Below are positions 1 to 42,692 of a DNA stretch of 42,692 nucleotides, piece after piece. The notes beneath the pieces were generated by a model, which saw only the letters and a list, made by a program, of their open reading frames with translations, did no database searches and was not told where the DNA came from. A program made the translations under genes and the position numbers. Origin of the DNA: Minisyncoccota bacterium (GTDB lineage Bacteria; Patescibacteriota; Minisyncoccia; Phycocordibacterales; UBA918); NCBI GenBank assembly GCA_937975855.1, contig CALJTT010000019.1:1-42692 (forward strand), given 5' to 3'. How positions within the stretch are numbered: the stretch's first letter is position 1; each line of letters begins with the position of its first letter.

Positions 1-673
1 TGCCGCCTGCGGCTGGGCGCGAGTCAGGCCAGCGACGTTTGTGAGGGCTTGATGCGGCAAAGCCGCGGTTCATGATTTTGGTGCTGCCGACAATTTTGCC
101 AGGAGTCAGTGGGTCCTCCAGGAAGATCTCGACAGCCTGACCTCCTTGGTGGGTGACGTAAATATCACCGCCGCCATTTATTAAAAACTGTTTTAGACCA
201 AACTGGTCTTTTAGTTGCTCAGTAAGTTTGTCGATGCACCAACCTTTGCCGTAACCGCCGATGTCGATGTTGCCATAGAGTAGCTCGATTTTCTCTTCGT
301 TGATCGACAGGTCGGTTAAGGGGTTACCGGGTTCGAGTCCGGCTGAGCCTTTGTCTATAAATGAATACGCGCCGTCGTAGCCGCGGGCTTCGAGGATGTG
401 TCCGACCATGACGTTGAACACACCACGAGTGTGGCGATATAGCTCGATGCTGTGTCTGAGCAGAGCGCGCGTTTCGGCGCTGGGTGAGGGAAGGATACGA
501 TCGCGGTTGAGTCGACTGAGTTCGCTGTCGGGCAGGAATCGGGAATAGCGTTGTTCAAAGTCAGATACGAACTGGCGGGCAAAATCGAAGATTTTGCCCG
601 CCGTCCGTTCATCAACTTCATCCCACACCTCCACCCACCAATGGGTACCAAGCGCAGGGAAGTCGAACTTCAT
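1..673 (-). CDS. apbE: ApbE-like FAD:protein FMN transferase (3' end runs off window)
   Basis: Minus-strand reading from ATG at 673 gives MKFDFPALGTHWWVEVWDEVDERTAGKIFDFARQF..., later GNIDIGGYGKGWCIDKL and INGGGDIYVTHQG, typical ApbE motifs. Absent from the ORF track because it is open at the window edge. Confidence 0.85.
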   Translation of the reverse strand, partial: MKFDFPALGTHWWVEVWDEVDERTAGKIFDFARQFVSDFEQRYSRFLPDSELSRLNRDRILPSPSAETRALLRHSIELYRHTRGVFNVMVGHILEARGYDGAYSFIDKGSAGLEPGNPLTDLSINEEKIELLYGNIDIGGYGKGWCIDKLTEQLKDQFGLKQFLINGGGDIYVTHQGGQAVEIFLEDPLTPGKIVGSTKIMNRGFAASSPHKRRWPDSRPAAGG

Positions 674-681
674 ACAAGTAA

Positions 682-1182
682 TTAAGACTGCATTTGTGTC
701 CTGATGTCAGCCACTGCGTCGTTGAAAGCGTCTGATGTCAGAGACGCTCCACCAACTCGCGATAGCTCAACCTCGTTGATGTTTTGTCCGATCACTGCTT
801 CTGCGTAGGCATTGTCGAATCCGATATGCGCTGGCGTGCCGGCCGGACCTCCGTCGTACATGACGTTGGCATCCGTGACGATGTTGTTTTCGATTGTTAG
901 AGAAACTTCAATGTCGTGGTTAGTGCGACGCGGTGTTAAATAGTCAGCCTCAGCTTTGTAAATCATGCCAGCTGCTATAGATTCCACGATGTCAGGATCA
1001 GGAATGGCAATTGTATCAACAGGAATTTCTGGTTCTGGGTAAACCTCTGGCGCTTCGACGGTAATTTCGCTTGGCGTTTCTGTAGGAGTGTCGACTACCG
1101 AGGGGGCTTCAACTGGAGTTCTAAATACGAAAAACAGAATCAAACCAACAACTGCTACTATCGCTGCAATAATATATGGCAT
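682..1182 (-). CDS. Membrane-anchored FMN-binding-domain-like protein (possible flavinylation substrate of ApbE)
   Basis: N-terminal TM helix, Pro/Glu-rich linker, then YKAEADYLTPRRTNHDIEVSLTIENNIVTDANVMYDG...GGASLTSDAF; the last motif resembles the NqrC/RnfG SGAT-type flavinylation site. Next to apbE. Confidence 0.65.
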   Translation of the reverse strand: MPYIIAAIVAVVGLILFFVFRTPVEAPSVVDTPTETPSEITVEAPEVYPEPEIPVDTIAIPDPDIVESIAAGMIYKAEADYLTPRRTNHDIEVSLTIENNIVTDANVMYDGGPAGTPAHIGFDNAYAEAVIGQNINEVELSRVGGASLTSDAFNDAVADIRTQMQS

Positions 1183-1235
1183 ACAATGTTATTACTTTTA
1201 ACTAAAATCTAAGTGTTTTTATTGTACTACAGATC

Positions 1236-2816
1236 ATGCTCCGCGCACTAGAAAATCAATTTACGAAGTTGCTGCACATCCCCGAAAAAATCGTCGATGG
1301 CATGGGAATGTATCGAGTAGTCTCATTGACACTGATTGTTTTGGTGTTGATAGGTTTTGGGTCAGCGCTGGCTGGCTTACTGGTCTACAGTCCACAAGCT
1401 CAATTAACTTCGCTGTTGATTGTGCTGGCGATCGGACTGGGGCTCAACGCACTACTGGCAGCGATCTGGCGCGTGTCTCCAAACCACGAGTCTGCTTTGA
1501 TTACAGCCCTGATCGTTTTCTTTCTCTGTTCACCCAATGCAGATATCGTCGCTAACTGGGTACTAGCTTCTGCTATTTCTTTAGCCATCATTTCCAAGTA
1601 CCTAATTGTTTATCGCAAACAACACATTCTGAACCCGGCCGCGCTTGGGGCCGTGCTGGTGGCATTGATCGTCACTATTTGGAACATCTCTACCGGCAGC
1701 ACACACAACACTGACTTGTTTGGTTGGTGGGTAGGGAATCCGATACTGTTTTGGCCTGTACTTATTTTTGGAACGCTTATTGTTTTTAAAGTTCGCAAGT
1801 GGACTCCGGTTCTGTGGTTTGTTGGAGTAGGTTTGGCCGTGTTCTTGCTTGAATCTATTCGCTTTGAACAACCTCTACTTGAGTCAGTTGAAATGTACTT
1901 TTTCTCTTTCCCAACATTGTTCCTCGCTTTTGTGATGTTGACCGAGCCTTTCACCATGCCGCCAACCAAAACTACTCAGGCAATGTATGGAGGGTTGGTT
2001 GGAGTACTGTCCAGCACAGCTATTTTCGCGCCATATATCGCGATGACACCGGAACTCGCGTTGGTTGCAGGAAACTGTTTTGCTTATGGATTTCGGTCGC
2101 GACAAAAGCTCATCCTTCCCTTGATTGAAAAGCGAGAGATTGCGACTGGTGTCTGGGAATTTGTTTTCAAGAAGCCAGACTCGTTTACATTCAAGCCAGG
2201 TCAATATTTGGAATGGATGTTGCCGCACAGACCAACCGATAGTCGAGGGTTACGACGCTATTTCACAATCGCTTCTAGCCCGACTGAGTCAGTAATTCGA
2301 ATGGCGTGCAAAATTTTGCCCGATGGAGGAAGTGCGTATAAAAAGAATCTAAAACAATTGGATGAAGGTGAGTTGGTGGTAGCGAGTCAACTTGCTGGCG
2401 ACTTTTTACTGCCAGCTGACGCGGACACTAAACTGGGTATGATCGCCGGTGGGATCGGCGTCACGCCCTTCTCCAGTCATCTGCGATGGATGCAAGACAG
2501 CGGCAAGAAATACGACACTGCTCTTTATTACTGCTGTAACACTATGGCTGACCGTGCCTTCCTGAGTGATTTTAAAGCGATGGATCTGCCACTGCAGATT
2601 GTGCCAGTGCTAGCCAAAGAAGAATCGGCTGATAAAGTTATTGAACACGGGTTTGTGAATGTCGAGATGCTCGATCGGCGGACACCAGACTGGCGTGAAC
2701 GCACTTGGTATTTGTCTGGGCCACCTGGCATGGTGAACGCTTATTACAAACTAATGCGCGACCAAGGTATTCCTAAGAAACAAATAAAGAAGGACTTCTT
2801 CCCAGGGCTTGCTTAA
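1236..2816 (+). CDS. NqrB/RnfD-like membrane domain fused to C-terminal ferredoxin-reductase-type FAD/NAD(P)-binding domain
   Basis: 526 aa; multiple N-terminal TM helices (LNPAALGAVLVALIV, MLTEPFTMPPTKTTQAMYGGLVG) and FNR motifs (FKPGQYLEWMLPH, RRYFTIASSP, IAGGIGVTPFSSHLRWM, WYLSGPPGMVNAYYKLM). Confidence 0.85.
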   Translation: MLRALENQFTKLLHIPEKIVDGMGMYRVVSLTLIVLVLIGFGSALAGLLVYSPQAQLTSLLIVLAIGLGLNALLAAIWRVSPNHESALITALIVFFLCSPNADIVANWVLASAISLAIISKYLIVYRKQHILNPAALGAVLVALIVTIWNISTGSTHNTDLFGWWVGNPILFWPVLIFGTLIVFKVRKWTPVLWFVGVGLAVFLLESIRFEQPLLESVEMYFFSFPTLFLAFVMLTEPFTMPPTKTTQAMYGGLVGVLSSTAIFAPYIAMTPELALVAGNCFAYGFRSRQKLILPLIEKREIATGVWEFVFKKPDSFTFKPGQYLEWMLPHRPTDSRGLRRYFTIASSPTESVIRMACKILPDGGSAYKKNLKQLDEGELVVASQLAGDFLLPADADTKLGMIAGGIGVTPFSSHLRWMQDSGKKYDTALYYCCNTMADRAFLSDFKAMDLPLQIVPVLAKEESADKVIEHGFVNVEMLDRRTPDWRERTWYLSGPPGMVNAYYKLMRDQGIPKKQIKKDFFPGLA

Positions 2817-3485
2817 TCACCAGTTAATTTCTTTGTGCCCATTCAGCTTTAAGTAGTTGTTGCACAGGGAGAAATGTTTACAACCCAAGAACCCTCGATG
2901 GGCGGACAGTGGGGATGGGTGTGTCGCGTTTAATACGAGATGTTTTGAGTCGTCGATAAGGTCGGATTTCTTTCGTGCGTAGGCTCCCCAAAGCAAGAAC
3001 ACTACATGCTCATGCTCGTCTGATATTTTTTTAATAACAGAGTCAGTGAATGTTTCCCATCCGCGCCCCTGATGGCTGCCAGACTGCTTGTGAGCGACTG
3101 TGAGGGTGGAGTTCAGCAATAACACACCTTGCTTGGCCCATGCTGTAAGATCGCCGTTGGTGGCAGGCGCTGCGCCGATGTCGCTTTGGATTTCTTTGTA
3201 TATATTACGCAGGGAAGGGGGAATGCGTACGCCGTCTGGCACTGAGAACGACAGTCCCATGGCCTGTCCATGGCCGTGGTACGGGTCTTGTCCGAGAATC
3301 ACCACTCGAACTTCCTCAAAAGGACAAAGTTTAAAAGCATCAAACACAAGCGCAGCTGGTGGATATATCGGTGGATCTTCAACTAGGTAGTCTGCCTGAA
3401 CCTCGACAGAAAATTGTTTGAAGTAGTCTTTGACCAGCTCTTCCCTTAAGACAGTTTTCCACGATTCGGGTATTTCCGGCAACAT
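2817..3485 (-). CDS. ung: Uracil-DNA glycosylase
   Basis: VVILGQDPYHGHGQAMGLSFSV, GVLLLNSTLTV, VLNATHPSPLSAHRGFLGCKHF motifs; start chosen at MLPEIPESW rather than the longer ORF start at 3701. Confidence 0.95.
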   Translation of the reverse strand: MLPEIPESWKTVLREELVKDYFKQFSVEVQADYLVEDPPIYPPAALVFDAFKLCPFEEVRVVILGQDPYHGHGQAMGLSFSVPDGVRIPPSLRNIYKEIQSDIGAAPATNGDLTAWAKQGVLLLNSTLTVAHKQSGSHQGRGWETFTDSVIKKISDEHEHVVFLLWGAYARKKSDLIDDSKHLVLNATHPSPLSAHRGFLGCKHFSLCNNYLKLNGHKEINW

Positions 3486-3515
3486 TAGGTCGATTATACC
3501 GGTAGACTGTTTACT

Positions 3516-3755
3516 ATGAAAGGTAATGCAAATGCAGTGCGAGAAGCGCGGTGGCGTAGTGTGGCGAAAGCGCTTACTTGGCGGGTGATCGCTACTAGCA
3601 CAACAATGGGGCTTGCTTATATTGCAACTCGCGATCTGAAAATAGTCGGTGCAATTGGTGCCGCTGATGTGGTGATCAAATTGTTCTTTTACTACGTACA
3701 CGAAAGAGCCTGGGGTAGATTTCAGGCTGGTCGCAATATTAACTTCAAGGAGTAG
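3516..3755 (+). CDS. DUF2061-like small membrane protein
   Basis: RSVAKALTWRVIATSTTMGLAYIATRDLKIVGAIGAADVVIKLFFYYVHERAW fits the DUF2061 pattern. Confidence 0.75.
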   Translation: MKGNANAVREARWRSVAKALTWRVIATSTTMGLAYIATRDLKIVGAIGAADVVIKLFFYYVHERAWGRFQAGRNINFKE

Positions 3756-3764
3756 CTTTTGTTG

Positions 3765-4157
3765 TTATTTTGCGTGAGCCTCTATTTCTGAGATCAGACT
3801 GTCGAGACTTGTAGTGGCTTTGACCAGGTAATGTTCAGTACCAAGACTTTTTAACTTGTCTGCATTCACGTCCTTTACCTTGTTTGTAAAGATGAAAACG
3901 GGTGTGTCCTTAGTTGTTTCGTTAGTGCGCAGTTCCTTCAGAACATCCTCACCACTTTTACCAGGGAGCATGAGATCAAGGATTATCAGGCCGGGGTCGT
4001 GTTTCAAAGCTTGTTCGACTGCGGTGTCGCCAGTGGTGGCGATCTGCGGGGTAAAGTTGTGTTCAGTCAGTTTCATACAAATGAGCTCGAGGATCATTTG
4101 ATTGTCTTCGACAACGAGGACGATCTTGTTGCTGCCTGTTTGAGATTCGGATTCCAT
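3765..4157 (-). CDS. Single-domain response regulator receiver
   Basis: VLVVEDNQMILELI, LIILDLMLPGKSGEDVL, PVFIFTNKVKD; no output domain. Confidence 0.92.
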   Translation of the reverse strand: MESESQTGSNKIVLVVEDNQMILELICMKLTEHNFTPQIATTGDTAVEQALKHDPGLIILDLMLPGKSGEDVLKELRTNETTKDTPVFIFTNKVKDVNADKLKSLGTEHYLVKATTSLDSLISEIEAHAK

Positions 4158-4163
4158 ATAGAT

Positions 4164-4577
4164 TTATCTTTGTTGTGCAAGCGTCTCAATTTCGCCCACA
4201 AGTAAATTGAGGTCGGTCTTGGCCTTAACTAAATACTTTGAAGCCCCTAGTGCTAGTAATTTTTCCTCGTTCTCTTCACGATTTTTATTAGTAAAAATTA
4301 TAACGGGAATGTTCTTTAGCGCTTCACTTTTTTTAAGTTCGCTTAGAATTTCTTCGCCACTCTTGCCTGGAAGCATCAAATCCAAAACAATAACGTTTGG
4401 ATCGAACTCCATTATTTTTGGTATAGCCTGGTCGCCGTTTAGTGCGACTTCTGCGTTAATCTTATTATCCTTAAGTTTCATGCTGATCATTTCAATAATC
4501 AGCGCATCATCCTCTACTACAAGAACGGTTCGGATCCTTTTCTCAGGATCGTACGTGTCGTTTAAATTGTTTTCCAT
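4164..4577 (-). CDS. Single-domain response regulator receiver (paralog of neighbour)
   Basis: VLVVEDDALIIEMISMKL, VIVLDLMLPGKSGEEIL, PVIIFTNKNRE. Confidence 0.92.
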   Translation of the reverse strand: MENNLNDTYDPEKRIRTVLVVEDDALIIEMISMKLKDNKINAEVALNGDQAIPKIMEFDPNVIVLDLMLPGKSGEEILSELKKSEALKNIPVIIFTNKNREENEEKLLALGASKYLVKAKTDLNLLVGEIETLAQQR

Positions 4578-4594
4578 AACAATAAAATATTAGC

Positions 4595-5404
4595 TTAGCA
4601 CGGAAGACTGATCGTAAAAATTGATCCAGTGGGTTCGTTGGGCTTGTAAGAAACCGTACCGCCGTGCGCCTCGATGATTTTGCGGCCGACATACAATCCT
4701 AGGCCAGTACCGTCTGGGTCGACTTGCTCGGCGTTCTCTAAGCGGCTAAATTTTTGGAACATCCTGCCTTGGTCCTCAGCCGGGATGCCGATACCATAGT
4801 CACTCACGTTAATGTTGGCCTGTGCGTCGTCGTATGAAGTGCTGACAATTATGGACGAGCTCTCACCACTGTATTTGATCGCGTTGTCGACCAGGTTATC
4901 GACAACTTGTTTGAGTCGTAGTGAGTCGAATTTTACCGCCTTGGGCGTGTGAGAAAAATTCCGTTCGATAGAAACTTGCTGTTGTTCTTGGATGTGCTCG
5001 TGTTCTTGGATGATGTCTTCGCAAAGCTTCTCGATGTTTCCATTGGCGATGTCCAGAGTGATGGTTCCAAAGTCCATGCGGTTTAATTCAAGTAGCTCCT
5101 CAACAAGTTGAAAAATTCTCTCGACGCTGATTTCAGCGCGACTGACTAAACCTTGTTGTTTTTCGGTTAGGTTGTCCTGATCTTCTTTTAGGTAAGTAAG
5201 CGCCCAACGTGCCGCTGTTATCGGTGTGCGCAGTTGATGGGCAGCGATAGAGACGAATTCGGTCTTTTCATTGTCGAGCGATTTTAGGTCTTCATATGCT
5301 TTTCGCAGCGCAACATCGCGCTTGACGAGCATTTTTGAAGTTTTCTCGAGACTTACAATACTTTTCTCGAGAGTTTCTACGTTAGCGTTTTTGAATAGTC
5401 TCAT
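4595..5404 (-). CDS. Soluble histidine kinase (HisKA + HATPase), no evident TM sensor
   Basis: H-box FVSIAAHQLRTPITAARWALTYL; N-box VVDNLVDNAIKYSG; YGIGIPAEDQGRMFQKFSR; GTGLGLYVGRKIIEAHGG. Confidence 0.92.
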   Translation of the reverse strand: MRLFKNANVETLEKSIVSLEKTSKMLVKRDVALRKAYEDLKSLDNEKTEFVSIAAHQLRTPITAARWALTYLKEDQDNLTEKQQGLVSRAEISVERIFQLVEELLELNRMDFGTITLDIANGNIEKLCEDIIQEHEHIQEQQQVSIERNFSHTPKAVKFDSLRLKQVVDNLVDNAIKYSGESSSIIVSTSYDDAQANINVSDYGIGIPAEDQGRMFQKFSRLENAEQVDPDGTGLGLYVGRKIIEAHGGTVSYKPNEPTGSIFTISLPC

Positions 5405-6606
5405 GTGGTTTCGCTAAATAGAACTGTTACGACAGTTTCGTTGTGAGTGGCAGGGTCGCAGGTTTTTATGTCAACGGCTTTGTCGCGAACTGGTGCTTGT
5501 TCTGCGTAGGTGTAGAATCCGGCCATTGGAGTTTCAGAGCCAACGGCCCTTTGGATTGCTTCAATTTCTAGTTTAGATTCTTCCCGGGTTGCGTACAGTG
5601 TGTCCCTGATGTGACAACTGTAGATGAGTGCTCCGTTTGGTGTGGTGCCTAGTTGCTCAACTGCGTCAGCAGCAGCTACAGCAGCAGCTTCTACAGCTTC
5701 TTCTTTACTGCCGATCATAAGTTGGATAGAAGACCCTTCAGGCACCTCGCCGCCAAAAGTGATCGAACCTTCTGCGTCAACATAAAACGGTGCCCGCAAA
5801 AGCATAGTATTCGAATCTGGGGTCACGATACCGACAGGATAGGAGAGGGCAACTTTTGCCAACGTGACCTCCTTCAACTGTTCCGCTACCTCTTCTCCCA
5901 AGAACTCTTCGTAGAGTGAGATTGCTGGTTTGTCGTCGATAGTGTGCACGACTTGTCCCTCTGCCTTGGTGACAGTGCGGATTCCACTGATCGGATTCCA
6001 GCCGTGTCGCACTCCAACCGACACTGAAATTGGCCCAGAGAACGCCAGCGCCGCAACAGCATTGCTGTGAGTTTCGCCGTTGTAATACTGATAGGTTTGT
6101 TTGTAGTTACCGTCGTCTCCAGCTGAACCGCCGGTTAGAACTGCGTCTGGCAGAGCTGCAGACAAACCTTTCAAGATGCCGTTAGGATTTACCTTTAATC
6201 CGTCAGCGTGTATCGTACAATACTCAATTTTTTTGTCCGTCTGGCCACTTAGCAGATTCCCCAACTCCGTTCCTTTAGCTTCTTCATTGCCTGAAACATC
6301 AGTCACTAATGCAGAATGGCAACCTATCGTGTCAGATGAGAAAACCATCACTGTTACTGAAGGGGCTACACTAGGACCACTCTTACTGATTTCGCCCGCT
6401 GTAGACGCACCCACAAAAGGAATATCCGCTCCCAGTTTTCCTTGTAGTGTGCTGGCCACCTCTGTTTGATCGAAAGTGGACGACGAGAACATGATGGCTC
6501 CGATTATTGGCCTATCACCAATTGTATTTTCAATATCTACCCAAGCGTTTAAAACAGCTTCAGACCCACTCGATCCACTAGCTGCAGCAGTTGCAATTTT
6601 GAACAT
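5401..6606 (-). CDS. FIST domain (FIST_N/FIST_C) sensory protein
   Basis: 401 aa: VPFVGASTAGEIS-like motif, TGGSAGDDGNYKQTYQYYNGE, SVGVRHGWNPISG, ALIYSCHIRDTLYATREESKLEIEAIQRAVGSETPMAGFYTYAEQAP; 4-nt overlap with the kinase start. Confidence 0.85.
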   Translation of the reverse strand: MFKIATAAASGSSGSEAVLNAWVDIENTIGDRPIIGAIMFSSSTFDQTEVASTLQGKLGADIPFVGASTAGEISKSGPSVAPSVTVMVFSSDTIGCHSALVTDVSGNEEAKGTELGNLLSGQTDKKIEYCTIHADGLKVNPNGILKGLSAALPDAVLTGGSAGDDGNYKQTYQYYNGETHSNAVAALAFSGPISVSVGVRHGWNPISGIRTVTKAEGQVVHTIDDKPAISLYEEFLGEEVAEQLKEVTLAKVALSYPVGIVTPDSNTMLLRAPFYVDAEGSITFGGEVPEGSSIQLMIGSKEEAVEAAAVAAADAVEQLGTTPNGALIYSCHIRDTLYATREESKLEIEAIQRAVGSETPMAGFYTYAEQAPVRDKAVDIKTCDPATHNETVVTVLFSETT

Positions 6607-6653
6607 ATAGTTGATTACAAATATTTGTACTTATGTATGTAAAATGTATCACG

Positions 6654-7517
6654 CTACTTTTGACACCCGGGGCAGTAGTGTGTACCGCGACCGGCGCAGC
6701 GAGTTTTTTCTATCGTCGATTCACAGCGGCTGCAAAGCTTTCCTTGTTGTCCAAAGACTTGGAGCTTGTCGCGGAAGTTGCCTGTTTCTCCGCCGGTGTC
6801 TTTAAAGTGTTGAAAGGTTGTACCGCCGACTTTGATGGATTCTTTCATGACGTCGCCGGCCGCCTGACACAAAACCATCGCTTCTGCTCTAGTGACCTTG
6901 CTAGCAATTCGCATTGGCTTGACCTTGGCACGCCACAGCGCCTCGTCGACGTAGATGTTCCCAAGGCCGGCGACAAATTTTTGATCTAGTAGGGCGGCTT
7001 TGATAGGAGTATTTCGTTTGTGTAATTTTTTATAGAACCAATCGCAATCAAAGTTTTTGGCTATCGGCTCTGGCCCGAATCTGGATTTTGCCGCCGCAAC
7101 TCCTGCAGCGTTGGTAAGTTTCAGATATCCAAAAAGCCGCATGTCGTTGAAGTAGAGAGAGGTGCCGTTTTCAAAATAAAATGCCACACGGCTGTGGCGT
7201 TGAGGGAATTCCTCTGATGAGATTGTCGGTACTTCATGCCCGCCAGCCATGATTTCATTTTTGTCGATGAAAAAAAATTGACCGGTCATTTTTAGATGCC
7301 CTAACATAAATAAGTTATCTGTTTCAGAAAATTCAAAAATCATCAACTTGCCAATGCGGTCGATGTCGTGAATTTTTTTGCCAACCAAAATATCTTCGAA
7401 GTCTTCATTATGATCGACGCTTTTCGCATGGAAAACTTCCACTCCCGTGATTTTTTGATCAACGATTTTATTTTTGAGTTGGAGGCGGACGGTTTCCACT
7501 TCAGGTAATTCGGGCAT
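6654..7517 (-). CDS. mutM: Formamidopyrimidine-DNA glycosylase
   Basis: Starts MPELPEVETVRLQL (catalytic Pro2/Glu3); ends with zinc finger CSRCESTIEKTRCAGRGTHYCPGC. Start moved from 7652 to 7517. Confidence 0.95.
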   Translation of the reverse strand: MPELPEVETVRLQLKNKIVDQKITGVEVFHAKSVDHNEDFEDILVGKKIHDIDRIGKLMIFEFSETDNLFMLGHLKMTGQFFFIDKNEIMAGGHEVPTISSEEFPQRHSRVAFYFENGTSLYFNDMRLFGYLKLTNAAGVAAAKSRFGPEPIAKNFDCDWFYKKLHKRNTPIKAALLDQKFVAGLGNIYVDEALWRAKVKPMRIASKVTRAEAMVLCQAAGDVMKESIKVGGTTFQHFKDTGGETGNFRDKLQVFGQQGKLCSRCESTIEKTRCAGRGTHYCPGCQK

Positions 7518-7742
7518 AAGAATTGTGGTTAAAGGGTGGATAAGTAGGTTATAAGTCTGGGATAACCCTGGGGATTTTTGTGGATAGGATGAGGACAACT
7601 CTCGACCTATATATGTGGATAGTCGACTTGACTTGAACGGTCCCTGGCTCACTTGACAGATTGTACCTCGCTGAAAAGAAGTGTCAAAAAACGTTGTTTT
7701 ATAAGGGTTTTATCGCGTTTTGTTTTATAATAGTAAGTACCA

Positions 7743-10700
7743 ATGCGATTGTTGATGGGAACAACCTCGCAGCGGAAGCTGCGTTCATACTGCTCATTTT
7801 GGCTAGTCCTAACGATCTTGATGATCGATTGTTTTGCTCTGTTAGAGCACGGAATTTGGCGCGCTTCTGAGACGCAAGCCGCGACTGGCGACTTCTCGGT
7901 TTTCCGCGAAGCTACCGGAACCGAGGTAATTGCTGGCGCAGGAAACGACGTGACCTGGGACACAACGGTCAGTGCAAACGCCAACATTGCACTGCAGGTA
8001 AACACGTCGGACATTGACCTGGCTGATGGTGGGAAATACTTAGTTTTATATAACGCATGGACGGAACAAGGGGGTGAGGGTGGTGCAAATCGACGATCGC
8101 TAAATTCTTATTTGACTGTGAACGGAACGGCTTCTGCCTATGGCTGGGGAGCGGGATATTTCCGAGACTCAGAAAGCGACCTGACCGCGTACAACTCGGG
8201 CGCTGCGATTCTTGATGTCACTGCTGGCGACGACGTCGCCGTTGTGCTCGACCGGACAGATTCTAACGCTGGTGGAGGTACTGCAATTCGCCCTGGGACA
8301 AACGGCGTCAGTATTCTTAAACTCGACGACACGCTGGACTATTTGCGAGTTAATCAGAGTACCAACAGTGCGGACATCAGTGGTAACACCGCTTTTACAG
8401 CGACCACGTTTGACACAGCTGACGAAGTTGATACCGATTCCTTTGGATTTACCGCTGGCGGTTCGGCGGTTACTCTTAAGGGCGCAATCGACCAGATGTT
8501 CATAGTGACGTTTAATGTCCGGCTAGATTCTGGTTCAACCAATCGTCAAAATTACGAGGCGCGCCTGCTACTTGGCGGCGGGGAGGTTGATGGTACTCGC
8601 ACCACAACCTACTGGGCTGGTAGTAACGGCACGCAAAGTGGCACTTTGCAGTACGTAGGAATTGTTAAAAAGACATCTGCGTCAGACCAGACTCTGACAC
8701 TAGACGTGCGTCGGGAAAGCAGCACCAGCGGCACGACGAACATTGTTGGGGGAGAGACAGCTATGGCTTTGGTCGCTATCCCAGAAACAGCCGAAGTTTT
8801 GTCGGTGACAAACAACGGCACTCAGGCACTTACTTCGGCTCAAAGTGCATTCAACTGGAATCAACAAATTGCTACAGCGCCGACATATTTTACTCATGAC
8901 ACCGTAACGAATAATAATCAGGTGTCTGTTGCACAAGATGGCGACTATCTGTTTTTTGGTAGTACATACACCAGCCGCACCAGTGGAAAGGGGCGTGATG
9001 TACCTCGGATTGAATGGGTGCTTGATAGCACTGTTCAATCGTACGGTGGCCACGGCGCCTATAACCGCGGTAGCCAAGGTGGTACAGCCTACACCGCTGG
9101 TGGAGCTAGTGCGCTGTTGTTTCCGGGTATGACCACGGGCGAAGTGGTCGAGTTGTATCATTCAGACGAAACTACCGGTACACCCGACGCGTCTTTTGCG
9201 GCAAACCGGGTCGCTTTGCAAGGGGTGGAAGTCAGTACACTGGTACCACCGGTGGTTACGGTTGATGTAAACGTGTCGATGAATGGTGCACAGATAGCAA
9301 CGACCGCCCCAGCAATGGCGGATTTGGTAGTCAGCGAGCAGTTGGCGATTGTCGAAAATTCCCTGGCCCGCAACGTGACGAGTGTTCGATTTACAGAGGC
9401 GGGAACAGTGGACGCGACTACTGGTCTAGATAACATCAGATTGTTTTACGAACTGGATACCACGTTTCCATACGACTGTTTAAGCGAATCATACTCTGGG
9501 GCTGAGGCTCAATTTGGTGCTTCCAGCACGTTTAGCGGCGCCAATGGAACGGTTGTGTTTTCTGATAGTGTATCTATTTCTCCGACACAGGCGTTTTGTG
9601 GTTATGTCGTAGCGGATGTGACCGACAGCGCCATTGACTCTGAAACTATCGACTTGTACATGGCTGACCCTAGTCTGGATGTTGTATTGACCGGGTCGCC
9701 TTCGATCGATCCTGTTATACCAATCGGCACAACGTTGACGACTGTTGTCGACACAGAATTAACGCAGACGCACTATCACTGGCGTAACGACGACGGTAAT
9801 GAAGCCGCAGCGACCTCTGCTAGTGGCGGGGCTGAGGACACTGCCGTCAACGACCTGTCTGTTGGTTTGACTAGAAGACTTCGTGTTGCAATCACTGCGC
9901 CTGGCTCTGGCTTTGGGGTAGAACAGTTCCGTCTTGAATATAGCGAAAAGGTTAACTCCTGTGCAGATGTTTCAGCCTGGACTGACGTGGGTGACGTTGG
10001 TGGAGCTTGGGACATGTCGGACTCGACTTTCTTGGCTGAAGGGGCAAATACCACCAACGTGTCGGTGGCGATCGGTGGTGTGTCTGACAGCGCGTTGACT
10101 TTCCTTAGTACAAACGGAGGTGTGCGTGATGCATCGTCTGAGACCGACCCGCTAAACGTAAGTGCCGGAGATTTGGTCGAGCTAGAATACTCTGTCGAAC
10201 CGACTGCTTCGGCTGTGGGTGGGGTGGGATATTGTTTTCGGGTGACTGACGCGGGCGCTGCTTTGCGACAATATGACGTTTACCCCGAAGCTGCTTTACT
10301 GGCCGGTATTGTTGTCGATGGAGTAGGCAATTTTGCAGCGACTGCTGTCTCCGGTACGGACGATGCATACATCGGTGGTTCGTTTTCAGCGGTAAACAAC
10401 AGCGGTAGCTTCACTGTCACGGAGGTCATAGTGACCGAGACAGGCACAGTTGACGCGGCGGCTTACCTTGGCAACCCGCGATTGTTTTACGAAAGCGACA
10501 CCTCTGCACCGCTGGATTGTGCTAGTGAGTCTTACAGTGGAACCGAAAGTCAGGCTGCCGGTAGTGCCTTCCTGGACGCTAACGGCACGACAACCTTCAC
10601 CCTCAGTTCGCCGATTTCGGTAACCGAGGCATTTTGTGCGTACGTTGTGGTGGATATATCTAGCACAACACCAGACGGAGAAACTGTAGCATTTGAGATT

Positions 10701-13700
10701 TCCAACCCAAGTTCCCAGGTGACGATCGTCGGAGCCAGTGTGGGGCCAGGAAGTGTTGTTAGCCCAGCTGGCAGTACGGTGATAAACGCGCCGGCTTTGT
10801 CCCAGGTCAATTATCATTGGCGTACTGATGGTGCAAATGAATCTACTGCGCCGTCTGCCTCGGGCGGGGTGGAAAATACAGGGATCATCGACGTGTTCCA
10901 GGGTACAAATCGACGACTGCGAGTATCTGTCGCCAACGATGGTAGCGCTACAAAGAGCGCTGCCTCGCTTCGGCTCGAGTACGGTAGCAAAGTCACCACC
11001 TGTGCCAACGTTGGAGTTTGGCAACGGGTCGACGATGGTGTTGCTTTTGAAATGGCCTCGACTTCACAGTTGGTCGATGGCAGCGACACAACCAACATTG
11101 CCGTGTCTGGTGGTGGAGTCACTGACTCTGCCGGGACGTTCCTGAGTCCTAACGGTGCTCAGGAAGAGCTGTCTGACCAAGCGGCCTCGTTTGCGCTTTC
11201 CACCACGGAGTTCGTAGAATTGGAATATGCGATTCAGGCGACCGACGCGTCGAGCTTTGGGGCCACGTATTGTTTCCGGTTGACAGACGCTGGTCAGGCG
11301 TTTGGCACGTATGTTAACTATCCTGAATTGACTGTGCAGGAACGGCAGGACTTCTTTGTGCAACGAGGTATAGAAACTGTCAGTGGCACCGGACTGACTT
11401 TGACGGCTGGGATTGACTACACGGCACCCGCTAGTACTGATTCTGCCTTTGTACGCATCACAAACACGCAGCTGACCGGCGCCGGTAGTGACACACTGGG
11501 TGCGACCCAGAACGCAGATGATCTGTATGCCTATATTACTGGCCCGGTTGATTTGACTACCGGATTCACAATCACCAGACCACCAACCGCGGCTGACAAT
11601 ACTCGCGTTTCGTGGGAAATTGTTGAATTTATTGGGATTGCCGGCAGCGATAACGAGTTCATCGTACGTGACGCTGACGAGGTTATTTATGGAGGCGCCA
11701 GCTTGACAGCCTCGGGGTCGACTGTCCCTGGTGTGGTCAATGACGCTGATGTAGTGGTGTTTATTACTGGTCAGTACAATCCAGATGCGGCAAACAAAAA
11801 CTTTAACACCGGTATGTCGATTTCCAGCTGGAACGCAGCAACTGACGTGCCGGTTTTCGACCGAGGTGATGCCGATGGAGTGGCTGCCGGGGTAAGTTAT
11901 GCCGTGGTTGAGTTCACCGGCGCAAACTGGAACGTGCAGCGAGTAGAACATACATACACAGCTGCTGGAACCGTCGAGACCGAAACTATCTCTGCGGTCA
12001 ACGCTTTGACGCGCACCTTTTTGCATACACAAAAATTAGCTGGTGACGAGCTTGATAACGTTGATGAAAACGGTCACGAGGTGTGGCTGTCGAGCATCGG
12101 TGCTGTTTCGTTTTTGCTTGAGCCGGGGTCGAGTGTGCCGGCCGATCAGCGTTCGGTGGCCTGGGTGATTGAGAATACCCAGCTGGGGGCTGGAGCGCTC
12201 AAGGTGTACCGGACGGCTGACACTATCTTGGCGACCAACGTGCAGCCGACGTCATATCTTTATCCGATCGGTGCTACTGTCAGTCCTTCTAATGCGTCTA
12301 TTTGGGCAAACAACCGCAGTAGCGGTTCAGGCAACGCTCACCCTCGAGGTATTTTAGGAGCGCGGATTTTTGACGAAACGCAGTTTGAGCTGTGGAAGAG
12401 TGATGAGCGCGAAGATCAGTCTTTCCGGGTTGAGGTAGTGGAGTGGCCAGTAGCAGAAACGTCAATCCGGCAAACTCACTTTAGGCTTTACGTTGACAAC
12501 GACACGCTGACACCAACGGATCCATGGCCACCGGGGCCGAGTGACCTGGGCGAGAATACAGCCATGACCGACCTGGACGAGCCGTTAGGTCTAGGCGAGC
12601 GAACGCGTATTCGTACCGGATTGTTCATTAACAACGCATCTTTGATTGCCGAGAGCGCGTCGTTCAAGTTGCAATATGGCCGAAGAGTCACAACTTGTTC
12701 AGCAGTATCTGTATGGGGCGATGTCGGATCGCCTGGCAGTTCCGCTATATGGCGTGGCTTTGATGCGTCGCCGGCAGACAATGCTACTTTGCCTAGTGGG
12801 CTGTTGTCTGTGACCAATGAGCTGGGTACCTATGAAGAAGATTCACCATCGGCGTCGAACCCCGCAACGGTTGAAATTGGTGACTATGTCGAGTATGACT
12901 GGAATGTCGAGCACAACGCGGCCTTCCAAAAAAGCAGTTATTGTTTCCGTATGGTGCACAGCGACGGTGAGGAGATTGACGGTTACGACATTTACCCCAT
13001 TATTCGGACCACTGGTTACACGCCTGTGATTGTGAATTGGCGCTGGTACGACGATGAAACAAACGCAACTCCAGCAACTGCTTTGGCAGCCGAACAAACT
13101 GCTCCCGTTGATATTGTTGCAAGTAATACTGTAAAGCTGCGTGTCGCCGTCACCGAAGTCGAGGGTGCACCAGGAGAAGATATAAAATTCAACCTCGAGT
13201 ACTCACAGTGGTCGGATTTCCGTGACGGAGGAACTACGCTAACGTCCACTACTTCTTGTGTTGGTTTGACCCGGACTTGGTGTTACCAAGACGGCGCCGG
13301 GATCGACAACCAAACGTTAGATTCAACTGTCCTGTCAGGCGTTGATGCGTGTGTCAGTGGCGTAGGCGATGGCTGTGGTACGCACAACGAGGCAGAAAGT
13401 TTGATCGGCTTTTACCAACAGCCTGTTTTTACAACTTCTGAACACGAGTTCACTTTGCTACACAATAGCGTCGGGTTTGATCAGGTTTATTATTTCCGAA
13501 TGGTAGACGCCACCAACGGTGTTCCTCTGGTTGCGTCTACTAGCTATCCAAGTCTTACCACCGAGGGTGCCGCTTTGACCTTTTCGATCAGCGGATTGAA
13601 CGCCGGTTCTGTTTACGAGGGTGTTACTCTCGACTCGACAACCACTGCCACAGACGTTGGGTTTGGAACATTACCGTTCAATAGTCAGGTTGAGGCCGGG

Positions 13701-14093
13701 CAGCGACTGACTGTTTATACAAATGGTACAGAGGGGTATCGCGTGTATCTGCAGGCAGATCAACAGCTGACCAGCCAAAATGGCGAGGAACTAAACTCCG
13801 TCACCGGAACAAACGCCGTGCCGTCAGATTGGAACACTGGCTGTGTCGGCGCGGCCAGTAGTTGCTTCGGGTATCACGTAGGGGACAATATTCTGTACGA
13901 CGGTTCGGTCCGGTTTGCGCTGGACGATTCGTACGCGGCCCTCAACACCACAACACCAGTGGAGGTAATGGCCAGTGGAGTTCCGGTAACATTTGATACA
14001 AGTGAGATCATCTACCGTACAGAGGTCAGCGAATCTCAACCAGCGGGAGACTACATAACAACCCTTCGTTATATTGTGGTTCCGGTGTTCTAG
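7743..14093 (+). CDS. Giant (2116 aa) secreted repeat-rich surface protein
   Basis: Hydrophobic N-terminus; low charge, Ser/Thr/Gly-rich; at least four divergent copies of an HWR...Cys...YCFR module; C-terminus ends PAGDYITTLRYIVVPVF. Confidence 0.85.
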   Translation: MRLLMGTTSQRKLRSYCSFWLVLTILMIDCFALLEHGIWRASETQAATGDFSVFREATGTEVIAGAGNDVTWDTTVSANANIALQVNTSDIDLADGGKYLVLYNAWTEQGGEGGANRRSLNSYLTVNGTASAYGWGAGYFRDSESDLTAYNSGAAILDVTAGDDVAVVLDRTDSNAGGGTAIRPGTNGVSILKLDDTLDYLRVNQSTNSADISGNTAFTATTFDTADEVDTDSFGFTAGGSAVTLKGAIDQMFIVTFNVRLDSGSTNRQNYEARLLLGGGEVDGTRTTTYWAGSNGTQSGTLQYVGIVKKTSASDQTLTLDVRRESSTSGTTNIVGGETAMALVAIPETAEVLSVTNNGTQALTSAQSAFNWNQQIATAPTYFTHDTVTNNNQVSVAQDGDYLFFGSTYTSRTSGKGRDVPRIEWVLDSTVQSYGGHGAYNRGSQGGTAYTAGGASALLFPGMTTGEVVELYHSDETTGTPDASFAANRVALQGVEVSTLVPPVVTVDVNVSMNGAQIATTAPAMADLVVSEQLAIVENSLARNVTSVRFTEAGTVDATTGLDNIRLFYELDTTFPYDCLSESYSGAEAQFGASSTFSGANGTVVFSDSVSISPTQAFCGYVVADVTDSAIDSETIDLYMADPSLDVVLTGSPSIDPVIPIGTTLTTVVDTELTQTHYHWRNDDGNEAAATSASGGAEDTAVNDLSVGLTRRLRVAITAPGSGFGVEQFRLEYSEKVNSCADVSAWTDVGDVGGAWDMSDSTFLAEGANTTNVSVAIGGVSDSALTFLSTNGGVRDASSETDPLNVSAGDLVELEYSVEPTASAVGGVGYCFRVTDAGAALRQYDVYPEAALLAGIVVDGVGNFAATAVSGTDDAYIGGSFSAVNNSGSFTVTEVIVTETGTVDAAAYLGNPRLFYESDTSAPLDCASESYSGTESQAAGSAFLDANGTTTFTLSSPISVTEAFCAYVVVDISSTTPDGETVAFEISNPSSQVTIVGASVGPGSVVSPAGSTVINAPALSQVNYHWRTDGANESTAPSASGGVENTGIIDVFQGTNRRLRVSVANDGSATKSAASLRLEYGSKVTTCANVGVWQRVDDGVAFEMASTSQLVDGSDTTNIAVSGGGVTDSAGTFLSPNGAQEELSDQAASFALSTTEFVELEYAIQATDASSFGATYCFRLTDAGQAFGTYVNYPELTVQERQDFFVQRGIETVSGTGLTLTAGIDYTAPASTDSAFVRITNTQLTGAGSDTLGATQNADDLYAYITGPVDLTTGFTITRPPTAADNTRVSWEIVEFIGIAGSDNEFIVRDADEVIYGGASLTASGSTVPGVVNDADVVVFITGQYNPDAANKNFNTGMSISSWNAATDVPVFDRGDADGVAAGVSYAVVEFTGANWNVQRVEHTYTAAGTVETETISAVNALTRTFLHTQKLAGDELDNVDENGHEVWLSSIGAVSFLLEPGSSVPADQRSVAWVIENTQLGAGALKVYRTADTILATNVQPTSYLYPIGATVSPSNASIWANNRSSGSGNAHPRGILGARIFDETQFELWKSDEREDQSFRVEVVEWPVAETSIRQTHFRLYVDNDTLTPTDPWPPGPSDLGENTAMTDLDEPLGLGERTRIRTGLFINNASLIAESASFKLQYGRRVTTCSAVSVWGDVGSPGSSAIWRGFDASPADNATLPSGLLSVTNELGTYEEDSPSASNPATVEIGDYVEYDWNVEHNAAFQKSSYCFRMVHSDGEEIDGYDIYPIIRTTGYTPVIVNWRWYDDETNATPATALAAEQTAPVDIVASNTVKLRVAVTEVEGAPGEDIKFNLEYSQWSDFRDGGTTLTSTTSCVGLTRTWCYQDGAGIDNQTLDSTVLSGVDACVSGVGDGCGTHNEAESLIGFYQQPVFTTSEHEFTLLHNSVGFDQVYYFRMVDATNGVPLVASTSYPSLTTEGAALTFSISGLNAGSVYEGVTLDSTTTATDVGFGTLPFNSQVEAGQRLTVYTNGTEGYRVYLQADQQLTSQNGEELNSVTGTNAVPSDWNTGCVGAASSCFGYHVGDNILYDGSVRFALDDSYAALNTTTPVEVMASGVPVTFDTSEIIYRTEVSESQPAGDYITTLRYIVVPVF

Positions 14094-14353
14094 ATATTTT
14101 TCCGAGGCTTGTTCTCGTACACTTTTGGTTTCGGTAAACGTTTGTAGTCCCACTGTTTGGTCGTCTCTCCTTTGGTGTTTATGAGGCTGACACGACTGGG
14201 TCGATTGGCGGCGGCTACCTTTTTTGTGTGTTCCATAGCATCTTGGAAATCGTCCTTAGAAAACTTCTGCAACAGCCGCTCGCCCAAAAGCGTCACTCGA
14301 ACCAAATGTATCGAGGCAAACTCTCTATCTGAACGCAAACGGTATTTGGTCAT
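14090..14353 (-). CDS. Hypothetical protein (87 aa)
   Basis: ORF MTKYRLRSDREFASIHLVRVTLLGERLLQKF..., convergent with the giant gene by a 4-nt overlap. Confidence 0.55.
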   Translation of the reverse strand: MTKYRLRSDREFASIHLVRVTLLGERLLQKFSKDDFQDAMEHTKKVAAANRPSRVSLINTKGETTKQWDYKRLPKPKVYENKPRKNI

Positions 14354-14532
14354 ATCGACAATGTATCACAACTTATCTGTTGTAACTTGGGAGAAAAAAT
14401 GTAAAATAGCTCGTACTTGCCTTATCGAGGTAAGAGAGTGTTGGAAGCAATTCCTCCATTCCGGCTGTATGCATTCGCATACGCCGTTCATTCGGAGATC
14501 TAATGTAAGTAAACTTCCATTATTCTCCTCAT

Positions 14533-14605
14533 TCCGGCGTAGCTCAGCTGGTAGAGCAGTTGACTGTTAATCAATTTGTCGCAGGTTCGAGTCCTGCCGC
14601 CGGAG
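14533..14605 (+). tRNA. tRNA-Asn(GTT), encoded CCA follows at 14606-14608
   Basis: Full cloverleaf by eye: TCCGGCG/CGCCGGA acceptor, GCTC/GAGC D-stem, GTTGA-CTGTTAA-TCAAT anticodon arm, GCAGG-TTCGAGT-CCTGC T-arm; 73 nt. Confidence 0.95.
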
Positions 14606-16123
14606 CCAGTTAGGACTATCAGATAGTTCTAGTACTAAATTGAAGGGAGAAGCTAGGGTAAAACCTAGCTTTTTTCCTTGTACGGTAGGGTTCTGAAGTA
14701 GGTAATTCAAAAATGCACGTTTTGAGGAAGCTTCAGAACTATTTTCAAAGATGGTCTTTGCTCTTCGTGCTACAGATATGACTGTAGCAACTGTTGTTTG
14801 GTAGTTGCTGTCTGCCTTGTTGTGTTCTGCCATCTCAATTTCAAGTGTCTGGATTTGGTCTTGGTACTCTTGATGCTTTTTGTCATAGATGTCCTTAGTA
14901 ATACTCTGGTCTAAAAATGCATCTAGCAAACGGTCCGATTTAGCTTTTAGTTTATCGTAGTCAGCTCGTATACGATTTATCTGAGCTTTATGAAAAACAA
15001 CCTCAGCTTCTGTGTTTTTTCGTAACTCATCAACTAAATCATTCTGCACTTCTTCAGTAATGCTTTCAAAGCGTTCCAGAACGTCATATACGGGCTTCAG
15101 AAGGTCTTTCTCTGGTACGTATATCCTTTTACATATCTTCTTTGCATTAGAGCAGGAATAGTACGTATAGGTCTTACCGCTTGGTTTAACTTTTGTTTCT
15201 CCACTGATGGTGCATCCACAGTTTTCGCACTTCAAAAGACCTTTAAAAATAAAGTCTTTGGACAGAGCTTTGTTTGGTTTTCTTTTCCTGCCAGCACAAA
15301 TTTCCTGACATCTATCAAACAGTTCTTTAGTGATCAGCTTTGGATACCTGTGTGGGTATGGACCATACTTTTTTGATACCGCTACTCCATAGTAAAAGCT
15401 ATCTTTAATGATGTAATCAATATTACTCCTTGATATAACGCCTCCCTTAAGGCTTCTTAATCCGAGTTTTGTAATTTCCTGTCGGGCGGTTTCAAGTGAA
15501 TGGTTACCTGTCGCGTACAGCTCAAATAGCTTTTGGATTAAGTGTCCACGATCTGGGTCAATGATAATATCTTTTCGCAAACGTTTATGTTCGTCTAAGG
15601 CTATGTTTAGGTAACCAAGCCTTACAGTACCTGTCCATTCTCCATTACGACGCTTCTGTTCAAACGCTCTTTTAACATTGTCTCCAATAGCATCTGAATA
15701 GTATTTAGCTAAACCTAAACTCATTCCAAATTGAAACTTTTCAACCGCTGACATCTGATTATTGATAACCTGTCCATCAGATACAAAATGTAGTTCAATT
15801 TCATCAGCTAGTGCCATCTCGTATAAAGTACCAACTCGCTTATCGAAAACGCTACGAGAAAGACGGTCAACTTTATCAAAGCAAACCGCGACCTTTTCTT
15901 TTTTAGCTAGCTTTTGAACAAATTCAAGAAGCTTATCAAACTCATCTCTTTTAGATTTGTAGGCACTTTCATCAAAGCTAAAGGTAGTTGGAACTTCTTC
16001 AAGGTCATTTCGTTTACAGTATTCTGAAATACGTTCTATTTGAGCAGGCAATGAGTTACCAGCATCTTTTTGTTCTTCTGTTGAAACTCTGGATACATTG
16101 ATTGCTTTCATATTAGTACTCAA
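14567..16123 (-). CDS. Large serine recombinase (element 1); 3' end antisense to tRNA-Asn
   Basis: NVSRVSTEEQKDAGNSLPAQI, VAVCFDKVDRLSR, zinc-ribbon CENCGCTISG...YYSCSNAKKICKR; C-terminus NWLRRQDSNLRQID is encoded on the strand opposite the tRNA 3' half. Confidence 0.93.
   Translation of the reverse strand: MSTNMKAINVSRVSTEEQKDAGNSLPAQIERISEYCKRNDLEEVPTTFSFDESAYKSKRDEFDKLLEFVQKLAKKEKVAVCFDKVDRLSRSVFDKRVGTLYEMALADEIELHFVSDGQVINNQMSAVEKFQFGMSLGLAKYYSDAIGDNVKRAFEQKRRNGEWTGTVRLGYLNIALDEHKRLRKDIIIDPDRGHLIQKLFELYATGNHSLETARQEITKLGLRSLKGGVISRSNIDYIIKDSFYYGVAVSKKYGPYPHRYPKLITKELFDRCQEICAGRKRKPNKALSKDFIFKGLLKCENCGCTISGETKVKPSGKTYTYYSCSNAKKICKRIYVPEKDLLKPVYDVLERFESITEEVQNDLVDELRKNTEAEVVFHKAQINRIRADYDKLKAKSDRLLDAFLDQSITKDIYDKKHQEYQDQIQTLEIEMAEHNKADSNYQTTVATVISVARRAKTIFENSSEASSKRAFLNYLLQNPTVQGKKLGFTLASPFNLVLELSDSPNWLRRQDSNLRQID
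14650..14675 (+). terminator. Intrinsic terminator for tRNA-Asn, lying inside the antisense recombinase CDS
   Basis: AAGCTAGG-GTAAAA-CCTAGCTT followed by TTTT: 8-bp perfect stem plus T tract, 45 nt after the tRNA. Confidence 0.8.
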
Positions 16124-17081
16124 GTGCTTTTGTAATATTTTTTGTCATATGCCACATAACAACAGGGGCGACAGCATTACCAAGTGCACGATAATTCTTA
16201 CCTTTTCCATCCAGTAGTTTGAAGTTTTCAGGGAAAGATTGAATTCTCGCAACTTCTCTTGGTGTAAACATTCGGTACCTATCTTTTTCGAATAGCACAG
16301 GATCTGTACTGTTAAGACTCACTTTAGCTAAATGAGAAGTTACTGTATTGCAAGGCTCATTGATATTTTGGGCTCGTCCCTTGTTCATAGTTTTTGAGTT
16401 TTTTGATTTCTTCATTCCCTCAACCGCTCTTTCACTAAAATAATATTTTTCGTCGATTTCGTCTTCAAGAATATCTTTTATTGGAGTAAGGTTTTCTTTC
16501 AGAGTCCCTGTCGGAAAAGAGAAATTTTCAGAAGCCTTCTTGTCTCTAAAGCCAACTATGAATACACGTTCTCGTTTTTGGGGTACACCAAAGTGAGATG
16601 CATTCATAACTTGATAAGATACGTGGTACCCAGCATTTTCAAACTCCTGCAGTATTAAGGGAAAGGTCTCGCCTTTATTTGCTGAGAGTAAACCTTTTAC
16701 ATTTTCAGCGACAAAAGCTTTCGGTTTTTTGTCCTTCAGTACTCTACACATTTCAAAAAAAAGTTTCCCTTTTTCATCATCGTAACCAAGCCTTTTAGGA
16801 TTTTGAGCTACTACAGAAAAAGACTGACAGGGGAACCCTCCAGTTAATATATCGTGATCAGGAACATCTGAAGAAGCGATATCTCTAATGTCTGCCTGTA
16901 AACACTTGTTTTTAAAGTTTAGGTTGTAAATTTCGCAAACATCCTTATCGAAATCCGTCGCAAATACTGTTTGTGTCTTTAGTCTCGTGTATTTTTTACC
17001 CAGAAATTCAAATCCTCCTTCAGTGCCTAAATCCATTCCACCACAACCAGAAAAAAAAGAAGCTATTTTATAAGTACTCAT
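16113..17081 (-). CDS. DNA (cytosine-5) methyltransferase (R-M cassette)
   Basis: FFSGCGGMDLG, GGFPCQSFSV, FVAENVKGLL, RERVFIVGF, RALGNAVAP motifs. Confidence 0.93.
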   Translation of the reverse strand: MSTYKIASFFSGCGGMDLGTEGGFEFLGKKYTRLKTQTVFATDFDKDVCEIYNLNFKNKCLQADIRDIASSDVPDHDILTGGFPCQSFSVVAQNPKRLGYDDEKGKLFFEMCRVLKDKKPKAFVAENVKGLLSANKGETFPLILQEFENAGYHVSYQVMNASHFGVPQKRERVFIVGFRDKKASENFSFPTGTLKENLTPIKDILEDEIDEKYYFSERAVEGMKKSKNSKTMNKGRAQNINEPCNTVTSHLAKVSLNSTDPVLFEKDRYRMFTPREVARIQSFPENFKLLDGKGKNYRALGNAVAPVVMWHMTKNITKALEY

Positions 17082-17084
17082 ATT

Positions 17085-18500
17085 CTATATAGCTAAATGT
17101 TCCCAGTAACCCGACTTATCAGAGTACCGAATACTTGCACCATCCCTGGGTGTCATATCTAGTAAATCAGACTTATATTTTCCTACTGGATCGTCAATTA
17201 TAAACAACTTAACTCCACTTGATGAAATCATAAGTCGGTACACGTAGTAGCTTGCTCTTGATGTGTTTGCAGAACTCCACTCACTTGGTGTCATTTGAAA
17301 GGAACGAGAAGCAAGCTTGCCTCTACTAATTGTGGTTTTTACTTCAATGTATCGCCTGATGTCACCTTCACCGTGGTAAGAACTAATGTCGTATCCGACC
17401 GCAAACGTTTCAGGTATTTTTTTGATTAGGTGGAGGAGGTCTTCTCTGTCTAAGGAGGTGAGTCTTGCTTTCTCGTGTTCAATAACTATTGACTCTCCAA
17501 CGTCACCAATCTCTTTAGTTTTTATACCCTTATCTGACTCGATCTTAGTTTGAAGCGTTTCAAGTATAGACTTCAAGAAATCCATATCACCTCCGTCTTC
17601 TGCTTCTTCAAGAATAGATAAGATGTTAGCCTTAAATATAGACGTGTCTAATTGGTCGTTAACATACTTGAACCACTGAGGCTGAGTGTCTGTAACCTGT
17701 TTTAAGCTTGCGATTGTATCGGCTTCGTAGAGTGCTTCATAGGGAGGGAAGCAAGTGTTAAGGGAGTTTATGTAGGCCTGAATAGTTTCAAAGTTTACTG
17801 TATTTGGGTAGTACTGATAGTTTGGGCGTAGGGTTACCAGGTCTGCAAGTTCCATATAATCAAGAATATCGCCTGCATATCTTACAACATCCCCAGACTG
17901 GTCAAATTCAATTTTTTCATCCCGTAAGCTAATTATTAACTTTGCGGTCTCAACGGGCGGTCTTTGGTCTCTTGTAACTCTAAGGTCATTGAATATGCAG
18001 TGTGTAGCTTCTGCCTTTGTCATACCAAACTTCTTTTCACCAAGGATTTTCTGACCTTCCATCATAACAGCCAGCATATATCCTGCTGGTTTAAATTTAA
18101 TGCCAGCTTGAATGTATTCAAAACTTTCGTTGGGTTTTAAGTGGCCTCCTGGATATTGAAAATAATATAGAAAATATCTAAAAAACTCGACCAAGTCTTC
18201 TGACTCGGACAACTTTACCGCCAATCTAGAGGGTTTTGCGATATCCTTGTCGTATTCTACGAGACCAAATAAGGCTGAAATCTCAGTTCTCCAATTATTT
18301 ATTGTTTTTATCTTTTTTGACCCATTTTCTGGGTACTGAGCGATAATATTATTTAGCTTTTCGCTGAACGTTTTAGGGTCAGACGCTTCAAGTCTGGCAA
18401 TTTCGTTTGCCATAAAAAACAGAACGTTTTCAACATCGTTTTTAAAGCGAGGTCTTATGTGGTGAATTCTGAAAAAATGTTCGTCAGGTGTTTTATACAT
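17085..18500 (-). CDS. Putative restriction endonuclease with C-terminal DUF3883/PD-(D/E)XK-like domain
   Basis: 471 aa; C-terminus GYDISSYHGEGDIRRYIEVKTTISRG...FQMTPSEWSSA...YYVYRLM fits the GYD-x(n)-EVK nuclease-like pattern; lies between two m5C methyltransferases. Confidence 0.7.
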   Translation of the reverse strand: MYKTPDEHFFRIHHIRPRFKNDVENVLFFMANEIARLEASDPKTFSEKLNNIIAQYPENGSKKIKTINNWRTEISALFGLVEYDKDIAKPSRLAVKLSESEDLVEFFRYFLYYFQYPGGHLKPNESFEYIQAGIKFKPAGYMLAVMMEGQKILGEKKFGMTKAEATHCIFNDLRVTRDQRPPVETAKLIISLRDEKIEFDQSGDVVRYAGDILDYMELADLVTLRPNYQYYPNTVNFETIQAYINSLNTCFPPYEALYEADTIASLKQVTDTQPQWFKYVNDQLDTSIFKANILSILEEAEDGGDMDFLKSILETLQTKIESDKGIKTKEIGDVGESIVIEHEKARLTSLDREDLLHLIKKIPETFAVGYDISSYHGEGDIRRYIEVKTTISRGKLASRSFQMTPSEWSSANTSRASYYVYRLMISSSGVKLFIIDDPVGKYKSDLLDMTPRDGASIRYSDKSGYWEHLAI

Positions 18501-18505
18501 AAATA

Positions 18506-19555
18506 TTATGACAATTGCTTAAGTAAAGCCTGACCAATTTTCTCTGCTAATAACGGAGGTACAGCATTACCAACCTGTTTGTACTGACTCGTCTTTGAGC
18601 CAGTAAAGATAAACCCATCAGGGAAGGATTGAAGTCTTGCAGACTCTCGCACAGTTGGGACTCTGTTGAATTTGTAGTGAAAATGATGTCTGTGCCCAGT
18701 GTCAATAGTTGGACTTTGTTTCTTGCTATTAAACCTGGTCCAGGCAATGTTGACTCTTCTGGTATTTTGAAACTCTTTAGGTAAATCTTTATAGTTTCCA
18801 CCATCAGGGACCATTGATATCAAGTCAACAGTTTTCTGTTCGTGATTTGTAAGCTGATGGTTATGGATTTCAGATTTTGAACTCCTTGCCCAGTTCTGGA
18901 AAGAAGATTTTGCTTTTGTCTTAATTTTAAAACCGTCTTCTAAGTCCTTGTCGGGCAGATCAGATATTGCTTCGGCAACAGTCGTCTTGTCATTTGGTGT
19001 GGTCGGATCAGGAAAGGAAAACTCTTGTTTGCTTTTGAGACCGACGAAAACAACTCGACGTCTATTCTGGGGTACTCCATAATCTGAAGCAAGAAGGATT
19101 TTATATGTAACTTTATAACCCAGCTTTTGAAAATCATTGATTATATTATCTTTGATTTTACCCTGGTCCATTGAAACTAAATTAGGTACGTTCTCAAGGA
19201 CGAAAGCCGAAGGATTAAACTTTTTTACAATCTGAACAAATCCTTTATATAAATTGTTTCGAGGATCGTCTGGATTTCTATGCCCTGAAATTGAAAAGCC
19301 TTGGCACGGGGGACCACCAACAACCACATCAATATCCCCTAATTCTTTTTTTAACTCTTGCAAATTAGGGTTGCCTAGATCAACGTTAAATACTTTTGCA
19401 CCACTGTGATTTTTTTCAAATGTTGCCAATGCATCATTCCAATCATCTATACCAGCAACAATATCAAAGCCTGCCATCTCAAAACCGTATGACATACCGC
19501 CACAGCCAGAGAACAGGTCAAGAACTTTTGGTTTTTTACTTAGTTTTTTTGGCAT
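18506..19555 (-). CDS. DNA (cytosine-5) methyltransferase, second of the R-M cassette
   Basis: VLDLFSGCGGMSYGFEMAGF, VGGPPCQGFSISG, FVLENVPNL, RRRVVFVGL, QVGNAVPPLLAEKIG motifs. Confidence 0.94.
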   Translation of the reverse strand: MPKKLSKKPKVLDLFSGCGGMSYGFEMAGFDIVAGIDDWNDALATFEKNHSGAKVFNVDLGNPNLQELKKELGDIDVVVGGPPCQGFSISGHRNPDDPRNNLYKGFVQIVKKFNPSAFVLENVPNLVSMDQGKIKDNIINDFQKLGYKVTYKILLASDYGVPQNRRRVVFVGLKSKQEFSFPDPTTPNDKTTVAEAISDLPDKDLEDGFKIKTKAKSSFQNWARSSKSEIHNHQLTNHEQKTVDLISMVPDGGNYKDLPKEFQNTRRVNIAWTRFNSKKQSPTIDTGHRHHFHYKFNRVPTVRESARLQSFPDGFIFTGSKTSQYKQVGNAVPPLLAEKIGQALLKQLS

Positions 19556-19719
19556 TTTTTCAGAAAATCATTAAATTCTTGTTTATCAATACGGTATTCC
19601 TTCCCAATCTTATATGCCTTTAGTCTACCTGAATTGATATAGCGATATATTGTCATAATATTCACATCCAACTTCTCAGCTAAATCTTCAGCTCTGTAAA
19701 ACTCTTTATCGGTATCCAT
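19540..19719 (-). CDS. Helix-turn-helix / excisionase-like DNA-binding protein (element 1)
   Basis: 59 aa, missing from ORF track: MDTDKEFYRAEDLAEKLDVNIMTIYRYINSGRLKAYKIGKEYRIDKQEFNDFLKKCQKN*. Overlaps the methyltransferase start. Confidence 0.85.
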   Translation of the reverse strand: MDTDKEFYRAEDLAEKLDVNIMTIYRYINSGRLKAYKIGKEYRIDKQEFNDFLKKCQKN

Positions 19720-19735
19720 AAGCTTTATTTAATCA

Positions 19736-20095
19736 TTATACTTTACTATTCTTTACATCCAAACTATTAACCCCCAGTGTGGCATTGAGAAATAATCTGT
19801 AATACTCCCCCTTCATCGTGATAGTGAGCTTTGGATTATCTCTTGTTATACGTTCGTAGTTGGTGGCTATCCATTCCCATATCCTGAGCTCTTGCTCTGG
19901 ATCAACATCTCTTCGAAAATTTAAAAGAGTGCTTTCTAAGCTAGTCTTGTCTACTTCGGAAAGCTTCTTTTTGTAATTTATAACCCGTTCAATAAAGTTG
20001 TTTGTGAGTTCTTTATGTCGTATTCTCCCAACCTTCAATTTGGTGATGTCTACTTTTTCAAGACTAAACACCTGTTTTTTTCCTGTTTTTTTCAT
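19736..20095 (-). CDS. Hypothetical protein (119 aa)
   Basis: ORF in the co-oriented element-1 operon. Confidence 0.6.
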   Translation of the reverse strand: MKKTGKKQVFSLEKVDITKLKVGRIRHKELTNNFIERVINYKKKLSEVDKTSLESTLLNFRRDVDPEQELRIWEWIATNYERITRDNPKLTITMKGEYYRLFLNATLGVNSLDVKNSKV

Positions 20096-20098
20096 AAT

Positions 20099-20254
20099 TT
20101 ATTTTTTTACTTCACTTTTTAATAATGCTTTTTTGTGTGCCATACCCCTTCTGATACTCTCTGATAGTGAATTTCTGTAATATTTTGAAGTTGCGGAAAT
20201 AATTGAATTAATTAATTCTTCTTTTGCTCCAATCTTCTTTTTATTATTTTTCAT
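20099..20254 (-). CDS. Small basic hypothetical protein (51 aa)
   Basis: MKNNKKKIGAKEELINSIISATSKYYRNSLSESIRRGMAHKKALLKSEVKK*; not in ORF track; ends 3 nt before the next ATG and overlaps the upstream gene end. Confidence 0.5.
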   Translation of the reverse strand: MKNNKKKIGAKEELINSIISATSKYYRNSLSESIRRGMAHKKALLKSEVKK

Positions 20255-21374
20255 ATTTTTGTACTTTGTATGGTTTGTAATCTGTTAATTTATTATCAAT
20301 TTGTGTTACCCAATCCCTGAGTTTATTTTCAGTGATAAGCTCACTAGCTTCTCTCATATCTTTAGCTATTCGGTACCAAGTTCTGTCGTGTGAGTGTTTA
20401 GCAATTATTGTTCTTAACTGTCTCATTCCATTCTCATCTCTGGCAAGCTGAAACAGTCCTAGTAAATAGATTGCTTGTTTAGGCTTTAGAGATTTGTCAG
20501 CTAAGAACAAGGTACGTAAAATATCCTTTATGCTTAGTGAGACTGAAAACAGTCCGAGACTCCTTTCCTTTATAAGCTTTTGCCAGTAATCATTAACTAC
20601 TCTTTTACTCAATTCTTCACTGAAAACATCTTTGAATGTAGGATTTTTAGAGTAGCCGAAACTTTCTATGACCTTATTCATTTTCTGTTTGTGATTAAGG
20701 CGTATTTCAAAACGCAGAACCTCATTTAATTCGTTGTTTTTAGTCAGACCACTAAGCAAGTTTCGCTGATATTGAGTTTGGTCTTTATCAATCGCACGTT
20801 TTTTATTTTTAGTTAAGTCAGCCATCTTGTCGTAAATAACCATCTGATGTGCAGTTGTGTGTGCATACAGACTTTGTCCATCATTCATAAAGCGTGTTTT
20901 TGCAAAATCAAAGCTCTTTCGCAGATCTACCTTGTTCATTTCCGAAATTAAGTGAGATGCGGTGTACCCGTCATCTATCTGAATGTTCTTAGAAAAATGA
21001 ATAGAGCTAACGGATGCGTCTTCAATATCTGACTCTTTAAGAACGATACCCATTGTTTGGAGTCTATCTTTCAATGTTTTAACTACTTCAGGAAAATCAA
21101 CATCCTGTAGTTCGTCTAAGTTGTTTAAGTAGATTAGTTTTGGAACTGAAAACTCAATGCGGACATTAGCTTCCTGTCCATAATATTTTCGTTTGTAACC
21201 TGTAAGCCTAGGGAAGTACAGACCACTTTCCAAGTCTCTTCTTGAAGGGTTTTTCACGAACTTATCGTATTGGTCAGTTTTGGAGTGTAAGTCCCACTTC
21301 GGTACACCGTAGGACGACAAATCCAGCACAGTGAGCTTTTCTTTTGGTATCAATAAGCACACGGTATCAATCAT
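20244..21374 (-). CDS. Phage/plasmid replication-initiator-like protein (gene II/CRI-type, tentative)
   Basis: 376 aa; MIDTVCLLIP..., GLYFPRLTGYKRKYYGQEANVRIEFSVPKLIYLNN, later RFEIRLNHKQKMN; overall pattern recalls filamentous-phage gene II-type initiators. Confidence 0.5.
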   Translation of the reverse strand: MIDTVCLLIPKEKLTVLDLSSYGVPKWDLHSKTDQYDKFVKNPSRRDLESGLYFPRLTGYKRKYYGQEANVRIEFSVPKLIYLNNLDELQDVDFPEVVKTLKDRLQTMGIVLKESDIEDASVSSIHFSKNIQIDDGYTASHLISEMNKVDLRKSFDFAKTRFMNDGQSLYAHTTAHQMVIYDKMADLTKNKKRAIDKDQTQYQRNLLSGLTKNNELNEVLRFEIRLNHKQKMNKVIESFGYSKNPTFKDVFSEELSKRVVNDYWQKLIKERSLGLFSVSLSIKDILRTLFLADKSLKPKQAIYLLGLFQLARDENGMRQLRTIIAKHSHDRTWYRIAKDMREASELITENKLRDWVTQIDNKLTDYKPYKVQKYEK

Positions 21375-21375
21375 T

Positions 21376-21534
21376 TCACCTGTTTTTTACCTGATAAAGT
21401 GCAGGATTTTGTTTCTTATCCTCTTTGATAAGCCACGCAAAAGCTTCGACCAATTTGTTTCTGTCCTCAAGTGATAAATCACTAACGCTGAGGGCAGTTA
21501 CTTGCTTTTGATTGTTATTAATAATTTCCTGCAT
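21376..21534 (-). CDS. Small hypothetical protein (52 aa)
   Basis: MQEIINNNQKQVTALSVSDLSLEDRNKLVEAFAWLIKEDKKQNPALYQVKNR*; its stop lies just upstream of the Rep-like start; not in ORF track. Confidence 0.55.
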   Translation of the reverse strand: MQEIINNNQKQVTALSVSDLSLEDRNKLVEAFAWLIKEDKKQNPALYQVKNR

Positions 21535-21598
21535 ATAAAAATCCCGAAGGATTAACTGCAGGATAATTTATTGTTTATTTTGTTTTACTTATAGTGTT

Positions 21599-22660
21599 TT
21601 ATAGTGTGACTACCTTATATCCGTTTCTTATCTTTATTGAGTGAAAATTAATAATAAATAAATCACTAATTCCTTTATTAATTAGTCTTTTATTGAATTG
21701 CATCAGTGCGTCATACATATTTTTATCTGTTCGTGGTTTGCCGTCATTTAGTTCAGAATTATCTCTAATTTCATCATAGAAACATTCATCATAAACATCC
21801 TCTCTTTCAAATATGTATTTAATTATGTAGTAGATATCTTTACCTTTTGTTAGCTTTATTTCATTACCTTTACAAATCAGTTTTGAAGACTCGCTATCAA
21901 ATAAAACAGAGTCTTCTTTCTCGGTAGCCTGTTCTATATCATTGAGTTTAATAAGGTTTTGGAACAGATTTACTGGTTCCAACATCTCCTCTTTTGTAAG
22001 CTCGTTTCTGTCATAAAAACCAATGTAATCAGTTTTACCTCTGTTTGTAAGGGAAATTGAAAAGTCTAGTGTTTCATCAACCTCTAATTCCTTGATTTTC
22101 TCAATTAGTCCATAGGTATCATTCTCATCAATTCTCTCTAGGTATGACTTCTGACTCTTCTTATCCTTTTGAATATGTTTATACAAAACATCAATTTCTG
22201 GAACAGAATTCATTATGTTGGTTTTGACAAAAAAATTATTACCTTTCTCTGTTGTCTTGATGTTATCTAAAAAAACATTAAAGGTGTCATCGGTTTTCGA
22301 CAGCCAGTAATCATATCTCTCATCACCTTCCATTTTTCCTAATTTAAGAAAATTATATGTAACTTCCTTAAAAAGAGCGTCTTCGGGGAACTCTAAAAAC
22401 AGCGTTTCTTTATTTTTTTCTATGAAATTAAGCAAAGGAAATATCTTAAAATGTACATACCCATATAAGGTGTCAGACATAAAAGACTCGATAGAATTAT
22501 CTTCAGCAGACCTTTCCTTGTCTATATTCATCAGGCTTTCAATTTCCACAGCAAGAAGCTTATACTCGTGATATTTTTCATAAAAATCTACATCAAGCGG
22601 TATCTTATGTAGTAGTTCATAAACCAAGCCAATTTTTGAAATAAGTCTTTTTCTGTCCAT
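21599..22660 (-). CDS. Hypothetical protein with winged-helix-like C-terminus
   Basis: 353 aa; C-terminal LFDSESSKLICKGNEIKLTKGKDIYYIIKYIF resembles the trans_reg_C beta-hairpin/helix entry pattern. Confidence 0.6.
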   Translation of the reverse strand: MDRKRLISKIGLVYELLHKIPLDVDFYEKYHEYKLLAVEIESLMNIDKERSAEDNSIESFMSDTLYGYVHFKIFPLLNFIEKNKETLFLEFPEDALFKEVTYNFLKLGKMEGDERYDYWLSKTDDTFNVFLDNIKTTEKGNNFFVKTNIMNSVPEIDVLYKHIQKDKKSQKSYLERIDENDTYGLIEKIKELEVDETLDFSISLTNRGKTDYIGFYDRNELTKEEMLEPVNLFQNLIKLNDIEQATEKEDSVLFDSESSKLICKGNEIKLTKGKDIYYIIKYIFEREDVYDECFYDEIRDNSELNDGKPRTDKNMYDALMQFNKRLINKGISDLFIINFHSIKIRNGYKVVTL

Positions 22661-22699
22661 ATACTTTACTTTAGTTTACATTAGCTTATCATTTAATGT

Positions 22700-23503
22700 A
22701 TGCCAACGTATGCTAAAAGATTTAGGACAGAGCGTTATGATTTTGAAACTCATTTAATTTACGCTGAGTTACTTGAAAGATTGTCTGATGCTGTAACCGT
22801 CTCTACTCAGCAGACCGCCAAGCTAAGTTCGTCAGACGCTGAAAAGCTGAAGGAAAAGATACAGTTAGTAAAATTAACGAAAAAATCAATAGACCAAGAA
22901 TATGAGATTGTTACGTTTGACAAAGAATACTCAACAGCTTCAGTTCTTTGGTTGCCTATAAAGACCTACTATCTTATCTATCACTTGATTTGTATATTGG
23001 AATGTCTACTGACAGGAAATTTGAAACATCTTTCGGGTGGGCATTCTACTTTAGTCAGTGAGTTTGCTAAAAAACTTGAAAAATCTGACCTAGAGTTTTC
23101 CAATACTCAACTAAACCTAGTCTTTGACCAAGACATTCTCAACTTTAAGACTAAGTCTGGCGAGCATCTTCATCACGGTGTTGCTGATGATACCTTGTAT
23201 AAATTACTGATGAAAAAAGTTGCCAAAGAGAAGATTGCGAATTTTAAGATAACGAATGCTTTAGATGCTCGCAAAGGAGCTGACAAAGCAAGGATAGTAA
23301 AGTTCACTAATAGCCTGAAAGTTTCAATCTTTGACTATTTTTACTTGATGAGATTAAGGACTAACTATCGCAACTCTAATTTCATAGATGATCTACCATC
23401 AAAAGATACGAAGGTTTATTTCGAGAAGTACTATTCTGCTTCTTGTAATTTCTACTCAGCAACAACTAAGCTAATCAACCAACTGATGAAGGACTGTAAG
23501 TAG
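22700..23503 (+). CDS. Hypothetical protein (267 aa), divergent from the element-1 operon
   Basis: Long ORF, opposite strand to all other element-1 genes. Confidence 0.65.
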   Translation: MPTYAKRFRTERYDFETHLIYAELLERLSDAVTVSTQQTAKLSSSDAEKLKEKIQLVKLTKKSIDQEYEIVTFDKEYSTASVLWLPIKTYYLIYHLICILECLLTGNLKHLSGGHSTLVSEFAKKLEKSDLEFSNTQLNLVFDQDILNFKTKSGEHLHHGVADDTLYKLLMKKVAKEKIANFKITNALDARKGADKARIVKFTNSLKVSIFDYFYLMRLRTNYRNSNFIDDLPSKDTKVYFEKYYSASCNFYSATTKLINQLMKDCK

Positions 23504-23568
23504 TAAGTTCTGAACTCAATACATCTAATATTCCACTGAATTGCAATTCTTGTTGCACTTTATGCCAA

Positions 23569-25125
23569 TTAGCAGTTCTGAATTCGTCCACTAGGGGGAG
23601 CAGAACAAGATGTAGAGGTGTCAGAAGGGTCACATTGTGTGGCTTTTTCTGTTTCTGAAGTGAAAGATATGATGCTATCAAAGGGTGAATTGATAGTGAA
23701 GGTAATCTCCTTGTCCTTCAAAACAGCGTTCGAAAGTAGTAGTTTTAGGATCTGATTCTTCTCCTCGTCATTCGCACGCTCGAACAGCTCTCCAGCTCGT
23801 CTGGCAAGTAAACAAACATGTTTAACGGTGACGTGGTAGTTGGTGTCTGCAACAGTATGTTCTGCACGTTTTAAGACAATATTCTCGTGGTCAGTATCAA
23901 GTTGCGCCATTTTCTTTTCGTATACTTCCTGTGTGATACGGTCTTGTAACAGCAGCTCAAGTAGATTGTCTTTCTTTGTCTGGATCACTGTGTGTGAGGC
24001 GTGTAGCTTGCTCAGCTCTTCTTTATGATATCGAGCTTTGTATTCGTGTGTCTCACGCAAATGGTCGACGATGCTTTCTAGTTGCTTGTCAGTTAACTGA
24101 ATGCTCTCAAACAGTGGCTTTAGCTGCTCCATAAGCACCGCCTCTTGCGTATATTCGCGTTTGCAGATCTTTTTACCGTTAGAGCAAGCGTGATAGGGTT
24201 TACCGCGTTTGACTTCTCTGCAGACCGTACAGCCGCAATTAGCACACTTTAACCACCCTACAAAAGGATTTGTTTTCTTTCGTTTGACGTGGCCAGATTG
24301 ATTGTCTTTAGCTTTGAGTACTGCCTGCACATTATCGAATAGCGCCTTACTGATTAAGGGTTGGTAGATGTGGTTAAAATACTGATTGTATTTACGCGTG
24401 TAGGCTCGACCAAAGTAAAAAGTGTTGGTCAAAATTGTGTATACAGCACTGGTATGAAATGGACGCCCGGTCCGAGTCGTGACACCTAGGTTGTTTAAGT
24501 GATCACGGATGGTAGCAATTGAGTGTTGTCCTGAGGCATACATTTCGTAGATTTCTTCCACATAATGTGATGTAAGCGGGTCTGGAACTAAATTCTCACG
24601 TAAACGTTTTTTGACATCTCGCATCACGGAAGTATATCCAAATGGGGCGGGACCAGACCATTCGCCTCGTTGACGCATACCCTCAAGGCCACGTTTGGTA
24701 TTGTCACTAATCGCATTTGAATAGTACTCAGCCAAACTAAGATTAATACCAAATTGAAACTTTGTTGTGGCAGACATATCACTACCTATTGCTTGACCGT
24801 CTGACACAAAATGAAGTTCAATTTTTTCATCACGAGCCATTTCGTTCAGTTTCTTGACTCGATCGTCGAAAGTATTTCGCGATAGTCGATCAACCTTATC
24901 AAAACAAACAGCAATTTTTTCATCATGCTTATTGAGCTGTTCAAGTAGTTGGTCAAATTCATTGCGCTTCTCACCGTAAGCACTTTCATCAAAACTATAT
25001 TCTTCTGCAACGGTAAAACCCTTCCGCTCGCAGTATTTTTTCATGCGATCGATTTGTGCAGGCAGGGAATTGCCAGCATCTTTTTGTTCTTCTGTAGATA
25101 CTCGTGCAAATAGAATAGCTTTCAT
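23569..25125 (-). CDS. Large serine recombinase (element 2), paralog of 14567-16123
   Basis: LFARVSTEEQKDAGNSLPAQI, IAVCFDKVDRLSRNTF, CANCGCTVCREVKRGKPYHACSNGKKICKREY; also 518 aa. Confidence 0.93.
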   Translation of the reverse strand: MKAILFARVSTEEQKDAGNSLPAQIDRMKKYCERKGFTVAEEYSFDESAYGEKRNEFDQLLEQLNKHDEKIAVCFDKVDRLSRNTFDDRVKKLNEMARDEKIELHFVSDGQAIGSDMSATTKFQFGINLSLAEYYSNAISDNTKRGLEGMRQRGEWSGPAPFGYTSVMRDVKKRLRENLVPDPLTSHYVEEIYEMYASGQHSIATIRDHLNNLGVTTRTGRPFHTSAVYTILTNTFYFGRAYTRKYNQYFNHIYQPLISKALFDNVQAVLKAKDNQSGHVKRKKTNPFVGWLKCANCGCTVCREVKRGKPYHACSNGKKICKREYTQEAVLMEQLKPLFESIQLTDKQLESIVDHLRETHEYKARYHKEELSKLHASHTVIQTKKDNLLELLLQDRITQEVYEKKMAQLDTDHENIVLKRAEHTVADTNYHVTVKHVCLLARRAGELFERANDEEKNQILKLLLSNAVLKDKEITFTINSPFDSIISFTSETEKATQCDPSDTSTSCSAPPSGRIQNC

Positions 25126-25304
25126 GATTTAGTTGTTTTTGTAGCCTCTAAGAAGTCCTCAAGGTCGCTGTGTTTAATTCGAAATTCTTTCCCGATCTTA
25201 TAGGCAGGCAACTTACCGGCTTTGATGTACCGATAGATGGTCATGATGTGCACATCTAGCTTATTGGCAACATCATCAACTCGGTAGAATTCTTTTTCTA
25301 ACAT
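25122..25304 (-). CDS. Helix-turn-helix / excisionase-like DNA-binding protein (element 2)
   Basis: MLEKEFYRVDDVANKLDVHIMTIYRYIKAGKLPAYKIGKEFRIKHSDLEDFLEATKTTKS; ATGA overlap with recombinase 2. Confidence 0.88.
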   Translation of the reverse strand: MLEKEFYRVDDVANKLDVHIMTIYRYIKAGKLPAYKIGKEFRIKHSDLEDFLEATKTTKS

Positions 25305-25349
25305 GACTATATTTTACTTTGTTAAACTTTTAATTACAAACAGCAAGAG

Positions 25350-27830
25350 TTAAGAAACATCGTCATAAGGTGAAGTCTTTGCATATGCTGTCTGTGCTGT
25401 CTCAGTAGGTAATAATGAGTCTGTTTTAGAATCTGTATCTTTCCAATACATTCCGATATGTTCTGATACAGTGTCAGAGGCATTCGAAGATGTGTGTGCC
25501 TGACATGTTCCGTCACAATCTGCCACAAGCTGGTGTGGCTCACTCTCATCAGACTTTACAATATTGCTGTCTGCGCTGTCTTTAGTTTCTTCTGAAGCTC
25601 GCTTTAATGTAACGGTACGAGTTTTGTTGTTTGGTTTGTGGAAATCTACCCGAATACCTAGTTTCAGTAGACTATTTTCAATATCACGCATTTTTCGCCC
25701 GAGTGATGCTTCATTTTTGGGATAGTTCTCATCGATCACCATTTGTAGGTCATCGTTACGATTACGCGTGCGCAATTCTTCGTATAACTCTGTCATGGTG
25801 CCGCTCCAATGCTCATGGTCTTCCATAAACGCCATGATGAGCCGACCAGTACCAATTCCATAGGCCGCTTCGTACGCCTGCTCCTCGACCGATCGCTTCA
25901 GTGTCGCACGAAAGTGATCGACGTCATACCCAAGGACCTTTGCGACTGCTTGTGCCCAAAGTGCACAACTTTTCATCCGATGTGGCACGTCTTGCGGGAG
26001 TTTGTCCTTCACAGCCATAGCTTTACTCACTGCATCAAAGATCGCTCCGAGCAAGTGCGGCTTATCAAGATTGAAGTCAGTCAGCATCTTCTCTTGGTTG
26101 GCTGATGTCGTGTCAGATAGGCGTCGAGTTTTGAAGGCGATGGTCCGGCTATGCAAGTCACTTTGATGAATCTCGATATTGATGCCGGTAAAGTACATCG
26201 GATTCTTGAAATGCATTTTCACTTTCTCAGTGTTTGAATACAATTTTCGAACCGAAGCACTTCCACCGGTAGCCACGGTGCATAAGAACGCTGACATGTC
26301 ATCATTGATGCGAAATGTGTTGTCGTACGCAAGCATCCATCCCTGGCTTAATACAAGCTGCAAGTCATCAATTTTAGAAATTGGCACAGCCACATCTTCA
26401 ACTACCGGATCGAGCAGCTCTTGTGTAAACCGCAGTAGCGTAGATTTTGCGCTACCAGCAGGACCGTGGATATAGCCAATCATCTGGTCGATGTCGCGAA
26501 CCATTCGTGTTGGCAAGAGTGAAATGTACAACATCTTTGCCTCTTCGCTTTCTAGGTTCATGTATTTGGCGAACTGCTTTAAGTCGCCACCTTCTTTTGG
26601 GGTGACCATTTTAGCCCCATCTCCTTTACGAAACACAAATGGGTACTTATTGTAATCACTCAGACGCCAGCCATCTTTGTCGACCTCAACCACTGTCCCA
26701 ATGTCATTGGCCAGGTCATAAACGAAAGTATCTCGAACCCGCGCTACTCGGTAATGGATAGTGTGCTGAAGACCATCAAAACGCGCTCGAGCTGACAGTG
26801 CCCCTGCAATTTCTTTAAGCAACACTTCACTCACACCACCCAGCTCAGCTTTGTATGCTGTATACCTCACAAAGTCGTCGAAGTAATGGCTAAAGATCGG
26901 CACATTCACGTGAGTCTTTTTGAATGGAATACGAACATAAGCCTCATCGTATTGATCTTTGAAAAATACGACTCCCTCAGCCTTCTCGATCAGTTTCATA
27001 AGTTTGTCAGATTTTGCAGTTCGTTTCTCTTTTGGTTCTTCAAAGTTGCTATTGGTCCATGCACACATGTTTTCTACTTCACGTGTAGGCAGTGATGGCT
27101 CACAGCAATTTTGGTTCCATGTGTTGACTTGTTGTTCAAAATTAGCTGGACCAACTTTGTTCCAGAAATACGCGCAAGCCTTTTTTAAAGATTCGTGACG
27201 AGCTCCTTCAGTTACAGTTTGACTCGGATCAAACGTTGCGCGAGTCTCGCGATGTTCTTTGTTTGGAATTAGTTCTTCTGCAGTAAGAGGGAAGTCAGCC
27301 AATTCCATATCAAAGGGTGAAATGGACCACACATAAGGCCCAGCTTCGTTTTCTGAGGGAGGCAGCACTACGTACCCACCATCACCACGTAGATCAATAT
27401 GCTTTTCAAACTGGCTCGCACTGCTGGTAACTGCAAAGTCTGGATACTTGTAAAAGTAATGCCAGCCACCGCTTCCGGTCTGCGAAGACACTGTTCCTGA
27501 TGGTTTGAATACTCCTTTGGTGTTGTGTTTAGGTCGATCATCATCAATGACGACGACACCCGATAGTTTTCCGGTTACCAGTCCAATACCGTGTGTACTT
27601 TCTGCACCCCACCAACTCTCTAGCTCCTCTGTGGTCGGCAAGCGGCTTTGGTACTCTTTCCAGCTAACGGCTGGTTTCTTGTCTTAGGTAACAGGGATGA
27701 CGCTCCAGCCCATGTCTAGGTACTTTTGCGCATGATCGAGCATCTCGCGTTTGACGTTATGTTCAACTTGATTCTTGTGTAGTAAAATAGCTTCATGATC
27801 GGCGCTCTGCGCCGGTTTGTTCGTTTCCAT
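25350..27830 (-). pseudogene. Bifunctional prim-pol + D5-like helicase interrupted by an in-frame TAA at 27684-27686
   Basis: ORFs 27684-27929 and 25350-27641 share one frame; continuous translation is ...HAQKYLDMGWSVIPVT*DKKPAVSWKEYQSRLPTTEELESWWGAESTHGIGLVTGKLSGVVVIDDD; Walker A HGPAGSAKSTLLRF. A downstream TTG restart could still give a shortened protein. Confidence 0.8.
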
Positions 27831-27963
27831 GGGGAATGTTTTTGTTATCTTGCAATTCTTCTGATCTAAGTCGCTTGTCGACCACATACAGCAAGTCGAA
27901 TAGTTTGTGCAACTCATCGGTCGGTGCAATACTCTTTGAGTTCTTCTGTAGGTGATTAGTCAT
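27793..27963 (-). CDS. Small hypothetical protein (56 aa) upstream of prim-pol
   Basis: MTNHLQKNSKSIAPTDELHKLFDLLYVVDKRLRSEELQDNKNIPHGNEQTGAERRS; overlaps the prim-pol start. Confidence 0.5.
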   Translation of the reverse strand: MTNHLQKNSKSIAPTDELHKLFDLLYVVDKRLRSEELQDNKNIPHGNEQTGAERRS

Positions 27964-27982
27964 GCGACACACCAATCCTATT

Positions 27983-28019
27983 GGCCCATACCGAAATCAC
28001 CTTGAAACAAGGTAGGGCC
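27983..28019. promoter_or_regulatory. Nested inverted repeat upstream of element-2 operon
   Basis: GGCCC-...-ACCTTG-AAA-CAAGGT-A-GGGCC. Confidence 0.4.
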
Positions 28020-28066
28020 TAGAATGTCTATATATCAATCGTTTATAGTTCCTAAATCGAGGTGTA

Positions 28067-28786
28067 TCAACTACGGTCGATGTAAAAATCTTTGTCGTTT
28101 AGCAAAATTTCTTTACCATTGTCAGAAAACATAAAGAGATTTCTACCACTGATATTCAGTCTATCTGAGATAGTGTCATTTATCTTCCTCACCTCTTTCT
28201 TCAGATTATCGGTTGGGTGCTCAGTTTTCTCAGCGATTTTCTCTACCAACACTTTTCTATCTTTGAGTAGAGTATCTACAATCACACGGCGCTTATTTAT
28301 CTGTCCGCGACCTGCATTTATTTTGTACGACATTTTTTCACCATTCTGATGCCGTGAGAATGTATACGTGTCAAATGTATAATTGACGTGAATACGTCCA
28401 GGAGTAGTTTTCTCGTCGATATCTAGCTGGTGTAGATAATCTCTTGCTTTGTCAAGAAAGTGCTTATCTACAGTGACTATGTGGGAAGGTGAGTGCGTTT
28501 TTCCGTATTGCATGTTCTCAACAGCAAGCATGTCAAAATCAGTCTGGTCTACAGCTAGGACACCAGCCGCAGTCGCGAGTAGTGCTGTACACGTTTGAGT
28601 AAAGTCCGACAGATGTTCAGCTTCCTCAAAATTACTCTTATGTAGTTCCTCAATATAAATAGTAATATCCTGCTCCTTCTTCTTAAAATTCTCACTGGGT
28701 GAATACGCACCACGAGCAATCTCGTAATTTTTTAATAGCAGCTCCAATGCAGATCGTTTTTTGTCATTAAAATTTTTCACCCCCAT
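28067..28786 (-). CDS. Hypothetical protein with winged-helix-like C-terminus
   Basis: 239 aa; C-terminal VRKINDTISDRLNISGRNLFMFSDNGKEILLNDKDFYID resembles the end of the 21599-22660 product. Confidence 0.6.
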   Translation of the reverse strand: MGVKNFNDKKRSALELLLKNYEIARGAYSPSENFKKKEQDITIYIEELHKSNFEEAEHLSDFTQTCTALLATAAGVLAVDQTDFDMLAVENMQYGKTHSPSHIVTVDKHFLDKARDYLHQLDIDEKTTPGRIHVNYTFDTYTFSRHQNGEKMSYKINAGRGQINKRRVIVDTLLKDRKVLVEKIAEKTEHPTDNLKKEVRKINDTISDRLNISGRNLFMFSDNGKEILLNDKDFYIDRS

Positions 28787-28909
28787 GCCCTAAGCGTACT
28801 TACTAATAGTTTACTTTGCAATACAACAACCGTCTGCTACCATTGATTTACAACAAGTCACCTAACCCCACATCGTGAGATCTGGGCATGGTGTGAATAC
28901 GTCGTTAGA

Positions 28910-28953
28910 CACTGCAAAGCAGAAAACCCGTTATCAGGGGTCGCTTTGCAGTG
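28910..28953. repeat. Perfect 11-bp inverted repeat in divergent intergenic region
   Basis: CACTGCAAAGC (28910-28920) and GCTTTGCAGTG (28943-28953), with inner ACCC/GGGT. Confidence 0.75.
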
Positions 28954-29033
28954 CTATGTCTGGGAAACCTTTCATATGGACTTCGGTCCTACCTGGTAGC
29001 GGGCTTTTTGCGTGCTGCCCGTAATAATTATTT

Positions 29034-29438
29034 ATGGACACATACAAAAAGTTTGAAAAGTTTGTACAAGTAGTTGGGGTTGCTGGCTTGGCTGCATTGG
29101 TTCTTTTTGTTGCATCTGGTGGAACTACACTTTCTGTGTTTCTCTTTTTCTCAATCATTTTCTTTTACTTTGGTGCAAATAATCTTGAAAGAATACTCAA
29201 CGGATCCCACGAGAATTACAAAAAAGATAAGGATCGCAAGTCAGCCTTCCTTATTAATGTCCTTCTTTATCTAGCATTGATACATATCGCCACAAGCTTA
29301 ACCACTACCTATCTCGTCGATTACTGCAATGGATTCTTTGAAGATGAAATGCAGTGTGAACTCCGAAAAGCAGAATCAGCAATCCGGTCCAACTATGACA
29401 GCGAATCGTATGAAGATCGAGAATACGGTCTTTGGTAA
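29034..29438 (+). CDS. Hypothetical membrane protein (134 aa)
   Basis: ORF with predicted TM helices. Confidence 0.6.
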   Translation: MDTYKKFEKFVQVVGVAGLAALVLFVASGGTTLSVFLFFSIIFFYFGANNLERILNGSHENYKKDKDRKSAFLINVLLYLALIHIATSLTTTYLVDYCNGFFEDEMQCELRKAESAIRSNYDSESYEDREYGLW

Positions 29439-29480
29439 CGGATCGAGACAGAAAAGACAGTATTTTGGTATACTTTGGTA

Positions 29481-30062
29481 ATGAAAACAACCTTTATTCT
29501 CCATGGCGGCATGCTCTCATACGAAAATCCGCATAACGATGCCTTCTTCAAAGAATTTACCAAAGATCTGAAAGATGGTGATAAAGTTTTGTTTATTGGA
29601 CTAGCTCGTCGCAATGAAGAAGACCGTCAGCGTATCTACGAACGAGACAAGGGGTACATTTTGGCGCAAACCGATAAAGACATTACGATAGAGGGTGCTG
29701 AACTTGAAACTATTGCTGAGCAAGCCGCCGCAGCAGATGCAATTTTCATTACCGGTGGCGACACTATGGCGATGGTAGATGACTTACGTGGCAATGAAGC
29801 GTTTATCGACGCAATTAAAGGAAAGGTCATTGCTGGCTCGTCAGCGGGCGCATACCTCTTCTCACAATACTACTGGGCATGTTCTGGCAACGCAGTAGAG
29901 CAAGGTCTAGGAGTTATTCCGTATAGAGTGAAGGCTCATTACGGAAATCCTGAATTCAACTCGACTGAGGAAACTTTGCCTATTATCGAGGCGGTACATC
30001 CAGAATATGAATTATTGCTGTTGCCAGAGTGCGAGTGGTTGGTTAAAGAAATTGAATTATGA
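29481..30062 (+). CDS. Peptidase E-like (S51) serine peptidase / class I GATase-like
   Basis: ILHGGMLSYENP, FITGGDTMAMVDDL, VIAGSSAGAYLFSQYY, LLPECEWLV. Confidence 0.75.
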   Translation: MKTTFILHGGMLSYENPHNDAFFKEFTKDLKDGDKVLFIGLARRNEEDRQRIYERDKGYILAQTDKDITIEGAELETIAEQAAAADAIFITGGDTMAMVDDLRGNEAFIDAIKGKVIAGSSAGAYLFSQYYWACSGNAVEQGLGVIPYRVKAHYGNPEFNSTEETLPIIEAVHPEYELLLLPECEWLVKEIEL

Positions 30063-30634
30063 ACATAGGAGTCTGGGGAGACAGTATTACACACGACTCA
30101 TGTGACGATGAGGCACTCGGTTGGGTCGGTCGTATTAGAAAAGTGTTACCAACCGACGATTATAACCACATTTATAACTTTGGTATCTGTGGTGATACGT
30201 CAAATGACCTCATTGCTCGGTTTGATTCTGAGTTAGCTGCTATTCATCCTCAGAAAGTCATTTTCGTCATTGGTATCAACGATTCCAAATTTCCAGAGGG
30301 CTCAGACACACACTTAGTGTCGTTAGAGAAATACGAGCAAAACCTTCGTCAGTTTATTGAAAAGACGAAGGGGCACACAGACGCTATCACTATCGTTGGC
30401 GCTACACGGGTAGACGACGAATGGCGATCAGCTCGTGGTAGTCGCTTTATGAACGAAGAAATCGCTAAGTTTAACGAGGTAATGAAGTCGATTGCAGATC
30501 AACAGGGTCTGGACTACATCGACGTGTTTGAAACGCTTGATACAGCTGTCGATCTTGCTGACGGTTTACACCCAAACGCACAAGGCTATCAGAAAATGTT
30601 TGAAGTTATCAAGGCTAACCTAGACTGGGTATGA
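30059..30634 (+). CDS. SGNH/GDSL hydrolase
   Basis: MNIGVWGDSITHDS; GICGDTSNDL; VIGINDS; DGLHPNAQGY. Confidence 0.88.
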   Translation: MNIGVWGDSITHDSCDDEALGWVGRIRKVLPTDDYNHIYNFGICGDTSNDLIARFDSELAAIHPQKVIFVIGINDSKFPEGSDTHLVSLEKYEQNLRQFIEKTKGHTDAITIVGATRVDDEWRSARGSRFMNEEIAKFNEVMKSIADQQGLDYIDVFETLDTAVDLADGLHPNAQGYQKMFEVIKANLDWV

Positions 30635-31206
30635 AAAACGCCATAATCCTCCACGGCACGTGCGACAAAGAAGAATACTACTCACCAGAGTATCCATCAG
30701 CTAGCAACTTCCACTGGCTTCCATGGCTAGTCAAACAGCTGCTCATCCAAGACATCCATGCTGTGACACCAGAAATGCCACATGGCTATATGCCTAACTA
30801 CGCAGTCTGGAAGCGAGAGTTCGAGCGCTTTGATGTCATCCCTGATACCATTCTGGTTGGACACAGCTGCGGTGGCGGGTTCTTGGTGCGCTGGCTGTCG
30901 GAAAATAAAGACAAGCAGGTTGGCAAGGTGGTACTAGTTGCACCATGGCTTGACCCCAACAAAATCAAGGGAGAAAATAACGACTTCTTTGATTTTGAGA
31001 TGGACGCTGAACTACTCTCGCGAACTCAAGGACTAACCATCTTCAATAGTGATAATGACATGGAGGCGGTACATACGAGTGTGCAGCAAATCATGGATAC
31101 TATCCCAAATATCAAATTAGTGGAGTTTCAGAACAAGGGGCACTTCTGCTTGAGTGATTTGGATAGTGAGGCATTCCCGGAGCTGTTGGAGGAGGTTTTG
31201 AGTTAG
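30631..31206 (+). CDS. RBBP9/YdeN-like alpha/beta hydrolase
   Basis: ILVGHSCGGGFLVRWL nucleophile elbow; VVLVAPWLDPN; IFNSDNDMEAV; NKGHFCLSD. Confidence 0.85.
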   Translation: MKNAIILHGTCDKEEYYSPEYPSASNFHWLPWLVKQLLIQDIHAVTPEMPHGYMPNYAVWKREFERFDVIPDTILVGHSCGGGFLVRWLSENKDKQVGKVVLVAPWLDPNKIKGENNDFFDFEMDAELLSRTQGLTIFNSDNDMEAVHTSVQQIMDTIPNIKLVEFQNKGHFCLSDLDSEAFPELLEEVLS

Positions 31207-31211
31207 AAAAT

Positions 31212-31985
31212 ATGTACATCGTCCTAGACATCGGAGGAACAAATACTCGCATCAGTGCATCAGAATCTCTTGATGATGTTAAGTTTTTTAAGGAGGTCAG
31301 TATTGAAACCAGTCAGGAATACTACGAGGGAGAAAAAAATATCATTAAGGCGATCAAGAACATCACCCCAACGGTCACAGCAATTGGCATCGGTCTCCCG
31401 GGAAGCATTGACTCCCAAGGAGTATTAGACGGTTCAACAAACTTGCCAGACTGGGTTGGCAAGCCTTTGAAGGTTGCTTTAGAACAAGACTTCCACTGTC
31501 CAGTATTCATTAAAAACGATGCAGAGATAGGGGCGCTCGGTGAAGCGTACTACGGTGCTGGAAAAGAAAGCAGCTTTCTATATCTCACATGGGGAACAGG
31601 TGTTGGTGTGGCGCAAATATATTGGCAGTCTGGCGCAGTCTCAGCTAGTCGTCCAGCAAACAGGCAGTCTGTATATGACTTCGAGAAACTAATTGGCGGC
31701 AAGGATATAGAAACTCGGTTTGGTGTGAAGGCAGAAGACTTGAACGACGAACGGTGGGAAATAGTTTTCAAGGATTTAACAGACATAATTCCAGCGTTGG
31801 CAAACGAATACGGATTCTCAAGGGTTGTTCTTGGTGGCGGAATTGCAGTTCAAAAGAAAACACAGTTGGAAGAAGTGCTTGCGGAGTCGTGCGGTGATTT
31901 AGTATCAGTCACTGATTTGGCTGGGCAGGCTGGTTTGTATGGGGCGTTAGGGTTGTGTAAGAATGTACAAGTATGCAATTCCTAA
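31212..31985 (+). CDS. ROK-family sugar kinase/regulator-like
   Basis: MYIVLDIGGTNTRISASE; IGIGLPGSID; VFIKNDAEIGALGEAYYGAGK; GTGVGVAQI. Confidence 0.85.
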   Translation: MYIVLDIGGTNTRISASESLDDVKFFKEVSIETSQEYYEGEKNIIKAIKNITPTVTAIGIGLPGSIDSQGVLDGSTNLPDWVGKPLKVALEQDFHCPVFIKNDAEIGALGEAYYGAGKESSFLYLTWGTGVGVAQIYWQSGAVSASRPANRQSVYDFEKLIGGKDIETRFGVKAEDLNDERWEIVFKDLTDIIPALANEYGFSRVVLGGGIAVQKKTQLEEVLAESCGDLVSVTDLAGQAGLYGALGLCKNVQVCNS

Positions 31986-32656
31986 TCATTGGACTAGACG
32001 GAACAGACGAAGGCGCAATGGAGCGCCGTCTTGCAGTGCGTGACCAACATATTGCCCTTGGTGACGAACTATTGAAGTCTGGCAACATGTGGTACGGAGC
32101 TGCTTTGTTATATGACGACGGAACAATGAAAGGCTCTGCTCTCATGATGGATTTTGAATCAGAAGTGGCCATGCAGGCGTGGTTAGACAAAGAACCATAC
32201 GTCACAGGAGATGTCTGGCGTGATCTCACAGTTCATAAATGCAACACTCGTGACCCATGGCAGTTTAATCGCCCGAAAGAATGGTTTGAGAGCAGACAAG
32301 ATGTTGAATCACACTCAGCGCTAGATACAGCAAAACTATACTTTGATCTCTCAAATCAGAAGGATTTAGCAGCTATCGAATTACTCCTCACCGACACCAC
32401 AACATACAGCTCACCGAACGTCGGTGTGTTTCTTGGAAAAGACCAAATCATGGAGATGAAGCAAGATTTCTACGGCAGCTTCACCGAGATGAACTGGAAT
32501 GTACACAGCGTTGAAGAAACTAAACCGGGGGTTATTCTCTTTGACTTTACATTCGCCGGCACAAAGACAGATGGAGAGGTTGTTGAGCGGCAAGGGCTGG
32601 AATACGTGATTGTGGTCGACGGAAAGTTGCAACATATTGAGGTTAGGAATAAGTAA
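31973..32656 (+). CDS. YciI-like domain fused to SnoaL/NTF2-like domain
   Basis: N-term MQFLIIGLDGTDEGAMERRLAVRDQHIA...GSALMMDFES...; C-term SALDTAKLYFDLSNQKDLAAIELLLTDTTTYSSPNVGVFLGKDQI. Confidence 0.7.
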   Translation: MQFLIIGLDGTDEGAMERRLAVRDQHIALGDELLKSGNMWYGAALLYDDGTMKGSALMMDFESEVAMQAWLDKEPYVTGDVWRDLTVHKCNTRDPWQFNRPKEWFESRQDVESHSALDTAKLYFDLSNQKDLAAIELLLTDTTTYSSPNVGVFLGKDQIMEMKQDFYGSFTEMNWNVHSVEETKPGVILFDFTFAGTKTDGEVVERQGLEYVIVVDGKLQHIEVRNK

Positions 32657-32658
32657 TC

Positions 32659-33237
32659 ATGACCGTTACTGCCGCACTAATCACCCTCAGCGTCGCCCTC
32701 GCCCTCATCTCACCAATCGTATACGCCATCAGCATGGTACAAGGTTGCAGCAAGCCTGCTCGCATGACCAGGTTCATTGTCTGGCTCGCTGCCACCATCA
32801 GTTTCTTTAGTCTCTGGGCAGACGGCAGCACTGTCGCTGTCTGGCTGGCGGGAGTCTTTGCCTTTCGAAACACCTTCCTCTTGCTAATGAGTCTAAAGTA
32901 CGGCGTCGGCGGTGTCACCACCATAGACAAGTATTCGTTTGTTATTGCAATCGCTGGACTCATCGGCTGGCAGCTGGCTGGTGACCCACTGGTGGCGCTC
33001 TTGTTTGCTATAGCAGCTGATTTTGTTGGCTTTGTGCCAGCACTAATCAAAACATACAAAGAGCCATCCAGTGAAGGCCCTTGGTTCTATTATCTTGAAA
33101 GCACGGCAGTACTCCTCAACATCATTGTCATCGGAGCCTGGTCGATTGACCTGTTGTTTCCAGTGCACATCCTGCTGACGAATGTGCTGATGTTGGGGTT
33201 GATTTTTAGGAGAATGAAAAGTTCAGTAAATACTTAG
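32659..33237 (+). CDS. Multi-pass membrane protein, function unknown
   Basis: Several TM helices; internal duplication-like pattern. Confidence 0.65.
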   Translation: MTVTAALITLSVALALISPIVYAISMVQGCSKPARMTRFIVWLAATISFFSLWADGSTVAVWLAGVFAFRNTFLLLMSLKYGVGGVTTIDKYSFVIAIAGLIGWQLAGDPLVALLFAIAADFVGFVPALIKTYKEPSSEGPWFYYLESTAVLLNIIVIGAWSIDLLFPVHILLTNVLMLGLIFRRMKSSVNT

Positions 33238-33262
33238 ATACTGAAGATAGATACCTATACTA

Positions 33263-34378
33263 ATGTTTAGAAAAATTCAAATCAAAATACTGTCATGGAT
33301 GGTAAATTTACTCCAATGGATAGTCGGAAGTAACTTAAATACAGAATCTGACCCGGGGGTAAAATTTCAACTTAGTAAGGAAGAATTTAAGCGTGATTTT
33401 TTACCCATTTACACTCAATTTGGGATAGTGCTAGGTGATGAAACTAAGCTGTTCCAGATTGCTGTACCAATACCGTTTTTTATCCCATTTCCAAATGGAA
33501 GAACGTTAACGTATTCGCATGAAGACTCCTCAATACTAAGTATCATTTTTCGTGATTATGAACGCATGGTTGATATAGATCCTATAGGGTCTATATCGCA
33601 AAAGAATTTAGTCAAGTATTCCTATATTGAGATCTTGTCAGTAAACTCGGACAAATCTTGGGAAGATCAATTAGATAAAGCATTAGAATATGTGAATATC
33701 GCTGTACGTGCATACACAACACTCACCGAGGATTTAACAGTATACCCAGTAAATTTACGCATGCTCGGAGTGTTTGCGTTAGGTAGGACGGTTACATATG
33801 GCACTTGGAGCGAGGAGGTGGCAGTTTATACATTGCCAAATATGAATAAGATTCCACACACCAAGGAGTACATAGCGGAGGAAAACTTTGCTGAAATTTC
33901 TCGTTTGGTAAGTATCGACATAACAGGAATTAACGGTTTTGTAGCAGTGCACGAAGTGCTCAAGGCCTCGCTAAGGGAGTATCAAATAGGTAAATATACT
34001 GAATCAATCCTGCTTCTGAACGTGTTTTTTGAAATGTTCACAAAAGAGATTGTTAAAAATATTTATCTTGAAGAAGGAAGAACTCAAACGGAAACCAATG
34101 CTATTTTAGAGACTGGATATAAAAACTTACGAAATCATCATTTGTTGAAGAAATTAGGAATTAGCGAAAGTCATGAATGGAACCAAAACTATCTAAAATT
34201 CATATACGAGTTGAGAAATAAGATAGCTCACACAGGACATATTCCTACAAGGCAAGAGGCTGATAGGACATTTGTTCATGCAGATATATATAGAAAATTT
34301 CTCTCAAAAAGAATTCACCGAACTCAGTATTTTTATTTAAAAAAATTACTCGCACTCAAACCAAGAAAATTCCGATAA
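33263..34378 (+). CDS. Hypothetical protein with C-terminal HEPN-like (ApeA-type) domain
   Basis: C-terminal FIYELRNKIAHTGHIPTRQEA contains R-x4-H (RNKIAH) typical of HEPN RNase-type domains. Confidence 0.6.
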   Translation: MFRKIQIKILSWMVNLLQWIVGSNLNTESDPGVKFQLSKEEFKRDFLPIYTQFGIVLGDETKLFQIAVPIPFFIPFPNGRTLTYSHEDSSILSIIFRDYERMVDIDPIGSISQKNLVKYSYIEILSVNSDKSWEDQLDKALEYVNIAVRAYTTLTEDLTVYPVNLRMLGVFALGRTVTYGTWSEEVAVYTLPNMNKIPHTKEYIAEENFAEISRLVSIDITGINGFVAVHEVLKASLREYQIGKYTESILLLNVFFEMFTKEIVKNIYLEEGRTQTETNAILETGYKNLRNHHLLKKLGISESHEWNQNYLKFIYELRNKIAHTGHIPTRQEADRTFVHADIYRKFLSKRIHRTQYFYLKKLLALKPRKFR

Positions 34379-34453
34379 AATCTGAAGAGAAAACGAGCAT
34401 TGCGGCCATGCACAGCTTATCCTAGTTAAACACCTTACTCTAAAGTGGCTTCC

Positions 34454-34482
34454 TTGTATTTCAAACTTATTTCCGGCATAGT
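34454..34482 (+). promoter_or_regulatory. Putative promoter of purH: TTGTAT-N17-CATAGT
   Basis: -35/-10-like boxes with 17-nt spacer; same layout upstream of purB. Confidence 0.6.
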
Positions 34483-34533
34483 GTCTTTGACGAAACTAGA
34501 TCTTCTTTGATCCTTGAACAGAAAGGGTAAATC

Positions 34534-35121
34534 ATGCCAACCGCACTCATTTCCGTCTTCAACAAAGACTGTATCGAAGACTTCGCACAACGCTTGGTCG
34601 CTATGGGATGGAACATTGTTTCATCTGGTGGAACAGCCAGGGCTTTGCAGGAAGCAAACATCCCCGTAACCGACGTCGCCGAGATCACGGGTCAAGCTGC
34701 CGTCTTGGGTCACCGGGTCGTTACCTTGGCTGAAGAAGTTCATGGCGGACTACTCGCCACCGAAGAGCAACGCGCTGAACTTGAAGATCTTGGCTGGCCG
34801 TGGATCGACCTCTGCTGCGTAGACTTCTATCCACTCGGTGAAGCGGTTGACGAACCAAACGCAACAACTGAGTCCGTCATCGAAAATACTGACATCGGTG
34901 GCCCCACTATGGTCAGGTCAGCTGCCAAGGGTAGACGGATCGTGGTGGTTCATCCTGATGATCGTGAACCAGTCTTGAATTGGATCGAAGCTGGTCAACC
35001 CAACGCAGAAGAGACCATCCGACGCTTGGCTGCTAAGGCAGAACTGATTGTGGCGAACTACGTCATGACCTCTGCAGAGTTCCATTTGGGTGAACTCGAC
35101 CCGGCAGACATCTGGACATAG
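34534..35121 (+). CDS. purH: IMP cyclohydrolase (N-terminal PurH domain only)
   Basis: ALISVFNKDCIEDFAQRLVAMGWNIVSSGGTARALQEANIPVTDVAEITG...DIGGPTMVRSAAKG; stops before the AICAR transformylase domain. Confidence 0.88.
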   Translation: MPTALISVFNKDCIEDFAQRLVAMGWNIVSSGGTARALQEANIPVTDVAEITGQAAVLGHRVVTLAEEVHGGLLATEEQRAELEDLGWPWIDLCCVDFYPLGEAVDEPNATTESVIENTDIGGPTMVRSAAKGRRIVVVHPDDREPVLNWIEAGQPNAEETIRRLAAKAELIVANYVMTSAEFHLGELDPADIWT

Positions 35122-35144
35122 CCACATCACTTGAAACATATTGA

Positions 35145-35172
35145 GGGTCCCGTAGAATGCGGGGCCCTTTCT
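35145..35172 (+). terminator. Terminator after purH
   Basis: GGGTCCCG-TAGAATG-CGGGGCCC-TTTCTCTT. Confidence 0.75.
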
Positions 35173-35173
35173 C

Positions 35174-35202
35174 TTGCATTTAGTTACAGAAACTAGCATA
35201 GT
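35174..35202 (+). promoter_or_regulatory. Putative promoter of purB: TTGCAT-N17-CATAGT
   Basis: Directly abuts the purH terminator T tract; same spacing as purH promoter. Confidence 0.6.
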
Positions 35203-35252
35203 ACCCTCAATAGAAACCAGATCTTCAAGATCTTTCACAGAGGAGGTTCGCC

Positions 35253-36680
35253 ATGTCGCGACCAACAATAACTAACGTTCTGGCAGATCGCTACGCCAGT
35301 ACACCAATGCTCGATATCTGGACCACCGAAGCCAAGATCATCATGGAGCGTGAACTATGGATCGCTGTTTTGGCCGCTCAAATCGAACTAGGTTTGGGTG
35401 ACAAGATCAACGCTGACGCGGTCGAGAAGTACCGGGCCGTCGTTCACAAGGTCGATCTCGAGAGTATTCGGCGACGTGAACTTGTGACTCGGCATGATGT
35501 CAAAGCTCGGATCGAGGAATTCAACGCCCTGGCTGGGTATGAGTACATTCACATGGGCATGACTTCACGCGACCTCACCGAAAACGTCGAACAGATGCAG
35601 GTCCGCAGGTCGATGCTGCTCATCCATAACAAACTGATTGCCGTTATGGCGCGTTTGGCCAAGCATGCGGTCGAGTATCAATCGCTGCCTATGGCCGGTC
35701 GTTCACACAACGTTGCTGCTCAGATGACGACGCTCGGCAAACGCTTTGCGTCTACGACTGAAGAGTTGCAACACGCTTGGTCTCGCCACTGGGAAGCTGC
35801 TGCGAACTATCCGTTGCGTGGTATCAAAGGTCCCATGGGCACTCAGCAGGATATGCTGGAGCTTCTGGGTACAGCCGATGCCGTCTACGAGCTGGAACAA
35901 AAGGTCGCTAAGCACCTTGGTTTCGACAGGACGTTTACCAGCGTTGGGCAAGTTTATCCACGTTCGATGGACTTTGACGTGGTGTCGGCGTTGGTGAACA
36001 TTGGCGCTGTTGCGTCCAGCTTCTCCACAACCCTCCGGCTGATGGCTGGGCAAGAGTTGGTCACCGAAGGCTTCAAAGAAGGTCAGGTAGGTTCCTCAGC
36101 AATGCCACACAAAATGAATGCTCGTTCAAGCGAGCGTATCTGCGGCTTCTACAACCTGCTCTGTGGATACCTCAGAATGATCGAGGGTATCGCTGGCAGC
36201 CAGTGGAACGAAGGTGACGTGAGTTGTTCTGTCGTGCGTCGGGTTGCATTGCAAGATGCGTTCCTGGCGACAGACGGAATGCTCGAAACCTGGCTGACGG
36301 TCCTTGACGAGTTTGGCGCGTATCCGGCCATGATCGATCGTGAGATTGGTCGATATCTGCCGTTTTTGGCAACTACGAAGTTGCTGATGGCGGCGGTGCA
36401 GACTGGCATGGGTCGTGAGGAGGCTCACGAAGTCATCAAAACGCACGCTGTTGCAGCGGCTCTCTCGATGAGGGACGGTGACAGCAACCAGATGTTGTCG
36501 AACCTTGGGCGCGATGACAACTGGCCACTTGATGTTCAGGAAACTGAGCAAGCGATCGGCCAACCGATCGAATTCATCGGTCTGGCTGAAGAACAGGCGA
36601 CAAGGGCGGTTAAGCAGGTCGATAAACTCTGCAAAGCCCACCCTGAATTGGCTGCCTATAAACCAGAGCCGATGCTCTAG
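35253..36680 (+). CDS. purB: Adenylosuccinate lyase
   Basis: MTSRDLTENVEQMQ; GRSHNVAAQMTTLGKR; signature GSSAMPHKMNARSSERI. Confidence 0.93.
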   Translation: MSRPTITNVLADRYASTPMLDIWTTEAKIIMERELWIAVLAAQIELGLGDKINADAVEKYRAVVHKVDLESIRRRELVTRHDVKARIEEFNALAGYEYIHMGMTSRDLTENVEQMQVRRSMLLIHNKLIAVMARLAKHAVEYQSLPMAGRSHNVAAQMTTLGKRFASTTEELQHAWSRHWEAAANYPLRGIKGPMGTQQDMLELLGTADAVYELEQKVAKHLGFDRTFTSVGQVYPRSMDFDVVSALVNIGAVASSFSTTLRLMAGQELVTEGFKEGQVGSSAMPHKMNARSSERICGFYNLLCGYLRMIEGIAGSQWNEGDVSCSVVRRVALQDAFLATDGMLETWLTVLDEFGAYPAMIDREIGRYLPFLATTKLLMAAVQTGMGREEAHEVIKTHAVAAALSMRDGDSNQMLSNLGRDDNWPLDVQETEQAIGQPIEFIGLAEEQATRAVKQVDKLCKAHPELAAYKPEPML

Positions 36681-36686
36681 AATCTA

Positions 36687-36722
36687 CACCCTCGCCGGGA
36701 AACTGGCGGGGGTGTTCTTTTC
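36687..36722 (+). terminator. Terminator after purB
   Basis: ACACCCTCGCC-GGGAAACT-GGCGGGGGTGT-TCTTTTC. Confidence 0.8.
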
Positions 36723-36903
36723 AAAAATTTAAAAAATTACTCATACCCGATATAGTATCTACGAAAGACATGTTCGAAAGTAACACCCCCCGGACACCCT
36801 AAGACGGCAGAGACAGCAAGTCTGGGACAATTGAGCGTAGTTTATCAAGGGTTTTTTGGAGTAGTTCGTGCGAAAGCTGTCCGATTGGTGGAGCAACAGA
36901 AAT

Positions 36904-37040
36904 ATCCCCGCCAGGGGATTTTCTTTTTGCGCAGGCGGAGAAAGTGCTGGGAGCACTTTCGTCAGGACTCGAAAAGCTTTTGAGGTAGATTCGACCAGAG
37001 GGAGAATATATCCAAAAGGTATACGGGTCATGTAATGACC
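36904..37040. repeat. Cluster of three perfect hairpins in a non-coding-looking region
   Basis: ATCCCC-GCCA-GGGGAT + TTTCTTTTT (36904-36929); GAAAGTGCT-GGG-AGCACTTTC (36940-36960); GGTCAT-GTA-ATGACC (37026-37040). Confidence 0.7.
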
Positions 37041-37047
37041 GAGACCT

Positions 37048-37061
37048 CTGCCGCCGGAGCC
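37048..37061 (+). repeat. 14-nt direct repeat of tRNA-Asn 3' end (candidate attR)
   Basis: CTGCCGCCGGAGCC is identical to 14594-14607, same orientation. Confidence 0.6.
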
Positions 37062-37071
37062 CCTAAAATAT

Positions 37072-37094
37072 CCCTAGAAATAGGGGTGTTTTAT
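37072..37094 (+). terminator. Terminator-like hairpin just after the candidate attR
   Basis: CCCTA-GAAA-TAGGG-G-TGTTTTAT. Confidence 0.5.
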
Positions 37095-37135
37095 ACCCTT
37101 GAAGAAGAGTTCGAACTTTTGATATACTTCAATCC

Positions 37136-37651
37136 ATGAAATTAATTATCATAAACGGCACACCAGCCTCAGGAAAATCAACCCTTGCAAAAAGAATTTG
37201 TGAAGAGGTGCCTCTAACACTGAATGTTGCCGTAGATAACTTGAGGTCATCCATGAGCGATTGGAGGGTGTACAAGGGAGAAAGTCAGACACTCGCATAC
37301 AATCTTGCTCTGGGTGTTGCTGAAACACATCTAAAGTCAGGAAATAGTGTTGTTGTAGATAAGGCGATTGTTGGTGCTGAACACCGGCTAGACCAATTGA
37401 TTGCTTTAGGTAATAAATACGGTGCAGAAATTTACGAATTTATACTGACTGCTGATTGTGATGTAATCGTCCAAAGAGCGACTGACAGAGGTTTTAATCC
37501 AAACGGTCTACTTAATCCTGATAGAGTCGTTGAGTTATGGGAACAGTCTCAAGAGTTGATTAAAAAACGAGATGAAGCGATTCTTGTCGATACAAACGGA
37601 CTTGACGCAGAAGCTGTGTATCTCAAGGTGAAGAACATCATCTTCAAATAA
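37136..37651 (+). CDS. P-loop (AAA_33-like) small-molecule kinase
   Basis: MKLIIINGTPASGKSTLAKRI Walker A; NSVVVDKAIVG; ~171 aa. Confidence 0.8.
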   Translation: MKLIIINGTPASGKSTLAKRICEEVPLTLNVAVDNLRSSMSDWRVYKGESQTLAYNLALGVAETHLKSGNSVVVDKAIVGAEHRLDQLIALGNKYGAEIYEFILTADCDVIVQRATDRGFNPNGLLNPDRVVELWEQSQELIKKRDEAILVDTNGLDAEAVYLKVKNIIFK

Positions 37652-37688
37652 AAGTTCGAACACCCTTAACCCACTGGAGCAACATACA

Positions 37689-38186
37689 ATGTTAAATCGC
37701 AACAAATCAAAATCTGTTCCAGAATCTGTCAATCGTGAGGGATTGGTCCTTATTGATGGTGCTGAGCAGCGAGTAAATCTTGATGAGATAATGGTTCAGC
37801 TAGGGGTTGAGTGGACAGTCAGATTTCATCAAGAAGATTTTTTGCAGGTAGAACGTATTTTTAGTTCAAATGATGTGTTTACACATTTCAATTTGGGACA
37901 GACAATTCATCGGGTGGGGAAGACATATGCTTTGGTACCGATTGTAAGATCGGATAAAATACCATTGGTAAATTATGCTCAAGCAATTGTAGTAACTTGT
38001 ACAAAGGTCATAATTGAGACTGATTATTCTGCATTCTCTGATAAAGACTATGCGCATTCATTGCCTAATATTCAGTCCAAGTCTGATTTGGAACGTGAAA
38101 TGTGCAAAAGGTATTGTTTGTCCAGGAATTTATCTAAAGCAGAAGTACTTGCTACACCCGTCACTCTCACTGAATTCAGTTGTTAA
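37689..38186 (+). CDS. Hypothetical protein (165 aa)
   Basis: ORF following the kinase; no motif recognised. Confidence 0.55.
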   Translation: MLNRNKSKSVPESVNREGLVLIDGAEQRVNLDEIMVQLGVEWTVRFHQEDFLQVERIFSSNDVFTHFNLGQTIHRVGKTYALVPIVRSDKIPLVNYAQAIVVTCTKVIIETDYSAFSDKDYAHSLPNIQSKSDLEREMCKRYCLSRNLSKAEVLATPVTLTEFSC

Positions 38187-38242
38187 GTTACGAATAGACA
38201 ATCGTGTAGCTACAAATCATAATTTATGTATACTGTTGCCAT

Positions 38243-38368
38243 ATGACAAGAATAATTGCATTGAGCCCAAAAAAGAACACGTCTAAGCGTCCTTATAAAT
38301 CACCAAAACGTTTGGAAGCTAAAAGGGAAATGCTTGCAAAGAAAGCAAGTAAAAGAGGAAAGAAGTAG
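38243..38368 (+). CDS. Very small, highly basic protein (41 aa)
   Basis: MTRIIALSPKKNTSKRPYKSPKRLEAKREMLAKKASKRGKK*, followed by a strong terminator; not in ORF track. Confidence 0.5.
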   Translation: MTRIIALSPKKNTSKRPYKSPKRLEAKREMLAKKASKRGKK

Positions 38369-38383
38369 ACTAAATAGAGAGTC

Positions 38384-38421
38384 AAAAAAGAAGAGTCACA
38401 TACATGTGACTCTTCTTTTTT
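38384..38421 (+). terminator. Strong terminator hairpin
   Basis: AAAAAAGAAGAGTCACA-TACA-TGTGACTCTTCTTTTTT, 17-bp perfect stem. Confidence 0.9.
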
Positions 38422-38471
38422 GTGAGAAACTGTCGAAGGTTCTGCATTAACAGGCTACAATGTGAATACGT

Positions 38472-38981
38472 TTGTACAATATGCAATTTACCAAATTCGG
38501 TGTAATCACATATGGATTATTGATGGCGGCAGTTTTGGGTGTCTGTACTGCGGCTATCCATTCTAGAATAGAAACGCCAGTCGCGTCGCAACTAGCTCTT
38601 TCAAACGCACGTTTGTCTGCTGAGCCTTTGGTTCAAACCGAACAAATCAAAGAGGAAATCAAAAAAGTTTTTGCACCACTCGAGCCTGAGATACCGGGTG
38701 TGGTGGAAGCAATGACTAATATCGCTGACTGCGAATCATATGGTGGAAATGACGGCATGTTAATGCATATCGGACCAGACGGTGAGCTGATTGATAACGC
38801 CCACTCGTCAGCAGCTGGGGTATTTCAAGTGCTGCTGTACACTCACCGACCAGATTATGAAGAGTTAGGTCTTGATCCTCGAAGTGTTTTAGATAATATC
38901 CAATTTGCCCGTGTGCTGGTCGAGCGTCGACATAACAGGGGTTTGAATCCGTACGGGGACTGGGAGTGTTCGCCTTACTAA
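38472..38981 (+). CDS. Secreted lytic-transglycosylase/lysozyme-like protein
   Basis: N-terminal hydrophobic segment; IADCESYGG...SSAAGVFQVLLYTHRPDYEELGLDP...NIQFARVLVERR...GLNPYGDWECS. Confidence 0.75.
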   Translation: MYNMQFTKFGVITYGLLMAAVLGVCTAAIHSRIETPVASQLALSNARLSAEPLVQTEQIKEEIKKVFAPLEPEIPGVVEAMTNIADCESYGGNDGMLMHIGPDGELIDNAHSSAAGVFQVLLYTHRPDYEELGLDPRSVLDNIQFARVLVERRHNRGLNPYGDWECSPY

Positions 38982-39139
38982 AATATTGATATAGACGAGG
39001 GTTATTTGCCAGCGTGACATTGTCACATATTAATACTCTAAGCGGGCTAGACTGTATCAAAAAGTGTTGTTTTTCAACGTTATTTCGTTGACTTATGGAG
39101 TCTTTCGTGCTAATAATTTGCATCTTAGATAGATGATGT

Positions 39140-39397
39140 ATGTGGTTAGCAAAAAATATTCACCTACCAGTATTAAAAGGTTTGACAGACAACACTCGCT
39201 TTGCAGTAGCGGCAGTTTCAGCGGCGATGATTGTCGGTAGTATTACTATATTCAGTGCCGTCACCCTCTATTTTATTTTTGACTATTTTAGCGACGTGGT
39301 GTTCGAAATAATATTCTTTTTTGTAGTGTTGTCAGTCGGGGTCAATGTCGCGGTCCATGCAGTTATTGCGTCGACTGTTTTATTTTATGGCAAATAA
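39140..39397 (+). CDS. Small membrane protein (85 aa)
   Basis: Two to three TM helices; overlaps the GT2 start. Confidence 0.55.
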   Translation: MWLAKNIHLPVLKGLTDNTRFAVAAVSAAMIVGSITIFSAVTLYFIFDYFSDVVFEIIFFFVVLSVGVNVAVHAVIASTVLFYGK

Positions 39398-40763
39398 TGC
39401 CCGGCCAAAGAAATCTGCGTTTCCAATCAAGTTAGCTGTTGTGCTGGGTGCTTATGTGTTAACGATTGTCATCGTATCTGCTGCGTTGTTCCTTGAGTCA
39501 ACAAATTTTGACACTTTCCAGCCCTTGAGACTTCTCATAATTGTGTTCGCCAGTACGCTCTTAGCGAAGTATTTTTTCTATATGGCGATAAGCCCTCTAG
39601 AGTCTTTACGGTCTTTTTATGATAAAAAATACTGGCAGAAAGTATATCCGCTTTACAATCCACGTGTTTCAGTAATAGTGCCAGCTTGGAACGAAGAGGT
39701 TGGAATCATCACGACTCTAGATTCTTTGTTTGCTAGTAGTTACGACAATATGGAAGTTATTGTTGTAAACGATGGATCAACCGACGGTTCGGACGAGATG
39801 ATTCGTGACTATGCACAAATTTTGCGATCTGACATAAGAGAATCGGAGAGCGAGAAGAGGTTCACATACCGATTTCAAGAAAATACTGGCAAAGGCGCAG
39901 CTTTAAACAGGGCAATCAGGTTGTCTTCTGGTGAAATTATTATCTCGATTGACGCTGATTGTCAGGTTGAAGAAAATACAATCGCTTCTTTTGTTGATTA
40001 CTTTAGGAATCCAGAAGTTATGGCTGCAGTTGGAAACGTAAAGATTGGTAATACCAAGACATTGATTGGTACCATTCAGAGTTTGGAATTTATGTTCTCC
40101 TTCTATTTTAAGAAGTGTGACTCGTTTTTAAATACAATTTATATTGTGGGTGGAGCCGCAGGCGCGTTTAGGCGTGAAGTGTTTGAAGAGATCGGCCTAT
40201 ATGATACAACAAATATTACCGAAGATATTGAGCTTTCTATGCGTATGCAAAACGCTGGCATGCGGATTGTCTACGCCAGTGAGGCAGTTGTGCATACTGA
40301 AGGAGCTAGTGACTTAAAGGGTCTGAAGAATCAGCGGCTGCGGTGGAAACGTGGCCGCTTCGAGACATTTTGGGCTTACGCCCACATGTTCTTTAGCCCA
40401 AAGACACATCATAATAAAATACTGGGTTTTTTGGTCCTGCCCCTAGCTGTCTTTGCAGAGGTGCAACTTTTGCTTGAGATACCTTTTGTTATCTTTTTGT
40501 ACTTGTATTCTTTTGTTGCGACTGATTTTTCCTCATTTATTTCAGGGATAATTGTTGTGAGTTCAATGTTTTTCTTCCTGATGGTTTTTGAAGATAAGAG
40601 CACTAGACGTTTTAGTTTTTATATATTGGCACCAGTCGGGTGGTGTTTGTTCTACGTGGTGACCTATGTAGAGGTTAGCGCTCTGGTGCGGTCAGTCTCT
40701 GGTCTGTTTTCGGGCGAGCGATTGTACTGGCAACGCTGGGAAAGAACAGGGTTACAGAATTAA
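39387..40763 (+). CDS. Membrane GT2 glycosyltransferase (processive synthase-like)
   Basis: VSVIVPAWNEE, VVNDGSTDGSDEM, ISIDADCQVE, ITEDIELSMRM, NQRLRWKRGRF; C-terminal TM helices. Start chosen at 39387. Confidence 0.9.
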   Translation: MANNARPKKSAFPIKLAVVLGAYVLTIVIVSAALFLESTNFDTFQPLRLLIIVFASTLLAKYFFYMAISPLESLRSFYDKKYWQKVYPLYNPRVSVIVPAWNEEVGIITTLDSLFASSYDNMEVIVVNDGSTDGSDEMIRDYAQILRSDIRESESEKRFTYRFQENTGKGAALNRAIRLSSGEIIISIDADCQVEENTIASFVDYFRNPEVMAAVGNVKIGNTKTLIGTIQSLEFMFSFYFKKCDSFLNTIYIVGGAAGAFRREVFEEIGLYDTTNITEDIELSMRMQNAGMRIVYASEAVVHTEGASDLKGLKNQRLRWKRGRFETFWAYAHMFFSPKTHHNKILGFLVLPLAVFAEVQLLLEIPFVIFLYLYSFVATDFSSFISGIIVVSSMFFFLMVFEDKSTRRFSFYILAPVGWCLFYVVTYVEVSALVRSVSGLFSGERLYWQRWERTGLQN

Positions 40764-40800
40764 CTTGCGTTTGGCACTAGTCCAGATTGAAGACAGGTTG

Positions 40801-40839
40801 GAAACTAAAAAACACCCGGTAGGGTGTTTTTTTAGTTTC
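40801..40839. terminator. Bidirectional terminator between convergent genes
   Basis: GAAACTAAAAAACACCC-GGTA-GGGTGTTTTTTTAGTTTC. Confidence 0.9.
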
Positions 40840-40849
40840 CTTGAGTTAT

Positions 40850-41806
40850 TTAGATGTTCAAACCTTTCGCAAATAAATTCCTGATATGCACCATGACCTT
40901 GTCGTTTCGGTCGTACGATCCATCTTCTAATTCCGACATAAAGTATCCGAATGATTGGGTGGTGTTGAACTGCTCGCCAAAGCTTTCGTCCCGCTCCAAG
41001 AGGTCAATTGTCACTATCTGCCCGTTAGGCATCGGCAGTCTCAAGTTTCTAAATAGTGGATTGATAATTCCATCTAATACCTCTGATTTTGCTGAAAGCT
41101 CTCTTTTGGTTAATGTGGTTCCAGCAAGTGACCTATCAACTGGTGTTGTCAGTCGGCCACGTACAACGATTTGTCCAGGGATAAAATCGTGGATGGTCCT
41201 CAGTGCCAAGTTTTCAGTCATGGTCGCGTTTCCTTTGCGCGCGATTGGCATACTTTCACCAAAAGCGGCAGAGTATGCACCACGTAGGTCGCTGTGATAT
41301 TGCGCAGTCAGCACGTTTCTTGCTTGGCTTGGCGTCATCCCGTACGAAAGGTAAGTCAAGTATGTACTTCCATAACGCTTTGCAACCGAAAACATAAAGA
41401 CGTTTTCGCGATTTCGGTGCTCTCCACCGATAGCGATGTTTCTCTTGCCATGGTCGAGTAGGGTACTGAGGTCCAGTTTGCCGTTCTCCCGGTCGACTTC
41501 TGTTGTGCGGTCAACGTCGAATAGGTCGTGTGCAGCCAATTGTAGTAGACCTAGTTGATCTAGCGTGATGGTTCTTTCCTGAACTACTGATGGGCTGTTA
41601 AAGCTAAAATTTTGATTTATTTCAAAAGATCCAAAGTTAGTTGGTTGTGTGAATTCAAAACGCTCAAACATTGCTCTCATGTCTGTCTGGAAAACAGGCA
41701 TGGTCGGAATGTTTAAATGTGCAGCCAGTGCAGAAGCTGGAGTCGCCAGCACCATAGCAGACGCAACTGCTAACGTGCTGAGTTTGTGTGCGGTGTGTTT
41801 TAACAT
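40850..41806 (-). CDS. Secreted protein of unknown function
   Basis: 318 aa; signal peptide MLKHTAHKLSTLAVASAMVLATPASALAA. Confidence 0.75.
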   Translation of the reverse strand: MLKHTAHKLSTLAVASAMVLATPASALAAHLNIPTMPVFQTDMRAMFERFEFTQPTNFGSFEINQNFSFNSPSVVQERTITLDQLGLLQLAAHDLFDVDRTTEVDRENGKLDLSTLLDHGKRNIAIGGEHRNRENVFMFSVAKRYGSTYLTYLSYGMTPSQARNVLTAQYHSDLRGAYSAAFGESMPIARKGNATMTENLALRTIHDFIPGQIVVRGRLTTPVDRSLAGTTLTKRELSAKSEVLDGIINPLFRNLRLPMPNGQIVTIDLLERDESFGEQFNTTQSFGYFMSELEDGSYDRNDKVMVHIRNLFAKGLNI

Positions 41807-42279
41807 AAAATTAAATTAAGCTTACTCTTACTCTCAAAACGTTTGCTCCTAGTAAATAACTTGTGAAAAAGAATACGTATTTAAATGCTTTTGTCAACCC
41901 TAACGGAACCGTCTGTGCGCTTTGATTGTAAGTTTAAAGGACAGTAAAAGACAATTCCGTCCTTTATAAAAAGGTATTCACAAAACTAAAAATGGTGTTC
42001 CAATTAGGTTTACTTTTCACAACGGAATCCACAGGTTGTTGTTCAGTATGTTAAAGGTAATTTTGATTTTTCCACTAGTCAGAAAGTTACTTCTATTCCG
42101 TTATTTCTAGTTTCGCGCAAAATTGCTTTTTTACCGACGGAGCTTTTACTGGTTAACTAGATGCATGAGCGTATGGATTAGATTTCTGATGGGTAGAGTT
42201 TCTATTTAACAGATTTCTGATTCATGCGCTTATTCGCTTATATGCGTATTATTAATATCTTACTAACAGAAAAGAAAGT

Positions 42280-42692
42280 ATGACAAAAACGGTTTCGTAT
42301 CGTGGTCTGCTGCTCAGTTTGTTGGCACTTGGAGTCGTGGGAATGCTCGCGAACGGTGCAACAATTGCGTTCTATGGGGACGTCGAGCGGTCAACCGGAA
42401 ATACGTTCACAGCGGGTGGAGTGGAGCTGCTCGTAGATAGTGTGTCTCACTACAACAATATGATTTGTACTGATGTAGACGGTGACGGTTTCGGAGACGG
42501 GTGGCAGCCAGAAGATGGCTTTGTGCCAGCAGACGATCATTATCCAGCTCCAGGTTCAGCATGTGATGGAACTTGGGAACTGACAGACTTAGAAGACGGT
42601 GTTCACAAGTTTTTCAACTTTGATGACTTGAAGCCTGGTGACTTTGGAGAAGACACCATCAGCCTACACGTGTTTGACAACCCAGCTTGGGG
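42280..42692 (+). CDS. TasA/camelysin-like protein, 3' end beyond window
   Basis: MTKTVSYRGLLLSLLALGVVGMLANGATIAFYGDVERSTGNTFTAGGVELLVDS matches the SipW-cognate/TasA N-terminal pattern. Not in ORF track (open at edge). Confidence 0.75.
   Translation, partial: MTKTVSYRGLLLSLLALGVVGMLANGATIAFYGDVERSTGNTFTAGGVELLVDSVSHYNNMICTDVDGDGFGDGWQPEDGFVPADDHYPAPGSACDGTWELTDLEDGVHKFFNFDDLKPGDFGEDTISLHVFDNPAW

Follow-up and report, generated by a model that had tools for sequence, protein, structure and literature searches.

An exchangeable restriction-modification slot between the HTH and serine recombinase genes of tRNA-targeting elements in Patescibacteria

The locus examined here raises the question of how a complete restriction-modification (R-M) cassette came to lie between a small helix-turn-helix (HTH) gene and a large serine recombinase gene, when the paralogous pair in the same window overlaps directly. 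The window is the whole stretch of 42,692 nucleotides analysed (Minisyncoccota bacterium, contig CALJTT010000019.1). A preliminary description had proposed that the R-M genes are cargo coupled into the HTH-recombinase transcription unit, that the interval is a cargo-exchange slot and that related genomes would show diverse defence genes in it. The gene order and coordinates of that description are correct, with all genes on the minus strand. The features of the window are the following:

14533-14608, plus strand: tRNA-Asn(GTT), the attachment site; the recombinase gene ends within it and covers its 3' part (ARAGORN and Rfam)
14567-16111, minus strand: large serine recombinase of element 1, from the conserved ATG at 16111; the listed ORF begins at a TTG at 16123 (Pfam, starts of homologs)
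16113-17081, minus strand: C5-cytosine methyltransferase 2, slot cargo (PF00145, E=3e-79; PADLOC MTase_II)
17085-18500, minus strand: BpuJI-type restriction endonuclease, slot cargo (BpuJI_N, E=2e-92, and NOV_C; PADLOC REase_II)
18506-19555, minus strand: C5-cytosine methyltransferase 1, slot cargo (PF00145, E=6e-81)
19540-19719, minus strand: small HTH_17 protein, bordering the slot upstream (HTH_17, PF12728, E=1e-13; homologs in 46 further pairs)
19735-19757, minus strand: promoter/operator of the HTH-cargo-recombinase unit, TGTAAAGAATAGTAAAGTATAAT (-10 and spacer with a GTAAAG-N4-GTAAAG direct repeat, preceded by a TTG-type -35; no mismatch to the pattern)
19736-20095, minus strand: 119-aa backbone protein of unknown function (homologs occupy this place in other elements too; cluster of 13 loci)
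20099-20254, minus strand: 51-aa protein similar to the recombinase's alpha-E helix segment
20244-21374, minus strand: replication-initiator-like backbone protein with an inovirus G2P fold (homologs, Foldseek)
21376-21534, minus strand: conserved 52-aa backbone protein (24-locus cluster, all co-oriented)
21599-22660, minus strand: conserved 353-aa backbone protein (9 loci with direct homologs; such proteins form a 23-locus cluster)
22658-22680, minus strand: second copy of the operator motif with 2 mismatches, upstream of the 353-aa gene
23569-25125, minus strand: serine recombinase of element 2 (Pfam)
25122-25304, minus strand: HTH protein of element 2, with an empty slot (ATGA overlap with the recombinase)

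In transcription order, element 1 reads HTH gene, C5-methyltransferase, BpuJI-type endonuclease, C5-methyltransferase and serine recombinase. The cargo is assigned to a BpuJI-type R-M system because Pfam gives a C5-methyltransferase, an endonuclease with BpuJI_N (PF11564, E=2e-92 over residues 2-277) and NOV_C (335-434), and a second adjoining C5-methyltransferase. Judged by its domains, the cargo meets the BpuJI-type architecture; identity with BpuJI in recognition sequence and activity is inferred at most. The recombinase matches all three Pfam models Resolvase, Recombinase and Zn_ribbon_recom, as does that of locus L038.

The 16-nt overlap of the HTH gene with the first methyltransferase and the inner gaps of 3 and 5 nt stand as first described. 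The 11-nt overlap of the last methyltransferase with the recombinase does not; it rests on the upstream TTG, and since the homologs start at MKA (ATG 16111) the two genes are separated by 1 nt. The ATGA overlap of HTH gene and recombinase in element 2 is real, and so is the paralogy, with 43% identity between the recombinases and 59% between the HTH proteins. The window is best explained as holding two related integrative elements, with element 1 integrated into tRNA-Asn at its 3' end.

The element family and its tRNA site

Recombinase 1 was searched against genome contigs, 59 relatives and samples of class, order and phylum, and the DNA around the matches was retrieved. After the removal of duplicates, 47 loci remained in which the recombinase is preceded on its own strand by an HTH homolog, the two window elements included. 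These pairs belong nearly all to the ultra-small Patescibacteria (Nomura-, Magasanik-, Wolfe-, Uhr-, Kaiser-, Levy- and Pacebacteria, among others); the labels Neomarinimicrobiota and Bacteroidota of two MAGs may result from binning errors. The distant relatives L079, L082 and L105 have neither HTH gene nor slot. Phage and plasmid collections contain only distant relatives of the recombinase (at most 34% identity), the slot arrangement is absent from the four of them that were inspected, and a scan of IMG/VR with the recombinase found no relatives.

The 3' end of the recombinase gene likewise falls within an oppositely oriented tRNA gene in most homologous loci, usually tRNA-Asn; tRNAs for His, Leu, Gln, Glu or Ser take its place in few or single loci. 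At the far end, the window repeats 14 nt of the tRNA 3' end at 37048-37061, 22.4 kb away, and L112 has an 18-nt copy; no long copy was found in most other loci within the sequence searched. Element 2 lies directly behind element 1, and the end of its recombinase gene at 23569 bears, in a reading by eye, the tRNA-Asn 3'-end-like sequence GAATTCGTCCACTAGGGGGAGCA, so that a tandem insertion of the elements is plausible but unproven.

The backbone upstream of the HTH gene is also shared. The replication-initiator-like protein has a homolog there in 39 of the 47 loci. Its predicted structure (pLDDT 87) matched in Foldseek the G2P of Inoviridae (E=5e-7) and unnamed viral proteins (down to 1e-8) with moderate TM-scores of 0.45-0.5, four of the 39 homologs matched PHROG 702 'replication protein', and sequence and fold searches of the PDB with this protein returned nothing significant. 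Two more proteins recur widely, one of about 52 aa in 24 loci and one of 350-400 aa in 23. Pfam recognised no assembly ATPase (pI/Zot) and no coat gene among the sampled backbone proteins, which did not comprise every ORF. We read the element as an integrating plasmid-like element rather than a phage.

Cargo of the slot and its turnover

The interval between HTH gene and recombinase spans from -4 nt to 6.7 kb in the 47 pairs. It is filled in 42 and empty in five, that is, in window element 2, L044, L097 and L108 (gaps of -4 to +4 nt) and in L107 (387 nt without an ORF of 45 aa). All 85 ORFs of the filled slots are co-oriented with the recombinase, the median junction gap is 2 nt at the HTH end of the slot and 1.5 nt at the recombinase end, and in 16 of the 42 the last cargo gene overlaps the recombinase by exactly 4 nt. 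Co-orientation and tight junctions are far above chance. L110 differs in that its HTH forms a fusion with the first R-M gene.

ORFs came from a simple caller and their cargo classes were set manually on the basis of Pfam and PADLOC; 35 of the 42 filled slots contain R-M genes. The relatives recognised are BpuJI (window and L040), CfrBI, EcoO109I, HindIII, ThaI, HpaII, MvaI/BcnI and AlwI, besides an EcoRI methylase with GmrSD/HNH, an endonuclease VII partner and a weak match to SacI. Type I systems are located in L055, L090 and L093, and type III systems in L037, L038, L049, L050, L052, L053, L058 and L088. Further R-M cargoes are a type IIG-like system in L101, an Mrr-type enzyme in L048 and, in L113, an Eco57I methylase together with an HKD/Snf2 helicase. 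Among the 85 slot genes, PADLOC recognised many methyltransferase families with up to 23 members. Seven filled slots gave no defence match (L041, L042, L043, L045, L087, L094 and L095), and several of the unmatched proteins are small membrane proteins of one family, for which the predicted structure has low confidence (pLDDT 55).

The exchange slot that had been proposed is supported, about 25 different cargo classes being present among the 47 pairs. The proposal would have failed if homologous elements always carried this R-M system or never carried cargo here; neither is the case, as 42 of the 47 pairs are filled and the BpuJI-type order of methyltransferase, endonuclease and methyltransferase recurs only in L040, where it might reflect vertical inheritance with the window system. 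The forecast of diverse defence genes was fulfilled by varied R-M systems, but not for defence in general, since the slots hold nearly only R-M genes and unknown small proteins.

The turnover of the cargo is fast. A single clade of the recombinase tree, in which recombinases are about 70-80% identical, has 11 cargo classes among its 13 elements, and where two recombinases are at least 70% identical, the cargo is the same in only two of 81 pairs. Mapped on the recombinase tree, cargo class requires 33 changes, where shuffles need 34.1; its fit to the tree is therefore no better than chance. In the reverse case, cargo has crossed between distant backbones as well: L090 and L093 have HsdM and HsdR proteins 86% identical, whereas their recombinases (45%) and replication proteins (42%) are far apart and the similarity drops off at the recombinase ATG. 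The backbone itself stays together, unlike the cargo; the identities of recombinase and replication protein correlate (rho 0.51).

What the cassettes are for is inferred, and the benefit may be maintenance of the element, phage defence or both. R-M systems are known to act as addiction modules, and these cassettes could mainly stabilise the element, its loss killing the cell, so that the coupling to the recombinase operon would serve maintenance and not protection against phages. The position within a mobility operon and the near restriction of the cargo to R-M, without other defence systems, speak for such a role. The methyl-directed Mrr-type cargo of L048, however, has no methyltransferase in the slot and is no obvious addiction module, and the fast change of types fits phage-driven or incompatibility-driven selection equally well. 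Maintenance as the main function remains a serious possibility, though less likely than not.

Promoter, HTH protein and slot borders

Upstream of the HTH gene, the motif TTGnnATGTAAAG-N4-GTAAAGTATAAT supplies a -35 and a -10 element whose spacer contains a direct repeat with a period of about 10 bp; it precedes the gene whatever the cargo. It is found within 150 nt upstream of the HTH gene in 31 of the 47 loci, against two of 940 shuffles; the chance expectation in the window at up to 3 mismatches is 0.07. Scans of whole loci usually gave one site per locus, with two in L035. In L041, L049, L080 and L087 an extra gene has intruded between promoter and HTH gene and the motif is one gene further upstream; the slot is therefore not the sole position that tolerates insertion.

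Six elements with another type of HTH, having the recognition segment LTVYRW and not MTIYRY, lack the TTGnnATGTAAAG-N4-GTAAAGTATAAT motif and carry a different direct repeat, TGnTAAAnAATGnTAAATATA, of which some have an exact copy and others a degraded one. Because the motif co-varies with the HTH type, the sequences point to the HTH protein as the one that reads the direct repeat in the promoter. The type II HTH should prefer a TGTTAAATAATG repeat, which is likewise a prediction without binding data.

Control of R-M genes by a small HTH protein acting at an operator is known, and the HTH gene here lies directly upstream of a methyltransferase and matches the PADLOC mad1 model. It could accordingly be taken for an R-M control protein, like the C proteins of type II systems, travelling with the R-M genes and not with the backbone. 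The same HTH family, however, stands beside the recombinase in elements with an empty slot (window element 2, L044 and L097), occurs with all R-M types and with cargo other than R-M, and stays conserved together with its promoter where the cargo does not. The empty elements largely refute this origin, which we hold to be very improbable.

The earlier label 'xis-like' is unproven. The protein satisfies the small HTH_17-type criterion for Xis/RDF proteins (PF12728, E=1e-13), yet sequence does not establish that it directs excision, and what is seen at the promoter agrees with an autoregulator of the operon no less well than with an excisionase.

Blastn comparisons of 77 pairs whose elements are closely related but differ in cargo served to examine the borders of the slot. 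Homology ends at a median of 0 nt from the HTH stop codon (quartiles -19 to +9) and restarts at a median of -1 nt from the recombinase ATG (quartiles -6 to 0), some homology within the slot being present in nine of the pairs. The most clear-cut example is that of L034 and L035, from the same MAG, with 83% identity that extends 28 nt beyond the HTH stop, unrelated DNA in between, and 80% identity from 1 nt before the recombinase start. The cassette thus lies exactly between the two genes, as the preliminary description held. No border-specific repeats or recombination sites were identified at the slot borders.

That there is no special slot at all, R-M genes landing anywhere in mobile DNA and the interval being singled out by looking there, can practically be ruled out even though genomic islands of Patescibacteria often carry R-M genes (PMC12455944), because the borders are exact to the nucleotide in the 77 comparisons, slot orientation is uniform (85/85), and the 25 leading PADLOC families of the 116 slot-flanking genes include no R-M and have at most three members each (MzaA, AbiEii, DrmC), against R-M in 35 of the 42 slots, so that both the flank control and the border test held.

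The exact borders and the one conserved promoter upstream of the HTH gene give good support to the claim that the cargo is coupled into the HTH-recombinase transcription unit. The promoter and borders are observed; transcription was not measured, and a single transcript is inferred.

A dedicated, promoter-coupled slot for R-M exchange in a tRNA-targeting element family is the reading we consider likely, its regulation and function being inferred without data on expression, binding or excision. The family has a backbone of replication protein, small ORFs, HTH gene and tRNA-targeting large serine recombinase, with a single cargo position that runs exactly from the HTH stop codon to the recombinase ATG. 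Unrelated R-M types replace one another there as whole cassettes, by an inferred route that is probably recombination in the conserved HTH and recombinase genes. The cassette would be transcribed from one promoter ahead of the HTH gene through to the recombinase, and the HTH protein, most likely binding the 10-bp-period direct repeat, would repress its own promoter. Upon entry into a repressor-free cell, R-M genes and recombinase may be strongly expressed and later held low.

A wider version can only be put forward tentatively, and we would not expect it to hold in full. The elements would form a phylum-wide family with a plug-in position that places any R-M system under the element's repressor, induced on entry, and the membrane proteins of the slots (L041-L043, L048 and L094) would then be an undescribed family of defence or maintenance genes.

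Comparison with known systems

Mobile elements of Patescibacteria are poorly known, and one family now has its attachment site, promoter and cargo slot named. It represents a natural repeated experiment, in which mobile elements swap whole immune cassettes at an exact place under their own control, and the slot offers a handle for searches, unknown proteins inside it being candidates for new defence or maintenance genes. In the open-access literature, no description was found of a nucleotide-exact R-M slot in an HTH-recombinase unit or of this element family.

Anti-phage hot spots of phages and satellites (P2/P4-type loci) exchange defence cassettes rapidly at a fixed position between conserved flanking genes. 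The slot resembles them as a fixed site of fast cassette exchange between conserved genes, but its flanks are an HTH gene and a serine integrase, its cargo is nearly only R-M and its hosts are Patescibacteria. Cassette chromosomes of the SCC type combine ccr serine recombinases with R-M genes; as in the present family, one integrating element carries both together. The elements here, on the contrary, integrate at tRNA genes, mostly tRNA-Asn, and carry the cargo within the recombinase operon and not in separate joining regions. A cassette chromosome has also been described from Enterococcus (PMC6222049).

Integrative (mobilizable) elements (IMEs) with large serine recombinases, tRNA or other targets and R-M cargo have been reviewed (PMC5704250). 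Common to both are a large serine recombinase at an attachment site, a small HTH gene, a replication gene and accessory R-M genes. Unlike the cargo of IMEs, that of the present elements is placed with nucleotide precision inside the HTH-recombinase unit under one conserved promoter; furthermore, the replication protein here is inovirus-G2P-like and no relaxase was identified.

Patescibacteria are mostly without CRISPR-Cas and are said to depend on R-M (PMC12455944). The same work describes a genomic island of a Patescibacterium with a complete type I R-M system, similar in that R-M genes sit on an island in this group, but its text does not mention a recombinase, an integrase, a tRNA site or a slot. 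R-M genes as cargo of integrative elements and fixed sites for the exchange of defence genes were already known. New in this analysis are the single conserved promoter/operator ahead of the HTH gene, co-varying with the HTH type, and the end of the recombinase gene within a tRNA gene, mostly that for Asn.

Departures from the slot layout

In the usual layout, R-M cargo lies in the slot between the stop of the HTH gene and the ATG of the serine recombinase. Exceptions among the homologous recombinase loci (coordinates within each locus) are:

L110:6656-8623, in-frame fusion of the HTH and a type III methyltransferase gene, followed by Res and then the recombinase
L087:9072-9812, RibD_C (dihydrofolate-reductase-like) gene between the operator and the HTH gene

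The fusion in L110 removed the slot border, and the operator-HTH interval in L087 is a second insertion position.

Small proteins next to the HTH and recombinase genes

Immediately upstream of the HTH gene lies a protein of 51-53 aa that resembles the recombinase's own alpha-E helix segment:

window 20099-20254 (-)
L036:2703-2861
L038:5285-5446
L076:8260-8418
L039:7638-8162, similarity extending further into the recombinase (E=9e-21)

They could be dimer-interface decoys regulating the recombinase, or else conserved remnants.

Within the slot, members of a small membrane protein family immediately precede the recombinase, with ELNxKWWYRLxKV at the N-terminal and RRIFYYxVLGK at the C-terminal:

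L042:599-1237
L043:9450-10004
L048:9373-10014, the one case accompanied by an Mrr-type enzyme
L094:10513-11007
L041:9100-9849

The tRNA-Asn and the element ends

The tRNA-Asn 3′ end, CTGCCGCCGGAGCC, has an exact 14-nt copy at 37048-37061 of the window, 22.4 kb from the tRNA. Should the far attachment site be this copy, ordinary-looking metabolic genes belong to the island as well, for example:

35253-36680, PurB-like gene

Adjoining the tRNA-Asn, 7743-14093 encodes a surface-type protein of 2116 aa with repeated segments. A sequence similar to the tRNA-Asn 3′ end is also found at 23580-23602, within the end of recombinase 2, which suggests tandem insertion of both elements at the tRNA-Asn.
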